From the NCBI GenBank assembly GCA_025963725.1, contig JAOQAE010000002.1, forward strand, positions 1,241,765 through 1,305,764: DNA of 64,000 nucleotides. Reading direction: 5' to 3'. The stretch is from Bacteroidota bacterium (lineage in GTDB: Bacteria; Bacteroidota; Bacteroidia; 2-12-FULL-35-15). A program made the translations under genes and the position numbers. Positions 1 through 64,000 of this stretch are shown here, one piece after another. The notes beneath the pieces were generated by a model. It was given only the letters and a program-made list of their open reading frames with translations. It had not been told where the DNA came from and did not search any database. Position 1 is the stretch's first letter, and every line of letters starts with the position of its first letter.

Positions 1-2
1 AC

Positions 3-353
3 CTGCCCCCTTCCCTTCAATTTTTTGAGAATTATGAATACGACACCCTCCTGCGGATCAAATGGGTCCTGACCTTCGCATTCAGCTTCGTATACCTGCT
101 CATCTCCATTGTCACCATCCGGTTCATTTTCGGAAAAAGAAGGCTTATGCTTATTACGGCATGGGCTTATGCAGGCATCATGGCGCTTTCCGGCGCCTTT
201 ATGCTTACCGGGATCATTTTCAGCTCAGCCTCGGAGAAGATGTATGAATTTGCACGGTACTTTATGGGAATGGCGCAGTCGCCGCTCATCCTCATGATCC
301 TTATCCCGGTATTTAAGCTCGCTGAAAAAGAAAATACAGGCGCTGCAAAGTAA
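3..353 (+). CDS. C-terminal part of a multi-pass membrane protein (5' end outside window)
   Basis: An open frame enters from the left edge without a stop and ends at a TAA at 351-353, giving about 116 residues. Three hydrophobic segments are visible: one beginning [13 protein letters not shown], one around [15 protein letters not shown], and one near [12 protein letters not shown]. Positively charged residues lie between the first two (GKRR). The layout recalls the small exosortase-associated membrane proteins of Bacteroidota, which also end in a PLIL-type helix, but this is a memory of topology and not a motif match. An internal ATG at 147 would cut the first helix, so the gene very probably starts upstream of the window. 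Function unknown. Confidence 0.6.
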
Positions 354-367
354 TTAGAAAGAAACCT

Positions 368-375
368 TACTTTTG
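368..375 (+). promoter_or_regulatory. Bacteroidota-type -7 box upstream of glyA
   Basis: The octamer TACTTTTG fits the TAnnTTTG consensus of the Bacteroidota housekeeping sigma factor and lies 22 bases before the glyA ATG. I see no good TTTG -33 element at the expected spacing, so this is a moderate call. Confidence 0.45.
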
Positions 376-397
376 TCATTCTAAAAAACCAAAGAAA

Positions 398-1669
398 ATG
401 AAAAAAGACACCACCATTTTTGACCTGATCAACGAAGAGAAAAAACGCCAGACAGTTGGCATAGAGCTGATCGCCTCCGAAAATTATGTGAGCGACCAGG
501 TGATGAAAGCAATGGGTTCGGTGCTTACCAATAAATATGCGGAAGGCCTCCCGGGCAAGCGCTATTACGGCGGCTGCGAGGTGGTTGATAAAGTGGAGCA
601 GCTCGCGATCGACAGGGCAAAGCAGCTGTTCAATGCGGAATGGGTGAATGTTCAGCCGCACTCCGGCGCACAGGCAAACGCAGCGGTAATGCTCGCGGTA
701 TTAAAGCCCGGAGATAAAATATTGGGCTTCGACCTTTCGCATGGCGGACACCTTACACATGGCTCTCCTGTTAACTTTTCAGGGAAATTATACTCGCCGA
801 GCTTTTACGGCGTGGAAGAAAAAACAGGCCGCGTGAACATGAAAAAAGTGGAAGAGATCGCTGTGAAAGAGCAGCCAAAACTGATCATCTGCGGCGCTTC
901 CTCCTATTCCCGTGACTGGGATTACAAAGCTTTCCGCAAGATCGCCGATAAGGTTGGCGCTTTGCTGATGGCGGATATCTCCCATCCATCGGGCCTCATT
1001 GCACGCGGATTGCTCAACGATCCATTGCCGTACTGCCACATAGTTACCACCACAACACATAAAACCTTGCGCGGGCCGCGCGGCGGAATGATCATGATGG
1101 GCAAGGATTTTCCAAACCCCTTTGGCGAAAAAACACTGAAAGGCGAGATCAAGATGATGTCGCAGCTCCTCGATGGCGCCGTATTCCCGGGAACACAGGG
1201 CGGCCCGCTCGAGCATGTGATCGCTGCAAAAGCGGTTGCTTACGGCGAAGCGCTGGAGGACAGCTACATGAAATACTGCATCCAGGTAATGAAGAACGCC
1301 AAAGTAATGGCGCAATGCTTCATGGATAAAGGATATAAAGTGATCTCCGGCGGAACCGACAATCACTGCATGCTCATCGACCTGCGCTCGAAGAACATTT
1401 CCGGGAAGCTGGCCGAGAACACCCTTGTAAAAGCCGACATCACCGTGAACAAGAACATGGTGCCGTTCGACGATAAATCACCATTCGTTACTTCCGGTAT
1501 CCGGGTAGGCACATCGGCCATCACCACGAGGGGATTGAAAGAAAAGCACATCCCGAAGATCGTGAACCTTATCGATAAGGTACTTACCAATCATGAAAAT
1601 GAAAAAGTGATCGCGGAAGTAAAGAAAGAAGTAAATAAAATGATGAAAACACTGCCGCTTTTCGCGTAA
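398..1669 (+). CDS. glyA: Serine hydroxymethyltransferase
   Basis: Cytosolic PLP enzyme interconverting serine plus tetrahydrofolate with glycine plus 5,10-methylene-tetrahydrofolate, the main one-carbon source. The PLP-binding lysine block [14 protein letters not shown] is intact (Lys about 222). So are the N-terminal IELIASENY motif, the glycine-rich GKRYYGG segment and the C-terminal [14 protein letters not shown] segment that contributes substrate-binding arginine. The length, 423 residues, is normal for the family. The ATG is followed by a lysine-rich start typical of Bacteroidota homologues. The gene is monocistronic: it has its own -7 box upstream and a strong hairpin just after the stop. 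Confidence is very high. Confidence 0.97.
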
Positions 1670-1682
1670 GCAATACCCTTTA

Positions 1683-1718
1683 AAAGAAGCCCTGAACAGC
1701 AATGTTCAGGGCTTCTTT
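1683..1718 (+). terminator. Rho-independent terminator after glyA
   Basis: A 16-bp perfect stem (1683-1698 with 1703-1718) closes a GCAA tetraloop of the stable GNRA class. Its outer pairs are A-T, giving an A-tract before and a T-tract after. It begins 13 bases past the glyA stop codon. Confidence 0.9.
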
Positions 1719-1732
1719 ATTTCTGAAAATGA

Positions 1733-1996
1733 ATAATTCGCTCCTCCGGAGCTCCTTGATGGATCATCACATTTAACTATTAATAATCAGCTCCTCCGGA
1801 GCAGATGGTCCATTTCCTCTGCTCAACTTCACGCCATTTCATTCACAATGGATTATAATCTGACCATTCTTCCGGAGCTACATACCATTCTTTCTGCTCG
1901 GTTTCAGGATTCACTCACATAAGCACTCCGGAGGAGTGCATTATTAATAACATTCGCATACCATCGATACCTGAGCTCCTGAGGAGCGAATTATTA
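1733..1996. repeat. Cluster of five REP-like palindromes
   Basis: This covers most of the 470-base gap between glyA and the E2 gene. Five copies of a short palindrome around GCTCCTCCGGAGC are visible: 1740-1752 and 1790-1802 (forward, perfect), about 1867-1878 (forward, degenerate), 1923-1939 (reverse, GCACTCCGGAGGAGTGC) and about 1973-1987 (reverse, with GAGGAGC next to AATTATTATT). Units 1, 2, 4 and 5 carry an AATAAT-type tract on the same side relative to the palindrome, so each has an orientation. Units 1 and 5 face each other, as in a REPIN. No transposase gene is nearby. Confidence 0.75.
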
Positions 1997-2066
1997 TTCC
2001 CTACTACTCTGCCATAGAAGAAATTACACAGCCAGTATCCTAATAAGCTACCGGATAACAAACACA

Positions 2067-2096
2067 TTGCACATCTGAAATATTAGTTTATTTTTG
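2067..2096 (+). promoter_or_regulatory. Promoter for the E2 acyltransferase gene
   Basis: TATTTTTG at 2089-2096 matches TAnnTTTG. A TTG at 2067-2069 sits 19 bases upstream of it, the usual -33/-7 spacing in Bacteroidota. It lies 42 bases before the ATG. Confidence 0.6.
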
Positions 2097-2138
2097 TACC
2101 CTCTTTAAACTATCTATAATTCATAATATTAAAATACA

Positions 2139-3458
2139 ATGGCACAAGTAGAGTTGATCATGCCCAAAATGGGCGAAAGCGTTGCAGAGGCAACGATCAT
2201 TAAATGGCTTAAAAAAGAAGGGGATAAAATTGCGGCGGATGAAACGGTTCTCGAGATCGCTACGGATAAAGTGGATTCTGAAATACCTTCAACAGCTGAA
2301 GGCACGCTTATAAAACGCCTGTTCAACGAAGGCGATGTAGTGCAGGTTGGTAAAGCGATTGCCATCATCAGCACCGATGCGAACGCAACAGTGGAAACAG
2401 CATCACCCGAAGTTAAAGCGCCTGCCGCCAACCAGAACTCTGCAAAAGAAGTATCCGCTTCACCTGCGAAAGAGGTAGCTTCCGGAAAATTCTACTCCCC
2501 GCTCGTGCGCAACATCGCGAAGGAAGAAGGCATTTCCATGGCCGAGCTCGACAGCATTGAAGGTACCGGCGCAAACGGCCGCGTAACCAAAAACGATATT
2601 CTTGCCTATGTCCCTAACAAAGGGAAGCAAACAGCTAAGCCAGCTGAAACAGCAGCAACACAAACTCAAACACAAACATCCGTAAAGGAAACACCTGCGC
2701 CATCATCCAACGGCGCTGCTCACCAAAGGCCTGCAATTGCAGTAGGCGCCGGCGACGAGGTCATAGAGATGGACCGCATGCGCAAGCTGATTGCCGACCA
2801 CATGGTAATGAGCAAGCATACTTCCCCGCACGTTACTTCCTTCGTGGAAGCAGATGTGACCAACATCGTGCTCTGGAGGGAAAAAGTGAAAAAGAACTTC
2901 GAAAAGCGCGAAGGCGAAAAGCTCACCTTCACTCCTATCTTCATTGAAGCCCTTGTGAAAGCGATCAAGGATTTCCCGATGATCAACGTTTCCCTCGACG
3001 GCACAAAGATCATCAAGCGCAAGAACATCAACATCGGCATGGCTGCGGCACTGCCAACGGGCAACCTGATAGTTCCCGTGATCAAAAATGCGGATACGCT
3101 GAACCTTGTGGGCATCACCAAGCAGGTGAACGACCTTGCAAGTCGCGCACGCGCAGGCAAGCTGTCGCCGGACGACATACAAGGCGGCACTTACACCATC
3201 TCCAACGTAGGCTCATTCGGCAATGTGATGGGAACACCCATCATCAACCAGCCGCAGGTAGCGATCATGGCTGTAGGCGCGATCAAGAAAAAGCCTGCCG
3301 TTATTGAAACGGAGCATGGCGACCTGATCGGCATCCGTCATTTTATGTATCTGTCCCATTCCTACGATCACAGGGTGGTGGACGGCTCTTTGGGCGGACA
3401 ATTCGTGAGGCGCGTAGCCGACTATCTCGAGCAATGGGATATTAACAGGGAGTTTTAA
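2139..3458 (+). CDS. Dihydrolipoamide acyltransferase, E2 of a 2-oxo acid dehydrogenase complex
   Basis: Core subunit that passes acyl groups from lipoate to CoA in a pyruvate-, branched-chain- or 2-oxoglutarate-type dehydrogenase complex. Visible domains in order: an N-terminal lipoyl domain (about 1-78) with lipoyl lysine in ATDKVDSEIPS; a Pro/Ala-rich linker; an E3/E1-binding domain (about 115-155, FYSPLVRNIAKEEG and GTGANGRVTKNDIL); a Gln/Thr/Pro linker; and the catalytic domain ending in the HxxxDG active site (SYDHRVVDGSLGG). At 439 residues it has a single lipoyl domain. The lipoyl motif and a solo location away from E1 genes suggest a branched-chain or general E2, but substrate cannot be fixed from sequence alone. 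The next gene starts 12 bases downstream, so co-transcription is likely. Confidence 0.93.
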   Translation: MAQVELIMPKMGESVAEATIIKWLKKEGDKIAADETVLEIATDKVDSEIPSTAEGTLIKRLFNEGDVVQVGKAIAIISTDANATVETASPEVKAPAANQNSAKEVSASPAKEVASGKFYSPLVRNIAKEEGISMAELDSIEGTGANGRVTKNDILAYVPNKGKQTAKPAETAATQTQTQTSVKETPAPSSNGAAHQRPAIAVGAGDEVIEMDRMRKLIADHMVMSKHTSPHVTSFVEADVTNIVLWREKVKKNFEKREGEKLTFTPIFIEALVKAIKDFPMINVSLDGTKIIKRKNINIGMAAALPTGNLIVPVIKNADTLNLVGITKQVNDLASRARAGKLSPDDIQGGTYTISNVGSFGNVMGTPIINQPQVAIMAVGAIKKKPAVIETEHGDLIGIRHFMYLSHSYDHRVVDGSLGGQFVRRVADYLEQWDINREF

Positions 3459-3470
3459 ACAGAACCATAT

Positions 3471-5528
3471 ATGAAAAAAATCTTTCTTCAGTTATTCCTG
3501 GTCATGCTTGCATCAGGGAATCTCCTCGTGGCCAAAACCCTGCCCCTGCCCGATGGCGATTACAAAAGAATGTATGCTGATGCGGAGGTTTATTTCACCA
3601 ATGAAAATTATACGGCTGCGCTGCCGCTGTACCTGAAGCTCGATTCAATAAAAGGCAACGCTAACCTTAAGTTCAAGATCGGCTTCTGCTACCTGAACGC
3701 GGCAACGTACAAGACCAAATCCATTCCCTACCTGGAGGAAGCGATGAAAGACCTCGCGAATAAATACGAGGAAGGCGAGATCAACGAAAAGCAGGCGCCG
3801 CTCTCCACTTCGTATTACCTCGCGAAAGCATACCACCTTCATTACGATTTCGACAAAGCGATTGAAATGTACGAGCGCTACAAAAAAGACCTCGGTACAG
3901 ACCCCAAGCTGGCAGCGGATATTGCGGAGATCGATCACGACATTGAAACGTGTAAAAACGGAAAAGAGCTGATCAAAACCCCGAAGCAGGTGGTTGTCAC
4001 CAACCTCGGCGAAGGCATCAACACGCCGTATCCTGATTACTCCCCGGTAGTGTCTCTCGATGAGCAAACCCTCATTTTCACCACAAGAAGAAAAGGCGGC
4101 TACAGCGATACCAAAGAACCGAACGGGATGTATTTCGAAGACATCTTCACCTCCGATTATGCGAATGAAAAATGGGGAGCGTCAAGATCGATCGGCAGTA
4201 ACATCAACACCGGCGGGCATGAAGCAACCGTGAACCTTTCCGCAGACGGATTAAAATTACTCATCTACCGCGATAACAACGGCAACGGGAACCTTTTCCT
4301 GAGCGAATACAAGAACAAGGAATGGACGGTGCCCGAATACGTAGGCGCGCCGATCAACACCGCCTCATGGGAATCGCATGCCTGCTTCAGCGCCGATAAC
4401 CGCATCCTTTATTTTGTGAGCGACAGGCCGGGCGGGACTGGCGGCCGCGATATCTATAAATGCCTGCGCCTGCCGAACGGCGACTGGGGCCCTGCACAGA
4501 ACCTCGGGCCAACCATCAACACGCCGTATGATGAGGATGGTGTGTTCATTCACCCCGACGGCAAGCAGATCTTCTTCTCCTCCAAAGGCCACAGATCAAT
4601 GGGCGGCTTCGATATTTTCTCCTCCATCATCAATGATGAGAACGGCTACTGGTCGGAGCCAATTAACATCGGTTATCCTGTAAACACGCCGGATGATGAT
4701 GTATTTTACATCACCACAGCCGACGGCAAAAGGGCATTCTTCTCTTCCGACAAGGAAGGCGGATTTGGCGAAAAGGATATTTACATGCTCAGCTTCCCGG
4801 AATACGAGCCGCGCAACATCACCATCCTCGTGGGACGCATCATCAACAATACTACGGAAGACATCAGCAACAACCATATCGCGATCGTAAATACAAAAAC
4901 GAACGACACGCTGCAGGTGCTGAATGCAAACGGCAGCACGGGCAAATTCGGCACAAACCTCCCGGTGGGCAATACCTATAAAACTGTGTATGTGATCAAT
5001 GGGAAAGAGATCTTCAGCGAAACGCTGGATGTGCAGAAAGGCCAGGGCTACCAGGTGATCAAGCGCGAGATCCCGTACGGCGGCACCGTGGTTGTGCTCG
5101 ACAGCGCAAGGATCCGCGATTCGCTCGCAGCCTTTGCAGTATGCGATCCGGCAGCCACTTCCTTCGACCTGTATTTTGGCTACAACCAGAAATCCATCGA
5201 TGTAAAATCGAAAAAATACATGGCCTTCATTGCAGCCGTATCGAAATGCATCGGGCAAAACCCTTCCTTCGAAATTGAAGTGGAATCAAGCGCCTCCAAA
5301 GTACCGACCACCACTTACCAGAACAATGAGAACCTTGCGAAAGTAAGGGCGAAAGACGCTGCCGATAAGGTGATCGCCTCGATGGTGAAAAGCGGCATCG
5401 ACAGATCGAAGCTGCACATCAGCCAGAAAGCTTCCGTGCAAGGCCCCGAGTATAACAACGATTTCATTCAGAACAGGACCACCTACGAGCAGTACCAGTA
5501 CATTAAGATCCGCGTGAGAAAAAAATAG
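3471..5528 (+). CDS. PorE-like protein 1: TPR, PD40 propeller, degenerate OmpA-like domain
   Basis: Predicted secreted or periplasmic protein of 685 residues. A Sec signal peptide (about 1-21, no lipobox cysteine) is followed by TPR-like helices (about 30-165), then WD40-like PD40 blades (about 185-440) with repeated signatures such as LYFVSDRPGGTGGRDIY. Next come a carboxypeptidase-regulatory-like fold (about 450-545) and a C-terminal OmpA-like region (about 565-685). The last domain has lost the canonical TD..G....N peptidoglycan motif: the segment reads EVESSASKVPTTTYQNN. It keeps the KVRAKDA helix. The domain order is that of PorE, the T9SS component that links the secretion ring to peptidoglycan; assignment as PorE itself is not justified because four paralogues follow. 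It lies 12 bases after the E2 gene. Confidence 0.82.
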   Translation: MKKIFLQLFLVMLASGNLLVAKTLPLPDGDYKRMYADAEVYFTNENYTAALPLYLKLDSIKGNANLKFKIGFCYLNAATYKTKSIPYLEEAMKDLANKYEEGEINEKQAPLSTSYYLAKAYHLHYDFDKAIEMYERYKKDLGTDPKLAADIAEIDHDIETCKNGKELIKTPKQVVVTNLGEGINTPYPDYSPVVSLDEQTLIFTTRRKGGYSDTKEPNGMYFEDIFTSDYANEKWGASRSIGSNINTGGHEATVNLSADGLKLLIYRDNNGNGNLFLSEYKNKEWTVPEYVGAPINTASWESHACFSADNRILYFVSDRPGGTGGRDIYKCLRLPNGDWGPAQNLGPTINTPYDEDGVFIHPDGKQIFFSSKGHRSMGGFDIFSSIINDENGYWSEPINIGYPVNTPDDDVFYITTADGKRAFFSSDKEGGFGEKDIYMLSFPEYEPRNITILVGRIINNTTEDISNNHIAIVNTKTNDTLQVLNANGSTGKFGTNLPVGNTYKTVYVINGKEIFSETLDVQKGQGYQVIKREIPYGGTVVVLDSARIRDSLAAFAVCDPAATSFDLYFGYNQKSIDVKSKKYMAFIAAVSKCIGQNPSFEIEVESSASKVPTTTYQNNENLAKVRAKDAADKVIASMVKSGIDRSKLHISQKASVQGPEYNNDFIQNRTTYEQYQYIKIRVRKK

Positions 5529-5600
5529 GTATTCTGCCTGCTTTTTTTTAAGTTTGTTATAGCTATAAATACGAATCCTTAGTTATAACATGTATGCGCC

Positions 5601-7814
5601 ATGGATCAATTCAAAAAATTCGCCCTTATCTGCCTGGCGCTCCTGCAGGCTTTCGGCAGCTTCGCAGGCGATAACCGCTCCGGCAAGCCGGATAACCGCG
5701 TTGTAAGGAAAGCGGATAACCTTTTCATTTTCGGCGATTACAGCAATGCGCTCCCGATCTACCAGAAGCTCGCGGAAAGCAGCCCTGAGAACGCGCAGTT
5801 CAACTACCGCCTCGGCGTTTGCTATTACTATTCCGGCACCGATGTGCTCAAATGCCTGCCCTATTTCGAAAAAGCAAAAGATCGCATCAGCGCAGACAAT
5901 GAAGAAGGCATCGACCTCTACTATTACCTCGGCACCACTTACCACATGCTGAACCGCTTTGATGATGCCATTGCCTGCTATACAAAGCTGAAGGAATTCA
6001 TCCTGCCCGACAAGCAGGGACAGGAAGACATTAAGGACCTTGACAACCAGATAGCAGCCTGCCTGCGCGGGAAAGAGCTCATGCGGCATCCCGGTGCGGT
6101 AGCCATCTCCGACCTCGGAACTACGGTAAACTCAGAGTATGCCGATTACGCGCCGGTCATCACCAACGACCTGTCGATGCTCATGTTCACCTCCAAAAGA
6201 AAAGAAAGTACCGGTGGCAGGACTGACGAAGAAGGCAACTACTACGAAGATGTTTTTATTTCCCGCAGGCTGGAAGACGGCGACTGGCAGCCATCACATC
6301 GCCTTGACACAGCAGAAAACCTGAAGCATAATTTCCTGCGCTTCTCTAAATCCAAGGCCCTGGGAAACTCCATCAATACCCGTGAGCACGATGCCTCCGT
6401 GGCATTATCCCCGGATGGCAAACAGTTGTTCATTTACCGGCTCGATGATGTGTGGGTGTCGGACTACAGGAACGACAAATGGAACAAGCCTTCGCGGCTG
6501 AACAATTTCATCAATTCGAAAAAGAGCCATGAACCGAGCGTAAGCCTCAGCATGGACGAAAAAACGCTTTATTTTGTGAGCGAGCGGGAAGGCGGCTTCG
6601 GCGGAAAAGACATTTACAGGTCGGAAAAGCAAAGCGACGGCACCTGGGGAGAGCCGCATAACTTAGGCTCCACGATCAACAGCGAATACGATGAGGATGC
6701 GCCCTTCATTGATTCGGAAAATAAAACACTTTATTTTTCATCGGAAGCGCATGGCTCGATGGGCGGATTTGATGTGTTTAAGTCGAAACTGGAGAACGGC
6801 AGCTGGTCGGCGCCCGAAAACCTCGGCTACCCGGTGAACTCCGGCGCGAACGATATTTTTTATGTGTACAACGGCAAAACGAAGACAGCTTATTTTTCAA
6901 GCCTCCGCGAGGGAGGGCTCGGCAATTACGATATTTACATCGCCGACTACAATCCGAAAAAGTCCGACCGCTACATCAAAACACGCTTTGCAGTTACGCT
7001 GAACGGACAGCTGAAAAACAGCCCCACGCTCATCGAGGTAATGAATGCCGACCATTACCGCGATTCGCTGCGGCTCACCAACAGCAATTCCGACGGAGGC
7101 ATCTACAAGCCGGGAGAAACATATTTCATCACCATCACTACGCCATTATCCGGCAAATACACAACAGAGTTCAAAGTGCCTGAAAATGCAAAGGCCGAAA
7201 ATTATTACCAGGAAATTGCATTCGATGAAGTGAAGGATCAAGACGGCAGGGTTACCGGCTACAAAACCACCTTGTACAACGCATTTTTCGATGTCGACAG
7301 CGCCATCAGGAATACACCCTTTGCCGCGATGCCCGACAAAACAAAGGCATTTGCCGCGTACCTCGGCACTGTAAAAAATTCCGGCAATCCTTCGCTGAGC
7401 GCATCGGCCTACGAAGAAAAAGCGGCCGGAGCCGTTGCTGCAATGGACAACACGCCGCTGCCCACACTTGATCCAGTGCTGTTTGAGTACGGCGCAACAG
7501 AGCTCAGTCCGCAATTTATTGCAGAGATCGAAAAAGCCTGCGCTTATCTTGCGGCTAACAGATCGGCACGCCTGAAAATAATCGGCTATACCGATTCGAA
7601 AGGAGATGAAAATTACAACCAAACGCTTTCCGAACAGCGGGCGGCAAAAGCGAAAAATTATTTTACCCGTAAAGGCATTGATGCTTCGCGCATTACATTT
7701 ATCGGAAAAGGAGAAAACGATCCCGCCGCTCCGAATGAAAACCCTGATGGCACCGATAATCCGGAAGGCAGAAAGCAGAACAGGAGAGTGGAATTTATCA
7801 TCGGGCCCAGGTAG
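5601..7814 (+). CDS. PorE-like protein 2: TPR, PD40 propeller, canonical OmpA domain
   Basis: A protein of 737 residues with an N-terminal signal peptide (LICLALLQAFGSFA), TPR-like repeats beginning NLFIFGDYSNALPIYQKL, and PD40 blades (LYFVSEREGGFGGKDIY and LYFSSEAHGSMGGFDVF). A weakly conserved linker domain follows, then a full C-terminal OmpA domain. The peptidoglycan-binding signature GYTDSKGDENYN with SEQRAAKA is intact, and the tail NRRVEFIIGPR is typical. It probably anchors an envelope complex to the cell wall. It is separated from paralogue 1 by 72 bases with no clear terminator, and from paralogue 3 by 81 bases containing a strong promoter. Earlier ATGs at 5590 and 5594 are out of frame. 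Confidence 0.85.
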   Translation: MDQFKKFALICLALLQAFGSFAGDNRSGKPDNRVVRKADNLFIFGDYSNALPIYQKLAESSPENAQFNYRLGVCYYYSGTDVLKCLPYFEKAKDRISADNEEGIDLYYYLGTTYHMLNRFDDAIACYTKLKEFILPDKQGQEDIKDLDNQIAACLRGKELMRHPGAVAISDLGTTVNSEYADYAPVITNDLSMLMFTSKRKESTGGRTDEEGNYYEDVFISRRLEDGDWQPSHRLDTAENLKHNFLRFSKSKALGNSINTREHDASVALSPDGKQLFIYRLDDVWVSDYRNDKWNKPSRLNNFINSKKSHEPSVSLSMDEKTLYFVSEREGGFGGKDIYRSEKQSDGTWGEPHNLGSTINSEYDEDAPFIDSENKTLYFSSEAHGSMGGFDVFKSKLENGSWSAPENLGYPVNSGANDIFYVYNGKTKTAYFSSLREGGLGNYDIYIADYNPKKSDRYIKTRFAVTLNGQLKNSPTLIEVMNADHYRDSLRLTNSNSDGGIYKPGETYFITITTPLSGKYTTEFKVPENAKAENYYQEIAFDEVKDQDGRVTGYKTTLYNAFFDVDSAIRNTPFAAMPDKTKAFAAYLGTVKNSGNPSLSASAYEEKAAGAVAAMDNTPLPTLDPVLFEYGATELSPQFIAEIEKACAYLAANRSARLKIIGYTDSKGDENYNQTLSEQRAAKAKNYFTRKGIDASRITFIGKGENDPAAPNENPDGTDNPEGRKQNRRVEFIIGPR

Positions 7815-7841
7815 CATCCCGCCAAAATAAATGACCTAAAA

Positions 7842-7872
7842 TTTGCCACCCTATGGTAAAATCCTATATTTG
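7842..7872 (+). promoter_or_regulatory. Strong Bacteroidota promoter before PorE-like gene 3
   Basis: TTTG at 7842-7845 and TATATTTG at 7865-7872 are separated by exactly 19 bases, a full match to the TTTG-N19-TAnnTTTG pattern. Transcription would start near 7877, giving an untranslated leader of about 20 bases. Confidence 0.78.
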
Positions 7873-7895
7873 TATGTTATACCGATATTGATTAT

Positions 7896-10178
7896 ATGAA
7901 GGCAAAATTATTTTTGTTAGGATCACTGATTTGCATTTTTAATACAGTTTTTTCCCAGGGCAATAAATCCGATTACCGCGAAAATTTCACGCAGGGCAAC
8001 CTGCTGATCCTCGAGCAAAATTATCCGCTTGCGCTGAAATATTTCCTGGATGCGTATAAAATAGATTCCACCAACGCCAACATCAACTACAAGCTGGGCT
8101 TTTGCTACCTGCAATCTGCCAATGAAAAAAGCAAAGCGCTGCCCTTCCTCGAAAAGGCCGTTCAGAACGTGAGCCACAATTACAATGACCTGGAGCCAAG
8201 AGAAAAAAAAGCTCCCGAAAATGCCTATTACCTGCTCGGCATGGCATACCGCCTTGCCAACCGCTTTACCGAATCCACAGCCTATTTCAATAAGTTCAAG
8301 GACATTGTGGGCGACCGCAACAAAGAGCTCGCCGCTGATCTCAGCAAGCAGGTGGAGACCAATTTCACAGCCATCGAATTCAGCAAGGATACAACAGTAG
8401 TGAGCATCGTAAACCTCGGCGACAGTGTGAACAGCTCTTACCCTGAATACAGCCCGCTCGTTTCCGCGGATGAATCAACCCTCATCTTTACCTCCCGCAG
8501 GCCGGGCAGCACAGGGAACGATAAAACCGACAACGACCAGTTCTTTGAAGATATTTACGTGTGTACCAAGCGCGACGACGGCACCTGGTCATCGCCCAAA
8601 TCCATCGGGCTGAACATCAACACCAACGACAATGAAGCCGACATCGGGCTTTCGGCCGACGGGCAGCAGCTGTTCGTGTACCGCGGCGTGAACGGCGGCG
8701 ATATTTATTACAGTACCCTTGAGGGCGAAACATGGAGCAACCTCATTGCCATGAACGCCAACATCAATACAAAAGCATGGGAAACGCATGCAACCGTAAG
8801 CGTTGATGGCAACACGCTTTATTTTGTGAGCGACAGAAAAGAAGGCGGCTACGGCGGGCGCGATATATGGCGCTGCGTAAAGCTTCCGAACGGACAATGG
8901 AGCATGCCATTGAACCTCGGGCCGAAGATCAACACGCAATACGACGAAGATGCGCCATTCATCCACCCCGACGGCGTAACGCTGTTCTTCAGCTCCACCG
9001 GGCATAAGAACATGGGAGGCTTTGATGTGTTCAAAGCCACGAAGGACGACGAAGGAAAATGGTCGGAGCCGGAAAACCTGAAAGCCCCGATCAACACTAC
9101 CGATGATGATATTTTTTATGTGCAGTCGGTAGATGGCAAAAGAGGTTATTTATCATCCGTACGCCCCAACGGCAAAGGAGAAAAGGACATTTACATGCTC
9201 ACCTACGAGCAGAGCATTGTGGAGCCCCTCGCCCTGCTAAAGGGTTACTTAACATTTAATGGGACCACCAAAGTGCCGGCAAATGTGCAGATCATGGCTA
9301 CAGATATGGAAAGCGGGCTTGTGGTGCAGGATGTGAAGCCGAACAGCGTAACCGGAAAATACATCATGATCCTGAACCCGGGAACCGAAGGCAAAACCTA
9401 CACCCTCAGCTTTGATGCGGAAGGTTACCAGCCGGTGAACGAAACCATTACCATTCCCGCTAACTCTTCTTACCAGGAGATCAGCAAGGAGCTCCTGATG
9501 AGGGTGATCAACATGGAAAGCAAGGTGCTTGGAACCATCAGCGTAACGGGAAAGGTTGGGAATGAAGAGAACAAGCTCATCCCGGGCGTGAAGATCATCA
9601 TCAAGGACAACCTTTCCGGGAAGCTCATTGATACCTACTACACTTCTGCCGATTCGGGCTCTTATTATTTTGTGCTCAACCGCGGGCAGAACTACAACAT
9701 TTCCTACGAAGCAGACGGATACCTGTTCCAGTCGGAAAACGTGAATGTTCCAAAGCAGCCGGAGTTCTCCACGCTTACAAAGAACATCACCCTCGAAAAA
9801 GTAAAGGCCGGCGCGAAGATCGTTCTGAACAACATTTTCTTCGACTCTAACAAAGCTACGCTCAGGAAGGAATCCAACCTGGAGCTCGAAAAAGTGATCC
9901 AGCTGATGAAGGACTATCCGGAGCTGAAGATCGAGGTGGCAGGACATACCGACAGCAAAGGGAACGATGCTGCCAACCTGAAGTTGTCGCAGACGCGCTC
10001 ACAGGCAGTAGTTACAGCCCTCGCCAAGAAAGGCATCGATGCAAAGCGCCTTGTGGCGAAAGGATATGGAGAAACCGTACCGGTGGCTTCCAACACGCTT
10101 CCAAATGGCAAACCCGACCTGAAGGGAATGCAGATGAACAGGAGGGTGGAATTAAAGATCCTCGAAGCAAACAAATAG
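7896..10178 (+). CDS. PorE-like protein 3: TPR, PD40 propeller, two regulatory-like domains, canonical OmpA
   Basis: A 760-residue secreted protein: signal peptide ending near TVFSQG, TPR-like helices (about 25-150), PD40 blades (SRRPGSTGNDKTDNDQFFED, LYFVSDRKEGGYGGRDIW). Two carboxypeptidase-regulatory/Ig-like segments follow (about 440-540 and 545-640), then a standard OmpA domain with FFDSNKATL, GHTDSKGNDAANLKLSQTRS and GYGETVPVASN. The Asp and Arg expected to bind diaminopimelate are present, so peptidoglycan anchoring is likely. The N-terminal third is the closest match within the array to PorE-like protein 4 (for example TNANINYKLGFCYLQS against TANINFKLGFCYLKT), suggesting a recent duplication. 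It has its own strong promoter. Confidence 0.87.
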   Translation: MKAKLFLLGSLICIFNTVFSQGNKSDYRENFTQGNLLILEQNYPLALKYFLDAYKIDSTNANINYKLGFCYLQSANEKSKALPFLEKAVQNVSHNYNDLEPREKKAPENAYYLLGMAYRLANRFTESTAYFNKFKDIVGDRNKELAADLSKQVETNFTAIEFSKDTTVVSIVNLGDSVNSSYPEYSPLVSADESTLIFTSRRPGSTGNDKTDNDQFFEDIYVCTKRDDGTWSSPKSIGLNINTNDNEADIGLSADGQQLFVYRGVNGGDIYYSTLEGETWSNLIAMNANINTKAWETHATVSVDGNTLYFVSDRKEGGYGGRDIWRCVKLPNGQWSMPLNLGPKINTQYDEDAPFIHPDGVTLFFSSTGHKNMGGFDVFKATKDDEGKWSEPENLKAPINTTDDDIFYVQSVDGKRGYLSSVRPNGKGEKDIYMLTYEQSIVEPLALLKGYLTFNGTTKVPANVQIMATDMESGLVVQDVKPNSVTGKYIMILNPGTEGKTYTLSFDAEGYQPVNETITIPANSSYQEISKELLMRVINMESKVLGTISVTGKVGNEENKLIPGVKIIIKDNLSGKLIDTYYTSADSGSYYFVLNRGQNYNISYEADGYLFQSENVNVPKQPEFSTLTKNITLEKVKAGAKIVLNNIFFDSNKATLRKESNLELEKVIQLMKDYPELKIEVAGHTDSKGNDAANLKLSQTRSQAVVTALAKKGIDAKRLVAKGYGETVPVASNTLPNGKPDLKGMQMNRRVELKILEANK

Positions 10179-10247
10179 CCCGGAACACTCATTACCTGAT
10201 TGTTAATTACTTTTTACCTCCCCGGGGGTTTGTTGTCTATATTTTAA

Positions 10248-10255
10248 TATTTTTG
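10248..10255 (+). promoter_or_regulatory. -7 box upstream of PorE-like gene 4
   Basis: TATTTTTG matches TAnnTTTG. A TTTG at 10229-10232 is only 15 bases upstream, shorter than the usual 19, so promoter strength is uncertain. The start codon is 64 bases downstream. Confidence 0.4.
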
Positions 10256-10318
10256 CTTGATTTTTAACCACGTAAATGGTTATTTAAACTATTGAATAAC
10301 GGTATTTAACTGATTCAA

Positions 10319-12784
10319 ATGCAAAGATATACTACTCTCCTTTTCTTCTTTCTCCTCATACACTTATCAACAAATGCCCAGGACAAGGCAGGGTACCGTG
10401 AAAAATTCACAGAAGGAAATTACCTCATCCTTGAAGGCAATTACGCCCGCGCGCTGAAAGCCTTCCAGGAAGCATACCAGCTCGATTCCAGCACTGCAAA
10501 CATCAATTTCAAGCTCGGCTTCTGCTACCTGAAAACCGTTACCGAAAAAAGCAAAGCCCTGCCTTACCTTGAAAAAGCCGTTTTAAACACCACGAAGAAC
10601 TACGTTGATATGGAGCCCCGTGAAAAGGCCGCTCCTGTAAACGCCTACTACTACTACGGCGAAGCGCTTCACCTCAACTACAAGTTCGACGAGGCCATTG
10701 CCAACTATGAAAAATTCAAATCCTTCCTGAAGCCCAAACAGGTTGAAATGATCAGGGATATCGACCGCCACATCGAGATCAGCAATACAGCAAAAACATT
10801 TGTTGCCGGCCCTATCCCGGTTGTGATCACCAACCTCGGCGACAGCATCAACTCGCCTTACCCCGATTACAGCCCCGTTCTGTCGGCCGATGAAAGCACG
10901 ATCATCTTTACCTCCCGCAGGCCCGGAAGCACCGGTGGCGACAAAACCGATGAGGACCAATTCTACGAAGACATTTACATCTCTTACCGCAAGCCCGACA
11001 GCACCTGGACCATACCCGTGTCCATCAGCGCAAACGTAAACTCCATTACACACGAGGCCTCCGTGGGCTTAACCGCAGATGCACAAACATTGCTCATCTA
11101 CAAAGACGGCAACGGCGGCGATATTTATTTCAGCACGCTCGACGGGAACAACTGGACCTTTCCGCAGCAGATGGGATCCGACATTAACAGTCCGAACTGG
11201 GAAACCAGCGCCTGCTTAACCCCTGACGGGAATACGCTGTATTTTGTGAGCGACCGCAAGGAAGGCGGAATGGGCGGCAGGGACATCTGGAAATGCGTGA
11301 AATTACCGAACGGCAAATGGAGCCGCGCTGTGAACCTCGGCGCTCCTATCAATACGCCTTACGATGAGGAATCGCCCTTCATTCACCCCAGCGGAAATGT
11401 CCTCTTCTTCAGCTCGAAAGGACACCAGACCATTGGCGGCTTCGATATTTTCTTCTCCACGAGAGGCGAGAACGGCTGGGATGAGCCTTTGAATATCGGC
11501 TACCCGATCAACACCACCGACGACGATGTATTTTACGTTACCTCTCCCGATGGAAAGCGCGGGTATTACTCCTCCTCCTCCCGTGCTGAAGGCTACGGCG
11601 AAAAGGATATTTACATGATCAGTATCCCGGAAAGAAAAGAGCAGCCGCTCGTGCTCATCAAAGGGGTGATCATTCCTGCTGCAGGAACGCAGCTGCCGAA
11701 CAACCTCGAGATCGTCGCCACCAATAATGAAACAGGTATTGTTACAGGGGTTTACAAGCCGCTGATGCGCGACGGGTCTTTCACCATCATCATTCCGCCG
11801 AACAGCAATTATACGTTGTCCTACCAGCAGAACGGAGAGGAGTTCTATTCCGAGGTGATGGATGTGCCGGCTGATGCCGCTTACCAGGAGATCAACCGCG
11901 AGGTGCGCTTAAAAGGCGTCAACTTCGGCCAGCCGGTTTCGGTTGACCACAAGGACAGCACGCAAAACACGAGGCCTGGCAATACTGACAAACCCGTTAC
12001 CGACAAGCCGGTAACCAACAAGGAGATCTCGTATGTTTCCGTAGGCGGAAGGATCTTCGACAAGGACAACAAGCCGATGAACAACATGAAGGTGAACCTG
12101 ATGAATTCCGAAGGACAGATCATCGGCACAACTACCAGCGATGCGCTTGGCTGGTTCCTGTTCTCTGAGCTTCCGCAGAATGCGAATTACATAGTAGCGC
12201 TGGAAGAGGAAGACACCGAGATAGGTAAAAAATCATTTGTAGAATTCCGCGATTCGAAAGGAAACGTGATCAAAACGAAAAGCCTGGGCTCGGGCAAATT
12301 CCAGATGGCATCCAGCAATACAACCGTTAAGTTCAAGGCCAAAGCCAAATCTACCGCTTCACCAGCCACGCCTGTGGTCGCACATCACGAAGCGCTGGCA
12401 TCGGTAGACAAGCTGAACTTTAAAATGAACTTCAAATACAACGTTACGGAAACGGATGTAAATGATGAGCCTTTCAAACAGTTCATCGACAACATCATGG
12501 AGCTGTATGCAAAGAACGGCAAGGTGAGCCTGAAGATCGAATCCAGCGCATCCACAGTGCCTACCCGCTCGTACGGCGGCTCAAACAAGCAGCTTTCGAT
12601 AGCGCGCGCGGAGAAAGGAAAGGAGCAGATCCTGGCAGCCCTGAAGGACAAAGGGGCTGATCTTTCGAAGGTCACCGTTACCAGCATGAAATCGTTTGTG
12701 GGCGGCCCGCAATACAGCGTGGATTACCTGCAGAACAAAGAGCAATACGAGCGGTTCCAGTTCATTAAGATCAGCGCTTACTAA
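10319..12784 (+). CDS. PorE-like protein 4: TPR, PD40 propeller, two regulatory-like domains, degenerate OmpA-like domain
   Basis: At 821 residues this is the longest of the array. A signal peptide (to about TNAQ) precedes TPR-like repeats and PD40 blades (SRRPGSTGGDKTDEDQFYED, VSDRKEGGMGGRDIWKC). Then come a regulatory-like domain, a linker with repeated DKPVTDKPV, and a second CarboxypepD_reg-like domain (VGGRIFDKDNKPMNNMKVN). The C-terminal OmpA-like region resembles that of paralogue 1, not its closest N-terminal relative: it reads LKIESSASTVPTRSYGG and ends ERFQFIKISAY, with the Asp of the peptidoglycan site missing. It probably no longer grips peptidoglycan in the standard way. A strong terminator follows, ending the transcription unit. 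Confidence 0.85.
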   Translation: MQRYTTLLFFFLLIHLSTNAQDKAGYREKFTEGNYLILEGNYARALKAFQEAYQLDSSTANINFKLGFCYLKTVTEKSKALPYLEKAVLNTTKNYVDMEPREKAAPVNAYYYYGEALHLNYKFDEAIANYEKFKSFLKPKQVEMIRDIDRHIEISNTAKTFVAGPIPVVITNLGDSINSPYPDYSPVLSADESTIIFTSRRPGSTGGDKTDEDQFYEDIYISYRKPDSTWTIPVSISANVNSITHEASVGLTADAQTLLIYKDGNGGDIYFSTLDGNNWTFPQQMGSDINSPNWETSACLTPDGNTLYFVSDRKEGGMGGRDIWKCVKLPNGKWSRAVNLGAPINTPYDEESPFIHPSGNVLFFSSKGHQTIGGFDIFFSTRGENGWDEPLNIGYPINTTDDDVFYVTSPDGKRGYYSSSSRAEGYGEKDIYMISIPERKEQPLVLIKGVIIPAAGTQLPNNLEIVATNNETGIVTGVYKPLMRDGSFTIIIPPNSNYTLSYQQNGEEFYSEVMDVPADAAYQEINREVRLKGVNFGQPVSVDHKDSTQNTRPGNTDKPVTDKPVTNKEISYVSVGGRIFDKDNKPMNNMKVNLMNSEGQIIGTTTSDALGWFLFSELPQNANYIVALEEEDTEIGKKSFVEFRDSKGNVIKTKSLGSGKFQMASSNTTVKFKAKAKSTASPATPVVAHHEALASVDKLNFKMNFKYNVTETDVNDEPFKQFIDNIMELYAKNGKVSLKIESSASTVPTRSYGGSNKQLSIARAEKGKEQILAALKDKGADLSKVTVTSMKSFVGGPQYSVDYLQNKEQYERFQFIKISAY

Positions 12785-12798
12785 GCAGCATTATTCAG

Positions 12799-12830
12799 GC
12801 CCTCCGCATCCCGCGGAGGGCTTTTTTTTT
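12799..12830 (+). terminator. Rho-independent terminator after PorE-like gene 4
   Basis: A 9-bp GC-rich perfect stem (12799-12807 with 12813-12821), a 5-base loop, then nine Ts. Confidence 0.93.
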
Positions 12831-12909
12831 AGCAATTTCTTCAAAAGCAAAAACATTTTTTGTACTTTGGTACCAAACTTGGTTTTCCATTGAGACAAAG
12901 AACATTCGT

Positions 12910-14487
12910 GTGAAAAAGCGTATCCATAATTTTCTGTTCAGGGCATTTATTCTTTTGATTGCTTTTGCCGGCAACCACCCGGACCTTGGGGCTCAAACCA
13001 CAAAATTCATTGATCCGAGGGAAGCAAAAGAGCACTTCTCACATTATAACTTTCTGGCTGCCATCTCCGTGTACAAGCAGCTGCTCAAGCAGGAGCCCAC
13101 AAATGAAGACTACAACCACAAGCTCGGCCTCTGTTACCTCTACACCAACATCAATAAGGCCCTTGCCATCCCTTACCTCGAAACAGCAAGCAAGCAGGAT
13201 AAAGCCCCGAAGGAGGTTTGGTTCGACCTTGGCATGGCCTACCAGTATGCTGCAAAGTTTGACGATGCCATCAAAGCCTTTACAAAATACAAGGCAACTA
13301 TAACTCCCAAGGATAAGGAATACGAAAAGGTGGAGCACCAGATAGAGACCTGCAACAACGGCAAGGAATACATCAAGCATCCCGTAAACGTCACCTTCCA
13401 GAACCTCGGAAAAGAGATCAATTCCGAATATCCCGATTACTATCCTTTTGTTACGCCAACTGAATCGTTCATCGTGTTCACTTCCCGCAGGAAGGACAAC
13501 ATCGGCGGACAGGTGGAAGTGGATGGCTACTATTCTTCCGACATCTGGATGGCTACGCCCAACGGCGATGTGTGGACCAAGCCCAAGAACATGGGCGCGC
13601 TGGTGAACACCCGCTATGATGAGCAGGCTGTGGGCCTTACGCCCGACGGCAACATGATGCTGATGTACATCGATCACATCGACAGCCTCGGGAACATTTA
13701 TTCCTCCATCAGCAAGGCCGGCACCTTCCAGCGGATGAAAAAGCTGAACAGCAATGTGAACTCCGACTTTGAAACCGCAGGGTCCATCACGCCTGACGGG
13801 AATATCATCTTCTTCGCCAGCAAGCGGGAAGGCAGCCTGGGCGAAACCGACATTTACATGGCGCGCAAGCTGCCGAACGGGCTCTGGGCAATGGCGCAGA
13901 ACCTTGGCAGCGTAGTGAACACCAAGTACAAGGAAGATTTCCCGCAGATAGCGCCCGATGGCAAAACGCTTTATTTTTCATCGCAGGGACATGACGGCAT
14001 GGGCGATTTCGACCTTTTCCAGACCACCTGGAATGAAGAGGACAATACCTGGAGCACACCGAAAAACCTGGGCTACCCGATCAACTCGGCAGGCGACGAC
14101 CGCTGCATCTCCTTCACGCAGGATAACCGTGTGGCGTATCTTTCCGCTGCCCGCGACGGAGGCTTCGGCGATCTCGACATCTACAGGGTAAAGTTCAATG
14201 ATTCGGACGATAAGTTCACCGTGCTGCTTGGCTATGTAAATGCCGCCGACAGCAGCAAAAATGTTTCATCGTTCGTAACCATCAAGGACCTGAAAAATGC
14301 GGATGTGGCGGATTTCACCTACACTCCCAATCCGAAAACAGGAAAGTTCCTGATGGCGCTCCCGCCAAGCAAATACCAGATCACGATAGAAGCCGATGGC
14401 TATAAAACGCTTACCGACACCTTCTTTATTTTCGACATCGGCGTTGCACAAAACGAAAGCAAAAAAGTATATACGCTGCAAAAGTGA
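12910..14487 (+). CDS. PorE-like protein 5: TPR, PD40 propeller, regulatory-like domain, no OmpA domain
   Basis: A 525-residue secreted protein with a GTG start followed by a signal peptide (about 1-29, ending GAQ). It has TPR-like helices (FLAAISVYKQLLKQEPTNED), PD40 blades (IIFFASKREGSLGETDIYMA, LYFSSQGHDGMGDFDLF) and a C-terminal beta domain (VLLGYVNAADSSKNVSSFV to the end). Translation stops where its four upstream paralogues continue into an OmpA-like domain. I see no leftover OmpA coding sequence in the 30 bases before the next gene, so the loss is clean and not a fresh frameshift. It probably acts as a soluble periplasmic or surface propeller without wall anchoring. A terminator separates it from paralogue 4. 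Confidence 0.83.
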   Translation: MKKRIHNFLFRAFILLIAFAGNHPDLGAQTTKFIDPREAKEHFSHYNFLAAISVYKQLLKQEPTNEDYNHKLGLCYLYTNINKALAIPYLETASKQDKAPKEVWFDLGMAYQYAAKFDDAIKAFTKYKATITPKDKEYEKVEHQIETCNNGKEYIKHPVNVTFQNLGKEINSEYPDYYPFVTPTESFIVFTSRRKDNIGGQVEVDGYYSSDIWMATPNGDVWTKPKNMGALVNTRYDEQAVGLTPDGNMMLMYIDHIDSLGNIYSSISKAGTFQRMKKLNSNVNSDFETAGSITPDGNIIFFASKREGSLGETDIYMARKLPNGLWAMAQNLGSVVNTKYKEDFPQIAPDGKTLYFSSQGHDGMGDFDLFQTTWNEEDNTWSTPKNLGYPINSAGDDRCISFTQDNRVAYLSAARDGGFGDLDIYRVKFNDSDDKFTVLLGYVNAADSSKNVSSFVTIKDLKNADVADFTYTPNPKTGKFLMALPPSKYQITIEADGYKTLTDTFFIFDIGVAQNESKKVYTLQK

Positions 14488-14517
14488 CCTGCTTTAACCA
14501 TACTTAAAAACCTTTAA

Positions 14518-15330
14518 ATGATCCAGCTGAACCTTACCCGTCCCATCGCTTTTTTCGACCTTGAAACTACGGGGGTGAATGTTGCTTCCGACAGAATCGT
14601 GGAGATCTCCATACTTAAAATTTCGCCGGATGGGACAAAGGAAATAAAGACCAAGCGGATCAACCCTACGATCCCAATTCCGCTACAGTCGTCGGAAGTG
14701 CACGGCATTTACGACAAGGATGTGGAGCACGAGCCGGTTTTCAAAGCCATCGCGAAAAGCCTCTCCGACTTTTTAAAGAACTGCGACCTTGCAGGGTACA
14801 ACTCCAACAAATTCGATATCCCCATCCTTGTGGAGGAATTTTTAAGGGCCGAAGTGGAATTCGATATTTCGAACAGGAGGTTCGTGGATGTGCAGAACAT
14901 CTTCCACCAGATGGAACAGCGCACGCTCAGGGCCGCCTATAAATTTTACTGCGGAAAAGAGATTGTGAATGCCCACAGCGCACAGGCCGATATTGAAGCC
15001 ACATACGAAGTGTTTTTGGCGCAGCTTGAAAAATACCAGGGTGTTGAATACGAAGATAAAAAAGGGAACAAGAGCTTTCCGGTGGTTAACGACATCAAGG
15101 CCCTGCACGATTTTACCAACATCAACAAGAACGCCGACCTTGCGGGAAGGATCATTTTCAACGACAAAGGCGTGGAGGTGTTCAACTTCGGAAAGCATGC
15201 CGGCAAGCCCGTTGAGCAGGTGCTGAAGGATGAGCCTTCATATTATGCATGGATGATGAACGGGGATTTTCCGCTGTACACAAAAAAAGTGCTTACCGAC
15301 ATCAAGCTGAGAATGGCGTTCAACAGGTAA
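14518..15330 (+). CDS. DnaQ-like 3'-5' exonuclease (DEDDh) with C-terminal extra domain
   Basis: A 270-residue cytosolic nuclease of the DNA polymerase III epsilon superfamily. Exo I is FFDLETTGV (metal-binding Asp14 and Glu16), Exo II is GYNSNKFDIPIL, and Exo III is AHSAQADIEAT with the His five residues before the Asp that marks the DEDDh subclass. The C-terminal 60 or so residues (FNFGKHAGKPVEQVLKDEP) form the small GKHxG-type domain seen in many Bacteroidota homologues and in DUF3820 proteins. Likely role: DNA repair or proofreading or RNA trimming; substrate not determinable. It lies 30 bases after PorE-like gene 5. Confidence 0.88.
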   Translation: MIQLNLTRPIAFFDLETTGVNVASDRIVEISILKISPDGTKEIKTKRINPTIPIPLQSSEVHGIYDKDVEHEPVFKAIAKSLSDFLKNCDLAGYNSNKFDIPILVEEFLRAEVEFDISNRRFVDVQNIFHQMEQRTLRAAYKFYCGKEIVNAHSAQADIEATYEVFLAQLEKYQGVEYEDKKGNKSFPVVNDIKALHDFTNINKNADLAGRIIFNDKGVEVFNFGKHAGKPVEQVLKDEPSYYAWMMNGDFPLYTKKVLTDIKLRMAFNR

Positions 15331-15361
15331 ATTTTCGTATTAACTTTCAGTAATCAGATCT

Positions 15362-15967
15362 ATGAAAATCATTTGTATTGGCAGGAATTATGCTGAGCAT
15401 GCAAAGGAAATGAATGCCGCCGTTCCCACGGAACCCGTGTTTTTCCTGAAGCCCGATACGGCGCTGATCAAAGACAACCAGCCCTTTTATTATCCCGACT
15501 TTTCCAAAGAGATCCACCATGAGGTGGAGCTTGTGCTGAAGATCAGCAAGGCGGGAAAAAATATCGAGCAGGAGTTTGCGCATAAATACTATGAAGAAAT
15601 TGGCATAGGAATTGACTTTACAGCACGCGACATACAGGCAAAATGCAAAGAAAAAGGATTGCCCTGGGAAAAAGCGAAAGCCTTCGACGGCTCCGCCCCG
15701 GTGGGAAGCTTTATCAATAAAAAAGAGCTTCCCGCATCCATCGGCTTTCATTTGAATGTAAATGGAAAAACGGTGCAGAAGGGAAATACAAAAGACCTGC
15801 TCTTTTCATTTGACGCCGTTGTTGCATACGTTTCAAAGTTCTTCACCTTAAAAACAGGCGACCTGATCTACACCGGCACACCGGAAGGCGTTGGCCCGGT
15901 AGCGATCGGCGACCGTTTGGAAGCTTACCTCGAAGAGCAGAAACTATTGAGTTTTGAAATCAGGTAA
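15362..15967 (+). CDS. Fumarylacetoacetate hydrolase family protein
   Basis: A 201-residue member of the FAH fold, which hydrolyses or decarboxylates beta-keto acids using a divalent metal. Visible family signatures: IGRNYAEHAKEM near the N-terminus, PVFFLKPDTAL, the metal-binding HHEVELVLKI block, DFTARDIQAKCKEKGLPW, and the C-terminal YTGTPEGVGPV. The length fits the short single-domain acylpyruvase/oxaloacetate-decarboxylase subgroup and not full fumarylacetoacetase. It follows the exonuclease by 31 bases and precedes the DUF4197 lipoprotein by 23 bases, so the three are probably one operon. Confidence 0.9.
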   Translation: MKIICIGRNYAEHAKEMNAAVPTEPVFFLKPDTALIKDNQPFYYPDFSKEIHHEVELVLKISKAGKNIEQEFAHKYYEEIGIGIDFTARDIQAKCKEKGLPWEKAKAFDGSAPVGSFINKKELPASIGFHLNVNGKTVQKGNTKDLLFSFDAVVAYVSKFFTLKTGDLIYTGTPEGVGPVAIGDRLEAYLEEQKLLSFEIR

Positions 15968-15990
15968 AAAACACATTAAACAAACAAACT

Positions 15991-16749
15991 ATGAAAAAAA
16001 TACTTCTTGCTTGCATCGTAACGTTAGGTTTCTTCAGTTCCTGCGATTCACAAACACGTAAAAGAGTAGGCAGAGCGGCCTCTGACGCCGCCACCCAAAT
16101 ACTCAACAGCCAGACCGGCTCCGGCAGCTCCACCCCTCTTTCGAATGACGAGGTGATCAACGGACTAAAGGAAGCGCTGACGGTAGGCACCAACAATTCC
16201 ACCGCTTTTGCCTCCAAGCTGGATGGCTACTATAAAAACCCTGCGCTCTTCATTCCTTTTCCGGAAGAAGCAAAAAAGGTAAAGGAGTATGCAGTGCAGG
16301 CGGGACTTGGCTCACAGGTCGACAAATTTGAGATGACGCTCAACCGCGCTGCCGAAGAAGCGGCAAAGGATGCCGCCCCGGTATTCATTAATGCGGTAAA
16401 AAGCATGAGCATCACCGATGGCTTCGCGATCCTGAAAGGCGCCGACAATGCCGCCACACAATACCTGAAAGACAAGACAACTGCGGAGCTGATCCTGAAA
16501 TTCAGCCCGATCGTGCAGAAAGCCATCGACAAGGTGGAGCTTACCAAATACTGGAACCCTATCATCACGGCTTATAACAAAGTGCCATTTGTACAAAAGC
16601 AGAATCCCGACCTTACGGCCTATGTCACCGACCGCGCCATACAAGGGCTTTTCAAGCTCATCGCCGACGAGGAATTAAAGATCCGCAAGGACCCTGTTGC
16701 ACGTGTTACCGACATCCTGAAAAGGGTGTTTGGAAGCCTCGGGAAATAA
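15991..16749 (+). CDS. DUF4197 family lipoprotein
   Basis: A 252-residue protein with a lipoprotein signal peptide: hydrophobic core LACIVTLGFF followed by SSC (Cys about 18), so it is expected to be lipid-anchored in an envelope membrane. The body is mostly helical and carries sequence typical of DUF4197: EVINGLKEALTVGTNNS, YKNPALFIPFPEEAKKV, MTLNRAAEEAAKDAAPVF and TDILKRVFGSLGK at the end. Biochemical function is unknown. It is the last gene of the exonuclease-FAH-lipoprotein run and is followed by a terminator hairpin. Confidence 0.88.
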   Translation: MKKILLACIVTLGFFSSCDSQTRKRVGRAASDAATQILNSQTGSGSSTPLSNDEVINGLKEALTVGTNNSTAFASKLDGYYKNPALFIPFPEEAKKVKEYAVQAGLGSQVDKFEMTLNRAAEEAAKDAAPVFINAVKSMSITDGFAILKGADNAATQYLKDKTTAELILKFSPIVQKAIDKVELTKYWNPIITAYNKVPFVQKQNPDLTAYVTDRAIQGLFKLIADEELKIRKDPVARVTDILKRVFGSLGK

Positions 16750-16775
16750 GCGCCTGTTTTTCAACACTGTTCAAT

Positions 16776-16813
16776 GATACCGCAGCCCTCCCGGGGCTCC
16801 GGTATCTTTTTTT
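16776..16813 (+). terminator. Rho-independent terminator after the DUF4197 gene
   Basis: The stem GATACCG/CGGTATC continues after one mismatch into AGCCC/GGGCT; it is followed by seven Ts at 16807-16813. Confidence 0.88.
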
Positions 16814-16888
16814 GCGTCCGGATCAGTAAAAACTTACCATTAAAGTGGATTTTTGGCAGACGAAACGGAGCTGCATCCTTTTTTGTTC

Positions 16889-16896
16889 TATATTTG
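16889..16896 (+). promoter_or_regulatory. -7 box upstream of the giant cargo gene
   Basis: TATATTTG is a perfect TAnnTTTG match 41 bases before the preferred ATG. The nearest TTTG on the -33 side is too far away (16852-16855) for normal spacing. Confidence 0.45.
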
Positions 16897-16937
16897 ATAT
16901 CCCAAGCACAGAACAAAAAACTTATTATAATAAATAT

Positions 16938-19900
16938 ATGTTGTTTTTACGATTGAAAAAACCGCTACTCCTGGTTTGTTTTTTCGAATTATTTTTGTCC
17001 CTATCAGTTTCCTCGCAAAACGTCGGGGATTATCAAACCATAGGATCCGGCAACTGGAACAATCCGGCCATCTGGCAAAAATGCGTATCCGCCACAACAT
17101 GGGCAGGCGCAACAAATACCTTTCCTCCTGCCGCGGGAGCCACCGGTGTGATCACGATCAATAACACGCATACCATCACCATCAACCTTGCAGTTGCCAA
17201 CGGCGCAAGCATTGTTATTGCCAACGGCGGAACATTGCAAACTGCTGCAGGCATTACGCTCACCAACAATGCAAGCGGCGTGATCACGGTAAACGGCACG
17301 CTCATCAATAGCTCCACGCTTGCATCAGGAGCGATCCTTAACAACGGCGCGATCAATAACAACCTGACCTTTACAAACAACGGAACTGTAACAAATAACC
17401 TCACGCTGAACAATGCAACCGGCGCTACCATCACGCAGAACGGCACAGCATTCATCAACAACGCGGCCGGCACAGTGACCAATTTCGGGACACTTACACT
17501 ACCTGCGGCCAAAACCTTCACCAACAACGGAACGATCAGCAACTCGGGCACCATCAACAGCGGCGGCGCTTTCGGCACGCTTACCTTCGCAAGCGGCAGC
17601 TTCTACAAGCATAACTTTTCAAGCCTTGCAGCTCCGGCCGGAACAATCCCGACAGCTACCTGGAGCGTAGGCTCTACCTGCGAGATCCTCGCATGCGGTA
17701 ATTCGGGATCGGGCCCTGCGGGATTAACACAGGTATTCAAAAATTTCACCTGGAACAATACCACCCAGCCTGTGGATATTAACCTTGCAGGAACCCTTCA
17801 AACCATTAATACGGCATTTACCATGTCGTCCACCAACACCTTCAGCCTCATTCTGCGGACCACTTCCAGCGGTGCTAACACATCGGCAGGGAATTTTATA
17901 TTCAATAACGGCAAGCTGATCATCGACAACATTTTGCTGGGCGCCATTGTAAACCCCGCCTTAACAGTGGGCGGAAACTTTACGATGACCGGCGGAACGC
18001 TGATCGTCGCTAATGCATCGGGCACCGGCGCCAATAACGGGAACGGGCAGTTCACTGTTTCGGGAACCTCCACCATTTCGGGCGGCAGCGTTAATTTATC
18101 CACCAGCACCTGGGCAGGCGCAGGAGGCAACGGAACCTACAATGCAGCCGGGCTGATCACTCTTAACGGCGGCACCATCAACCTGGCCTCCAGTGTGGCA
18201 ACGGCAACATCGGGATGCAGCGGCACATTGAATGCAAATGGCGGAATCCTTATTTCATCCGGAAGCCTTGAGCTTACCACGAGCGCCGTAACAACAGGCG
18301 GCGGAAACGGCATCATGAATGTGGGCGGCGCTTTCACCCATACCGGCGGCACAGTTTCCAAAACAGGCGCAAACGCAGGAACGATCAACATCAGCGGAAG
18401 TGCGGCGCAAACCATTGAAAGCATCGGCTTTACCACAGGCCATGTGATCCCGTTCAATATTTCACAAACAGGCGCTTCGGGCACCTGCAGCATTGCAGCA
18501 ACAAAAACATTTGTGCTGAATCCCGGAACCACCTTTACAGTGGATGACAATGCGTTCGCGGCAACGGAACTTTCTGTTGACGGCACATTTACGGCAAATA
18601 CCAATGCATGGAGCTGCATTACCCCGGCCATAGCCAATTTCAATAACGGAGCCCAGTTCATCAATAATGTTGCAACGGCGATCGCTGCAAACTCCGACAT
18701 CACCTCGCTGAACTTCCTCGGAACGTCCATATTCATTGCGAATGCAAACGGCGGCGAAGTGGCAACAGCAACATGGGCCGCCACCTCTACCGTTCAGGTG
18801 AACGGCATCACCACAGCCACCACGCTGGGCAACGGCGGACAAAGCTTCGGGCAGATCTACTGGGATTGCGGAGGACAAACGGTTTCCACCGACTTCGGCA
18901 GCACAGGCTTCGGCGCGCAGGGATTGTATACGGTAAATAATACGGGCACAGGCACCCTGCGTTTCCCGGATGTAGATTTTACGCTTGGCGGGACGCCGAA
19001 TGCACTGACCGTGCAGAATGCGGCCAGGCTGCAGCTTTCCAATGACGTTAATTTATACGCGACCGGCAACCGGACGATCACCGCCATGGGCGCTGTGAGC
19101 GTGCTCAACACTGCATTTTTAACAACAGGCTCACCAAATACCGGCGCAGGCTCTTATGGCGCCGACCAAAGCAAGGATTTCACCTTATTGCTGAAAGCAA
19201 ACTTCACCTACAGCAGCGCCACTGCGCCTGTAACATTCGACCACCGCAGCTTTGCGGCCTTCGGGGATGAGTCGTACCGCCTCGTGCTTAATTTCGGCGG
19301 CACCGTGCAGGCCATCAGCTTTGCGCCTTTCGCCAGCAACCTTGTAACCATTTCGGGCGACGGCGCAGCCAACAGCGGAACGGATGATGAATTCCAGGCG
19401 AACAATATTTATACGCTCTTCGTGGCTTCCACCTCCAGCCTTTCACCTTCCACCATTTTAAAAGGAAAATATTTCCAGGTGGATGCAGGCGGATCGCTTA
19501 TTTTATCAGCCAACCTTACTCATTATGCCTTGCTGACCAGTAGCGGCGCAACCGACAACCCGGCCACTGTGATCAACGGGACCAGCACTGCCCTGTTCGG
19601 CACCATCGATTTCGGCCTCAACACCTTAACGGATGTAACAGGCACCGGCACATTCACGCTGAACAACTTCGCGAAGCTGAAAACAAAACACACAGCAGGG
19701 ATCACCAGCTCGGGGCTTACAGGCTCCGTACAGGTTACAGGCACCCGCACCTTCAGCAACGCAGGGTATTACCTTTATAACAACACCGCAGCACCACAGG
19801 TAACTGGCAACGGCCTTCCCACGAACATTACAAACACACTCGAGATCCAGACAGTTGGCGCAGGCACAGGCGGCGTTACCTTATCGCAGGGGACTTCGAT

Positions 19901-21047
19901 TTCCACGGCCGCAGGCAAGCTTACGCTCACCTCCGGAAGGCTGATCACCACGGCAACCAACCTTATCACGATCGGCGCCGGGGCAGCAGTATCGCCCGTT
20001 GGCGGCGCGGCAACAAAATATGTTGACGGCCCGATCAAGAAGATCGGCAATACGGCTTTTATTTTCCCGACCGGCGACTTCCAGGCACCTACATCAAAAT
20101 GGGCAAGGATCGAGATCGCTGCCTCTTCGGCTACATCGGATGCCTATACTGCAGAATATAATTATGTGAACCCGCACACACCGGTGGGAGCCGTATACGG
20201 AACAGGCATAACGGATGTTAGCTACCGCGAATACTGGACGCTCACACGTACCTCCGGCACCAGCACCCCTACCGTTACACTGTACTGGGAGAACGGCGTT
20301 TCCACAGCAGCAGGCGGAAGCGGCATCTTCTCCATCGCCAGCGCCGACCTGCACATAGGGGAATGGTACAACAGCTCGGGGAACAAATGGAACGACCATG
20401 GCGCAGGAACGATCACGGGCAGCACTTCCGTGGGAACGATCAATACCAGCATCACGCCGGTGTTCGTAACCGGAACAGCCATGCCATTCACATTTGTGGG
20501 GCCAACTACCGTGAACCCCTTACCGATCGAATTGCTGAGCTTTACAGGCATTGCAGGGCCCGACGGAAACCTGCTCAGCTGGTCGACCGCCTCCGAAACC
20601 AACAACGATTATTTTGAGCTGGAAAGAGGAAGGGATGCAAGCTCCTTTACAACTATCGGAACTATTGACGGACACGGCAATTCAAGCACTGTGCTGAATT
20701 ATGATCTTACCGACAGCCATCCATTACCGGGAATTAACTATTACCGCCTCAGGCAGGTTGATTTTAACGGGGAGTACACCTACAGCAACGCGATAGCGAT
20801 CAGCACGGCGGAAGAAGCTTTTGTGCTTGCCTATCCCAATCCTGCCGCATCGCAGCAAATCTCCGTGGATGTTTCGGGGAACATCAGCGAGGTGAGCATT
20901 TACAATATGATGGGCGAAGTGGTGTATCATTCCTGCTTTGTTTCCGGCAGGACACTTTCCGTGGATGTGCTTGCAAAAGGCGTTTACGTGATCAAGGCCA
21001 TCAGCAGCGATAATAAGCTGATCACTTCGAAGTTTACGAGGGAGTAA
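16938..21047 (+). CDS. Giant secreted beta-helical protein with T9SS C-terminal sorting domain
   Basis: About 1369 residues from the ATG at 16938. That start is chosen because it opens directly onto a signal peptide (LRLKKPLLLVCFFELFLSLS) and lies after the -7 box; the frame is open further upstream to 16845. The body is extremely rich in Asn, Thr, Gly and Ala with short imperfect repeats such as FTNNGTVTNN, expected of a right-handed beta-helix or solenoid adhesin. Near the C-terminus an FN3-like segment (LPIELLSFTG, LLSWSTASETNNDYFELER, YYRLRQVDFNGEYTYSN) leads into a type A sorting domain (AYPNPAA, VSIYNMMGEVV, GVYVIKAIS). It should be exported by the type IX secretion system and attached to or released from the surface. 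Likely adhesion or matrix function; no catalytic domain recognised. Confidence 0.86.
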   Translation: MLFLRLKKPLLLVCFFELFLSLSVSSQNVGDYQTIGSGNWNNPAIWQKCVSATTWAGATNTFPPAAGATGVITINNTHTITINLAVANGASIVIANGGTLQTAAGITLTNNASGVITVNGTLINSSTLASGAILNNGAINNNLTFTNNGTVTNNLTLNNATGATITQNGTAFINNAAGTVTNFGTLTLPAAKTFTNNGTISNSGTINSGGAFGTLTFASGSFYKHNFSSLAAPAGTIPTATWSVGSTCEILACGNSGSGPAGLTQVFKNFTWNNTTQPVDINLAGTLQTINTAFTMSSTNTFSLILRTTSSGANTSAGNFIFNNGKLIIDNILLGAIVNPALTVGGNFTMTGGTLIVANASGTGANNGNGQFTVSGTSTISGGSVNLSTSTWAGAGGNGTYNAAGLITLNGGTINLASSVATATSGCSGTLNANGGILISSGSLELTTSAVTTGGGNGIMNVGGAFTHTGGTVSKTGANAGTINISGSAAQTIESIGFTTGHVIPFNISQTGASGTCSIAATKTFVLNPGTTFTVDDNAFAATELSVDGTFTANTNAWSCITPAIANFNNGAQFINNVATAIAANSDITSLNFLGTSIFIANANGGEVATATWAATSTVQVNGITTATTLGNGGQSFGQIYWDCGGQTVSTDFGSTGFGAQGLYTVNNTGTGTLRFPDVDFTLGGTPNALTVQNAARLQLSNDVNLYATGNRTITAMGAVSVLNTAFLTTGSPNTGAGSYGADQSKDFTLLLKANFTYSSATAPVTFDHRSFAAFGDESYRLVLNFGGTVQAISFAPFASNLVTISGDGAANSGTDDEFQANNIYTLFVASTSSLSPSTILKGKYFQVDAGGSLILSANLTHYALLTSSGATDNPATVINGTSTALFGTIDFGLNTLTDVTGTGTFTLNNFAKLKTKHTAGITSSGLTGSVQVTGTRTFSNAGYYLYNNTAAPQVTGNGLPTNITNTLEIQTVGAGTGGVTLSQGTSISTAAGKLTLTSGRLITTATNLITIGAGAAVSPVGGAATKYVDGPIKKIGNTAFIFPTGDFQAPTSKWARIEIAASSATSDAYTAEYNYVNPHTPVGAVYGTGITDVSYREYWTLTRTSGTSTPTVTLYWENGVSTAAGGSGIFSIASADLHIGEWYNSSGNKWNDHGAGTITGSTSVGTINTSITPVFVTGTAMPFTFVGPTTVNPLPIELLSFTGIAGPDGNLLSWSTASETNNDYFELERGRDASSFTTIGTIDGHGNSSTVLNYDLTDSHPLPGINYYRLRQVDFNGEYTYSNAIAISTAEEAFVLAYPNPAASQQISVDVSGNISEVSIYNMMGEVVYHSCFVSGRTLSVDVLAKGVYVIKAISSDNKLITSKFTRE

Positions 21048-21063
21048 TTGAGATTCATTTATA

Positions 21064-21100
21064 AAAAAAATCCCGTACAGGTTATGTACGGGATTTTTTT
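21064..21100 (+). terminator. Terminator after the giant cargo gene
   Basis: A 15-bp perfect stem (21064-21078 with 21086-21100) has a 7-base loop and A/T flanks. It can also serve the opposite strand for the convergent Usp operon. Confidence 0.9.
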
Positions 21101-21134
21101 ATGATGATTCGTGAAGGGTGATTGCACGCGTTAT

Positions 21135-21264
21135 AATTGCGGAGAGATCCCGTATCCCTGGATCGGGTCCGGGGCAGGCGAAGTACGGGATGACCGGGCA
21201 TTATAGGGCAAATAATCTTAAGCTAACCTTAATCTGTGCGAATCCGTGTTATCTGTGGTGAATT
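21135..21264. repeat. Intergenic repeat remnants between convergent genes
   Basis: Two degenerate pieces lie here. One, near 21145-21195, has the CCCGTATCC...TACGGGATGA character of the CCGTG/CACGG hairpin family seen at 39732 and 53343. The other, at 21231-21264, has the repeated ATCTGTG/ATCCGTG wording also seen at 38513-38530. No coding potential seen. Confidence 0.4.
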
Positions 21265-21267
21265 AAA

Positions 21268-22149
21268 TTAATACGGGAACACGAACGGCACATTCGCAAC
21301 AACCGGCTGAATGCTCATTACCGGGATCTTCGAATGGTTCACTACCTGCTGCGCGTAAGATCCAAGCAGGCGGCCGGTGATGTTCTCATCCTGGTCGGTC
21401 ATGATCACGATCAGGTCTGCATCCACCGATTTTGCAAAATCATACGACACCTTTGCCTGGTTTCCGCCGTTGACCGTTTTGCGCGTATACGGGAGGTTGC
21501 ATTTTTTCAAATATTCTGCGATCTGCTCAAGCTTGAACTCAAACATTTTCAGCTCGCCTTCATCTGTTGAATCTGCCAATCCGAGGATGTGGACCGTAGC
21601 ACCGAAATGCTTCGCAAGCACCACTGCATGATTTACTTTCTGGCGTGAATGCGCGGAATCGTCGATCGGCAGCACAATATTCCTGAACCCAACCTTATTG
21701 GCATAAGCGCGGACAGAGAGAACAGGACAGGCCGATTCGGTAACTACTTTATACGTATTGCTTCCTACAAAAAATTCGACGATGCCGGAAGTGCCATGCG
21801 TTCCCATTACGATCAGGTCTACACCATGCTCCTGCGAAACAGCGATGATCTCGCTAAATATATTTCCGTCGGAGGTGATGCAGGTAGATTTCACACCATA
21901 CTTTGCAAGTACATCGGCAGCAGTTTCTTCAAGGCGCTTTTCAATTGTATTAACAAGGTCGTCCGGCGCTTCCACTCTCAGCTCAGGCGCCACTACGGCA
22001 AACTTTTCCCAATGCTTTTCCACCACGTGCAGCAATACCAGCTCGGCTTTGAACAGCTGCGCGGTTACTGCCCCATGTTCGATGGCAATGAAGGATGTTT
22101 CGGAAAAATCGATCGGGATCAGGATCTTCTTGGGATTGAACGTTTTCAT
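21268..22149 (-). CDS. Universal stress protein, tandem Usp domains (copy 1)
   Basis: 293 residues with two fused UspA folds. The first starts KKILIPIDFSETSFIAIEHG and carries the nucleotide-loop signature IVMGTHGTSGIVEFFVGSNT; the second starts RNIVLPIDDSAHSRQKVNHA and ends with a weaker loop (IVIMTDQDENITGRLLGS). The first loop fits the ATP-binding G-2x-G-9x-G pattern, while the second lacks part of it, as is common in tandem Usp proteins. Cytosolic, likely expressed in stationary or low-energy conditions. It lies 31 bases downstream of a second tandem Usp gene on the same strand, so the two form an operon. Confidence 0.93.
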   Translation of the reverse strand: MKTFNPKKILIPIDFSETSFIAIEHGAVTAQLFKAELVLLHVVEKHWEKFAVVAPELRVEAPDDLVNTIEKRLEETAADVLAKYGVKSTCITSDGNIFSEIIAVSQEHGVDLIVMGTHGTSGIVEFFVGSNTYKVVTESACPVLSVRAYANKVGFRNIVLPIDDSAHSRQKVNHAVVLAKHFGATVHILGLADSTDEGELKMFEFKLEQIAEYLKKCNLPYTRKTVNGGNQAKVSYDFAKSVDADLIVIMTDQDENITGRLLGSYAQQVVNHSKIPVMSIQPVVANVPFVFPY

Positions 22150-22180
22150 AAGTTGGTTTTAGTATTCAGTGATAATTTGT

Positions 22181-23068
22181 TTAATATGGATTCGGAAACA
22201 CGGTGGTATCCTTCCGCTCAACCGGCCTGATGCTCAGCACCGGGATAGCAGAATGGTTGATGATCTCCTGCGCGGAGGAGCCGATGAAATACTGTGTGAA
22301 ATCAACTTCCTGCTGCGTCATGATCATGATGAGGTCGCCTTCCACCTTGTGTGCATACTCGAGGATGTTCTGCGCAAGCGTTTCTTCGCCTTTGATGCCT
22401 TTGATGATCTCGGCAGAGCATTCGATGTGCTCTTTTTCAAGGAAAGCTTTTACCTGTCCGAGCTGGCGCGTAATGCGGTTCACCACAAATTCATCGGTAG
22501 TGAACAGGACAGAGACCACGCGAACGGTGGCGCCGCCGAATAATTTCGAGAGCTCGATGGCCTTGCTTACTTTTTCGCGGGTTTCCTTCGAAAGGTCGAG
22601 CGGCAATACAATATTTTTACATCCCTGGCGGTGATGCTTTCCTTTAATGGTGATCACCGGGATCTTTGATTCCCTTACCACGCGAAGCGCGTTGGAGCCG
22701 ATGAATTTCTTTTTCAGCCCCTGGTCGCCGTTAGTGCCCATCACGATCATGCTGGCATTGATGAGTTCCGCCACCTCATTCACTTTTTCGTATACGGAAC
22801 CTTTCGCGATCAGCGTATTGATGGGAAGCTTTGTTCTTGTGCCTGTTTCAATGGCAAGCTGGTCGAGCTGCTCCTGCACGTTCTTACGCACATCCTCATG
22901 CTGCTCTTTCGAAAAGAACTTAGCCAGCGCACCGGCTTCCTCGATCACGTGCAACAGTGTGATCTCCGCATGGTACTCGCGGGCAAGGTTGTAGGATTGC
23001 TCGAGGGCGACAAGCGACTGCGCGGAAAAATCGATCGGGACCAGTATTTTATTGGTGGATTGAATCAT
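22181..23068 (-). CDS. Universal stress protein, tandem Usp domains (copy 2)
   Basis: 295 residues, a paralogue of the downstream gene. The first Usp fold begins NKILVPIDFSAQSLVALEQS and has the loop VMGTNGDQGLKKKFIGSNA. The second begins KNIVLPLDLSKETREKVSKA and ends MIMTQQEVDFTQYFIGSSAQ followed by the shared tail PVLSIRPV. The ending matches that of copy 1 (PVMSIQPV), supporting duplication. It is first in the two-gene minus-strand unit. It is divergent from the nucleoside phosphorylase gene with a 95-base gap between the starts. Confidence 0.93.
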   Translation of the reverse strand: MIQSTNKILVPIDFSAQSLVALEQSYNLAREYHAEITLLHVIEEAGALAKFFSKEQHEDVRKNVQEQLDQLAIETGTRTKLPINTLIAKGSVYEKVNEVAELINASMIVMGTNGDQGLKKKFIGSNALRVVRESKIPVITIKGKHHRQGCKNIVLPLDLSKETREKVSKAIELSKLFGGATVRVVSVLFTTDEFVVNRITRQLGQVKAFLEKEHIECSAEIIKGIKGEETLAQNILEYAHKVEGDLIMIMTQQEVDFTQYFIGSSAQEIINHSAIPVLSIRPVERKDTTVFPNPY

Positions 23069-23078
23069 AAATTTTAAA

Positions 23079-23086
23079 TACTTTTG
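23079..23086 (+). promoter_or_regulatory. -7 box upstream of the nucleoside phosphorylase gene
   Basis: TACTTTTG matches TAnnTTTG in the divergent gap; TTG candidates upstream are at 16 or 24 bases, neither ideal. The leader would be about 75 bases. Confidence 0.4.
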
Positions 23087-23163
23087 GGGCGTGGGTGCTA
23101 TACAAATTAAACCATTTATTTAATATTTAACAAATCCGGGCACCCTTATTTTAACCTTTCACC

Positions 23164-24039
23164 ATGAGCGCAATAATCCCAGAAACCGAACTGATCCTGA
23201 ATGCCAACGGCAGCGTGTACCACCTGCAGCTGCTCCCAGAGCACATAGCCGAAAACATTATTATTGTGGGCGACCAGGGCAGGGTTGAAACCGTTTCGCG
23301 GTATTTCGATTCGGTCGACTTTAAGATCCAGAACCGTGAGTTCATTACACATGGCGGCACGTTCGGGGGGAAGCGCGTAATGGTGATATCGTCGGGGATC
23401 GGCACCGATAACATTGATATACTGATCAACGAGCTGGATGCAGCTGTGAATATAGACCTGAAGACCCGGCTTGTAAAGAAAGAGCATACAAAGCTGAACA
23501 TTGTGCGCATCGGCACTTCCGGGGCGCTGCAGAAGGACATCCCGGTTGACAGCTTCGTGGTATCGAACTACGGGCTTGGCTTTGACGGCCTCCTGAATTA
23601 TTACCTCGATCTGCCAACTGTAAATGACAATGCGGTATCGGAAGCCTTCATTAAACAGACCAACTGGAACCAGAACCTGCCTTATCCCTACGCCGTGAAA
23701 GGTTCGGAAACACTCATTGCTAAAATAGGCGCCGGCCTTACACAGGGCATCACCGCCACCGCCCCGGGCTTTTACGGCCCGCAGGGAAGAAAATTGCGGC
23801 TTACACCCTGGGTGGAGGATTTTAACCAGCAGCTCACCGACTTTAATTTCAACAATAACCGCATCACCAACTTCGAAATGGAAACCTCGGCGCTTTACGG
23901 GCTGGGAGCGCTTCTCGGGCACGAAACTTGCACTGTTTGTGCTATAATCGCCAACAGGGTGGCCAAACAATACAGCAAGAATTACCATGCAGCGGTGGAG
24001 CAATTAATACAGCTTGTTCTGGAGAGATTAACAAAGTAA
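23164..24039 (+). CDS. Nucleoside phosphorylase (uridine phosphorylase-like)
   Basis: Cytosolic enzyme of the NP-I family that cleaves nucleosides with phosphate to base plus ribose-1-phosphate. Visible features: VGDQGRVETVSRYFDSV near the N-terminus, the phosphate-binding IRIGTSGAL block, and the C-terminal ITNFEMETSALYGLGALLGH motif with the Met-Glu pair that contacts ribose, then AIIANRVAKQY. Length 291 fits. The N-terminal GDQGR in place of GDPGR is a mild departure. Uridine is the more likely substrate from the FEMETSAL context, but purines cannot be excluded. Monocistronic or co-transcribed with the SirB1-like gene 75 bases downstream. Confidence 0.88.
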   Translation: MSAIIPETELILNANGSVYHLQLLPEHIAENIIIVGDQGRVETVSRYFDSVDFKIQNREFITHGGTFGGKRVMVISSGIGTDNIDILINELDAAVNIDLKTRLVKKEHTKLNIVRIGTSGALQKDIPVDSFVVSNYGLGFDGLLNYYLDLPTVNDNAVSEAFIKQTNWNQNLPYPYAVKGSETLIAKIGAGLTQGITATAPGFYGPQGRKLRLTPWVEDFNQQLTDFNFNNNRITNFEMETSALYGLGALLGHETCTVCAIIANRVAKQYSKNYHAAVEQLIQLVLERLTK

Positions 24040-24087
24040 GGTTGAAATCTTCTGAGGGGTCCCGACAAATACCCCAAATCCTGCATC

Positions 24088-24095
24088 TATTTTTG
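24088..24095 (+). promoter_or_regulatory. -7 box upstream of the SirB1-like gene
   Basis: TATTTTTG matches TAnnTTTG and lies 19 bases before the ATG at 24114. No matching -33 element seen. Confidence 0.45.
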
Positions 24096-24113
24096 TGGAA
24101 ACAGTTTCCCAAC

Positions 24114-24986
24114 ATGAATAAACAGGAGCTTAATGCGCTTATCAGCTTACTTGACGACCCGGATGAATCCGTTTACCAGGAAATAAGCACAAAGCTCCTT
24201 TCGATGGGGCCAATGGTCATACCCGAGCTGGAAGCCGCCTGGGAACACTGTTTCGATACCCTGATCCAGAACCGGATCGAGAATATCATCCACAAGATCC
24301 AGTTCGACCTGATCGCCAATGAGCTGAAAAAATGGGCCTCGCCCGATAACCAGAACCTCCTCGACGGCGCTTTGCTGGTTGCCCGCTACCAATATCCCGA
24401 TATCGACCTCGACAAGGTGCAGAAGCAGATCAACCAGATCAAGCAGGACATCTGGCTGGAGCTGAACGATGAGCTGACCGCCCTCGAAAAGGTGAAGATC
24501 ATCAACCACATTTTATTTGACGTGCATAATTTCAGCGGCAATACCACCAATTATCACGCACCGCAGAATTCCTATATCAACAATGTGCTGGAAAGCAAGA
24601 AGGGAAATCCTTTATTGCTCTCGATCATTTATACCATTCTTGCCCAAACGCTCGACATCCCGATCTACGGGGTGAACCTCCCGGAGCATTTCATTTTATG
24701 CTACACCAATGCCGATCACGATGTATTGCCGGAGATGATAGATGACAGCAACAGCAACGTATTGTTCTACATCAATCCATTCAGCAAAGGCGCGGTATTC
24801 GGCCGGAAAGAGATCGATGCATTTTTACGGCAGCTGAAGCTGGAGCCGCTGGCAAGCTTTTATGAGCCCTGCTCCAACCTCGAGATCATCAAGAGGCTGC
24901 TGAGGAACCTGGTATCTTCGTATGAAAAGCTGGGATACCCCGACAAAAGCGAAGAGCTGAAGCTGCTGCTGCATTCACTGGGATAA
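24114..24986 (+). CDS. SirB1-like transglutaminase-fold protein with N-terminal HEAT-like helices
   Basis: About 290 residues from the ATG at 24114. The frame is open back to 23928, but that stretch overlaps the preceding gene and lies before the -7 box, so the later start is chosen. The N-terminus (LISLLDDPDESVYQEISTKL) looks like a HEAT-type helical pair. The middle holds the SirB1/transglutaminase-core sequence: YINNVLESKKGNPLLLSIIY, then PIYGVNLPEHFILCY with the catalytic-type His, and FYINPFSKGAVFGRKEI. The usual active-site Cys is not obvious at the GNPLLLS position, as in other SirB1 proteins. The C-terminus resembles a TPR helix (KRLLRNLVSSYEKLG). Function unknown. Confidence 0.83.
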   Translation: MNKQELNALISLLDDPDESVYQEISTKLLSMGPMVIPELEAAWEHCFDTLIQNRIENIIHKIQFDLIANELKKWASPDNQNLLDGALLVARYQYPDIDLDKVQKQINQIKQDIWLELNDELTALEKVKIINHILFDVHNFSGNTTNYHAPQNSYINNVLESKKGNPLLLSIIYTILAQTLDIPIYGVNLPEHFILCYTNADHDVLPEMIDDSNSNVLFYINPFSKGAVFGRKEIDAFLRQLKLEPLASFYEPCSNLEIIKRLLRNLVSSYEKLGYPDKSEELKLLLHSLG

Positions 24987-24993
24987 GCCTCCG

Positions 24994-25593
24994 ATGAGCA
25001 TTCCTGATCTTTACTGTACTATTTTCCAAAGCGATGCGGCGCTGATCTACCTCAAGCTCGGCTATACGCACATCATTCCCCTTGGGCTCGACCATATCCT
25101 GTTTGTGCTGAGCCTTGTATTCCTGAACTCGCAGCTGAAGACGGTGATCTGGCAGGCGACTGCATTTACTGTTGCGCATTCCATCACGCTCGGACTTGTT
25201 ATGTGTGGCCTTATCTCTGTGCCCATGCATATTGTAGAACCGCTCATAGCGCTGTCGATCCTATTTGTTGCCATTGAGAATATCCTATCGGACAAACTCA
25301 GGCCTTCGCGCATCGTTATCGTGTTCGCTTTCGGGCTGATCCACGGGATGGGCTTTGCCGGCGCGCTCAGCAGCCTCGGGCTCCCGGAGAACCAGCTCTT
25401 TACATCGGTGCTTATGTTCAACTTCGGCGTGGAGCTGGGGCAGGTGACCATCATCCTGCTCGCCTGGCTGCTCATTTGCAAATGGACACATCACAAGCCC
25501 TGGTACCGCAAACGGATCGTGATCCCGGTTTCCGCTGTGATTGCCGTGGTAGCGCTCTACTGGACCATCGCCCGCTTTTTTTTTCCTTCCTGA
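24994..25593 (+). CDS. HupE/UreJ-family membrane protein
   Basis: 199 residues with about six predicted membrane helices. The N-terminal loop-helix LGYTHIIPLGLDHILFVLSL with His and Asp in the first helix, the FTVAHSITLGL segment in the next, and GLIHGMGFAGALSSLGLP further on are the recognisable family signature. Members are thought to be metal (nickel or cobalt) permeases or accessory proteins of hydrogenase and urease, but no such enzyme is encoded nearby, so the role here is open. It starts 7 bases after the SirB1-like gene, which suggests a shared transcript, and is followed by a two-way hairpin. Confidence 0.87.
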   Translation: MSIPDLYCTIFQSDAALIYLKLGYTHIIPLGLDHILFVLSLVFLNSQLKTVIWQATAFTVAHSITLGLVMCGLISVPMHIVEPLIALSILFVAIENILSDKLRPSRIVIVFAFGLIHGMGFAGALSSLGLPENQLFTSVLMFNFGVELGQVTIILLAWLLICKWTHHKPWYRKRIVIPVSAVIAVVALYWTIARFFFPS

Positions 25594-25619
25594 TAGATTC
25601 AAATTAACCCATAAAAAAA

Positions 25620-25643
25620 AGCCGCCCTTTAAAAAGGACGGCT
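25620..25643. terminator. Bidirectional terminator between convergent genes
   Basis: AGCCG/CGGCT, one C-A mismatch, then CCTTT/AAAGG form the stem; an A-tract precedes and a T-rich tract follows. It serves both the HupE-like gene and the minus-strand cargo gene. Confidence 0.82.
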
Positions 25644-25665
25644 CTTTCATTTTATAAAGATGATC

Positions 25666-27927
25666 TTAGTTTGTAATGATGATCTTTTTGCGGGCAATCA
25701 CCTTATTGTTATCGGTTCCCGACAGGTAGTAAATTCCGGAAGGCAATCCGCTCACCGCAACCTGGCGGCGTGTGGTTCCATCGAGTGTAAATGTTTTTAC
25801 AACCTGGCCCAATTGATTGGAGATGGTAAATACGCCGCTTAAGCTTGTTTCGATCACGAAATCGCCTTTGCTTGGCTGCGGATAAACATCGAGCGAAGCT
25901 GCGGATGATGCATCCGCAATCCCTGTACAAACATTTACAGTGATGGTGATCATTGCAGTATTGCTGCATCCGTTAGTTGAATCCATACCTGTTACAGTAT
26001 AGGTTTCTGTTGCCAAAGGAGATACCGTGTACGTATCCGTTGACGGGCCGCTCATCCATGTGTAGCTGTCAGCTCCGCCTGCCATTAACGTAATTGTTTC
26101 ACCTTCACAGATCACAGAATCGCTTGCAGCAGCAGTAACCGCCGGCAAGGCATTTACAGCAACGCTTTGTGTAGCAGTGTTTGTACAACCGGTTGCAGTC
26201 ACAGTTCCTGTAACAGTGTATGTTGATGCTGTTAAAGGCGTTACTGTATATGTGTCGGTAGCAGGCCCGCCTGACCATGCATACGTATCAGCGCCTGTAG
26301 CAGTAAGCGTAGTGGAAGTTCCGCTGCACACTGTTGCTGTTCCCGCAACCATTACTGCAGGAAGCGGGTTTACGGTAACGGTTACCGTATCCATATTCAT
26401 ACAGCCTGTAGCTGTAGTTGTTCCGGTAACATAATAATCGGTATCTGCCATTGGCATCACGGTCATTGTATCCGTTGAAGGGCCGCCGGTCCATGTATAC
26501 GTATCAGCTCCCATCGCCGTAAGCAGCGTTGAGCTGCCGGTACAAACCTGGTTAGCTCCGCCGATTGAAACTGCAGGTAAGGGATTAACGGTTACAGTAA
26601 GGGTATCCATTGCCGTACATCCTGAAGTTCCGTCAGTTCCTGAAACAATGTAGTTCGCGGTCGTTGCCGGCATTACGTGGATGGTATCGGTTGTGCTGCC
26701 TGTGTTCCATGCATAGGTATCGGCACCTGCTGCTGTAAGCACTGCAGAACCTCCGGAGCATATTGCCGAGACACCTGTAATGGCTACGGGAGGCAATGGT
26801 GTTACGGTAACCGGAACGGCTGTTCTGCTTCCTGTTCCGCAGGAAGTGCTGTCCTGCACATAATAAGTTGTGCCTGCCGTAAGCGCAGGAGTGGTGAATG
26901 AAGATCCGCCGCCAACATAGGTGCCGCCGGTGGAAGCTGTATACCAACCCAGTGTTCCGCCTGATACGCCCATTGCGCTCAGCGTGGCTGATGAGCCGCT
27001 GCAGATGGTTTGCGCGCTGGCTGAAGTTGTATTCACAGGTGCCGGAGAACCGATTGAAACCGCAGGTGCGGAAGCAAGGGTTGTTTTTGTATAATACCAG
27101 AAATCAACGTAGCCGTAGTGCATTCCGCCAAGCGTATTGGTCGGGAATGAATTCTGGCTGCAGCCGTTGCAATAACGCATCTCGTAATAAGTAAGCTCTG
27201 CTCCCATCTGTGGAGCAGCGCCGAAATAATACCCATCCGATGTAGCCTGAAAGATCTCAACCAGGTATTGTGTGCCTTGTGTAAGCCAGATCGGGTTCCC
27301 GATGTTTGAATAATCATATTGTGCCGCAGGGCCCGTAACCTGCGTCTGGCGCAGGATCGCCTGTGTATTGAAATCGAACAGCGTTACATAGCGTGTGCTG
27401 CCCGTAGGTTCGTTCTTGCCGAAGTGTGTTACAAGAATGTCCTCGCTGCTGCTAAAGCGGAATCCCCTTTGGGAATCGCCAACGCCGCCCGTATTTGCAC
27501 CTGAAACGCTATCGGTAGCCGAGTGCGGGCCAACAAACACTGAAGGAATGGAAGAAACCGAGCCTGCGATCGGATTTCCGTAGAACATGTAAAGCGGAAT
27601 AGTTCCGTTTGCAGGAAGCGTATCTATTTTCACCCAGATCACGGTGGAAGCGGTATTCATTCCCGATTCGATCCAGTAATTGAGCATCGTTATTCCGGCA
27701 CAATCCTTTCCGAAGCGGATATCATCGCCGGAAGCCTGCATTTCCCCGTTGGCAACAGGAGTTTGCGTGTCAACAGTAAGCTGAAGCTGGTAGTTATATA
27801 CGGCCGAGCCGGTAGTGTTGGTGACTGTAACAGGCAGCGTATGAACCCATCCGGCAGGCTGTGCCAGTGTTGTAAAGATCCCAGCCATACAGCCAAGCGA
27901 TAAGAGTAAGTATTTTTTCAAATTCAT
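25666..27927 (-). CDS. Secreted Ig-repeat protein with DUF2341-like head and T9SS sorting domain
   Basis: 753 residues. Signal peptide (about 1-22, ending LAQ). The N-terminal region (GWVHTLPVTVTNTTGSAVYN, ASGDDIRFGKDC, VIWVKIDTLPANGTIPLYMF) fits the lectin-like DUF2341 domain. A unique beta-rich region follows, then five Ig-like repeats of about 70 residues, each with a CSGxSxxLxAxGADTYxW core and ending in NPLPAV or similar. A type A sorting domain closes it (LDVYPQPSKGDFVIE, ISNQLGQVVKTF, GIYYLSGTD). T9SS-exported, probably an adhesin: the repeats resemble those of SprB-type gliding adhesins. It is monocistronic or leads the tail of the small gene upstream by 26 bases. Confidence 0.88.
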   Translation of the reverse strand: MNLKKYLLLSLGCMAGIFTTLAQPAGWVHTLPVTVTNTTGSAVYNYQLQLTVDTQTPVANGEMQASGDDIRFGKDCAGITMLNYWIESGMNTASTVIWVKIDTLPANGTIPLYMFYGNPIAGSVSSIPSVFVGPHSATDSVSGANTGGVGDSQRGFRFSSSEDILVTHFGKNEPTGSTRYVTLFDFNTQAILRQTQVTGPAAQYDYSNIGNPIWLTQGTQYLVEIFQATSDGYYFGAAPQMGAELTYYEMRYCNGCSQNSFPTNTLGGMHYGYVDFWYYTKTTLASAPAVSIGSPAPVNTTSASAQTICSGSSATLSAMGVSGGTLGWYTASTGGTYVGGGSSFTTPALTAGTTYYVQDSTSCGTGSRTAVPVTVTPLPPVAITGVSAICSGGSAVLTAAGADTYAWNTGSTTDTIHVMPATTANYIVSGTDGTSGCTAMDTLTVTVNPLPAVSIGGANQVCTGSSTLLTAMGADTYTWTGGPSTDTMTVMPMADTDYYVTGTTTATGCMNMDTVTVTVNPLPAVMVAGTATVCSGTSTTLTATGADTYAWSGGPATDTYTVTPLTASTYTVTGTVTATGCTNTATQSVAVNALPAVTAAASDSVICEGETITLMAGGADSYTWMSGPSTDTYTVSPLATETYTVTGMDSTNGCSNTAMITITVNVCTGIADASSAASLDVYPQPSKGDFVIETSLSGVFTISNQLGQVVKTFTLDGTTRRQVAVSGLPSGIYYLSGTDNNKVIARKKIIITN

Positions 27928-27953
27928 GTTCAGTAGTTTTAAAATTTAATTTG

Positions 27954-28226
27954 TTATTTGTTTTTACCGCGTACAATAAGGGCCTTCCGGGTTTTTGCGA
28001 GTGTTTGCTTTTCTTTTTCAAGATCTGCTTTCGGGTAGGTGGCATCGATCATATCCACTTTTAATTTTTCTTCAAGCTCTTTGATCTTTGCATCTTTTTC
28101 TGCCTGTGTGGTAAAGGTGATCTCCTGCGCAGAGGTTTGTTTGGCAGGCGCTGCAGCTGTCTGCGCAAATGCCTGAGCCGACAGGAGGAGCGCCATCCCT
28201 GCCACTAAAGTTTTGATTGTTTTCAT
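27954..28226 (-). CDS. Small secreted coiled-coil protein
   Basis: 90 residues: signal peptide (LVAGMALLLSAQAFAQ), a short Ala/Pro/Thr linker, and a charged helix (AEKDAKIKELEEKLKVDMID, then KADLEKEKQTLAKTRKAL) that reads as a coiled coil. No family recognised. It sits 26 bases upstream of the Ig-repeat cargo on the same strand, so the two may be co-expressed. Possibly a periplasmic helper, but this is only an inference from position. Confidence 0.7.
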   Translation of the reverse strand: MKTIKTLVAGMALLLSAQAFAQTAAAPAKQTSAQEITFTTQAEKDAKIKELEEKLKVDMIDATYPKADLEKEKQTLAKTRKALIVRGKNK

Positions 28227-28301
28227 GAATGATTTTTAATTGTTAATGGAGTGTAAAGCTAACTATAATTGATTGAAAAAAAAGTTCTTATGCTTGTAGT
28301 T

Positions 28302-28757
28302 TTACAGAAGCCCGAACTGCTTCGCATGATGCACTGCATGCTTGTGAAAAAGGTGCAGCCACTCTTCAAAGTTCAGCTCGCCGAAAAATGAGTTGGTGAG
28401 CGTCGCCCCTTTGTTGTTCTCAAAATAGCTGATGAAGGCTGCAGTCTGCACCTCCACCTCAGCGATCGCCTCATCCATGCTTGCCTTGGTTGCAGGCAGG
28501 GGCACTTCAGGCATGAGCGCATTTTTAGTATTCGGCTTGAATTCCCGTTCGCTCATCGCAAACTCCCTGTAAACAGGAAGCTGCTCTGCCGGCGTATGAA
28601 GCACCTGGTTGTTCTTTCCTGTAGCAAAGCTGATGGATTCTGCCATGTGCTCCACCATCTGCAATCCGTTCAATACTCCCCAGGCGCCTTTCGCATTGGG
28701 ATCGAGCTTCTTCAGCAATTTCGGGAACTCGTTCTTTATAAAGTTAAGTTTGTCCAT
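28302..28757 (-). CDS. DinB-like / DUF1569 family protein
   Basis: 151 residues with the four-helix DinB-like pattern. The N-terminal helix is LNFIKNEFPKLLKKLDP, a second helix carries the metal-type His in GLQMVEHMAESISF, and the C-terminal helix HLFHKHAVHHAKQFGLL supplies two or more further His residues. Members bind a divalent metal; some are thiol transferases and most are uncharacterised. It starts 8 bases after the upstream hypothetical gene on the same strand, so the two form a short operon. Confidence 0.82.
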   Translation of the reverse strand: MDKLNFIKNEFPKLLKKLDPNAKGAWGVLNGLQMVEHMAESISFATGKNNQVLHTPAEQLPVYREFAMSEREFKPNTKNALMPEVPLPATKASMDEAIAEVEVQTAAFISYFENNKGATLTNSFFGELNFEEWLHLFHKHAVHHAKQFGLL

Positions 28758-28765
28758 GATACCTG

Positions 28766-29224
28766 TTATTCGTTATCGGTGTTAGTGCTCTTTTTCTTTA
28801 ACTCTTTCGGGAAATCGGTTTTAAGGATGTAAACGCCGTTCATAGGGTTTTCCATTGGAAGCGTATCCTTCAGGTAGAAATACATGTGGGTCTCATCCTC
28901 TTCTTCTTTGATGATCTTCTCTGTTTTCTTGATCAGCTTTTTCGATACCGCAAAAAGCATTTGTTCGCCCGATTCCATGAGGCAGTCGCAAACCGACATC
29001 TCCGGGATCTCAAAGCTGAAGGCGGTTTCATCGGGAAAATATCCGGCAAGCATGTAGGTGCTGTTGTTCCTGATCTTGAATTCCTTTACCGTTCCGGCAA
29101 CTTTGAATTCGTCCTCCCAGAGGTATTTGATGTTGTCTTCCGATTCCTCTCCTTCGTAAAGGTCGTCGGCCAATCCCTGGCTGAATTCGGAATTAACAAG
29201 TATAAAGTGTAAGTGTAGATTCAT
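28766..29224 (-). CDS. Conserved-looking hypothetical protein
   Basis: 152 residues, acidic, without signal peptide or membrane segment. No family recognised. It has a beta-rich N-terminal half (MNLHLHFILVNSEF, FEIPEMSVCDCL) and a Lys/Glu-rich helix (KKLIKKTEKIIKEEEDE). Gene reality is supported by length, codon character matching neighbours and the 8-base spacing to the DinB-like gene downstream. Confidence 0.65.
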   Translation of the reverse strand: MNLHLHFILVNSEFSQGLADDLYEGEESEDNIKYLWEDEFKVAGTVKEFKIRNNSTYMLAGYFPDETAFSFEIPEMSVCDCLMESGEQMLFAVSKKLIKKTEKIIKEEEDETHMYFYLKDTLPMENPMNGVYILKTDFPKELKKKSTNTDNE

Positions 29225-29270
29225 ATTTTTTACCGCTAAGGCGTAGAGTTTATTTAGTTTTTATTTTCTT

Positions 29271-29418
29271 GCAGAGACGCAAAGAGCGCAAAGCTGTTTA
29301 TTATAAATTGCCCCATTGCCAACTGCCTATTGCCAACTGTTTCTATTTCTCGCAGAGGCGCAAAGTTCGCAGAGTTGTTGATTTATTCTTTCAATTGCCT
29401 ACTGCTAATTACCTACTG
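29271..29418. repeat. Alternating two-family intergenic repeat (A-B-A'-B')
   Basis: A at 29271-29293 (GCAGAGACGCAAAGAGCGCA type); B at 29308-29339 (ATTGCC...AACTGCCTATTGCC type); A' at 29350-29374 (CGCAGAGGCGCAAAGTTCGC); B' at 29393-29418 (ATTGCCTACTGCTAATTACC). B' runs into the paaY stop codon. A-type text recurs near 33170-33213 and 38451-38483. Confidence 0.6.
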
Positions 29419-30009
29419 ATCTTTCGTTTCCTTCCAGGTCTTATAAACATCCTGTTGCTTCGGCCTGTCGGCTTCTATTTCCCGTAATGGCTCGCAGGGT
29501 TTTAGCGTTGCGCGGCAATCGGCCGGCAGCTGCTGGTATAATTTCGTCCCCTGAGTTTTCCATTCGATCATTTCATCCGTAACGGATTTTACAACCTTAC
29601 CGGGATTTCCAACCACCACGCTTCTTTCCGGGATCTCCATTCCGGCAGGCACAAAGCATAAAGCGCCGATGATGCAATTATCACCGATCACCGCATTGTC
29701 CATCACCACCGCATTCATCCCGACAAGCACATTCTTTCCGATGGTTCCGCCGTGTATGATCGCGCCGTGGCCAATGTGTGCTGCTTCCTTTAATAAAACC
29801 GTTGTTCCCGGAAACATGTGAATGGTGCAATTCTCCTGCACGTTGCAGCCATCCTCAATGATAATTTGTCCCCAGTCGCCACGGATAGCGGCACCCGGGC
29901 CAATGTATACATCCTTTCCGATGATCACATTGCCTGTGACCGTTGCATTCGGGTGAATGAAAGCGCTTTCGTGAATGACTGGCTTATAACCGTTGAATTC
30001 GTAGATCAT
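29413..30009 (-). CDS. paaY: PaaY-like gamma-carbonic-anhydrase-fold thioesterase
   Basis: 198 residues forming a left-handed beta-helix of hexapeptide repeats (AFIHPNATVTGNVIIGKDVY, GCNVQENCTIHMFPG, HIGHGAIIHGGTIGKNVLVG). The three metal-type His are visible in CTIHMF and HIGHGAIIHG. C-terminal helical tail (WKTQGTKLYQQL). In paa clusters PaaY is known as a thioesterase clearing dead-end CoA products of the pathway. It is last in the minus-strand paa run, 12 bases after paaJ, which supports that role over general carbonic anhydrase activity. Confidence 0.87.
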   Translation of the reverse strand: MIYEFNGYKPVIHESAFIHPNATVTGNVIIGKDVYIGPGAAIRGDWGQIIIEDGCNVQENCTIHMFPGTTVLLKEAAHIGHGAIIHGGTIGKNVLVGMNAVVMDNAVIGDNCIIGALCFVPAGMEIPERSVVVGNPGKVVKSVTDEMIEWKTQGTKLYQQLPADCRATLKPCEPLREIEADRPKQQDVYKTWKETKDQ

Positions 30010-30021
30010 CGGATTTAGGAA

Positions 30022-31230
30022 TTAAGCTTTTTCAATGATAACCGCGTAGCCCTGCCCTACTCCAATGCACATAGTCACCAGCGCATAGCGCTTGTTCTGC
30101 TCCTGCAGCTCGATGGCTGCCGAGTTCAGCAGGCGTGCGCCGCTCATGCCAAGCGGATGGCCAAGCGCGATGGCGCCGCCATTCGGGTTCAGGCGCGGGT
30201 CGTTATCGGCGAGGCCCCATGCACGCGTACAGGCCAATGCCTGGGCAGCAAATGCTTCATTCAGCTCGATCAGGCCGATGTCCTTCATGGTCAGCCCTGC
30301 GCGCTTTAATGCAAGGTTCGCCGCTTCCACCGGGCCAATCCCCATGATGCGGGGCTCCACGCCTGCAACGCCGCTGGAAACGATCCTTGCCTTCGGAGTT
30401 AAATTGTATGTTTTAATTGCATCTTCAGAAGCCAGTAAGATCGCAGCAGCGCCGTCATTCAGGCCGGAAGCATTTCCTGCGGTTACCGTACCGCTTTCCT
30501 TTTTGAAAGCGCCTTTTAATTTTGAGAGCCCTTCGAGGGTAGTATCGGGGCGCATGAATTCATCCTTGTCAAAAATTTTCGGATCGCCCTTCCGCTGCGG
30601 GATCTCCACTGCAACGATCTCTTTTGCAAAGCGGCCTTTGCCTTGTGCTGCTGCAGCTTTCTGCTGGCTCCACAAAGCGAACTGATCCTGGTCTTCACGG
30701 CTGATCTTATCCCTGTCGGCAAGGTTCTCCGCCGTTTCACCCATTGCGTCCACTCCATACAGCTCTTTCATTTTCGGGTTAATGAACCTCCAGCCGAAGC
30801 TGGAATCATACATCTGCTGGTCGCGGCCGAATGCCGATGAAGCCTTCGACATCACCCATGGGCCACGCGTCATGTTCTCAACGCCGCCGGAGATCATCAG
30901 GTCGCCTTCACCTGTCATGATCGCGCGCGCTGCAGCAATGCTTGCCGACAAGCCCGAAGCGCAGAGCCGGTTCACTGTTTCACCCGGAACCTGGTAAGGC
31001 AAACCGGCCAGCAGCGATGCCATGCGGGCAACGTTGCGGTTGTCTTCACCCGACTGATTAGCGCAGCCCAGCAACACATCGGCGATCTGCTTCTGATCGA
31101 TCGAAGGGTTGCGCTTCACTAATTCTTTAAGGACGAGGGCAGCGAGATCGTCGGTGCGGATAGTTGATAATGTTCCTCCGAAATTCCCGATCGGAGTGCG
31201 GATGCCGTCAATGATAAATGCGTTTTTCAT
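30022..31230 (-). CDS. paaJ: Beta-ketoadipyl/3-oxoacyl-CoA thiolase
   Basis: 402-residue thiolase. Catalytic nucleophile Cys in NRLCASGLSASIAAARAI, the GLIELNEAFAAQALAC block, the active-site His in GGAIALGHPLGMSGARLL, and the second Cys in VTMCIGVGQGYAVI are all present. In phenylacetate breakdown it performs the two thiolytic steps yielding acetyl-CoA and succinyl-CoA. The N-terminus (AFIIDGIRTPIGNFGGTLS) and context with paaG/H/I identify it as PaaJ/PcaF-type. It lies 102 bases from paaI and is followed closely by paaY. Confidence 0.94.
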   Translation of the reverse strand: MKNAFIIDGIRTPIGNFGGTLSTIRTDDLAALVLKELVKRNPSIDQKQIADVLLGCANQSGEDNRNVARMASLLAGLPYQVPGETVNRLCASGLSASIAAARAIMTGEGDLMISGGVENMTRGPWVMSKASSAFGRDQQMYDSSFGWRFINPKMKELYGVDAMGETAENLADRDKISREDQDQFALWSQQKAAAAQGKGRFAKEIVAVEIPQRKGDPKIFDKDEFMRPDTTLEGLSKLKGAFKKESGTVTAGNASGLNDGAAAILLASEDAIKTYNLTPKARIVSSGVAGVEPRIMGIGPVEAANLALKRAGLTMKDIGLIELNEAFAAQALACTRAWGLADNDPRLNPNGGAIALGHPLGMSGARLLNSAAIELQEQNKRYALVTMCIGVGQGYAVIIEKA

Positions 31231-31332
31231 AATATTTAGTTGTACAGATCGCGAATCATTACGAATATGCGAATCTGGGGTTTAAAAAAAATCAATTAGA
31301 ATATTGTAAGTACACATATTCGCAAATTCGTT

Positions 31333-31764
31333 TTATTCGCTATCTGTAACATCCCATTCTTTACTTGTGCGGTATACAGTGCCTTTAAAGAAGGCTACTT
31401 TTTCATTTTTCTGGTTGCTGATCTCGATGTGATAAGTTCCCGTTTTGTTGGTGAGGCTGAGCTCCCTTGCTTCGCAGGTAAGCTCATCGTTCACATTCAC
31501 AGCTACGGCAAATGTGATGGAGCACTCCAGCGCAACGCTTAACCTGCCGTATGCATTGGAGGCAAAAGCGAGGGCGCTGTCGGCGAAGGAAAAAGCAATG
31601 CCGCCATGCGAGATCCCGAATCCGTTCACCATTTCCTCCCTGATCTTCATCTTTAAGATGCAATGTCCTTTTTCCGACATCACTTTCCGGATGCCAAGCC
31701 ATGCGCTGAACTTGTCTTCAGCCAGCATTTTATCAACAATTTTGGTTGCTGTATTGTTCTCCAT
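31333..31764 (-). CDS. paaI: Hydroxyphenylacetyl-CoA thioesterase
   Basis: 143 residues from the ATG at 31764, preferred over the longer open frame to 31827 because family members start close to the first helix (KIVDKMLAEDKFSAWLGI). Hotdog fold with the signature VNGFGISHGGIAFSFADSAL, in which the Gly-Gly and Asp are active-site elements, and a late SLTNKTGTYHIEI strand. It releases CoA from trapped aryl-CoA intermediates of the paa pathway. A terminator hairpin lies between paaH and this gene, so paaI-J-Y may be a separate transcript. Confidence 0.88.
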   Translation of the reverse strand: MENNTATKIVDKMLAEDKFSAWLGIRKVMSEKGHCILKMKIREEMVNGFGISHGGIAFSFADSALAFASNAYGRLSVALECSITFAVAVNVNDELTCEARELSLTNKTGTYHIEISNQKNEKVAFFKGTVYRTSKEWDVTDSE

Positions 31765-31904
31765 GTTGTTTTTTGGTAGCGCTTTTTGGTTTCCCGCAGA
31801 GATCGCCGGGGACGCGAAAAAAAGCATTACAAAGTTATCAAAAGAAATGAGTTTTCAGCATGCAATTGCCGCATCTTTTCAAGCATGAAGGGCCGGAAAG
31901 AGCA

Positions 31905-31935
31905 ATAAAAAAGCCCGCTCTTCAGGAACGGGCTT
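31905..31935 (-). terminator. Terminator downstream of paaH
   Basis: AAGCCCG/CGGGCTT stem (31911-31917 with 31929-31935). On the minus strand it is followed by a T-rich tract (31905-31912). It lies 23 bases past the paaH stop. Confidence 0.8.
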
Positions 31936-31958
31936 ATGCTATTCGGTCGAATTAAAGT

Positions 31959-33116
31959 TTAATAGAACGTCTTGCCTTCTTTTGCCATCCTTTTCAGTAA
32001 AACAGAAGGACGATATCGGTCTTCCTGGTATTCCTCGTATAAGCCGCTGAGAATGTTCAGCACGATCTGCAGCCCGATCTCATCCGCCCATTTCAACAAT
32101 CCTTTCGGATAGTTCACGCCTTTGGTCATTGCAAGGTCGAGGTCCTTTGGCGTTGCAAGCCCGAGATGCAATGCATCAACGGCTTCATTGATGAGCATGG
32201 AGATCACACGGTAAAAGATCGCTTTTCCCAGCTCCTCCACCTCAACGGGCTTCGGCATCACAGCGCCTTCCGCGTAATTGTAATAGCCTCTCCCGGTTTT
32301 CCTGCCGAATAATTTCGCTTCGTATAATCTTTTCTGAGTAAGTGAAGGCTTGAACCTTGGCTCGTAAAAGAACTGTGTCCACACGCTTTCTGTCACTTTA
32401 TAATTGATATCGTTGCCGATAAAGTCCATCAGCTCAAAAGGCCCCATCTTAAATCCGCCTACCGAGCGCATTGCCCAATCGATGGTTGCAAAATCGGCAA
32501 TGCCTTCTTCATAGATGCGGATGGATTCGCCGTAGAATGAGCGCGCCACGCGGTTCACAATAAAGCCCGGCGTATCTTTCGTAAGCACCGTTACTTTGCC
32601 CCACTGATCGACCAGCTCTTTGGCTGCCTTGGTAACCTGCTCTGCCGTAAGGATCGCGGGAATGATCTCCACCAGCGGCATTAATGGAGCAGGATTAAAG
32701 AAATGAATGCCGACCACGCGCTCTGCTTTTTTACATGCGGAGCCAATGGATGCGATCGATAATGAGGATGTATTGCTTGCAAGGATACAGGTTTCGGACA
32801 CAATCCCTTCCAGCTCTGCAAAAACTTTTTGTTTTACTTCAAGATCCTCTACAATTGCTTCGATCACTAAGCCGCAATCCTTAAAATCGGCGAGGCTGCT
32901 CACATAGTTGGTGCGGCCGGTGATCTCCGAGGCTGACTGCTCTGCCATCTTTCCTTTTTCCACCAGCTTCTTCAGGGTGCCATCGAGGCTTGTTTTGGCC
33001 TTATCGAGTGCTGCCTGGTTATTATCATAGATCAAAACCTCGTGGCCCGCTGTTGCCGCCACCTGTGCAATTCCGGCACCCATTGCACCGGATCCTATTA
33101 TTCCTATCTGGATCAT
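31959..33116 (-). CDS. paaH: 3-hydroxyacyl-CoA dehydrogenase
   Basis: 385 residues. The Rossmann NAD motif GIIGSGAMGAGIAQVAATAG opens the protein. The central SNTSSLSIASI and GIHFFNPAPLMPLVEII segments carry the catalytic Ser/His type residues of the family, and two C-terminal helical dimerisation repeats follow (VGGFKMGPFELMDFIGNDIN; MLINEAVDALHLGLA). It oxidises 3-hydroxyadipyl-CoA to 3-oxoadipyl-CoA in the paa pathway. The longer-than-usual length, with a duplicated C-terminal domain, matches PaaH proteins of Bacteroidota. 98 bases separate it from paaG, with a degenerate intergenic repeat in the gap. Confidence 0.93.
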   Translation of the reverse strand: MIQIGIIGSGAMGAGIAQVAATAGHEVLIYDNNQAALDKAKTSLDGTLKKLVEKGKMAEQSASEITGRTNYVSSLADFKDCGLVIEAIVEDLEVKQKVFAELEGIVSETCILASNTSSLSIASIGSACKKAERVVGIHFFNPAPLMPLVEIIPAILTAEQVTKAAKELVDQWGKVTVLTKDTPGFIVNRVARSFYGESIRIYEEGIADFATIDWAMRSVGGFKMGPFELMDFIGNDINYKVTESVWTQFFYEPRFKPSLTQKRLYEAKLFGRKTGRGYYNYAEGAVMPKPVEVEELGKAIFYRVISMLINEAVDALHLGLATPKDLDLAMTKGVNYPKGLLKWADEIGLQIVLNILSGLYEEYQEDRYRPSVLLKRMAKEGKTFY

Positions 33117-33139
33117 ATATTAAATAAATTTTAACCGGA

Positions 33140-33213
33140 GTTCACTGAGCTTCACGCAGAAAAATCTTTCTCAGCGGTTCTCTGCGCCTTCTCCTTTTTT
33201 CTCTGCGGTAATT
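33140..33213. repeat. Degenerate intergenic repeat in the paaG-paaH gap
   Basis: The text TTCACGCAGA, GGTTCTCTGCGCC and CTCTGCGGTAA is the reverse-strand form of the GCAGAGxCGCAAAG family at 29271 and 38451. No palindrome is strong enough to call a terminator. Confidence 0.45.
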
Positions 33214-33214
33214 C

Positions 33215-33994
33215 TTATTCCCCTTTAAATACAGGCTTTCTCTTCTCTAAAAATGCATTCACACCTTCATTGTAATCGTGTGTAAGGGCCGCATGCACCT
33301 GCATATCGGCTTCGTAGCCTAACTGCTCGTTCAGTGAATTGTCCATGGATTGATTCAATAATCTCTTTGTCATGCCGAGGCCTTTTGTCGGCATTTCCGA
33401 CAGCGCTTTTGCAGCTGCAAATGCTTCTGCCTGCAGGGATGCATCTTCCGACACCTTATAGATCATTCCCATTTTTTCCGCATCAGCCGCTGAAACTTTA
33501 TCGCCCAGCATCATCAATGCCGATGCTTTTCCAAAGCCTACGAGCCTTGGTAAAAAAAATGTGCCGCCGCTGTCGGGGATCAGGCCGATCTTGCTGAATG
33601 CCTGTATAAAGGCAACGGAGCTTGCTGCGATCACCACATCACAGGCCAGCGCAATATTGGCTCCTGCGCCGGCTGCAACGCCGTTCACCCCGCAAACCAC
33701 GGGCTTCTCGATGCTGCGGATCTTCTGGATGATCGGGTTGTAATGCTCACGCACAATGCGCTCGATGCCGGGGCCGTTTGCGTCCATCGCTTCGGAAAGG
33801 TCCTGCCCTGCGCAAAATGCTTTTCCTTCTCCCGTAAGATATACCGCGCGGATATTCTTGTCATCCGCGGCTTTATCGAGCGCAGCCTGCAGCTGCAGCG
33901 ACATTTCCCGGTTAAAGCTGTTGAATTTATCGGGGCGGTTCAGCGTCACCTTCAGTACGCTGCCTTCTGTTTCTGTTTTGATGAATGCTGTCAT
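33215..33994 (-). CDS. paaG: Enoyl-CoA hydratase/isomerase (epoxyphenylacetyl-CoA isomerase)
   Basis: 259-residue crotonase-fold protein. The oxyanion-hole segments are GEGKAFCAGQDLSEAM and CGVNGVAAGAGANIALACD, followed by IGLIPDSGGTFFLPRLVGFG. The AFCAGQDL form with an Asp in place of the usual first hydratase Glu, and the D in PDSGG, are characteristic of PaaG, which converts the ring epoxide to an oxepin and also shifts double bonds. Only one crotonase gene lies in this island; a separate PaaF is not seen in the window. A roughly 80-base gap separates it from the kinase gene. Confidence 0.9.
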   Translation of the reverse strand: MTAFIKTETEGSVLKVTLNRPDKFNSFNREMSLQLQAALDKAADDKNIRAVYLTGEGKAFCAGQDLSEAMDANGPGIERIVREHYNPIIQKIRSIEKPVVCGVNGVAAGAGANIALACDVVIAASSVAFIQAFSKIGLIPDSGGTFFLPRLVGFGKASALMMLGDKVSAADAEKMGMIYKVSEDASLQAEAFAAAKALSEMPTKGLGMTKRLLNQSMDNSLNEQLGYEADMQVHAALTHDYNEGVNAFLEKRKPVFKGE

Positions 33995-34073
33995 ATCGTT
34001 ATCTGAATAATCTTACATAATTGAAAGAAAAATCAAATATAAAGCAAATCACCTATAAAAAAAGGGGAATTAT

Positions 34074-35588
34074 TTAAGGGCGGGAAAAGCTGATCTCATG
34101 GAATGAGCCGGACTGATTCCGGTATACCAGCTTCGCATCGATCTGCTCAACAAGCCCGTTGATAATATCAAGCCCGATCGAGGATTCAGACACCTTACCG
34201 GGATCATACCCCGGGCCGGAATCACTGATCGTAAGGAAGATCGTTCCATCCTTCTCGCTGAGGCTGATCCCGATGGTTCCTTTCTTTGCATCCCTGAAGG
34301 CATGCTTGTAGGAGTTGGTCACGATCTCATTTACGATCAGCGCCAAAGGGATTGCGGTAGACACATCTATCTCCACATCTTCGATCTCTTTTTTAATGAC
34401 GATCTCGCGGCCGGCAACCGAAAAAGAGCTATCCAGGTTGTTGAGGATCTCCCCGAGGTATTCCTTAAAATTGATCCCCGCGTATGATTTGGAAAGATAA
34501 AGCAACTGATGAACGGAGGCGATCGAATCGAGGCGGTTGCGCGACTCCGTGAAAAGATTTTTGTGATAATCGTCCTTCGCCTTGTTCGCCTGCATATTCA
34601 GCAGGCTGGAGATGATCGCGAGATTATTCTTTACCCGGTGATGCACTTCCTTGAGCAGCACCTTTTGTTCATTGAGCGCGATCTCCAGGTCGTTGCGCGC
34701 CCTCAGCTTCGCATGTGTTTCCAGCGCAAGCGAGATCATCTGGGCCACTACCAGGCCGAACTTCTGCTCCTGCAGGTTCCACACCCGGATCGTATCGCGA
34801 TGCTCAAAGCAGAGCACTCCGATGATCTCTCCCTCTATGCGGACCGGAATATCCATCAGCGAATGAATGCGGTTCGGTATAAGATATGTTTCCAGCAATT
34901 CCTTTGTCATCGGATCATTGGTGGCATCGCTTGTGGCAATGATCATTTCCGTTTCAAACAATTTAAAGTATTCGGGCATGACGATCCTCGTCAGGTTTTC
35001 CTGCTCCACCAGCCTGTTTTCGGCGCCATCAAAATTTCCGATGCATTCGATCTCCGAATGGTCCCTGTTGAACACCCATGCATTTACACGCTCTGTGTTC
35101 ATTACCCTCGATGCCATCTGCAGCACCTCGTAAATAGCTTCCGACAGCTTGCCATCACGGATCTTCCGCGATTTCGACAAGCGCTCGATGGCCACCGCCT
35201 TGCGCAGGATGTCCTTGCGGACGCGCTGGTACGGCCTGCCATCCTTAATGAATACGAAATGCTGCTGATTCCCATCCCTGCCGGTATCCCTTGCAAGGTT
35301 CATCCTTACGGGAATTACTTTCCTGTCCTTTGAAAAGATCTCGGTATACAGCCTGTCGCCGGGAACGGGGTCATTACTTTCAAGAATGAACCTTAAGCCG
35401 TCGGCATTTTCCGGGAAGATCACATCGATGGGCTTGCCGGTAATGTCGCTGCTGTCATACCCTCCAAGGGAAAGCAGCACATTGCTGGCAAAGAGGATGG
35501 TGTAGTTCGCATCCAATACAATAAGGCCTTCATTGAAATTATCAATGAGGTTTTGCGGGGAAATGTTTTTGGAGCGAAAGAAGGTCAT
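34074..35588 (-). CDS. PAS-GAF sensor histidine kinase (HisKA_2 type) within the paa island
   Basis: 504 residues from the ATG at 35588, chosen because a promoter lies just upstream and the earlier in-frame start at 35687 would overlap paaD. Domains: PAS (about 10-120, ENFNEGLIV-like start and GYDSSDITGKPIDVIF), GAF (about 150-295, VNAWVFNRDHSEIECIGNFD, MDIPVRIEGEIIGVLCFEH), HisKA_2 (about 305-385, phospho-accepting His in LLKEVHHRVKNNLAIISSLL) and HATPase_c (NEIVTNSYKHAF, SDSGPGYDPG, SSIGLDIINGLVEQI). No membrane segment, so cytosolic. No partner response regulator is encoded in the window. Its position between paaD and paaG suggests sensing linked to aromatic catabolism, but this is inference. 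Confidence 0.9.
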   Translation of the reverse strand: MTFFRSKNISPQNLIDNFNEGLIVLDANYTILFASNVLLSLGGYDSSDITGKPIDVIFPENADGLRFILESNDPVPGDRLYTEIFSKDRKVIPVRMNLARDTGRDGNQQHFVFIKDGRPYQRVRKDILRKAVAIERLSKSRKIRDGKLSEAIYEVLQMASRVMNTERVNAWVFNRDHSEIECIGNFDGAENRLVEQENLTRIVMPEYFKLFETEMIIATSDATNDPMTKELLETYLIPNRIHSLMDIPVRIEGEIIGVLCFEHRDTIRVWNLQEQKFGLVVAQMISLALETHAKLRARNDLEIALNEQKVLLKEVHHRVKNNLAIISSLLNMQANKAKDDYHKNLFTESRNRLDSIASVHQLLYLSKSYAGINFKEYLGEILNNLDSSFSVAGREIVIKKEIEDVEIDVSTAIPLALIVNEIVTNSYKHAFRDAKKGTIGISLSEKDGTIFLTISDSGPGYDPGKVSESSIGLDIINGLVEQIDAKLVYRNQSGSFHEISFSRP

Positions 35589-35615
35589 TGATAGAAGAAA
35601 ATTACTTATTGATAG

Positions 35616-35646
35616 TAAATTTACAACTATTAATCGAAGATTCAAA
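35616..35646 (-). promoter_or_regulatory. Promoter for the sensor kinase gene
   Basis: On the minus strand TTTG (35643-35646 complement), a 19-base spacer, then TAAATTTA (35616-35623 complement), one base off TAnnTTTG. It lies in the 58-base gap after paaD, with the kinase ATG about 28 bases further on. Confidence 0.6.
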
Positions 35647-36141
35647 TCAAATGCATTTGAAATAGTCGAAAGGCTCCCTGCAATCATTGCAGCGGTAGAG
35701 CGCTTTACAGGCGGTAGAGCCGAACTGGGAGATCATGCTTACATTTTCGGAGCTGCATTGCGGGCATTTCAGGTGGCGCACCTTGCCTGTGAGAAGGCCT
35801 TTATCTACGCTTGAATGCTCCGGCGGTGCAATGCCGTAAGCGCGCAGCTTTTCCTTGGCTTCATCATTGATCCAGTCGGTGGTCCAGGCAGGCGTATACA
35901 CCAGATCCACCTTCACTTTTTCAATTCCAACCTCTTTAAGCTTTATGCGGATATCATCCTCGATCACTTTCATGGCAGGACAGCCGCTGTAGGTTGGAGT
36001 GATCACCACGGTGCAGGTTTCGCCGTCCCATTTTACATCGCGCAGGATCCCCAGCTCGATGATATTGATCACGGGGATCTCCGGATCCGGAATGCCGGAA
36101 AGGAGCTGGAAAATTTGTTCGGTAGTTATGGATGAGGTCAT
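35647..36141 (-). CDS. paaD: Phenylacetyl-CoA oxygenase assembly subunit PaaD
   Basis: 164 residues. The N-terminal DUF59/MIP18 domain (SGIPDPEIPVINIIELGILRD, TYSGCPAMKVIEDDI) is typical of Fe-S or metal-cluster assembly factors. The C-terminal zinc-ribbon-like tail has two Cys pairs (KCPQCSSENV and RCNDCREPFDYF). PaaD is needed for maturation of the PaaABCE oxygenase. It follows paaC by 81 bases that contain a strong palindrome, unlike the tight spacing between paaC and paaB. Confidence 0.93.
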   Translation of the reverse strand: MTSSITTEQIFQLLSGIPDPEIPVINIIELGILRDVKWDGETCTVVITPTYSGCPAMKVIEDDIRIKLKEVGIEKVKVDLVYTPAWTTDWINDEAKEKLRAYGIAPPEHSSVDKGLLTGKVRHLKCPQCSSENVSMISQFGSTACKALYRCNDCREPFDYFKCI

Positions 36142-36183
36142 TGAAGGTTTTGTCGCTGCTAAATCGCAGCGGCGGGATAAATA

Positions 36184-36214
36184 CCCCTGTCAGGGTTTGA
36201 AACCCTGACAGGGG
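36184..36214. repeat. Perfect 15-bp inverted repeat between paaC and paaD
   Basis: Arms 36184-36198 and 36200-36214 are perfectly complementary around a single central G; the arm begins CCCCTGTCAGGGTTT. A second small hairpin (GCTGC...GCAGC, about 36155-36172) lies beside it. Neither has a T-run expected of a terminator on the minus strand. Confidence 0.85.
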
Positions 36215-36222
36215 TTATGCTA

Positions 36223-36981
36223 TTACCATTTGGCGCCCGGGAATGAGCGGTGCACGCTCTGCATCTCGGCCAGTAAAAAGCCTAAATGCTCCGAATGCTT
36301 TCCTTCCCTGCTGCCTTTTTGCTTGAAGTTATAGGATGGAACCTGCAGCGTTGCTTCCGCGATCACGGGCTTCACATGCGCTTCCCACTTTTCTTTGATC
36401 GTATTAAGGTCCGGTGCAATACCTTCTTTGATAAGTATGGCATCTACCTCATCCATATCAAACATTTCGCCGGTGAACATCCAGAGGTCGTTCATCGCAT
36501 TCTGCATGCGCTCGTGGCTTTCTGCCGTTCCATCTCCCAAACGGTACATCCATTCGGTGGTATGGCGGAGATGATAAGTGATCTCCTTATGCGATTTTTC
36601 AGCGAGCGCCGCAATGGTCTCGTCCTTGCTCGATTTCAGCGCTTCGTAGAGATAGTATGTGTACACATCGTATAAAAATTGCCGCGTGATGGTTGCAGCA
36701 TAATCGCCGTTCGGCTGCTCGGTGATGAGTAAATTGCGGAACTCACGCTCGCCGCGCAGGAAAGCAAGATCATCTTCTGTTCTGCCGTTGCCCTCTACCG
36801 TTGCAGCGTATCCTAAAATGGCTGTGGCATTCCCCACAAAATCAAGCGCAATGTTAATGAGCGCGATATCTTCCTCGAGGATCGGGCCGCTGCCGCACCA
36901 TTCCGACAGGCGATGGCCGATGATCAGGCTGCTGTCGCCAAGGCGGAGTAAATATTGAAATTTTGCTTCCTGAATTGTCAT
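36223..36981 (-). CDS. paaC: Phenylacetyl-CoA oxygenase structural subunit PaaC
   Basis: 252 residues. Ferritin-like scaffold subunit of the epoxidase that pairs with catalytic PaaA. Typical text: LLRLGDSSLIIGHRLSEWCG at the start, LDFVGNATAILGYAATVEGN, EDDLAFLRGEREFRNLLITE, and KEITYHLRHTTEWMYRLGDG. The diiron ligands are incomplete compared with PaaA, as expected. It follows paaB by 18 bases. Confidence 0.94.
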   Translation of the reverse strand: MTIQEAKFQYLLRLGDSSLIIGHRLSEWCGSGPILEEDIALINIALDFVGNATAILGYAATVEGNGRTEDDLAFLRGEREFRNLLITEQPNGDYAATITRQFLYDVYTYYLYEALKSSKDETIAALAEKSHKEITYHLRHTTEWMYRLGDGTAESHERMQNAMNDLWMFTGEMFDMDEVDAILIKEGIAPDLNTIKEKWEAHVKPVIAEATLQVPSYNFKQKGSREGKHSEHLGFLLAEMQSVHRSFPGAKW

Positions 36982-36999
36982 AATTGAAAAAATATCCGG

Positions 37000-37287
37000 T
37001 TATAAATACTTCACCCCTTCCGGGATCTTGTAAAATGTAGGGTGACGGTAAGGCTTGTCGTTCGACGGCTCAAAGAACGATCCCTGGTCTTCCGGGCTGG
37101 AAGCGGAAATCGCATTCGCAGGAACTACCCAGATGCTGATGCCTTCGCTTCTTCTTGTATATACATCACGTGCATTCTGGATCGCCATCTCAGCGTCTGC
37201 CGCATGCACATTTCCTACATGCTTGTGTGGAATTCCGGGGTTTGCCTGCACAAATACTTCCCATACCGGCCATTGTGTGTCTGTCAT
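37000..37287 (-). CDS. paaB: Phenylacetyl-CoA oxygenase subunit PaaB
   Basis: 95 residues, the small bridging subunit of the PaaABCE complex. Family signatures: WPVWEVFVQANPGIPHKHVG near the start, HAADAEMAIQNARDVYTRR, and WVVPANAISASSPED. Length is normal. 82 bases after paaA. Confidence 0.94.
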   Translation of the reverse strand: MTDTQWPVWEVFVQANPGIPHKHVGNVHAADAEMAIQNARDVYTRRSEGISIWVVPANAISASSPEDQGSFFEPSNDKPYRHPTFYKIPEGVKYL

Positions 37288-37369
37288 AGTAATTTTTGAT
37301 TTTTTGAATTTTAAAATTTCAGAATTGTTGCATTCTAAAATTCAACAACTCTGAAATTCAACAATTTTA

Positions 37370-38305
37370 TTATGCTGCTTTTAACTTTTTCTTTTCTGCA
37401 TACGCTACTGCGGCATCGCGCACCCAGCGGCCTTTTTTATCGGCATCGGTGCGTGCTTTCAGGCGCTTTGCATTGCAGGGGCCATTCCCTTTGATCACTT
37501 CAAAGAACTCTTCCCAGTTGATCGGGCCATGCTCGTAATGGCCGGTTGCTTCATTGAATTTCAGGTCCTTATCAGGAATGCTCAGCCCGATAAAATCAGC
37601 CTGCGGAACGGTACGGTCGATAAAGCGCTGGCGGATCGCATCATTGCTTTCCATCTTCACTTTCCAGCGCATGAGCTGCTCGCTGTTCGGCGACTGGTCA
37701 TCGCTCGGTCCCAGCATCATGATGGATGGCCACCACCAGCGGTTGAGGGCATCCTGCGCCATTGCTTTCTGCTCAGGTGTTCCCTGTGCAAGGTGCATCA
37801 TGATCTCGTATCCCTGACGGTTGTGAAAGCTCTCTTCCTTGCAGATGCGCACCATTGCCCTTGAATACGGGCCATAAGATCCTCTTGCAAGGGCTGTCTG
37901 GTTCATAATGGCAGCGCCATCCACGAGCCAGCCGATCGCTCCAATGTCGGCCCAGGTAAGGGTTGGATAATTAAAAATGCTTGAATATTTTGCCTTGCCG
38001 GTATGCAATTGCTCAAGCAGCTCGGTACGGTCGATCCCGAGGGTTTCCGTTGCGCTGTAAAGGTACAGTCCGTGGCCTGCCTCATCCTGCACTTTCGCCA
38101 GTAAAATGGCCTTTCTTCTCAGGTTCGGGGCGCGGGTGATCCAGTTGCCTTCCGGCAGCATTCCAACGATCTCGGAATGCGCATGCTGGCTCATCATACG
38201 GATCAGCTGTTTACGGTACGCCTCAGGCATCCAGTCTTTTGGCTCTATCTTATTTCCTGCGGCTATTTTGGCTTCAAACGCCGCTATTTTTTTTTCGTCT
38301 TCCAT
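37370..38305 (-). CDS. paaA: Phenylacetyl-CoA epoxidase catalytic subunit PaaA
   Basis: 311 residues, diiron oxygenase that converts phenylacetyl-CoA to the 1,2-epoxide with O2. Two carboxylate-His motifs are visible: [17 protein letters not shown] (Glu75/His78 with an earlier Glu45) and [15 protein letters not shown] (Glu158/His161). The start [15 protein letters not shown] is followed by [20 protein letters not shown], standard for the family. Direct evidence of aerobic aromatic degradation. It heads the A-B-C run and lies 240 bases downstream of paaE. Confidence 0.96.
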
Positions 38306-38546
38306 GATTCTGTTTTACATGCTATAATAGCATTATCCAAGCTATAAAAATACGCATTTTATGGCTGATTTCAAAGTTCGTTATTTTTTGATGAATAAGG
38401 AACAGTTTTAACGCTGATTTGTTTGGGAAAATAAGGTAGTTTCTGTAACCGCAAAGACCGCGGAGCTTTCGCAAAGGGCGCAGAAAAAAAAAGGAAACCA
38501 CAGACACACATTTAATCTGTGATCTGTGGCTCCTGTAAATATGAAT
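38306..38546. repeat. Repeat-bearing spacer between paaE and paaA
   Basis: No gene seen. Holds an A-family repeat at 38451-38483 (GCAAAGACCGCGGAGC) and an AATCTGTGATCTGTGGC unit at 38513-38530. The part near paaA is AT-rich and could hold a weak minus-strand promoter (TATAGCTTGG near 38330), not a clear one. Confidence 0.45.
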
Positions 38547-39617
38547 CTATAATCCCCTATCGTAATTCACCATCACGCTGCTTGTTTTTGGGCGGCTCTG
38601 GCAGGTAAGGATGTAGCCCTGCTTTACTTCCGAAGCCGATAATGCGTAGTTCACTGCCATGTCCACTTCGCCTGATTCTAATAATGCGCGGCAGGTACAG
38701 CAGGAGCCTCCCTGGCAGGCATACGGCGCATCCAGCCCCGCACGCAGTGCAGCTTCAAGGATCGTTTCATTTTCTTCGAGGACGATCTTGCACTCCTCAC
38801 CGTCGAGGATGATCGTTGCCTGGGCACCTGAAACAACATCTTCCGAAGGTTTCACGTCCTCAGCATTTACAGGCGTTGTAAAATATTCGATATGGACTTT
38901 CGCCTCAGGGATCTTCAGGTCTTTCAATGCATTCACCACATTCTCCATCATCGGGCCGGGGCCGCAGATGAAAAACTCATTGTCCTCCGACGGATTCACA
39001 TAGCTCTTCACCAGCTCCATGTTCTTCTCTTTTGTCATCATTCCCTTCAATTGTTCCGGGTGGCCTGCAGGAGGCGTATTTAAAACATGGATCACATTCA
39101 GCCTGTCGGAATTCTGAACGGACAGCTGCTCGATCTGCTTTTTAAAGATAATGGAGGATTCGTCGTTGTTCCCATAAAAGAGGGTGATCCGGCTGTTTGG
39201 CTCGGATCTCAAAACCGTTTTCAGGATCGACAGCATCGGCGTAATGCCGCTTCCGCCGCCAAAAAGCACGTAGCTTTTTTTATTGGAAGCATTCATCTCC
39301 GTAAAGAAATTCCCCATCGGGGTCATTACTTCCACCACATCGCCGGCTTTGAGCTTATCATTGATGTAGGTCGACACGCGGCCATCCTTCACTTTCTTGA
39401 TCGCCACGCGGAGTTCATTTTCCTCCACAGGGCTGCTGCAGATGGAATATGAGCGTCTCAGCTCTTCACCATTGATATTGAATTTCAGGGTAAGGTATTG
39501 TCCCTGCTTGTATTTGTAGTCCTGCTTAAGGGATGCAGGCACTTCAAAGGCAACGGAAACCGCATCAGCAGTTTCACGAACCACATCTATTACTTTCAAT
39601 GAATTGAATCTCGACAT
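38547..39617 (-). CDS. paaE: Phenylacetyl-CoA epoxidase reductase subunit PaaE
   Basis: 356 residues, the normal family length. It transfers electrons from NAD(P)H to the PaaA diiron site. FAD-binding domain (LRRSYSICSSP), NAD-binding domain (VLFGGGSGITPMLSILKTVL, FICGPGPMMENVVNAL), and a C-terminal plant-type 2Fe-2S ferredoxin domain with the Cys cluster YACQGGSCCTCRALLESG and a final Cys in YILTCQSRP. Unusually it is first in the minus-strand island with its own promoter, and separated by 240 bases from paaA. Confidence 0.95.
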   Translation of the reverse strand: MSRFNSLKVIDVVRETADAVSVAFEVPASLKQDYKYKQGQYLTLKFNINGEELRRSYSICSSPVEENELRVAIKKVKDGRVSTYINDKLKAGDVVEVMTPMGNFFTEMNASNKKSYVLFGGGSGITPMLSILKTVLRSEPNSRITLFYGNNDESSIIFKKQIEQLSVQNSDRLNVIHVLNTPPAGHPEQLKGMMTKEKNMELVKSYVNPSEDNEFFICGPGPMMENVVNALKDLKIPEAKVHIEYFTTPVNAEDVKPSEDVVSGAQATIILDGEECKIVLEENETILEAALRAGLDAPYACQGGSCCTCRALLESGEVDMAVNYALSASEVKQGYILTCQSRPKTSSVMVNYDRGL

Positions 39618-39638
39618 TTTGATCTGATTTTAAGATTG

Positions 39639-39668
39639 CGAATTTACGATTTATATAGAAATGGGCAA
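39639..39668 (-). promoter_or_regulatory. Promoter for paaE
   Basis: On the minus strand TTG (39666-39668 complement), a 19-base spacer, then TAAATTCG (39639-39646 complement), one mismatch from TAnnTTTG. It lies 22 bases before the paaE ATG. Confidence 0.55.
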
Positions 39669-39731
39669 TAGTTAATTCGCTGGCGCGCGTTCACTGCACA
39701 AAAATTCTGCATGCTTGCTGATCTTGCAGAG

Positions 39732-39753
39732 ATTCCGTGTCGGGGCACGGAAT
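39732..39753. repeat. CCGTG/CACGG hairpin repeat, copy 1
   Basis: Stem ATTCCGTG/CACGGAAT with a TCGGGG loop. Same loop and same outline as the copy at 53343-53364, with one compensatory pair change. Confidence 0.75.
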
Positions 39754-39829
39754 GACGAAAATCCAGGTAATACTTAGAGATCGACCTGCCTAAAAGATCA
39801 TTCAAAAAAAATAATAACTTGCGCCTTTT

Positions 39830-40993
39830 ATGCAACAGCAGCAGACAAAGATCTTTTTCCCAAACCTCGACGGAATGCGCTTTATCGCATTCTTTGTTGT
39901 GTTCATCAACCATGCTGTTGGCTGCCTCGATTTCCGGAGCGGCAATACTTATTACAGCTTCATCCGCGACCGCTTCCTGCTTGGGGGCGACCTTGGCGTT
40001 AATCTTTTCTTTGTGCTCAGCGGGTTCCTTATCACTTTTCTCCTGCTGAAAGAAAAAGAACTGTATGGACGCATCAACATCCCGCACTTTTATTTGCGGC
40101 GCGTGCTGCGCATCTGGCCGGTATACTTTTTTGTAGTGTTCCTCTGCCTGCTGGTGTTCCCGCATTTTGCAGCTGCGGTGCCTTCATCCTTCCCGCTCGA
40201 TTTTTCCACCGAGCGTTTAAATCCCTGGCTCTATGTAAGCTTCCTCGGCAACTTCGATTACCTCCGGCACGGCATCAGCAATGTGCTCATTGGTGTGCTC
40301 TGGTCCGTTTCCGTTGAAGAGCAGTTTTATTTATTCTGGCCGCTGATCGTTGCTTTTATTCCTAAAAAATATCTGCTGCCTGCATTCATCAGCATCATCG
40401 CAGGCGCTGTTGCCTTCCGCTTTTTCTTCAGCATGGGCGGCAATTCCATGATCCTCAAATACCATTCATTCTCCTCCGTTTCCGATCTTGCCACAGGAGC
40501 GGTGCTGGCCTGGCTTTGTACAAAGCAATCGTTTACCGAAAAAATAAAACGCATGCCGCGATGGGCGATCACCATCCCGTATCTTTTATTTTTCGCGATC
40601 ATTCCCTTCAGGGCATTTATATGGAAATTCGGACTGTACTATGTTCATGTTGCTTCCATTCTGCCGGTGATCATTTCCGCATTGTTCGCCTTTTTTATTC
40701 TTGAGCAGAATTATGCCGACCGCTCTTTTTACAAGCTTAGCAGGTTCCGCTTTATCTCGTCGCTCGGGCGCTACACTTACGGTATGTACTGCTATCACAT
40801 GCTGGTATTTTTTGTGGTGCTGTATTGTTTTTACACGGCCGGCGCTGACATTCTCCATCCGGGAAAATATCTCTTCATCGCAGAAGTGCTCATTTCGCTT
40901 ACCTGTACAATTTTATTTTCGCAATTCAGTTACAGGTATATCGAAAGCGGGTTCCTGAAATTAAAAAAACGATTTGCATCGATCACGAGATGA
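39830..40993 (+). CDS. Acyltransferase family 3 (OafA/YrhL-like) membrane protein
   Basis: 387 residues with about ten membrane helices. Catalytic signatures: FPNLDGMRFIAFFVVFINHA with the essential His near the first helix, and the SVSVEEQFYLFWPLIVAF motif in the middle. The ACYL-3 family O-acylates sugars of lipopolysaccharide, exopolysaccharide or similar. No sugar-polymer genes lie nearby, so the substrate is unknown. It is divergent from paaE, 212 bases apart. Confidence 0.92.
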   Translation: MQQQQTKIFFPNLDGMRFIAFFVVFINHAVGCLDFRSGNTYYSFIRDRFLLGGDLGVNLFFVLSGFLITFLLLKEKELYGRINIPHFYLRRVLRIWPVYFFVVFLCLLVFPHFAAAVPSSFPLDFSTERLNPWLYVSFLGNFDYLRHGISNVLIGVLWSVSVEEQFYLFWPLIVAFIPKKYLLPAFISIIAGAVAFRFFFSMGGNSMILKYHSFSSVSDLATGAVLAWLCTKQSFTEKIKRMPRWAITIPYLLFFAIIPFRAFIWKFGLYYVHVASILPVIISALFAFFILEQNYADRSFYKLSRFRFISSLGRYTYGMYCYHMLVFFVVLYCFYTAGADILHPGKYLFIAEVLISLTCTILFSQFSYRYIESGFLKLKKRFASITR

Positions 40994-41035
40994 ACGGGCT
41001 CCGAGCGTATGGATAACATCCGGTTCATCGGCTTT

Positions 41036-41072
41036 GTCATTCTGAACGGAGCGCAGCGGAGTGAAGAATCTT
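41036..41072. repeat. Short intergenic repeat (GTCATTCTGAACGGAG type)
   Basis: The text GTCATTCTGAACGGAGCGCA running into GCGGAGTGAAGAATCTT is a kind of extragenic repeat widely seen in Bacteroidota genomes. It sits just before the next gene's -7 box. Confidence 0.5.
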
Positions 41073-41092
41073 CTTCGTACCGGGAACTTCCT

Positions 41093-41100
41093 TACCTTTG
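41093..41100 (+). promoter_or_regulatory. -7 box upstream of the lipoprotein gene
   Basis: TACCTTTG matches TAnnTTTG, 18 bases before the ATG at 41119. It also overlaps the TTG codon at 41098, arguing against that codon as the start. Confidence 0.6.
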
Positions 41101-41118
41101 AATCATAAACCAAGCAAC

Positions 41119-42114
41119 ATGAAATCAAACCGCATCGTATCTTTAGCCGGCATCACACTAATGGCTGCATTCATTTTCAACTCCTGTAAAAAGGAGAAGG
41201 ATGAAGAACCCGTACCTACTCCTTCAACGCCCGCAAGCGGAGCCTGCACGCCTAATACCGCATTTGTTCCGGATGCAGCAACAGGCCCACGGCTGATCTT
41301 TAAATTCAAGTTCGACAGCACACAGCTGCGCCTCGATAATTTCGGGAACCCTTCCACCATCCCTGCAGGAAATGCAGCACAGTCGCCAGTTTTCAACCTC
41401 ATGAGCCAGCATTACATCGAGCTGGCAGGCAACTTCGATTCGCTCGGGCAGGGAGAAGTGTTGTACCTTGGAAATTCAACAACAGCAGGCGGTGCCGCTG
41501 CCATTAATTACTGCGCTTCCACGCAAACCGGACAGAACCAGGTATTCTTTTCAAAGTCGCTGAGCCAGATCGCTCCCGGCACTTACGACTGGCTGAGGGT
41601 TTCGCTTGCTTACCAGAATTACAATATTACCTACAAGGCGAATGCTGTTCCGGGAACGCATGTCGCTACAGGCACTATCGCATCCTTCATCGGCTACAAA
41701 ACATACGTTTCAGGGTACAAGATCAACGGACACGATTATACACCAAGCAGCTCTGCGGGCGGCCCCGGAAATCACTTACAGGGATACTGGGGATTTGAGA
41801 CCAATGTTGCGGGCAGTAATTATTTCGTTGACGGGCAATCGGCAGGCACAACTGTTCCGAACCCGCTGTTTGCCACTTCGCCTATTCCTTCCGGAAGCTG
41901 CGTGGTAACTGGGAAATTCGTCGACAATACAATGGGCTATTCTCCTTTGGTGATCACCGGTTCGGAAACGAGCGACATTGTGATCACCGTATCCTTATCC
42001 ACCAACAAAAGCTTCGAATGGCATGAAGTGACCGCTGACGGCTATTACCAGCCGGAGCTTGGTGAATACGTTGTGGACATGGGCGTGAGAGGCATGATCC
42101 CTATCAGGAATTAA
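41119..42114 (+). CDS. Hypothetical lipoprotein
   Basis: 331 residues from the ATG at 41119. Signal peptide IVSLAGITLMAAFIFNSC gives a lipobox with Cys about 23, followed by a charged KKEKDEEPVPTPSTP linker, the pattern of surface-exposed Bacteroidota lipoproteins. The rest is beta-rich without catalytic motifs I recognise (LIFKFKFDSTQLRLDNFGNP, YDWLRVSLAYQNYNITY, KSFEWHEVTADGYYQPELGE). Monocistronic: -7 box upstream, strong terminator downstream. Confidence 0.72.
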   Translation: MKSNRIVSLAGITLMAAFIFNSCKKEKDEEPVPTPSTPASGACTPNTAFVPDAATGPRLIFKFKFDSTQLRLDNFGNPSTIPAGNAAQSPVFNLMSQHYIELAGNFDSLGQGEVLYLGNSTTAGGAAAINYCASTQTGQNQVFFSKSLSQIAPGTYDWLRVSLAYQNYNITYKANAVPGTHVATGTIASFIGYKTYVSGYKINGHDYTPSSSAGGPGNHLQGYWGFETNVAGSNYFVDGQSAGTTVPNPLFATSPIPSGSCVVTGKFVDNTMGYSPLVITGSETSDIVITVSLSTNKSFEWHEVTADGYYQPELGEYVVDMGVRGMIPIRN

Positions 42115-42131
42115 ATATACGTTCAGCAATG

Positions 42132-42164
42132 AAGCTCCCGTTCAGCAAGAACGGGAGCTTTTTT
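42132..42164 (+). terminator. Terminator after the lipoprotein gene
   Basis: A 12-bp perfect stem (42132-42143 with 42149-42160), loop AGCAA, then a T-run. Confidence 0.93.
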
Positions 42165-42239
42165 ATTAACGCAGTTTAACAATAAAGGCGCTTTTTCCCC
42201 GTTGGTAAAAATTGTGCTTCCAAGCCTGATAAAATTATG

Positions 42240-42247
42240 TATTTTTG
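42240..42247 (+). promoter_or_regulatory. -7 box for the TonB receptor transcription unit
   Basis: TATTTTTG matches TAnnTTTG, 18 bases before the ATG at 42266, and covers the alternative TTG codon at 42245. Confidence 0.55.
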
Positions 42248-42265
42248 AGAAAGATTCTGATCCGC

Positions 42266-42937
42266 ATGAGCCACTCTATCCGATTGTACAGCATACTTCT
42301 TTTTTTCAGCCTTTTCATTACAGGTGCATTTGCACAGCAGCCCGTGCCGAAAGATAAACCCAAACCCGCTCACGACCTTCTCCAGTTCTCCGGAGTGGTG
42401 GTGGAAGGCGACAGCCTGCGCCCCGTGCCTTATGCAAGCATCATGATCCGCAACAGCTACCGCGGAACCGTGAGCGATTACTTCGGCTATTTTTCATTTG
42501 TAGCGCAGGAAAGCGATACGGTTGAATTCTCCGCCATCGGCTACCGCGATGCGGTCTTCGTTATTCCGGACACGCTTACCACCAACAAATATTCGCTCAT
42601 CCAGGTGCTTGCCACCGATACCATTTATTTAAAGATGACCGAAGTGTATCCATGGCCGAGCAAGGAACAGTTCAAGCAGGCATTCCTCCAGCTGAACGTT
42701 GCCGATGACGACCTGGCACGCGCGCAAAAGAACATGGACAGGGCCGATATGAAAGAGCTGATGAGCGGCATGGCGAATGAAGCCAGCCTCAATTATAAAT
42801 ACAGCATGCAGCAATACCAGAGTAAATTATATTATGCGGGGCAGCTGCCGCCAAACAACCTGCTGAACCCTATCGCATGGTCGAAGTTCATCAAAGCATG
42901 GAAGAACGGGGATTTTAAGAACAAGAAAAGAAAATGA
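42266..42937 (+). CDS. Secreted carboxypeptidase-like regulatory domain protein
   Basis: 223 residues from the ATG at 42266 (a TTG at 42245 lies inside the -7 box). Signal peptide ending GAFAQ, then a CarboxypepD_reg-like beta domain (FSGVVVEGDSLRPVPYASIM, YFGYFSFVAQESDTVEFSAI), and a helical C-terminal half (EQFKQAFLQLNVADDDLARA, QYQSKLYYAGQLPP). Many Bacteroidota carry this type of protein beside TonB-dependent receptors; here the receptor starts 31 bases downstream. It may assist receptor folding or plug function, but direct function is unknown. Confidence 0.78.
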   Translation: MSHSIRLYSILLFFSLFITGAFAQQPVPKDKPKPAHDLLQFSGVVVEGDSLRPVPYASIMIRNSYRGTVSDYFGYFSFVAQESDTVEFSAIGYRDAVFVIPDTLTTNKYSLIQVLATDTIYLKMTEVYPWPSKEQFKQAFLQLNVADDDLARAQKNMDRADMKELMSGMANEASLNYKYSMQQYQSKLYYAGQLPPNNLLNPIAWSKFIKAWKNGDFKNKKRK

Positions 42938-42968
42938 GGCTCCGGCTGATCAATTAAAAATTGCATTT

Positions 42969-45500
42969 GTGAACAGGTCTATTCAATACACTCTTTCGCT
43001 TTTATTTGTTCTCTTCAGCAGCTTTGCCTTTTCCCAAAGCACAGCCACCATATTCGGAAGGATCCTGGATACCGACAGCAATGAGCCTGTTGAGGATGTC
43101 AGCATTTCCATCTTAGGCGGCACACAGTCTGCCACATCCACCAACAAAGACGGGGAATATTCCTACACCATTCCCGCCGATACGGAAATTGTCATCGTAT
43201 TTCACAGTCTTTCTTACTCGGAAGTACGTCGAAGCGTAAAGGTGGCTGCTAATGAAAAGAGGCAACTCAACCCTTCCATGAAATTCAAGAACACACTGAT
43301 CATCGTTGATGTGTTTGATTCGAAGGAACGCAACCAGCAGCTTACGCGGATCAACCCGATCCTCATGACGCACATCCCTACCGCCAGCCAGGATTTCAAT
43401 GCCATTTTATTCACGCTCCCGGGCGTCTCCAACCGGAATGAATTAAGCTCCGCATATTCTGTTCGCGGAGGAAATTTTGATGAGAACCTCGTGTATGTGA
43501 ACGGCATCGAGATCAACCGCCCGTTCCTTGTACGCTCAGGGCAGCAGGAAGGGCTGAGCTTTATCAATCCCGACATGGTATCTTCCGTCCTTTTTTCGGC
43601 AGGAGGATTTGAAGCGAAGTACGGTGATAAAATGTCGTCGGTACTGGATGTGCAATACCGAAAGCCGACCAGGTTCGCAGGCACTGTCTCGGGAAGCATG
43701 CTGGGCGGAAACCTCGAGCTGGAAGGCATCTCCAAGAGCCACCGCTTTACATGGATGATCGGCTCACGCTACAAGAGCACCAAATACATCCTGGGAAAGA
43801 TAGATACCAAAGGGCAATACAAGCCTTCTTTCATTGATGTGCAGGGCTATGCAACCTATGACCTCACCACGAACTGGGAGCTGGATGTGCTGGGAAATTT
43901 TGCAAGCAACAAATACCAGGTGATCCCTGAAAACCGTGAAACGGATTTCGGAACGCTCAACCAGGCATTGCGGCTGAAGATCTATTTCGACGGGCAGGAA
44001 GTGGATAAATTCACCACAATGCTCGGAGCCGTGTCGGGCATCTACCGCTCCAACGATGAGAAACTCAACCTCAAATTCATCGGCTCGGCATTCAAGAGCA
44101 AGGAGAGCGAAGCGTTCGACCTGCAGGGACAATATTACATTGCCGACCTCGAAACCGATTTCGGAAAGCCTAATTTTGGTGAAGAAGTGGGTGAACGCGG
44201 CGTGGGAACATTCCTCAACCATGCACGCACCAACCTTACCGCGTATGTGTACAGCCTCGAGCACAAGGGAACATACAACATCGACCGCAACAAGCAGATC
44301 CTGTGGGGAACAAAATATTCGATGGAGGATATCTCCGATAAGCTGAGCGAATGGAAGTTCATCGACAGCTCCGGCTATTCGCAGCCAACCACGGTGCCTT
44401 ACATTCCGCAGGAAGAGATCGTGCTGCAGGATGTTGTCAAGCAAAAGATCAACATTGTTTCCAACAGGGTTTCGGGCTATCTGCAGGGCATCATGAGCAG
44501 GGAGCTGAAGGACACTTCCAATCTTTCATTAACGGCAGGCGTAAGGGCCAACTACTGGGACCTTAACAAGCAAGCGCTGTTCGGGCCACGGGCCACCATC
44601 GGCTACAAGCCGCACTGGAAAAAAGATTTCCTCTTCCGGCTCTCGGGCGGATGGTATTATCAGCCGCCGTTCTACAGGGAGCTCCGCGATGTGGAAGGCC
44701 ACATCAACTATGATCTGAAAGCGCAAACCTCCATCCATGCTGTGCTTTCCAGCGATTATAATTTCCGCGCATGGAACCGCCCTTTCAAGTTCATCGTGGA
44801 AGCCTATTATAAATACCTTGATAATATTATTCCGTACACCGTCGACAATGTGCGCATCCGCTATTCCGCAAAGAACAATGCAACAGGATATGCAACGGGG
44901 ATCGACCTCAAGATCAACGGGGATTTCGTAACAGGGCTTGAATCATGGGCTTCGCTCTCCATCATGCAAACGCAGGAGGACATCAAAGGCGATTACTTTT
45001 ACACCTATTACAACAGCGATGGCGACACGATCGTTCCCGGCTACACTGCTAACTATGTACCGGTTGACAGCACGCGCACCGAGCCCGGATTCATTCCACG
45101 CCCTACCGATCAGCGCGTGAGCTTCGGCCTGTTCTTCCAGGATAAGATGCCGGGCTTTCCCGACCTGAAAATGCACCTGAACCTGTTGTTCGGCAGCGGC
45201 GTACCGTTCGGACCTCCGGGGTCGGAGCGCTACAAGCAGGTGCTGCGCATGCCTCCCTACAGGCGTGTCGACATCGGATTCTCGTACCAGGTATTGCGGG
45301 AGAACCGCAAGCTCAAAAATGAAAAAGGCGCCGGCCGTTATTTAAAATCGGTATGGCTGAGCCTCGAAGTGTTCAACCTGCTTGGCACCAACAACACAGT
45401 GTCCTACATCTGGGTGGAAGATGTGACCAGCAGGCAGTATGCTGTTCCCAATTACTTAACGCAGCGACAGCTCAACCTGAGAATGATCGTTAAGTTCTGA
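42969..45500 (+). CDS. TonB-dependent outer-membrane receptor
   Basis: 843 residues, GTG start, signal peptide ending FAFSQ. An N-terminal CarboxypepD_reg domain (IFGRILDTDSNEPVEDVSIS) precedes the plug (FNAILFTLPGVSNRNELSSA, YSVRGGNFDENLVYVNGIEI) and a large beta-barrel ending in an aromatic-rich strand (QRQLNLRMIVKF). It imports a substrate across the outer membrane with TonB energy; the substrate is not apparent. No SusD partner adjoins, so the glycan-uptake SusCD type is unlikely. Co-transcribed with the small secreted protein upstream. Confidence 0.93.
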   Translation: MNRSIQYTLSLLFVLFSSFAFSQSTATIFGRILDTDSNEPVEDVSISILGGTQSATSTNKDGEYSYTIPADTEIVIVFHSLSYSEVRRSVKVAANEKRQLNPSMKFKNTLIIVDVFDSKERNQQLTRINPILMTHIPTASQDFNAILFTLPGVSNRNELSSAYSVRGGNFDENLVYVNGIEINRPFLVRSGQQEGLSFINPDMVSSVLFSAGGFEAKYGDKMSSVLDVQYRKPTRFAGTVSGSMLGGNLELEGISKSHRFTWMIGSRYKSTKYILGKIDTKGQYKPSFIDVQGYATYDLTTNWELDVLGNFASNKYQVIPENRETDFGTLNQALRLKIYFDGQEVDKFTTMLGAVSGIYRSNDEKLNLKFIGSAFKSKESEAFDLQGQYYIADLETDFGKPNFGEEVGERGVGTFLNHARTNLTAYVYSLEHKGTYNIDRNKQILWGTKYSMEDISDKLSEWKFIDSSGYSQPTTVPYIPQEEIVLQDVVKQKINIVSNRVSGYLQGIMSRELKDTSNLSLTAGVRANYWDLNKQALFGPRATIGYKPHWKKDFLFRLSGGWYYQPPFYRELRDVEGHINYDLKAQTSIHAVLSSDYNFRAWNRPFKFIVEAYYKYLDNIIPYTVDNVRIRYSAKNNATGYATGIDLKINGDFVTGLESWASLSIMQTQEDIKGDYFYTYYNSDGDTIVPGYTANYVPVDSTRTEPGFIPRPTDQRVSFGLFFQDKMPGFPDLKMHLNLLFGSGVPFGPPGSERYKQVLRMPPYRRVDIGFSYQVLRENRKLKNEKGAGRYLKSVWLSLEVFNLLGTNNTVSYIWVEDVTSRQYAVPNYLTQRQLNLRMIVKF

Positions 45501-45504
45501 TCCC

Positions 45505-45879
45505 ATGAAAAAGCCAAAGTCTATTCCTTTTTCTTTTGTGCTCGACAACCTGCACCTGCTGGATCCCGTTATCAAACCAATGTTCGGGTGTCACTCTGTT
45601 TATATCGGCAATAAGGTTGTACTGACGCTCCGCGACAAGGATGATGCCGACAGCGGCGTGTGGATTGCAACTACTCCCGAATTTCATTCCAGCCTCAAAA
45701 AAGAATTCCCCAATATGCGCTCCATCACCGTGTTCGGCACCGGCACCAGCAGCTGGCAGGTATTGCCAAAAGATGCCGACGACTTTGAAGCAAGCGTCAA
45801 TCACCTCTGCGGCCTTGTTATTAAAGGCGATCCGCGCATCGGGAAAGTTCCCAAGCCGAAGAAAAAAAAGAGTTTGTAG
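45505..45879 (+). CDS. Small hypothetical protein, weakly TfoX-N-like
   Basis: 124 residues. The segment KPMFGCHSVYIGNKVVLTLR followed by IATTPEFHSSLKKEFP has the layout of the TfoX N-terminal / YjbR-like fold, but similarity is weak. The C-terminus is Lys-rich (PKPKKKK). It starts 4 bases after the receptor stop, likely translated from the same transcript. No function assigned. Confidence 0.62.
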   Translation: MKKPKSIPFSFVLDNLHLLDPVIKPMFGCHSVYIGNKVVLTLRDKDDADSGVWIATTPEFHSSLKKEFPNMRSITVFGTGTSSWQVLPKDADDFEASVNHLCGLVIKGDPRIGKVPKPKKKKSL

Positions 45880-45948
45880 CTGATAGTTTGTAGTTAGTAG
45901 TTGGTAGTTCGTAGACGGTTCGGAATAGAGCCACAGAGGCTGCGCGCT

Positions 45949-45992
45949 GTCAGTTCGAGTGTTTTTCCTTTTCGGAAAAACGTATCGAGAAC
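45949..45992. repeat. Structured repeat, half copy (GTCAGTTCGAG ... TATCGAGAAC)
   Basis: GTCAGTTCGAG, a hairpin GTTTTTCC/GGAAAAAC with a TTTTC loop, then TATCGAGAAC. Same order as the left half of the full element at 51632-51720, with a different but still paired hairpin. The rest of the 45880-46113 gap holds low-complexity TAGTTNGTAG and ATTCGTAAT repeats and a -7 box; no gene seen. Confidence 0.65.
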
Positions 45993-46088
45993 GCGCGCTG
46001 CCTTCCCACCAAGCCCTGATCCTTAAAGATTCGTAATTCGTAATATTCGTATAGATTCGTATTTAGTAGAGTTTATACTTTTATTGAG

Positions 46089-46096
46089 TAAATTTG
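46089..46096 (+). promoter_or_regulatory. -7 box upstream of the 137-residue hypothetical gene
   Basis: TAAATTTG matches TAnnTTTG, 18 bases before the ATG at 46114; no clear -33 element. Confidence 0.5.
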
Positions 46097-46113
46097 TATC
46101 GAATAAAACGAAC

Positions 46114-46527
46114 ATGCTTTACCCGAAGGAAGTCATACAGCATTTGAACGCATGGATAGATGGAAGCACTACTTCGAAGCTCTGGCTCCAGGAACATAAT
46201 TTTGAAGAGCTTGTGCAGCTGAAGGATGCGGTGAGCCGCCACAGCAAGGCATTTGAATACCTGCTCGTCAATAAGTTCATAGTGCTTGCCGCTTTTGTAA
46301 ATGCCGTGTGGGACGACCAGCATGCATTTAAATTACTGATGGACCAGAAAGCCTTTCACTGGGCAGCCATGGCAAACTATATCAACGGCGACGATAAAGC
46401 CGCGCTCTTCCTGAAAAAGAACAGGCTCGAGCATTATGCCGAGCTGGCCTATAAGATCCAGGCGAAGATCAGGAGGGAAGGCGATGAAGGAACGAACTTC
46501 TTTAACAGCGGGCCGTTTAAAGTGTAG
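46114..46527 (+). CDS. Hypothetical helical protein
   Basis: 137 residues from the ATG at 46114, preferred over a TTG at 46084 that lies before the -7 box. Mostly alpha-helical with no signal peptide (VIQHLNAWIDGSTTSKLWLQ, ELVQLKDAVSRHSKAFEYLL, LKKNRLEHYAELAYKIQAKI). No family recognised. Confidence 0.66.
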   Translation: MLYPKEVIQHLNAWIDGSTTSKLWLQEHNFEELVQLKDAVSRHSKAFEYLLVNKFIVLAAFVNAVWDDQHAFKLLMDQKAFHWAAMANYINGDDKAALFLKKNRLEHYAELAYKIQAKIRREGDEGTNFFNSGPFKV

Positions 46528-46590
46528 TAGTTGGGAGTCCGGAGACGGTTAGATTAATGAACATGCACTAATTTAAATTGACGCAGGATC

Positions 46591-46622
46591 AATTCCCCTC
46601 TTGAGAGGGGTTAGGGGTGTGT
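46591..46622. repeat. CCCCTC/GAGGGG intergenic repeat
   Basis: Hairpin CCCCTC-TTGA-GAGGGG at 46595-46610 followed by TTAGGGGTGTGTT, an extragenic unit common in Bacteroidota. It sits between two small genes. Confidence 0.6.
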
Positions 46623-46654
46623 TAAAAAACATAATAATTAAGATTTTAGCTACC

Positions 46655-46903
46655 ATGCGCGTCATCGCCACCATACCACACCCAAAGATCTCCATTAGCA
46701 TCTTCTCTATGAATGATAAATACCAGGTGCAGTTTGTGGCAGGGCCAATGGAGCAAACATTCAAGATCGCGCATACCGATATCGACGGCGTTGAAGGAAT
46801 AAAGAAAATGCTGGATGAGGAATTCATGAAACGGATCATGGAACGGTTCAATGAAATGTTCCTTTCCCTGCAGGATGCGAAAAAAAGGCTTGAAAGTTTA
46901 TAG
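46655..46903 (+). CDS. Small hypothetical protein
   Basis: 82 residues from the ATG at 46655; the frame opens at 46601 but that stretch lies in the repeat. Beta strands (ISISIFSMNDKYQVQFVAGP) followed by a helix (MKRIMERFNEMFLSLQDAKK). Looks like a compact conserved domain; no family recognised. Confidence 0.6.
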   Translation: MRVIATIPHPKISISIFSMNDKYQVQFVAGPMEQTFKIAHTDIDGVEGIKKMLDEEFMKRIMERFNEMFLSLQDAKKRLESL

Positions 46904-46959
46904 TTTGAAAGTTTCAGGTTGACGTACTTCGGGTAATGCTAATAAATAAGATTAAAAAC

Positions 46960-47640
46960 ATGACAAGAAAACTCATACTATTATTTACAGCCGCTTTAAT
47001 TGCCGTTGCATTCACTGCCGCTCCGACTTACAAGATCGGGCTGCTGAAGTACAATGGCGGCGGCGACTGGTATGCCAATCTTGAAACTTCTTTGCCTAAC
47101 CTCATTAAATTCTGCAACGACAACCTGAAGACCAACATCGATCCGGAGCAGGGCACTGTGGAAGTGGGGAGCCCCGACATATTTAATTATCCCTTTGTGC
47201 ACATGACCGGCCATGGCAACGTGGTGTTCAGCGCACAGGAAGCCGAGAACCTGCGGAATTACCTTACCGGCGGGGGATTCCTGCATATCTCCGACAACTA
47301 CGGGCTGGATAAGTTCATCCGCCCGCAGATGAAAAAAGTATTTCCCGAGCTTGATTTTATAGAGCTGCCTTTCTCCCACCCGATCTATCACCAGAAATAT
47401 GATTTCCAGAACGGCCTGCCGAAGATCCATGAGCATGAAGGAAAAGCGCCGCAGGGATTTGGCATTATCTACCAGGGCAGGCTGGTTTGCTTTTATGATT
47501 TCGAATGCGACCTTGGCGATGGCTGGGAAAGCTTTGAAGTGCACAAGGATTCGCCCGAAGCGCATCAGAAGGCCCTGAAAATGGGCGCAAACATGATCCA
47601 GTATGTGTTAATGGGCGGAGAGAATACCGTAAAGAAATAA
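46960..47640 (+). CDS. DUF4159 family secreted protein
   Basis: 226 residues from the ATG at 46960, which opens directly onto a signal peptide (LILLFTAALIAVAFTAA); an upstream in-frame ATG at 46936 is possible. Body carries DUF4159-type sequence: IGLLKYNGGGDWYANLETSL, VHMTGHGNVVFSAQEAENLR, LTGGGFLHISDNYGLDKFIR, typical of a class I glutamine-amidotransferase-like fold without the catalytic Cys. Role unknown. The LytM gene starts 2 bases after its stop, so they are one operon. Confidence 0.85.
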   Translation: MTRKLILLFTAALIAVAFTAAPTYKIGLLKYNGGGDWYANLETSLPNLIKFCNDNLKTNIDPEQGTVEVGSPDIFNYPFVHMTGHGNVVFSAQEAENLRNYLTGGGFLHISDNYGLDKFIRPQMKKVFPELDFIELPFSHPIYHQKYDFQNGLPKIHEHEGKAPQGFGIIYQGRLVCFYDFECDLGDGWESFEVHKDSPEAHQKALKMGANMIQYVLMGGENTVKK

Positions 47641-47642
47641 TC

Positions 47643-48155
47643 ATGAGCAGAAAACGCAAGCTTCTCATTGCACTGCTGCTCCTGCTGCTTACCGGCTTTT
47701 TGATCCCAAACAACATGCAGATCCCCGTTGCCGGCGCAACAAAAAACAGCTGGAACCCGCAATCATTCTGGTATTATCCATGGGGAAAATCCGGAACGCA
47801 TAAAGGCATTGATATTTTTGCGAAGGAAGGAACAGATGTGCTCGCTTCCACTTCCGGGATCGTGCTTTACAAAGGTGAGCTTGCAAGGGGCGGCAATGTG
47901 ATCGTGGTGCTTGGCCCTAAATGGCGCATTCATTACTATGCACATCTGAAAACATTTACTACACATTTTATGGCCTTTGTTTCGCGGGGGGAAAAGATCG
48001 CGGAGGTTGGAACAACCGGCAATGCAAAAGGAAAACCGCCTCACCTGCATTATGCCTATGCTACCGTCATCCCTTATGTATGGCGCATCGACGGCTCGAT
48101 ACAGGGCTGGAAAAAAATGCTCTATTTAAACCCGGGAGACTTTTTTAACCGGTAA
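47643..48155 (+). CDS. M23/LytM-family metallopeptidase
   Basis: 170 residues. N-terminal hydrophobic anchor (LLIALLLLLLTGFLI), then a LytM domain with zinc ligands in GTHKGIDIFAKEG (HxxxD), and HLHYAYAT (HxH). Cleaves peptide cross-links of peptidoglycan; likely membrane-anchored in the periplasm. The N-terminus lacks a cleavage site and is probably a signal anchor. It is 11 bases into overlap with a convergent hydrolase gene. Confidence 0.92.
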   Translation: MSRKRKLLIALLLLLLTGFLIPNNMQIPVAGATKNSWNPQSFWYYPWGKSGTHKGIDIFAKEGTDVLASTSGIVLYKGELARGGNVIVVLGPKWRIHYYAHLKTFTTHFMAFVSRGEKIAEVGTTGNAKGKPPHLHYAYATVIPYVWRIDGSIQGWKKMLYLNPGDFFNR

Positions 48156-48801
48156 ATTCTTGCAGCTCTTTGTTGATGATCGCGTTGATCTCTTTGGCGC
48201 GGTTCACGATCATGAAATGAGTTCCACGATCGATCTTATAATCACACTCGATCTTTTTATGCGGCAGCACCTCGTCGGCAGTGCCGTGGATCTGCACAAC
48301 CGTTTCCGGCACATGCTCATTCTGCCAGTTCATGATGCAATGCACCGCACCGCTGAAATAGTTGTCGGGCGCAGCTTTCAGCATTTCCAGGAAACGCTCC
48401 GTCTGCTCCTTACCGGTAACGCCAAATTGTTTCCTTACCAGCATCGCGCCTTTAATATAGCGCGCATCGCTTAAATATTTGTACAGCGCCAAGTTTTTCC
48501 AGAGGGTGATCTTCCAGGGAAGCTCGCTGCTTTTTTTACAGCTCGAGATCACAAATGTTTTAACGGGATTTAATTTCTTTGCGATCTCCACGGAGCACAT
48601 TCCCCCGAACGAAACTCCTGCAAGCGCAAAAGGCCTGGAAGTATCGATCTGCGCGGAGAGCCGCAGCGCGTAAGCTGAAAGCGATTCGTTTTTTTCAGGA
48701 GTAAGCCATTTCACATGCAGGATGTTGCAGTTCTCCAGCTCCAGGTTCTTGAATAAGCGCCCGTCCACTCCCATGCCCGGGATGCAATACACATTAAGCA
48801 T
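48145..48801 (-). CDS. Alpha/beta hydrolase
   Basis: 218 residues. Nucleophile elbow ALAGVSFGGMCSVEIA (Ser in GVSFGG), an Asp-containing IHGTADEVLP segment and a His in DRGTHFMIVNRA complete a likely catalytic triad. Cytosolic esterase or thioesterase of unknown substrate. Its 3' end overlaps the LytM gene by 11 bases, and its start overlaps the pyrophosphatase end by 8 bases. Confidence 0.85.
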   Translation of the reverse strand: MLNVYCIPGMGVDGRLFKNLELENCNILHVKWLTPEKNESLSAYALRLSAQIDTSRPFALAGVSFGGMCSVEIAKKLNPVKTFVISSCKKSSELPWKITLWKNLALYKYLSDARYIKGAMLVRKQFGVTGKEQTERFLEMLKAAPDNYFSGAVHCIMNWQNEHVPETVVQIHGTADEVLPHKKIECDYKIDRGTHFMIVNRAKEINAIINKELQEFTG

Positions 48802-49411
48802 TGTTCCCGAATTTATTTTGATAGTCCTCGCGGCTTTTGTTGATCACGATGTGCGCTTCCTCCCTTCCGTAAACACCGGCGATCTCGCAGGTGGCAGGCT
48901 CGCCGGGCAGGTTCTTATACGTGAGGAAATAATGCTTCAGCCTGTTGATGATGGCTTCCGGCATGTCGTTGAGATCATTCCAGGTGTTGTATACCGCATC
49001 CGCTTTCATCACCGCTATGATCTTATCGTCAGCTTCACCTTTATCGATCAGCCTTAGCCCGCCGATAGGGATCGCCTGCAGGATCACATCGCCATGCGGA
49101 ATAGCATGCTCGCTGAGCACGCAGATGTCGAGCGGATCGCCATCGCCTTTCAGGACGACCTTTCCCGATCTTTCCGCAGCAAATGCCGCTATCTTTTCGT
49201 CGCAATAAGTTTGCGGAACAAACCCGTAGAGGGAAGGCACCACATTCGAAAATTTCTGCGGCCGGTCGATCTTCAGGTAGCCGCTTTCCTTATCGATCTC
49301 GTACTTCACAGTATCCGTAGGAACAATCTCAATAAATGCCGTCACTATTTCCGGGGCATCCTCGCCGATCGCAACCCCGTGCCAGGGATGCGCTTTGTAA
49401 TTATTTACCAT
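48794..49411 (-). CDS. ppa: Inorganic pyrophosphatase, family I
   Basis: 205 residues from the ATG at 49411 (an upstream TTG at 49435 is less likely). Active-site block KGDGDPLDICVLSE with three metal-binding Asp is intact, as is the GGLRLIDKGEADDKIIAV segment. It hydrolyses pyrophosphate to drive biosynthesis. The start codon lies inside the end of the TIMP-like gene (stop at 49401-49403), consistent with translational coupling; the alpha/beta hydrolase follows with an 8-base overlap. Confidence 0.92.
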   Translation of the reverse strand: MVNNYKAHPWHGVAIGEDAPEIVTAFIEIVPTDTVKYEIDKESGYLKIDRPQKFSNVVPSLYGFVPQTYCDEKIAAFAAERSGKVVLKGDGDPLDICVLSEHAIPHGDVILQAIPIGGLRLIDKGEADDKIIAVMKADAVYNTWNDLNDMPEAIINRLKHYFLTYKNLPGEPATCEIAGVYGREEAHIVINKSREDYQNKFGNNA

Positions 49412-50003
49412 TCTTAAAATATTTTTTTGATACAATGAATATAACTCCCATCACAGCCAGCGAGATGAGCAGCAGCCAGAGCTTATTAAGCGCGCTCGGC
49501 TGCTCATTATGCGGCTGCATTTCTTTTTGCTTGTCGTTTAAGGCATTGTGAGAAGCATAGGGCTGAACTCCGAGCGTTGTTTCCAAAAAGGAAACTTCCC
49601 CGCTGAAGGTACGCTGTGACGCCGCTTCGTAAAAATCAGCGGTGCCATCGGTGATCTTTTTCCGTGAATGGCTGCAAAGGTTTACAGTAAGCAGGTCGAA
49701 ATGCTGGTACACCGAATAGATGATCCACTCCTCGCCTTTTGCAAAGCTCATCATGCAGGACGAAGTGCAGTCATAATCTACCGAAACATGCTGCTCGGCC
49801 GAACCTTTGTACAGGCTGATGATGCTGAAATAAGCAGTACCGATCCCCTGTGTGCTGCAGGGAATGATGGAATCCACCTTCCCGTAAAAGATCACATCAT
49901 ACTGTTCGCATAATTTTTTTGAAGCGGGCTCTATGGGCGGACATTCGCAGGCAAATGAAAAAAGGGAAATAAAAATAAGAAGGACAGTGAATATGCTTTT
50001 CAT
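49401..50003 (-). CDS. Membrane-anchored protein with TIMP/NTR-like N-terminus
   Basis: 200 residues. Signal peptide, then mature N-terminus CECPPIEPASKK, a Cys-x-Cys-x-x-Pro head like that of tissue inhibitors of metalloproteinases. Further paired cysteines follow (DYDCTSSCMMSF, VNLCSHSRKKI) and the domain has YDVIFYGKVDSI and YKGSAEQHVSV strands like an OB/NTR fold. A C-terminal membrane segment (LLLISLAVMGVIFIVSKKY) anchors it with a short basic tail. Its start overlaps the preceding BNR-protein stop by one base. Function not known; protease inhibition is not shown by sequence alone. Confidence 0.75.
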   Translation of the reverse strand: MKSIFTVLLIFISLFSFACECPPIEPASKKLCEQYDVIFYGKVDSIIPCSTQGIGTAYFSIISLYKGSAEQHVSVDYDCTSSCMMSFAKGEEWIIYSVYQHFDLLTVNLCSHSRKKITDGTADFYEAASQRTFSGEVSFLETTLGVQPYASHNALNDKQKEMQPHNEQPSALNKLWLLLISLAVMGVIFIVSKKYFKNGK

Positions 50004-51574
50004 CAGTACACGATCATTTTTTTTGTGGCCCTGTATTCATCACAGGTTAGCGAATAATAATAGATGCCGGGCTGCAGTCCGTAACCTGCCGCGTTAAAGA
50101 TATAATCGTAATTGCCTTCGTTGAATCTTTCTTTTTCATACAGCGTTGCCACTTTGTTTCCCAGCACATCATACACGATAAGATCCACGTTGCAGGAGCT
50201 TTTCAGGTTGAACCTGATCCAGGTATTTTCTGAAAAAGGATTCGGTGAATTCTGCCCGAGGAGCGGTGAATATGCATTGATGGAAGGCTCGTCCACGCTC
50301 AGTGTAAGCCCGTCGATCAACGCGGTCCACACGCTTAATGTGCCGGAGGCATACTGCATCCAGATGGGGCGCACCATATTATCGTACACCGAGATGCCAA
50401 TGTAATCGCCAAAAAAGATAGAAGGGCTTGGCGTAAAAAAATTCTGGTTGATCTTAAAATTGCTGAATGTATTTCCGCCATCTAGTGAACGTGCGAGGTA
50501 CACATCCGTTTTCTGGCTGGTTGCAGGATAGTTTCTCCTGTCGTAAAAAACGCAATAAAGGTTTCCGTTTGTTTCGTCGATGTCCATCCAGCTTAGGAAC
50601 TGCTGCCTTCCCGGCACATCGTCATTCACACGGATCGGGCTGCTCCAGCTGTTTCCGCCGTCGGTCGACCTGATCAGCCATACATCGGTATCCGTGGTTC
50701 CGTTCCGCTGGTCGGTCCAGTTGATATAAATTGTTCCGTGGTTCGGGCCGGGACTGAGGTCGCAAATGGCCTGTGGGAGCCCGTTACAGCGCTGCAGGCC
50801 CGCAATGTTGTAATCCCATCCGCCTGGCATTGCTGTTATCAGCGTTTCATGCGGCAGCCAGGTTGCGCCATCATCAAGGCTTTTGTTGAACATCAATCCC
50901 TCCGGGCCGGCCCAGGTCACATAGATCTCTCCCGCAGGGCCTACCATCGGGATCGCACCTTCCATGGTGCTGTCGCTGTCAACACAGTTTCCCGCTTCTT
51001 TGCTGATCCTTACCGGCGTGCTCCAGGTGGCGCCTGCATCGGCCGATTTTGAAAAAAGGATCACGGAGCTGTCGGCCGGCGACGATGTTCCATACACATC
51101 AAACTGCGTCCATGTAACATAGATCTCGTTTGTTTGCGGGTTCACAACAATGCCTTCCTTGTCCTGCGCTTTTGTACCGTTCAGGCCGGTGTATGTTCCT
51201 GCCGACCATGTATTGCCGCCATCAAAAGATTTCTGAAAAACGATCCTGTCGATCCAGCTGCCGGTTCCTGCCGGCGGATAAGCGAGGTGTGAATAGTAAA
51301 ATGTTCCTGTAGTGTCTGTAAATACGATCGGGTCGCCCCAAACGCCCGTAACAGGCTCGGTAAGCAATGCGCTGATCCAGGTGGCGCCGCCATCATTGGA
51401 ATGATACACATTGTTGATGTTCGCGCCGGCAACTACCTGGCTGGGATTTTTAGGATTGATGCAGATGGAAGCTTCTTCCGGGTCATTCGTATTGCTGATC
51501 ATCACATTCGTGAACTGCGCCAGGGAGCGCAGGCTTAATACGAAGAGAAAGGAGAAGAAACAAAGCTTTTTCAT
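50003..51574 (-). CDS. Secreted BNR/sialidase-like propeller protein with T9SS sorting domain
   Basis: 523 residues from the ATG at 51574, chosen over a TTG at 51595 that lies inside the -7 box. Signal peptide ending SLAQ. BNR-type Asp-box repeats are frequent: SNDGGATW, SFDGGNTWS, SADAGATWS, SLDDGATWL, STDGGNSWS, SLDGGNTF. The C-terminal type A sorting domain (QNSPNPFSENTWIRFNL, VYDVLGNKVATLYE, GIYYYSLTCDE) targets it to T9SS. Sialidase-like folds with no obvious active-site Arg triad; may be a glycan-binding or glycosidase-like exported protein. It heads an operon with the TIMP-like and pyrophosphatase genes. Confidence 0.87.
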   Translation of the reverse strand: MKKLCFFSFLFVLSLRSLAQFTNVMISNTNDPEEASICINPKNPSQVVAGANINNVYHSNDGGATWISALLTEPVTGVWGDPIVFTDTTGTFYYSHLAYPPAGTGSWIDRIVFQKSFDGGNTWSAGTYTGLNGTKAQDKEGIVVNPQTNEIYVTWTQFDVYGTSSPADSSVILFSKSADAGATWSTPVRISKEAGNCVDSDSTMEGAIPMVGPAGEIYVTWAGPEGLMFNKSLDDGATWLPHETLITAMPGGWDYNIAGLQRCNGLPQAICDLSPGPNHGTIYINWTDQRNGTTDTDVWLIRSTDGGNSWSSPIRVNDDVPGRQQFLSWMDIDETNGNLYCVFYDRRNYPATSQKTDVYLARSLDGGNTFSNFKINQNFFTPSPSIFFGDYIGISVYDNMVRPIWMQYASGTLSVWTALIDGLTLSVDEPSINAYSPLLGQNSPNPFSENTWIRFNLKSSCNVDLIVYDVLGNKVATLYEKERFNEGNYDYIFNAAGYGLQPGIYYYSLTCDEYRATKKMIVY

Positions 51575-51592
51575 TGCATCGGAATAACGTTT

Positions 51593-51600
51593 CAAAGGTA
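51593..51600 (-). promoter_or_regulatory. -7 box upstream of the BNR cargo gene
   Basis: TACCTTTG on the minus strand matches TAnnTTTG, 18 bases before the chosen ATG; it overlaps the rejected TTG start. No -33 element seen. Confidence 0.55.
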
Positions 51601-51631
51601 ATCAATGAAAAAGGAAATCGGAAGTATTTAT

Positions 51632-51720
51632 GTCAGTTCGAGTTTTCGCCTTTCGGCGAAAGTATCGAGAACCGGCTCTACTTCTCGATACACTCCACTG
51701 CGTTTCGTACTCGAAGTGAC
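51632..51720. repeat. MITE-like structured repeat, full copy
   Basis: 89 bases with imperfect terminal inverted repeats (GTCAGTTCGAG at the left, CTCGAAGTGAC at the right, one mismatch), an inner hairpin TTTCGCC/GGCGAAA, and a second stem TATCGAGAA/TTCTCGATA (51663-51671 with 51682-51690). The half copy is at 45949. Confidence 0.75.
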
Positions 51721-51727
51721 CCGGTCA

Positions 51728-52408
51728 TCACTCCAAACTCCTGACTTCCGTACGGCGGTTCTTTTGCTTCCCCGCGTCCGTGGTGTTTTCCGCTACCGGC
51801 TGCGTATCGCCATATCCTTTCGCGATCACGCGGCCTGCCTCCACTCCTTTTTTCACAAGGTAAGTTCGCACGGCATTTGCGCGGTCTTCCGATAACTTCT
51901 GGTTCGCATCCTTATTCCCCACATTGTCGGTATGTCCCGCGATCTCGATCTTCAGCGATTTTTTCATCAGCATGTATTCCACCAGCTCGTTCAGCTCTTT
52001 CGAGGACTCGGGCTTCAGCGTCGATTTTCCTGTGTCGAAGAATACATTGTCGAGCGTATAGGTTTTCGGCGGACTGATGATCAGCTTGTACTCGAAGCTA
52101 ACAGTGCCTTCCATGGATGGCATTTTCAGAACATTGTAATCCTGGTTCTCGCTGAATGCCTTGTACTGCACATTGTAGGTATCGCCTTCGGGCACCAGCA
52201 GGTCGAATTTGCCATTCGCTTTTGTAACGCCGGAATATGTTTTTTTGTCCTTCGTGGCAACAAAGGTCACCTTTTCGCCTTCAAGGGGCTTCTGTGCTTT
52301 ATCAACCACCACCACGGTAAGGAGGGCCTCTGTTTCAGTTGGCTCGAGCGTTTGTGCATTTGTAATAAAAAAAGAGAGGAGCAATGCGGAAGTAAAAATA
52401 GCTTTCAT
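51728..52408 (-). CDS. OmpA-family protein with regulatory-like N-terminal domain
   Basis: 226 residues. Signal peptide ending ITNAQ, a CarboxypepD_reg-like beta domain (LTVVVVDKAQKPLEGEKVTF, TKANGKFDLLVPEGD), and a canonical OmpA peptidoglycan-binding domain (VFFDTGKSTLKPESSKELNE, GHTDNVGNKDANQKLSEDRA, GYGDTQPVAENTTD, KNRRTEV). It ties an outer or periplasmic structure to the wall. Last in the operon after the sigma factor and the small membrane protein; 5 bases from the latter. Confidence 0.92.
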   Translation of the reverse strand: MKAIFTSALLLSFFITNAQTLEPTETEALLTVVVVDKAQKPLEGEKVTFVATKDKKTYSGVTKANGKFDLLVPEGDTYNVQYKAFSENQDYNVLKMPSMEGTVSFEYKLIISPPKTYTLDNVFFDTGKSTLKPESSKELNELVEYMLMKKSLKIEIAGHTDNVGNKDANQKLSEDRANAVRTYLVKKGVEAGRVIAKGYGDTQPVAENTTDAGKQKNRRTEVRSLE

Positions 52409-52413
52409 GTTAT

Positions 52414-52662
52414 TTATTTTGGTTGTTGGGTATTGGCAGGCGCAGGCGCTTCATCCTTTTCGATCACTTCAACGATCACGAACATAACAAGCAGGATCAG
52501 CAATATGATCAGGAACACTTTCTTGTTCTTGTACAAAGGAGTTTTGTACAAGGGCTTTGTAGCCGACTGGTAATTATACATCAGCTTCTTAAAGTCCTTA
52601 TGCTTGTTGATCCTGTCTTCAGGCAGGTCGGGTTGGTCAATATTGAATTTCAGGTCTGACAT
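52414..52662 (-). CDS. Small single-pass membrane protein, possible anti-sigma candidate
   Basis: 82 residues: cytosolic-type N-terminal helix region (IDQPDLPEDRINKHKDFKKL), one membrane helix (FLIILLILLVMFVIVEV) and a short acidic/Pro-rich tail. Starts on the base after the ECF sigma stop. The position and single-helix layout are what an anti-sigma factor would show, but it lacks a recognisable RskA or zinc-binding anti-sigma domain. Function unproven. Confidence 0.68.
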   Translation of the reverse strand: MSDLKFNIDQPDLPEDRINKHKDFKKLMYNYQSATKPLYKTPLYKNKKVFLIILLILLVMFVIVEVIEKDEAPAPANTQQPK

Positions 52663-53226
52663 CTATCTGTTGTTTCCCATTATTTTTTTAATCTTCTCGA
52701 GTATGCGGTACACTTTCACCTTGGCATTATTCTCTGTAATACCAACAATATTGCCAACTTCAGCGAAGGAGCGCTTTTCAAAAAAGCGCAGCTCGATCAG
52801 CTGTGTATCCTCCTCACCTATTTCCTTCAATGCTTTCATCATCCGCTGCTGTGCTTCAGAATGGTCTTCTTCCTGCACTTCCGCCATAATGGTCGTAATG
52901 CCGCCCTGGTCGAGACTAACCACCCTGCCTGCATTATTTTTTCTAAAATACATATTAATTTCATTAAAGGCAATCCGGAACAGCCAGGCGGAGAAAGGCA
53001 CGCCCTTGTATTCGTACTTCCTGATATTGATCAATGCCTTCAGGAATACCTGCGATACGATGTCGGCCGAAAGGTCCTCATCGGCAGTACGCCTGTGCAC
53101 AAAAACAAAGATGGACTTGTAATACCTGTCGTACAGCACATCGAAGCGCGCGGGGTTCTGCTTTGCAGCTTCCACCTGCTGCAATTCCAGCTTTAGCTCA
53201 GTATCGGTCTTGTGATGTGCGTTCAC
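52663..53226 (-). CDS. ECF-type RNA polymerase sigma factor
   Basis: 187 residues. Region 2: FDVLYDRYYKSIFVFVHRRT, SADIVSQVFLKALINIRKY and FSAWLFRIAFNEINMYFRK. Region 4: IELRFFEKRSFAEVGNIVGI followed by VKVYRILEKIKK. Linker with glutamates (QEEDHSEAQQRM). It likely redirects polymerase to a cell-envelope regulon. First gene of a three-gene unit with the small membrane protein and an OmpA protein; divergent from the LRR gene. Confidence 0.93.
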   Translation of the reverse strand: MNAHHKTDTELKLELQQVEAAKQNPARFDVLYDRYYKSIFVFVHRRTADEDLSADIVSQVFLKALINIRKYEYKGVPFSAWLFRIAFNEINMYFRKNNAGRVVSLDQGGITTIMAEVQEEDHSEAQQRMMKALKEIGEEDTQLIELRFFEKRSFAEVGNIVGITENNAKVKVYRILEKIKKIMGNNR

Positions 53227-53342
53227 CGGTTCTGTTTAAGTTTTAGTTCATAATGCGGCACAGGTAAAAAAGATACAGGTGCGGGGATAAATTTCATTTA
53301 TTCTGCGGTATCTGTTAAATACATCCTGCAAACAGTTGAAAG

Positions 53343-53364
53343 ATCCCGTGTCGGGGCACGGGAT
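53343..53364. repeat. CCGTG/CACGG hairpin repeat, copy 2
   Basis: Stem ATCCCGTG/CACGGGAT with the same TCGGGG loop as at 39732; the third pair is C-G here and T-A there. Confidence 0.75.
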
Positions 53365-53425
53365 AAATTTATCTAAATTCTGTATCTTTTGACCCTCTTT
53401 ACGTTATAATTTCAACAAACGGACT

Positions 53426-56011
53426 ATGAACAAACTGCTACTCAGCTGCTCCCTCATGCTGGCCTTATGGATGCTTCCTGCTCTCTGCGCTGCGCAAACA
53501 GGTGAAGATGCCGGCATCGACGGCTATGAGAACATCACGGAAGCCATGCAGCATCCTGAAAAGGCAAAGAAGATCTGGATCACGGGAAACAGCAGTCAGC
53601 TAAGCCTCTTTGCCAGCAATGCGGCGGCGTTCCAAAACCTGCAGGCTTTCAAGATCCGGGATGCAGCCTCTGAAAAAGACTGGGACAAGCTGTTCCTGGC
53701 GCTTTCAAAGATCAGCTCCATCAGGGAGATCGAGCTTACGTTCAACGAGATCGGTCAGGTGCCCGCTTCTATCTCCTCCTTTAAGAACCTTCAAACGCTC
53801 ATCATCTGGGGATCTCCCGGACTTGATTATGCCGCCCTGTTCCGGAACCTTGCCGGGCTCGGTAAGTTAAGCGCGCTGGAGCTGAACAGCAATTCCTTCA
53901 GCACAGTGCCTGCGGAGATCAGGGAGCTTGGACACCTCGAACGATTCAGCATCACCGACAATGAAGCCGTAGATTACTCCGACCTCATGGAGAAGCTTTC
54001 GGCGCTCCCGCTGCTCAAAGCCCTTTCGCTGGAAGTGAATGCGATCACCCAGCTCCCTCCGAATATCATCAAGCTGAAAAGCCTGGGCAAATTAAACATC
54101 AGCAATAACTATATTTCCGGCTTCCCCGAAAAGATGCAGGAGCTAAAGAACCTCGACAGCCTTCAGGCGGATGGAAATCTTTTCGTGAACTATGTGGATG
54201 AATACAACAAGCTGAAAGGGCTTAACATCAGCTACCTTTCGGTGGATGGCGGACTCACGGAAGAAGAAAAAGCTGCGCTGTTAAAATTATTTCCGAAAGT
54301 TAAAATAGATGAGCAGGCCAGCGCCGAAGCTGCCGCGACCGCCGACAAGCAGGACCTGTTTGAATCACTGGTGCCTGCACTTAATGTGCCCAAAGCGGTT
54401 TACCTCGTGGATGCAGCATTGGGCGGAGAGCTGGATTACCCTTCCGGATCACAGATCAGCATCCCGAAAGATGCTTTTGTAGATAAGAACAACAAGGCCG
54501 TGAAAGGCAATGTAAAAGTGAGCTACCGTGAGTTCTCCGACCCGCTATCCATCGCATTCAGCGGCATCCCGATGAGCTATTCGAATAAGGACAGCAGCTA
54601 CCCGATGGAATCGGCGGGCATGTTCCAGATCAATGCCAGCCAAAACGACCAGCCCGTATTTCTAAAAAAAGGAAAAGCGATCGATGTGTCGATGATCACC
54701 GGCGACACTACCGATAATTACAATATGTACAGGATCGATACGGCAACAAAGGAATGGGTGAATGAAGGGAAGCGGGGCACGATAAAAGTTGTGAAGCCGA
54801 AGGATTACCGCCTGGACTCGCTGAATTATTACGGTTCAAAAGTGGTGGAGCTTTCGCCCGCCTGGCGCCGCTACAACGATATTATCCATGCCGATGATAC
54901 GGTACTTTTTGAAGCCCGTTTTTATGATACTTCCTATTGCCATCTCAATAAGACCAGCCTTCTGAAAAACAAAGATTATCTCCGCTACGTGAGAGTATCC
55001 CGCTATAAAAAGGAAAGCAGCCTGCAAAGGAAAGCGGAAAAAGGGAAGATCTGGTTCAATATCAAGAACATTATAACGATAGGCGACAATCCCGAGATCC
55101 GCGCATTCAACGGCATGGCCTGGGTGTACGACGGTGATGCAAGCCCGAAGGAATTCAGCGCAAGGTACCTCAGGAGAAAACGGTATTCCGATGTGCGGAT
55201 CGAGCAGAACGGAGATGCGTTCACCATTCTCCTGAAGGAAAAAAACGGCGTAGTAAGCATTCCGGCGCATCCTGTCAATAAGTTCAAAGGCGCAGCGGAG
55301 AAGCCTGAAGGCACCTACGCACGCAGGTACAGGAATTACACAAAGGCGCTTGCGCGAAGGGAAGCCCAGTTCAACCGCGACCTTGCAAAGAAGCAGCTCT
55401 CCCGCTACAGGTACAACCAGAAGGTATGGCAGAACCTGAAACCGGTGATGAGCGACAGTGAGAAAGTGATGGCCTTCGACCAGTGGATGCGTTACTACAA
55501 TTCGATGCTGAACAATGATACGATCACGAAGTTCCAGAAATCATCCGGCTTCGTGGGAGGCGTGCTGAATCAAAGCTACAGGAAGATCTCTGTAACGCAG
55601 TTCGGCTATTACAACTGCGACAGGCCGCTGAGAATGATCATAGCACTGCCGGTGAATGCAGTGGATGCGGTGGTACGTACAGGCTATAAAGCGCTGACGG
55701 AACCAAAGGAATATGCAAGCATCAGCGCAGCGTATTTCGATATGCAGGACAAGCGGCTTGCGCCAAAGCAGGTGATGATCATCGACAAGCGAATTAAATC
55801 CGTAGCGTATGTGGGCAATGGCGCCACCATGCGGATCGCGGTGAATTCGCCGAAGAACCTGATCGCAGTGATGCCCGATGGCAGCGTGGGCGTGTTCTCA
55901 GAAAACAGGTTTAAGGAGATCAATCTTGTTGATAAGGGAGATTATGGCTTTAAGCTGATGGTGTACGGGCCGAACGAGCTCGAGCAGCTGAGAAGATACC
56001 TGAAGTACTGA
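53426..56011 (+). CDS. Leucine-rich-repeat protein with beta-rich C-terminal half
   Basis: 861 residues. Signal peptide ending LCAAQ. N-terminal LRR domain (about 80-290), with repeats such as LSALELNSNSFSTVPAEIRE, LKALSLEVNAITQLPPNIIK and LGKLNISNNYISGFPEKM. A middle domain (about 320-460) holds YPSGSQISIPKDAFVDKNNK, VSYREFSDPLSIAFSGIPMS and MESAGMFQI, a pattern I recall in other secreted Bacteroidota proteins. The C-terminal half is beta/alpha with Arg/Lys-rich helical stretches (LAKKQLSRYRYNQKVWQNLK). No T9SS sorting domain at the end. It is followed after 38 bases by the PorP/SprF gene, a common pairing. Confidence 0.82.
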   Translation: MNKLLLSCSLMLALWMLPALCAAQTGEDAGIDGYENITEAMQHPEKAKKIWITGNSSQLSLFASNAAAFQNLQAFKIRDAASEKDWDKLFLALSKISSIREIELTFNEIGQVPASISSFKNLQTLIIWGSPGLDYAALFRNLAGLGKLSALELNSNSFSTVPAEIRELGHLERFSITDNEAVDYSDLMEKLSALPLLKALSLEVNAITQLPPNIIKLKSLGKLNISNNYISGFPEKMQELKNLDSLQADGNLFVNYVDEYNKLKGLNISYLSVDGGLTEEEKAALLKLFPKVKIDEQASAEAAATADKQDLFESLVPALNVPKAVYLVDAALGGELDYPSGSQISIPKDAFVDKNNKAVKGNVKVSYREFSDPLSIAFSGIPMSYSNKDSSYPMESAGMFQINASQNDQPVFLKKGKAIDVSMITGDTTDNYNMYRIDTATKEWVNEGKRGTIKVVKPKDYRLDSLNYYGSKVVELSPAWRRYNDIIHADDTVLFEARFYDTSYCHLNKTSLLKNKDYLRYVRVSRYKKESSLQRKAEKGKIWFNIKNIITIGDNPEIRAFNGMAWVYDGDASPKEFSARYLRRKRYSDVRIEQNGDAFTILLKEKNGVVSIPAHPVNKFKGAAEKPEGTYARRYRNYTKALARREAQFNRDLAKKQLSRYRYNQKVWQNLKPVMSDSEKVMAFDQWMRYYNSMLNNDTITKFQKSSGFVGGVLNQSYRKISVTQFGYYNCDRPLRMIIALPVNAVDAVVRTGYKALTEPKEYASISAAYFDMQDKRLAPKQVMIIDKRIKSVAYVGNGATMRIAVNSPKNLIAVMPDGSVGVFSENRFKEINLVDKGDYGFKLMVYGPNELEQLRRYLKY

Positions 56012-56014
56012 TGT

Positions 56015-56045
56015 TTTGTTTTTTCCCTGCTTTGCACTAAATTTA
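56015..56045 (+). promoter_or_regulatory. Promoter close to the PorP/SprF start
   Basis: TTTG at 56015-56018, 19 bases, then TAAATTTA at 56038-56045 (one base off TAnnTTTG). The ATG is only 5 bases further on, so a transcript from here would be leaderless or nearly so. The gene may also be read from the LRR promoter. Confidence 0.5.
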
Positions 56046-56049
56046 CTGT

Positions 56050-56991
56050 ATGTATAAACGCTTCTCATTCCTGCTTGGGATTTTTATTCACGCGGCTTCC
56101 CTTCACGCGCAGGATCCGCATTTCAGCCAGTATAACCTGGCAAGGATCTATACTAATCCTGCAGCTGCCGGCTCCGACAGCACACTGAACCTTGCCGTCA
56201 GCGGAAGGCTTCAATGGCCGAAGATCGGCGGAGGCTACACTACGGAAAACTTTTCCGCCGATAATTATTTCCGCTGCCTGCATGGCGGGCTCGGCATTAA
56301 CTTGATGCACGATGATGCGATGGGTTTTATAAAAACAACCCGCGCCGGCCTCTCCTATGCCGCACACATGGAGCTCTTCCGGCACAAGCTTGCAGTACAG
56401 GCCGGTATTGAGCTTGGCTATTTTCAGAAGTCGGCCGACTGGAGCAAGCTCACCTTCGGCGATATGATCGATGAACGAAGGGGCTTTGATTACCCGGACA
56501 ATGAATTCCCGCAACAATCAAAGAAAGCAGGGATCGACCTTTCGGCCGGTCTTCTTCTCTACAGCAAACAATTTTATGGAGGTTTTGCAGCGCATCACCT
56601 GAATGAACCTGATGAAGGATTCCTAAGCCCAAGCCGCTTACCGGTAAAGCTAAGCGTCTACGCAGGCGCTAACGCTATGTTTGTTGTCAACTCCGCCAGC
56701 TTCATACTTTCACCCAATCTTTTGTTTATGCAGCAACAGGATTTCCGGGAGTTGATGCCGGGCCTGACCGTTAAATGCAAAAAAGTGGTGCTGGGGCTAA
56801 GCTACAGGAGCGAAGATGCATTCATCATTACTGCAGGGCTCCAGTTTCCTTTTCTAAAGCTCGGCTATTCTTATGATTATACAGTTTCAACTTTAACGAA
56901 CGAGGCCTCGGGGGGAGCGCATGAACTGCAACTGACGTTTTATATACATGCGTCAAAAAAAGCAAAAGCGTTAAGCCTGCGGATGATCTGA
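56050..56991 (+). CDS. PorP/SprF-family type IX secretion protein
   Basis: 313 residues. Signal peptide (LLGIFIHAASLHAQ), mature start DPHFSQYNLARIYTNPAAAG, the hallmark of the PorP/SprF family, then alternating strands of an outer-membrane beta-barrel (GGLGINLMHDDAMGFIKTTR, ISNLSAGLLLYSKQFYGGFA-like segments, FPFLKLGYSYDYTVSTL). PorP/SprF proteins help T9SS deliver specific cargos and often sit beside their partner; here the partner is the LRR gene. Whether this is the core PorP or a cargo-specific SprF cannot be decided. Confidence 0.93.
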   Translation: MYKRFSFLLGIFIHAASLHAQDPHFSQYNLARIYTNPAAAGSDSTLNLAVSGRLQWPKIGGGYTTENFSADNYFRCLHGGLGINLMHDDAMGFIKTTRAGLSYAAHMELFRHKLAVQAGIELGYFQKSADWSKLTFGDMIDERRGFDYPDNEFPQQSKKAGIDLSAGLLLYSKQFYGGFAAHHLNEPDEGFLSPSRLPVKLSVYAGANAMFVVNSASFILSPNLLFMQQQDFRELMPGLTVKCKKVVLGLSYRSEDAFIITAGLQFPFLKLGYSYDYTVSTLTNEASGGAHELQLTFYIHASKKAKALSLRMI

Positions 56992-56994
56992 GGA

Positions 56995-59871
56995 TCACCT
57001 GTGGCAAACGCCCCTGAAGCTGCAATACACACAGTTGATCACTTCGGTGGTTTGCGTGAATGGAATTTCCGGATCAACGATCTCGGTAAGCAGGATCTCC
57101 AGCTGCGCTTCAAACTCTTTCAGCACCGACTCATCAAGGAACTCATTCCCGTTTGCCTTCACCGTTTTTAACCCTGCGCTGAGCTCGCGGAAGGTAATGA
57201 TGCCCGATTGAAGGTTGTCTTTTATCGCGGGGTTCATCTTCTGGTACAGGTAGGCATACATCAGCAGCTGGAAGCTTTTTGAAAGCGTTCCGTCGGTTCG
57301 GATCAGGTCCCAGTCATCAAACTTCAATTCATTGTTTGCCGCCAGGCCCGTCTTGTAATCCACGATCCGCGTGATGCTTCCCACACTGTCGATCCTGTCG
57401 GCCTTGCCTTTTATTTTTATTGCCGCTCCTGCAATGATCAGCTCCGTTTCCAGCGACTGCTCGAGCGCTTTCACGATCACAGGCTGCCCCTTTTTCTCCG
57501 CAGCTGCAACGGCTGCAATTTCTGCATCGAGGAAATTGGCAATGAATTTCAAGGCCACTTTCAGGGTCAGTAAATTTTTGCCATAGCTGATCTCTGAACG
57601 GCTGTAGTATTCGTCAAAGGCTTTCATGGTAAGCGCTTCCACGAGCGGCTTCATCTTTTTTATATCATCGGCGCCGATCTTCTTTTCAACAAAAGGCTGA
57701 TATAATTGCTCGAGCACGCTGTGGATCACATTGCCGAGCACATCCGCACCGATGGTCTCCTCCACTTCATCCGCTTCCCTTAATCCGGCAATACCATGAA
57801 AATAGAACTGCACGCTGCAGCTCCTGTACTTGTTCAGCAGCGAAGGTGAAAAGCCGTGCTCCGATACCGACCTCGCTTTTATCTTTTCAAGAATCTCCGC
57901 GGTTTTATAAATGATAATGCCATCGCCTTTATTTTCGGGCTTAACAGGGATGCTTAACAATTGCTCCGTGATGGTTACGTTCGGGTTCACCTTCGGTAGC
58001 TCATAGGCGAGCTGTGTAAGGAACCGGCTTCTTTCACCACTTCCGAGCGCATCGCTTTCGGTATTGTACAGCAGGTAAATGGTGGTGGCGCGCTGCAGCA
58101 GCCTGTAAAAGTGGTAAGCGAAGATGGCATCCTTGTCGCTATAAGTAGGCAACCCGAAATGGCGCTTCAGCTCAAAGGGAATGAACGAGTTGACCGCCTT
58201 GCCGGAAGGAAGAATATCCTCATTGCAGGAAAGCAGGATCACATTTTCAAAATCGAGGGTGCGCGTTTCCAGCATTCCCATTACCTGCAAACCCATCAGC
58301 GGCTCGCCGTAAAAAGGCAAGGTCCCGGCGCGAACGATCTGGTTGAGGATGCTGCGCAGCGTTTTCACATCCGTAACCGATCCGGGATAATCCTGCATCA
58401 GCACCTGGATGCGCTTTACGATCTTGGTAAAGGCAAAAAGGTATTCCAGCTCCAGGCTCGATTTATTTTCGGCGCTGCTGCCCTGCTGTGCAATGATGCC
58501 GTTCTTTAATATTTCGATCACATGCTGCACGCAGGCGATCGCATCTGCGGCGGAGGTCCAGTGCTTGAACACGGGTTGCAAAAGCGCGTATTCGAGCGGG
58601 TGTTCGTCAAATAATTTCGTAAGCGTAGACTGCGCGGCAAACACAATGTTCCGGCCCTGGATGGTTTGCACGATGGGTTTTACGGAAAGCCGATGCTCCT
58701 CGCTGGCAAGCGCAATGGCCGTATAGGGATGGCTCAGCAGCTTCACAAGGTCGGTATGATAAAACCTGTAATTCAGCTTACCGCCGGCAATCTTCTGTGC
58801 ATTTTCGTGGAGGTTAAAAACAAGCTCGAAGTATCCGGCTACCGGCGTGTTCTTCAGCGGGTAACCCATTGTCACGTTAATGTCCTGCAGGCTCGCCGGG
58901 AGCGAATGCAGCACGGGAAATAATAAGTTCTCATCGGCAAGCACCAGCGCCGTGTTCTGCAGGTGCCCCTGCTCTTTCTCAATGCTGGTGACAAGGCTTC
59001 CCGCGATCTTCGCCTGCGCTACGTTTTTAGCAGCGCCAATAATGGTGATCTGTTTTTTTTCGTTGCTTAATAATATTTCCTCAAATATGGTATTGCGTTC
59101 CTTGATCTTTTTGAACCTTCCGTACTCGTTGTATTTCCGGATGAAGCGGCCTGCTTCCTGGTTTGGGTTGTTCACATAATAGCTATCGGTATCCCAGATG
59201 ATCTCTGCTTTATCGGCATCCACCAACTTTTCAATGATGATCTCTTCCGCAAGGTTCAAGGCGTTGAAGCCGGCAAAGATGATCTTCTTCCAGGGATGCT
59301 TTGCTGCACGCTCCACGGGATCGGCAGCCACAATACGGTAGGCAAGCCCCTGGTAGGCTTCCTTTTTCGCAAGCATGCGCTCCGCGAAATCGGTGTAATA
59401 GCCGCCCAGCTGCTGCCAGAAAACGAGGTATTGCTTCTGAAAATCCGTAAGGCCTTCCTCGCTGTTGAGGCTCCATGTTTCGAGCTCCTTGATGTTCTTT
59501 AAATTCCCGAACAGCTGCTTTGCATCCACGAGGTAACGGTCGATCTCGTTAAAATCGCTCAGCAGGATCTGCCCCCATTTGCTGAACTCATCAAAGCTTT
59601 CGGTATTTCCCGGCGTACACTTTTTTACTGTTTCATAAAGGTCAAATAAAAGCGTGGTGGGATCGGCGGGCTGCAGTTCGGAGAGCAGCGCCACAAAATC
59701 TTCCGTGGCAAGGATCTCGGGGCTCCAGAATGTTTTTTTAAGGTGATTGGAGAAATGCGTTTTCAGGAACAATCCGGCCCTGCGGTTCGGCAGCACGATA
59801 CAGAGCTCGCTGATGTCGTCGCCGTATTTTTCGTGAAGGTGAATGACCGTTTTTTCGAGGAAGGATTGCAT
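56995..59871 (-). CDS. AddB-like PD-(D/E)XK nuclease
   Basis: 958 residues. N-terminal half resembles an AddB/RexB helicase-like scaffold with no Walker A (GxGKT): the equivalent stretch is VLPNRRAGLFLKTHFSN. The C-terminal RecB-type nuclease domain carries IKIKGKADRIDSVG and ITRIVDYKTGLA (catalytic Asp and Lys), plus Cys at YRSCSVQFYFHG and CVYCSFRGVC, four in all, as in the Fe-S cluster of AddB. It probably acts with an AddA helicase in recombinational repair; none is in the window. Reads toward the PorP gene with a 3-base gap between convergent stops. Confidence 0.86.
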   Translation of the reverse strand: MQSFLEKTVIHLHEKYGDDISELCIVLPNRRAGLFLKTHFSNHLKKTFWSPEILATEDFVALLSELQPADPTTLLFDLYETVKKCTPGNTESFDEFSKWGQILLSDFNEIDRYLVDAKQLFGNLKNIKELETWSLNSEEGLTDFQKQYLVFWQQLGGYYTDFAERMLAKKEAYQGLAYRIVAADPVERAAKHPWKKIIFAGFNALNLAEEIIIEKLVDADKAEIIWDTDSYYVNNPNQEAGRFIRKYNEYGRFKKIKERNTIFEEILLSNEKKQITIIGAAKNVAQAKIAGSLVTSIEKEQGHLQNTALVLADENLLFPVLHSLPASLQDINVTMGYPLKNTPVAGYFELVFNLHENAQKIAGGKLNYRFYHTDLVKLLSHPYTAIALASEEHRLSVKPIVQTIQGRNIVFAAQSTLTKLFDEHPLEYALLQPVFKHWTSAADAIACVQHVIEILKNGIIAQQGSSAENKSSLELEYLFAFTKIVKRIQVLMQDYPGSVTDVKTLRSILNQIVRAGTLPFYGEPLMGLQVMGMLETRTLDFENVILLSCNEDILPSGKAVNSFIPFELKRHFGLPTYSDKDAIFAYHFYRLLQRATTIYLLYNTESDALGSGERSRFLTQLAYELPKVNPNVTITEQLLSIPVKPENKGDGIIIYKTAEILEKIKARSVSEHGFSPSLLNKYRSCSVQFYFHGIAGLREADEVEETIGADVLGNVIHSVLEQLYQPFVEKKIGADDIKKMKPLVEALTMKAFDEYYSRSEISYGKNLLTLKVALKFIANFLDAEIAAVAAAEKKGQPVIVKALEQSLETELIIAGAAIKIKGKADRIDSVGSITRIVDYKTGLAANNELKFDDWDLIRTDGTLSKSFQLLMYAYLYQKMNPAIKDNLQSGIITFRELSAGLKTVKANGNEFLDESVLKEFEAQLEILLTEIVDPEIPFTQTTEVINCVYCSFRGVCHR

Positions 59872-59978
59872 TTAACGAAGTTACGGAATTTTAGGGATGA
59901 ATATTCATACCTTTATCAAAAAAGGATCTATAAGGTTTTCATCCTTTTAGAGTGTTAAACAGAAAAATAACATATAAA

Positions 59979-60260
59979 ATGAGCAGGCTTTTTTTTAAAT
60001 ATTATACCGATATAACAAGAATTAACATTATCGTTACAGTAATTTTTGGCCTGTTAACAAGTCAAATGTGGCATCTGTCTACCTTTACTATTTGCTTTGG
60101 GACATTTGGAACATTAATTTCATTCATTGTATACCGGCAATTTCAAAATGCTCAATATTATTTTTATTTAAATCACGGTTACACAAAGGCTGAATTAATG
60201 GCCAAAGTGTTTGCGATTAACCTTTCAATCGGATTACTTCTATTCATAATTGTTAAATGA
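59979..60260 (+). CDS. Very small ABC-transporter permease-like protein
   Basis: 93 residues from the ATG at 59979 (a GTG at 59952 is an alternative). Three membrane helices: INIIVTVIFGLLTSQMW, TFTICFGTFGTLISFIVYR and VFAINLSIGLLLFIIV. Between helices 2 and 3 lies NAQYYFYLNHGYTKAELMAK, similar in spirit to the short cytosolic coupling helix of ABC-2 exporters. It overlaps the downstream ATPase gene by 4 bases (ATGA type). Codon usage is AT-rich, unlike flanking genes. Confidence 0.7.
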   Translation: MSRLFFKYYTDITRINIIVTVIFGLLTSQMWHLSTFTICFGTFGTLISFIVYRQFQNAQYYFYLNHGYTKAELMAKVFAINLSIGLLLFIIVK

Positions 60261-60949
60261 CACATGTTTTAAGGTTAGACTTTATTGAGCATCGCTTTGG
60301 AAAGAAATCAATCCTTTCAAAAGTAAATTTCATATGTAATACAGGAGATGTCATTGCAATTTTCGGGCGCAACGGCTCAGGAAAATCAACATTACTAAAA
60401 TCACTTTTTGGAACACTACAGCCCAACAAGATTGAATTGAATTTAGACGGCAGAATAATTAATCGCATAAGCCCAAAAGACAAAACCATTGCCTATCTCC
60501 CACAAGACCCTTTTCTTCCCAAAGACATCATAGTAAGGAACATTATTCCCATGTATTTTCCAGATGGTGACATACAAAATAAAATATTTTACTCTCCGCT
60601 AATTGACAAGATAGAAAACCAAAGAATAGGAACGCTTTCTCTTGGGGAATTAAGGTATTTGGAGTTCTTGCTAATCATCCACTTAGACCATCCATTCATT
60701 TTGCTTGACGAACCTTTTTCAATGATTGAACCATTATATAAAGATGCCATTAAAGATATTATCATAGAATATAAAAGGAACAAAGGCTTTATTATTACCG
60801 ATCATTATTATTCAGACGTTATGGAAGTTGCTAATAAAAAGATGATACTTAAAGGAGGAGTTTCACAGGAAGTGTCAGACTTAAAAGACCTGATTGAAAA
60901 TGGTTACTTGCCTTCTGCCCACGCAAATAATGATCGTGATCTAAGGTAA
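60257..60949 (+). CDS. ABC transporter ATP-binding protein
   Basis: 230 residues. Walker A GRNGSGKSTLLKSLFG, Q-loop AYLPQDPFLP, signature TLSLGELRYLEFLL, Walker B HPFILLDEPFS, and H-loop ITDHYYSD are all present. The LSLGE signature departs from LSGGQ at its third residue. It presumably energises the three-helix protein upstream, with which it overlaps. AT-rich, suggestive of horizontal acquisition. Substrate unknown. No accessory genes nearby. Confidence 0.9.
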   Translation: MTHVLRLDFIEHRFGKKSILSKVNFICNTGDVIAIFGRNGSGKSTLLKSLFGTLQPNKIELNLDGRIINRISPKDKTIAYLPQDPFLPKDIIVRNIIPMYFPDGDIQNKIFYSPLIDKIENQRIGTLSLGELRYLEFLLIIHLDHPFILLDEPFSMIEPLYKDAIKDIIIEYKRNKGFIITDHYYSDVMEVANKKMILKGGVSQEVSDLKDLIENGYLPSAHANNDRDLR

Positions 60950-61072
60950 CGCTATCCGCTTTAACAGCTATTCACTGCAACAGGTTACGAGAGCCCCGAG
61001 CAGGCGACCCAATGAAAAAAGCAAAAAGCACAATCTAAAATATACTATCTTAGTCCGACAAAACTACTCTCA

Positions 61073-61483
61073 ATGTTTTTTATTTTTGGTTGGAACCGTC
61101 CGAGCATCACCGAGTATGGCCCGGTAAAACAGGAGCTGTGCTATCATTGCCACAACACCGAAATGTGGCACTTGCGGAAAATATCAAGATATTTTACCCT
61201 GTTTTTTATACCGATTTTCCCTCACGACAGTGAGATCCTCTACCTGTGCCCGATCTGTAATCACGGAATCCAGCTGAGCATGGCAGATTTCGAAAGCTAT
61301 AAGGAGATCGCACAGGTAAACAAAGCTTGTCTTGAAAATCAGATCACCGAAGAAGAACGCGCGGAGAAGCTGGACAAGATTTCCGCAGATGTGAAGAAAA
61401 GACAGGAAGAGCGGAATCTCCAAGACCTGGAAAAAAGTAAAAGTGGGCTTCCCTTGTTGCAGGAAAATCTACCGAGGAATTAA
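61073..61483 (+). CDS. Zinc-ribbon membrane-associated protein
   Basis: 136 residues. Two CxxC pairs (ELCYHCHNTEMW and YLCPICNHGI) bracket a hydrophobic segment (YFTLFFIPIFP), the layout of the zinc_ribbon_15 family. A Lys/Glu-rich helix follows (ENQITEEERAEKLDKISADV). The sequence after its stop continues coding-like in another frame (see the pseudogene entry), so the annotated C-terminus may be an artefact of a frameshift. Function unknown. Confidence 0.78.
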   Translation: MFFIFGWNRPSITEYGPVKQELCYHCHNTEMWHLRKISRYFTLFFIPIFPHDSEILYLCPICNHGIQLSMADFESYKEIAQVNKACLENQITEEERAEKLDKISADVKKRQEERNLQDLEKSKSGLPLLQENLPRN

Positions 61484-61572
61484 AGCTTATTTCCGGGGCG
61501 AAGCAGGACGAATACGATCCTGCATTTGTTATTGCGGCAAAAAGCGAACTTGACAGGCGCCTGGGAATCTGA
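61441..61572 (+). pseudogene. Frame-shifted C-terminal continuation of the zinc-ribbon gene
   Basis: In the -1 frame from about 61441, after an A-rich tract at 61431-61442, translation gives KWASLVAGKSTEELKLISGA then KQDEYDPAFVIAAKSELDRR before a TGA at 61570-61572. The EELxxIxxxxxxYDPxxVxAAxxEL wording is a familiar C-terminal module in Bacteroidota proteins. A stop at 61438 blocks the frame earlier, so a single-base indel between about 61439 and 61450 would explain it. Could also be an independent fragment. Confidence 0.5.
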
Positions 61573-61583
61573 TCGGGCAGTCG

Positions 61584-62261
61584 CTATGCATACTCCGTAT
61601 CCCTTGTTAGCTTCTCCTTATTTAAAGCCAGCTCATCACAAAACCAGTTCTTCAGCACGTCCTCTATTTCTTTTTTATTAATGGTTTTGGGATTACGCCT
61701 CGACTTAATATAATTTTCCCTTACCATTTTTTCGGCAAGCTGCCCGACAGTAGTTACGTTCATCTCATTACCAAGTTTGCTGGCGATCCGAAAGCCGGCA
61801 ACGGAGAATGCGAGGCTTCCAAGACCTAAGCGCCAGCTGAAATAAAATGCAGGAAACGACATCAATAAAATGATCACAAGTATTCCCGCTACCCAATGCG
61901 GTGGTCTTAACAGCTTTAGCTTAAAGCCTAATTGCTCCTCCACTGCTTTTATCCGGGAGCGCCTTTCCTTCCGGGATAAAATTTCGGCAAGCGGAAGTCC
62001 CGGCGTGATCGCTTTTTTATCAAGCCTGAGTGTTGATGAAAGTGCAGCCCGCAGCTTATAAAACGCCTGCTGGCTACTGCAATCTTCAGCACTCTCAAGC
62101 CTGATCTTACCGATAATGAGATCACATAATTCACCAAATGTCTTAATATTCAGCAGTTCATTTCCCTCAAACCTTATGTGGAAAGAATCCTCAATCCTTA
62201 TCAGCAGCTCTTCAAGGTCTTCGTGGTCAGTATTTTTTAGTTCAAACTCTGTCATATTCAT
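61584..62261 (-). CDS. Membrane protein with acyl-carrier-like N-terminus
   Basis: 225 residues. The N-terminal 60 residues (LEELLIRIEDSFHIRFEGNE, LLNIKTFGELCDLIIGKI) follow the helix pattern of an acyl carrier protein but have no DSL serine for phosphopantetheine. Two membrane helices (WVAGILVIILLMSFPAFYF and LGLGSLAFSVAGFRIASKL) are followed by a second helical domain (VTTVGQLAEKMVRENY, KEIEDVLKNWFCDEL) that again resembles a carrier-like helix set. No family named. Starts one base into the end of the DUF6348-like lipoprotein gene. Confidence 0.72.
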   Translation of the reverse strand: MNMTEFELKNTDHEDLEELLIRIEDSFHIRFEGNELLNIKTFGELCDLIIGKIRLESAEDCSSQQAFYKLRAALSSTLRLDKKAITPGLPLAEILSRKERRSRIKAVEEQLGFKLKLLRPPHWVAGILVIILLMSFPAFYFSWRLGLGSLAFSVAGFRIASKLGNEMNVTTVGQLAEKMVRENYIKSRRNPKTINKKEIEDVLKNWFCDELALNKEKLTRDTEYA

Positions 62262-63040
62262 TAATCCTTATCCCCGCATTTACGCAGCATGATAAATTGT
62301 TTTTGCCCGGCGAACTCATTATCCGGCCAGACTGAAACGTATTTCTTAAGCGCTTCCAGCCCTTCATTGCAAGGTTCATTATCATAGTAACAATCACCGA
62401 TAATTTTGCCGTTCATTTTACTGATGTAATAGCGGAACCAGTGAAAGTCATCCGTTGAATTCTTCAGCTTGCCTGTTAATACCGGCTTTATAAAACTATA
62501 CGTCTTATCATAAATGAGTGTATCGGGATTACTTGAAAGGCTGCCCTGCACCTGGATATTTCCCATAATCGAATGCCAGTGGCTGGTGCCCGAATCGTCC
62601 GTAATATCGAAATCAGTTGCCGGGGAATGCTTCATTTCAATACAGGTAAGGATCACAGGGAACTGCCCGGCAAGGTACGATTCCACGCCGTTTATCAATG
62701 CAGCTGTATCGTTTTCACCGAGGCCCGCGAGCCGCTCTTCTACGGTTCTTTTAAAAAGTGTGTTATGGGAAGTGAAAAAATGAACCTGGAATGACTCGCT
62801 CGCAGCAAAGACCTTATGGTTGATAATTTTCGTTTTAATGCTGATGCCATTTGCAGCCGAAATACCCGTGGCTGTTAATTTAAAATCATAACCGGGATAT
62901 TCTATATTGATGCGTTCCAGGAGCTTTTGACTGAGATAATTCTCAAATTCGGGAAGAACATCCACTTTGGCTTGTTGTTCACCGCAAGAGCAGAATAGCC
63001 CCAAGCTTGCTGCAAAAAATAGGTATAGGATAATTCTCAT
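62261..63040 (-). CDS. DUF6348-like lipoprotein
   Basis: 259 residues. Lipoprotein signal peptide with Cys in SLGLFCSCGEQQ. The body (NHKVFAASESFQVHFFTSHN, LINGVESYLAGQFPVILTCI, FDITDDSGTSHWHSIMGNIQ, SFIKPVLTGKLKNSTDDFHW, RYYISKMNGKIIGDCYYDNE) resembles DUF6348, a family often linked to polymorphic-toxin or immunity contexts in other phyla, but no toxin gene is seen here. Overlaps the following membrane protein gene by one base. Confidence 0.72.
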   Translation of the reverse strand: MRIILYLFFAASLGLFCSCGEQQAKVDVLPEFENYLSQKLLERINIEYPGYDFKLTATGISAANGISIKTKIINHKVFAASESFQVHFFTSHNTLFKRTVEERLAGLGENDTAALINGVESYLAGQFPVILTCIEMKHSPATDFDITDDSGTSHWHSIMGNIQVQGSLSSNPDTLIYDKTYSFIKPVLTGKLKNSTDDFHWFRYYISKMNGKIIGDCYYDNEPCNEGLEALKKYVSVWPDNEFAGQKQFIMLRKCGDKD

Positions 63041-63055
63041 TTGATCTTTAGTATG

Positions 63056-63409
63056 TTAACGCAGCGGAATATTATGCAGCTTATGAAATGAAAGCTTGTC
63101 CCAGTAACCGCGCTGAAAAATAATCTTTTCATCTTTCACATGAAAGAACCCACAACCATGTAAGCCTTGCGGATCCTTCCATTCAAGGATCGCCCATTCG
63201 CCATCCTCAAATATATTTTCCGGGATGCAAACCATCGTGGCGCTTGCAAATCCTTCCGAAAACATTTGCCGGATAGCTTCGCGGCCAACCACCGGCTCAT
63301 TCGCTACCTGGTGATTAATTGCATCTTCTGCGTAAAGGCCGGAAATTGTTTCAACATCGGCCTTATTAAAAGCATCCAGCCATGCTTTCAATACTTGTTT
63401 GGGAGTCAT
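63056..63409 (-). CDS. SnoaL/NTF2-like protein
   Basis: 117 residues with the cone-shaped alpha+beta fold expected from KQVLKAWLDAFNKADVETIS, GLYAEDAINHQVANEPVVGR and VKDEKIIFQRGYWDKLSFHK. These proteins include enzymes and binding proteins; the substrate cannot be inferred. 15 bases upstream of the DUF6348-like lipoprotein gene. Confidence 0.84.
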   Translation of the reverse strand: MTPKQVLKAWLDAFNKADVETISGLYAEDAINHQVANEPVVGREAIRQMFSEGFASATMVCIPENIFEDGEWAILEWKDPQGLHGCGFFHVKDEKIIFQRGYWDKLSFHKLHNIPLR

Positions 63410-63424
63410 CTGAATTTATTCATT

Positions 63425-63868
63425 TTAATTATCAATCCTACCCATATTTTCTTTCGTATACTCATCGACAATAACTTCGACCTCAAGCCGCAAACGAGCG
63501 TAATCAAAACCGCGAGGCTTCTTTTTCATCTCACCAACTCTCTGAATGGAAAGCAATAATTCCTTTTTTATAATTTTTAGAGTTTCCTCACCGTTTATAT
63601 TCTTTAAAACATTCCAGTCAAAATGAGAATTACTTACGAGCGCCTTCACTGAGTGCTTCCAGCTTGTAATGTCATTTTTAAAGAATGGAGCAAATCCTCC
63701 ATCAAACCGATACAATTCAAAGCCCCAGTAAAACGTCAATACGGATTCACCAAAGCTGTTGTGATGTAGCCGATTATTAACAAAACCTTCGAAATGATCC
63801 AGGTCTACAGTATTGTATCTCCCTAAATTTACTTCGTTAGTTATCAATTGTTTTATTACAAAGTTCAT
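63425..63868 (-). CDS. Hypothetical protein
   Basis: 147 residues from the ATG at 63868, one base past the stop of the upstream gene. This is preferred to the ATG at 63883 inside that gene; a GAGGGGGA stretch lies just before the chosen start. Contains VDLDHFEGFVNNRLHHNSFG and WKHSVKALVSNSHFDWNVL; no family recognised. Confidence 0.62.
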   Translation of the reverse strand: MNFVIKQLITNEVNLGRYNTVDLDHFEGFVNNRLHHNSFGESVLTFYWGFELYRFDGGFAPFFKNDITSWKHSVKALVSNSHFDWNVLKNINGEETLKIIKKELLLSIQRVGEMKKKPRGFDYARLRLEVEVIVDEYTKENMGRIDN

Positions 63869-63869
63869 A

Positions 63870-64000
63870 TCACTCCCCCTCATTCTTCTTTATCTCTTTC
63901 AGCAGATCCTCCTGTCCTTTTGCAAACTTCTGCCATGGCAGCAAAGGCAAACGGTTATCCGACTGGTATTTCTCCATCACCGGCAATGTTTTAGAGATCG
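63870..64000 (-). CDS. C-terminal end of a gene cut by the window edge
   Basis: On the minus strand an open frame enters at 64000 and ends at TGA (63870-63872), reading TLPVMEKYQSDNRLPLLPWQ then KFAKGQEDLLKEIKKNEGE, 42 residues. The next gene begins one base later, so the two are coupled. No family named. Confidence 0.55.
   Translation of the reverse strand, partial: ISKTLPVMEKYQSDNRLPLLPWQKFAKGQEDLLKEIKKNEGE

What the first reader, a model, noticed from the sequence alone, without database searches (positions are those of the whole stretch)
3471..14487. Five tandem PorE-like TPR/propeller paralogues in one array
Five consecutive same-strand genes share a signal peptide, TPR-like helices, a PD40 propeller and a beta regulatory domain. 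PorE is normally described as a single T9SS component, so five in a row suggests expansion into a cell-envelope scaffold with several attachment points or cargos.
Basis: partly seen in the sequence, partly recalled or inferred. Interest (0 to 1): 0.7.

Follow-up and report, generated by a model that had tools for sequence, protein, structure and literature searches.

The report
Conserved envelope-tether gene cluster beside odhB
Five neighbouring genes encode relatives of a protein that ties the bacterial outer membrane to the cell wall; they sit at a gene cluster found in many Bacteroidia families, and two of the five carry a wall-binding domain whose key binding residue has been replaced, suggesting one scaffold made of different, specialised subunits.

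Summary
The five genes are real: same strand, tightly packed, each with signal peptide, TPR helices and PD40 propeller, all under purifying selection.

They are not a PorE expansion. The genome has about 21 such propeller proteins. The best PorE match lies elsewhere (542 bits), and most PorP-linked paralogues sit with it, away from the array. Array monophyly is rejected (p-AU 2.9e-5). Multiple PorE-like paralogues per species were already published.

New here: the array fills an old chromosomal slot, odhB–[1–7 PorE-like genes]–DnaQ-like exonuclease–FAH. It is occupied in 25 of 29 same-genus genomes. odhB is immediately upstream in 25 of 39 loci from other families (16 of 24 families). A and D share a coherent variant OmpA domain: the diaminopimelate-binding Asp is Ser in 90 of 91 copies, while Asn and Arg are kept. 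All five score better against the CHU_0125 outer-membrane-integrity model than against PorE.

Best explanation: a periplasmic scaffold or tether mixing peptidoglycan-binding and non-canonical subunits. Function is inferred, not shown.

The parts
2139..3458 (+). odhB-like E2 component of a 2-oxo acid dehydrogenase; fixed upstream neighbour of the cluster, ends 12 nt before gene A
   Evidence: NCBIfam 352.6 bits to a SucB-type E2, below the curated cut-off; immediately upstream of PorE-like genes in 25 of 39 loci from other families
3471..5528 (+). Gene A: SP-TPR-propeller-beta domain-variant OmpA (685 aa)
   Evidence: NCBIfam CHU_0125 215 bits vs PorE 176
5139..5516 (+). Variant OmpA-like domain of A (aa 557-682), motif ESSASKVPT..N..LA..RA, Asp replaced by Ser
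   Evidence: OmpA-like beta-alpha-beta-alpha-beta order in the AlphaFold model
5601..7814 (+). Gene B: SP-TPR-propeller-canonical OmpA (737 aa); deep separate branch, with relatives in other families
7437..7802 (+). Canonical OmpA domain of B (aa 613-734), GYTDSKG..N..LS..R
7896..10178 (+). Gene C: SP-TPR-propeller-CRD-canonical OmpA (760 aa); full PorE/CHU_0125-like architecture
9780..10169 (+). Canonical OmpA domain of C (aa 629-758), GHTDSKG..N..LS..R
10319..12784 (+). Gene D: SP-TPR-propeller-CRD-variant OmpA (821 aa); sister of C in the propeller tree
12383..12778 (+). Variant OmpA-like domain of D (aa 689-820), ESSASTVPT..N..LS..RA
   Evidence: 36% identical to A's, E 1.4e-19 and the only other copy in the genome; AlphaFold D model
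12910..14487 (+). Gene E: SP-TPR-propeller-short beta domain, no OmpA (525 aa, GTG start); last of the array, next to exo
   Evidence: 39 of 42 proteins closest to E lack OmpA
14518..15330 (+). DnaQ-like 3'-5' exonuclease; fixed downstream neighbour
15362..15967 (+). Fumarylacetoacetate hydrolase family gene; conserved downstream neighbour
   Evidence: NCBIfam 204.7 bits, cut-off 201

Best explanation
The locus encodes a set of periplasmic, outer-membrane-associated scaffold/tether proteins of the PorE/CHU_0125 superfamily, kept together as specialised subunits. SHOWN by sequence: shared TPR + TolB-like propeller body; canonical diaminopimelate-binding OmpA domain in B and C; a conserved variant OmpA domain in A and D that replaces the DAP-binding Asp with Ser but keeps Asn and Arg; no OmpA domain in E; purifying selection on all five; conserved slot and order odhB-A-(B)-C-D-E-exo. 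INFERRED: B and C hold peptidoglycan; A and D use the modified pocket for another ligand (altered stem peptide or a protein carboxylate); E is a body-only partner; the TPR/propeller bodies assemble with each other and/or outer-membrane barrels, so the cluster stabilises the outer membrane and retains outer-membrane proteins, as reported for CHU_0125, rather than acting as a core T9SS component.
For: Domain calls; CHU_0125 outscores PorE for all five; TolB propellers, including TolB-Pal complexes, are the top PDB folds for the A model; triad statistics over 91 variant and 109 canonical domains; variant-domain alignment; dN/dS 0.036-0.115, and 0.06-0.07 in the variant domains; slot conservation; separation from PorE and most PorP-linked paralogues; no adjacent PorP. 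Literature: the PorE C-terminal domain binds DAP through D576/N584/R591 (PMC7192894); the chu_0125 deletion gives outer-membrane leakage and 6-fold more vesicles but normal spreading (PMC5891637).
Against: No interaction, localisation or peptidoglycan-binding data for any of the five. All CHU_0125 and PorE scores are below the curated cut-offs. None of the five has a lipobox, so how they reach the outer membrane is unknown. C-terminal type changes at least 20 times on the wide tree, so subunit roles are not rigidly fixed. Copy number 1-7, one copy in G023 and an empty slot in four same-genus genomes argue against an obligate five-part complex.
Confidence: 0.55

Rival explanations
1. PorE-type T9SS accessories: each array protein pairs with one of the many PorP/SprF barrels encoded elsewhere and anchors a particular type B cargo to the wall.
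For: 22 PorP-family genes in the genome, GldL present, PorE-PorP-cargo complexes published (PMC9143113, PMC12618676).
Against: No array gene is next to PorP, while seven other paralogues are; the array lies away from PorE and most PorP-linked paralogues (one PorP-adjacent paralogue, C5_233k, falls near the array); two of five lack the canonical peptidoglycan pocket and one lacks the domain.
Confidence: 0.2
2. Functionally redundant tandem duplicates, retained for dosage or condition-specific expression, with no division of labour.
For: Tandem arrangement and variable copy number, 1-7.
Against: Orthologous classes A-E are distinct across genomes; each has its own conserved C-terminus and low dN/dS; near-identical order in another family, L153: odhB-A-B-C-C-C-D-E.
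Confidence: 0.15
3. The variant OmpA domains of A and D are decaying, non-functional remnants.
For: Loss of the DAP Asp; Pfam detection lost in D.
Against: Asn and Arg kept in all 89 alignable copies, Asp replaced specifically by Ser in 90 of 91, new invariant S/V/P/G/Q positions across many families, dN/dS 0.06-0.07.
Confidence: 0.05

Closest known systems
CHU_0125 family (NF053607), Cytophaga hutchinsonii outer-membrane-integrity protein
   Same: TPR + PD40 + OmpA_C architecture (C, B); best NCBIfam model for all five (193-317 bits)
   Different: Below the 620-bit cut-off; five genes instead of one; A and D with variant OmpA, E without; orthology to CHU_0125 itself not tested
PorE / PG1058 (NF052230), T9SS component
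   Same: TPR, beta-propeller, CRD, OmpA_C order in C; sequence kinship of all five
   Different: 165-299 bits vs cut-off 600; best PorE match elsewhere; no PorP neighbour; no lipobox; A/D lack the DAP Asp, E lacks the domain
F. johnsoniae PorE-like/PorP-like operon pairs (PMC9143113, PMC12618676)
   Same: Multiple PorE-like paralogues in one genome
   Different: Those are PorP-linked; this array is odhB-linked and PorP-free
TolB-Pal
   Same: TolB-like propeller and Pal/OmpA-type domain
   Different: Here fused in one polypeptide with TPR; a Tol system link was not tested

Membership tests
PorE (NF052230) | Score over the curated family cut-off (600 bits) | tested here: not met
   164.6-298.9 bits for A-E; the genome's best match is elsewhere at 542 bits, also below cut-off
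PorE (NF052230) | TPR + propeller + CRD + OmpA_C in one protein | tested here: inconclusive
   Met by C; B lacks a Pfam CRD; A and D have variant OmpA; E lacks OmpA
PorE (NF052230) | DAP-binding triad Asp576/Asn584/Arg591 | tested here: inconclusive
   Met in B and C, Asp missing in A and D, absent in E
PorE (NF052230) | Groups with PorE in the propeller tree | tested here: not met
   Best PorE match and most PorP-linked paralogues separate from the array
PorE (NF052230) | Lipoprotein signal | tested here: not met
   No lipobox Cys by inspection of A-E N-termini
PorE (NF052230) | Binds PorP and is needed for T9SS secretion | not testable with these tools
   Requires pull-down and deletion
CHU_0125 family (NF053607) | Score over the curated family cut-off (620 bits) | tested here: not met
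   193-316.7 bits for A-E, best NCBIfam model for each
CHU_0125 family (NF053607) | TPR + PD40 + OmpA_C | tested here: inconclusive
   B and C yes; A and D with variant OmpA; E no
CHU_0125 family (NF053607) | Outer-membrane integrity / vesiculation phenotype | not testable with these tools
   Known only for CHU_0125 (PMC5891637)
OmpA_C-like peptidoglycan-binding domain (PF00691) | Pfam match over cut-off and D/N/R triad | tested here: inconclusive
   B, C: met. A: 23.8 bits in the full protein (28.5 as an isolated domain, cut-off 27.2), Asp missing. D: no match in the full protein, Asp missing

The most novel reading that the evidence does not exclude
The odhB-linked cluster encodes an undescribed hetero-oligomeric envelope scaffold of some Bacteroidia in which one class of subunit grips peptidoglycan and another uses a repurposed OmpA pocket (SAS-x-VPT variant, Asp to Ser, Asn and Arg kept) to bind a different, still unknown ligand.
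Probability: 0.35. Interest if true: 0.68.

Novelty: new variant of a known kind. Interest (0 to 1): 0.5.

Why it matters
How the outer membrane is tethered to the wall in Bacteroidota is poorly defined. A conserved gene cluster with recognisable peptidoglycan-binding and non-canonical subunits gives concrete candidates, and the variant OmpA domain is a testable case of a wall-binding fold turned to a new ligand. It also corrects the default labelling of such proteins as 'PorE' or 'OmpA family': position (odhB slot vs PorP pair) and the binding triad separate different kinds.

Tried and rejected
(1) Array = PorE expansion: rejected by family scores, tree and absence of PorP. (2) Five genes as one exclusive clade of tandem duplicates: rejected, p-AU 2.9e-5; A+C+D as a clade not rejected, p-AU 0.349; A+C+D+E rejected, p-AU 3.5e-6. 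(3) Recent local duplication: rejected by slot conservation across families. (4) Link to the new Bacteroidota BAM subunits: BamP/BamI descriptions do not match. (5) Colony-spreading tandem genes of F. collinsii (PMC9950754): the text mentions no TPR, WD40 or PorE. (6) Whole-protein Foldseek of D gave only generic propellers and TolB; OmpA kinship of the variant rests on Pfam, profile and topology evidence.

Full report
OBSERVATION. The window (G000:C7:1241765-1305764) holds five consecutive + strand ORFs, A-E: 3471-5528, 5601-7814, 7896-10178, 10319-12784 and 12910-14487. Gaps from odhB onwards are 12, 72, 81, 140, 125 and 30 nt. All five have PD40 repeats and TPR matches, hydrophobic N-termini without a lipobox by inspection, and 32-42% identity to A. 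Against the closest relative (L061), dN/dS is 0.047, 0.115, 0.048, 0.058 and 0.036, so all are under purifying selection.

B and C end in a strong OmpA domain (E 1.8e-19 and 2.2e-20). A has a sub-threshold OmpA match (5.8e-5). D has none by Pfam, but its C-terminus matches A's at 36% identity (E 1.4e-19), and these are the only two copies in the genome. Profile comparison links the variant to canonical OmpA (hhalign probability 95.7); 26 of 39 variant domains hit Pfam OmpA weakly; the best PDB profile matches are OmpA-like/Pal/MotB domains, though weak (E 0.0046 and above). AlphaFold models of A (pLDDT 86) and D (83) show the beta-alpha-beta-alpha-beta order of that fold. E ends after its short beta domain.

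THE BINDING SITE. In PorE, DAP is held by Asp576, Asn584 and Arg591 (PMC7192894). Across the proteins collected here, canonical domains keep Asp in 106 of 109, Asn in 108 and Arg in 109. The variant domains have Ser in 90 of 91 and never Asp, yet Asn and Arg are kept in all 89 alignable copies. A second acidic position (equivalent to Asp542) is mostly Lys, 60 of 91. The variant family has its own near-invariant positions (SAS-x-VPT, N..L...R, V.GP.Y..D, YQYVKI). This points to re-tuning, not decay; which ligand is bound is unknown.

PLACE IN THE GENOME'S FAMILY. The genome has about 21 PorE-like propeller proteins. The best PorE-model match is C7:1699632-1701617 (542 bits; cut-off 600), and seven paralogues adjoin PorP/SprF genes. 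In the careful tree the PorE match and most PorP-linked paralogues are separated from the array by supported branches; one PorP-adjacent paralogue (C5_233k) falls nearer the array. C and D are sisters (100/99), E joins dispersed OmpA-less paralogues C7_150k and C5_109k (100/100), B stands apart; A-E as one clade is rejected, p-AU 2.9e-5, and A+C+D is not, p-AU 0.349. NCBIfam ranks CHU_0125 first for all five, ahead of PorE, always below cut-off.

THE SLOT. In the same genus the array lies between glyA-odhB and exo-FAH-DUF4197-like genes (the last label is mine; NCBIfam gave no match for it). I count PorE-like genes at this slot in 25 of 29 genomes (one of them, G026, on a short contig without the flanks), with 1 (G023) to 5 copies; four genomes (G006, G011, G012, G018) have odhB without them. 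A sample of 39 loci from other families of the class shows an odhB homologue (56-71% identical) within 160 nt upstream, same strand, in 25, spanning 16 of 24 families, with 1-7 PorE-like genes. L153 has odhB-A-B-C-C-C-D-E. These loci were chosen from the top matches to gene D, so the fraction is not an unbiased estimate for all PorE-like genes; the dispersed paralogues of this genome whose neighbourhoods I read had no odhB neighbour.

DISTRIBUTION OF THE VARIANT. At E <= 1e-6 it occurs in 47 of 149 sampled Bacteroidia genomes, usually once, but in only 2 of 198 genomes of a phylum-wide draw, both of the same class. It is therefore restricted to part of the class. C-terminal type changes at least 20 times on the wide tree, and C (canonical) and D (variant) are sister propellers, so domains have been exchanged or converted.

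MECHANISM. Shown: architectures, triad changes, selection, synteny, phylogeny. Inferred: B and C bind peptidoglycan; A and D bind something else; the shared TPR/TolB-like bodies bind each other or outer-membrane proteins; the cluster supports outer-membrane integrity. The nearest experimental guide is chu_0125, whose loss causes vesiculation and outer-membrane protein leakage but leaves spreading normal (PMC5891637). For PorE itself, PorP and a type B cargo are partners (PMC9143113).

LITERATURE. Multiple PG1058 homologues per species (2-13) and PorP-PorE-like operons are published. Six searches of the open-access library showed no description of the odhB-linked cluster or of the variant domain; most subscription papers are not in that library.

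VERDICT. Observation partly confirmed; PorE-expansion reading only partly supported. A new variant of a known kind, interest 0.5.

Noticed in passing
window 56050-56991 (+): PorP/SprF-family gene (202.6 bits, over the cut-off) directly after an 861-aa ORF (53426-56011) with leucine-rich-repeat-type matches; no propeller-type PorE-like gene found beside it.
   Followed up: no
window 51728-52408 (-): 226-aa protein matching only the C-terminal part of CHU_0125/PorE (CRD + OmpA), without TPR or propeller.
   Followed up: partly
window 16845-21047 (+) and 25666-27927 (-): Two proteins with T9SS type A sorting domains (TIGR04183).
   Followed up: no
L040:2758-9639 (-), own genome C7 near 543 kb: 2293-aa protein carrying a PorE-like propeller; a relative in L066.
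   Followed up: no
L114 (G027) and L112 (G025): Array with an extra A-like copy split over two ORFs or broken, suggesting copies also decay in this slot.
   Followed up: no
L073, L074, L087, L171: Another lineage carries C-like proteins with canonical OmpA and others with the variant OmpA, side by side or a few kb apart in L073, L087 and L171.
   Followed up: partly
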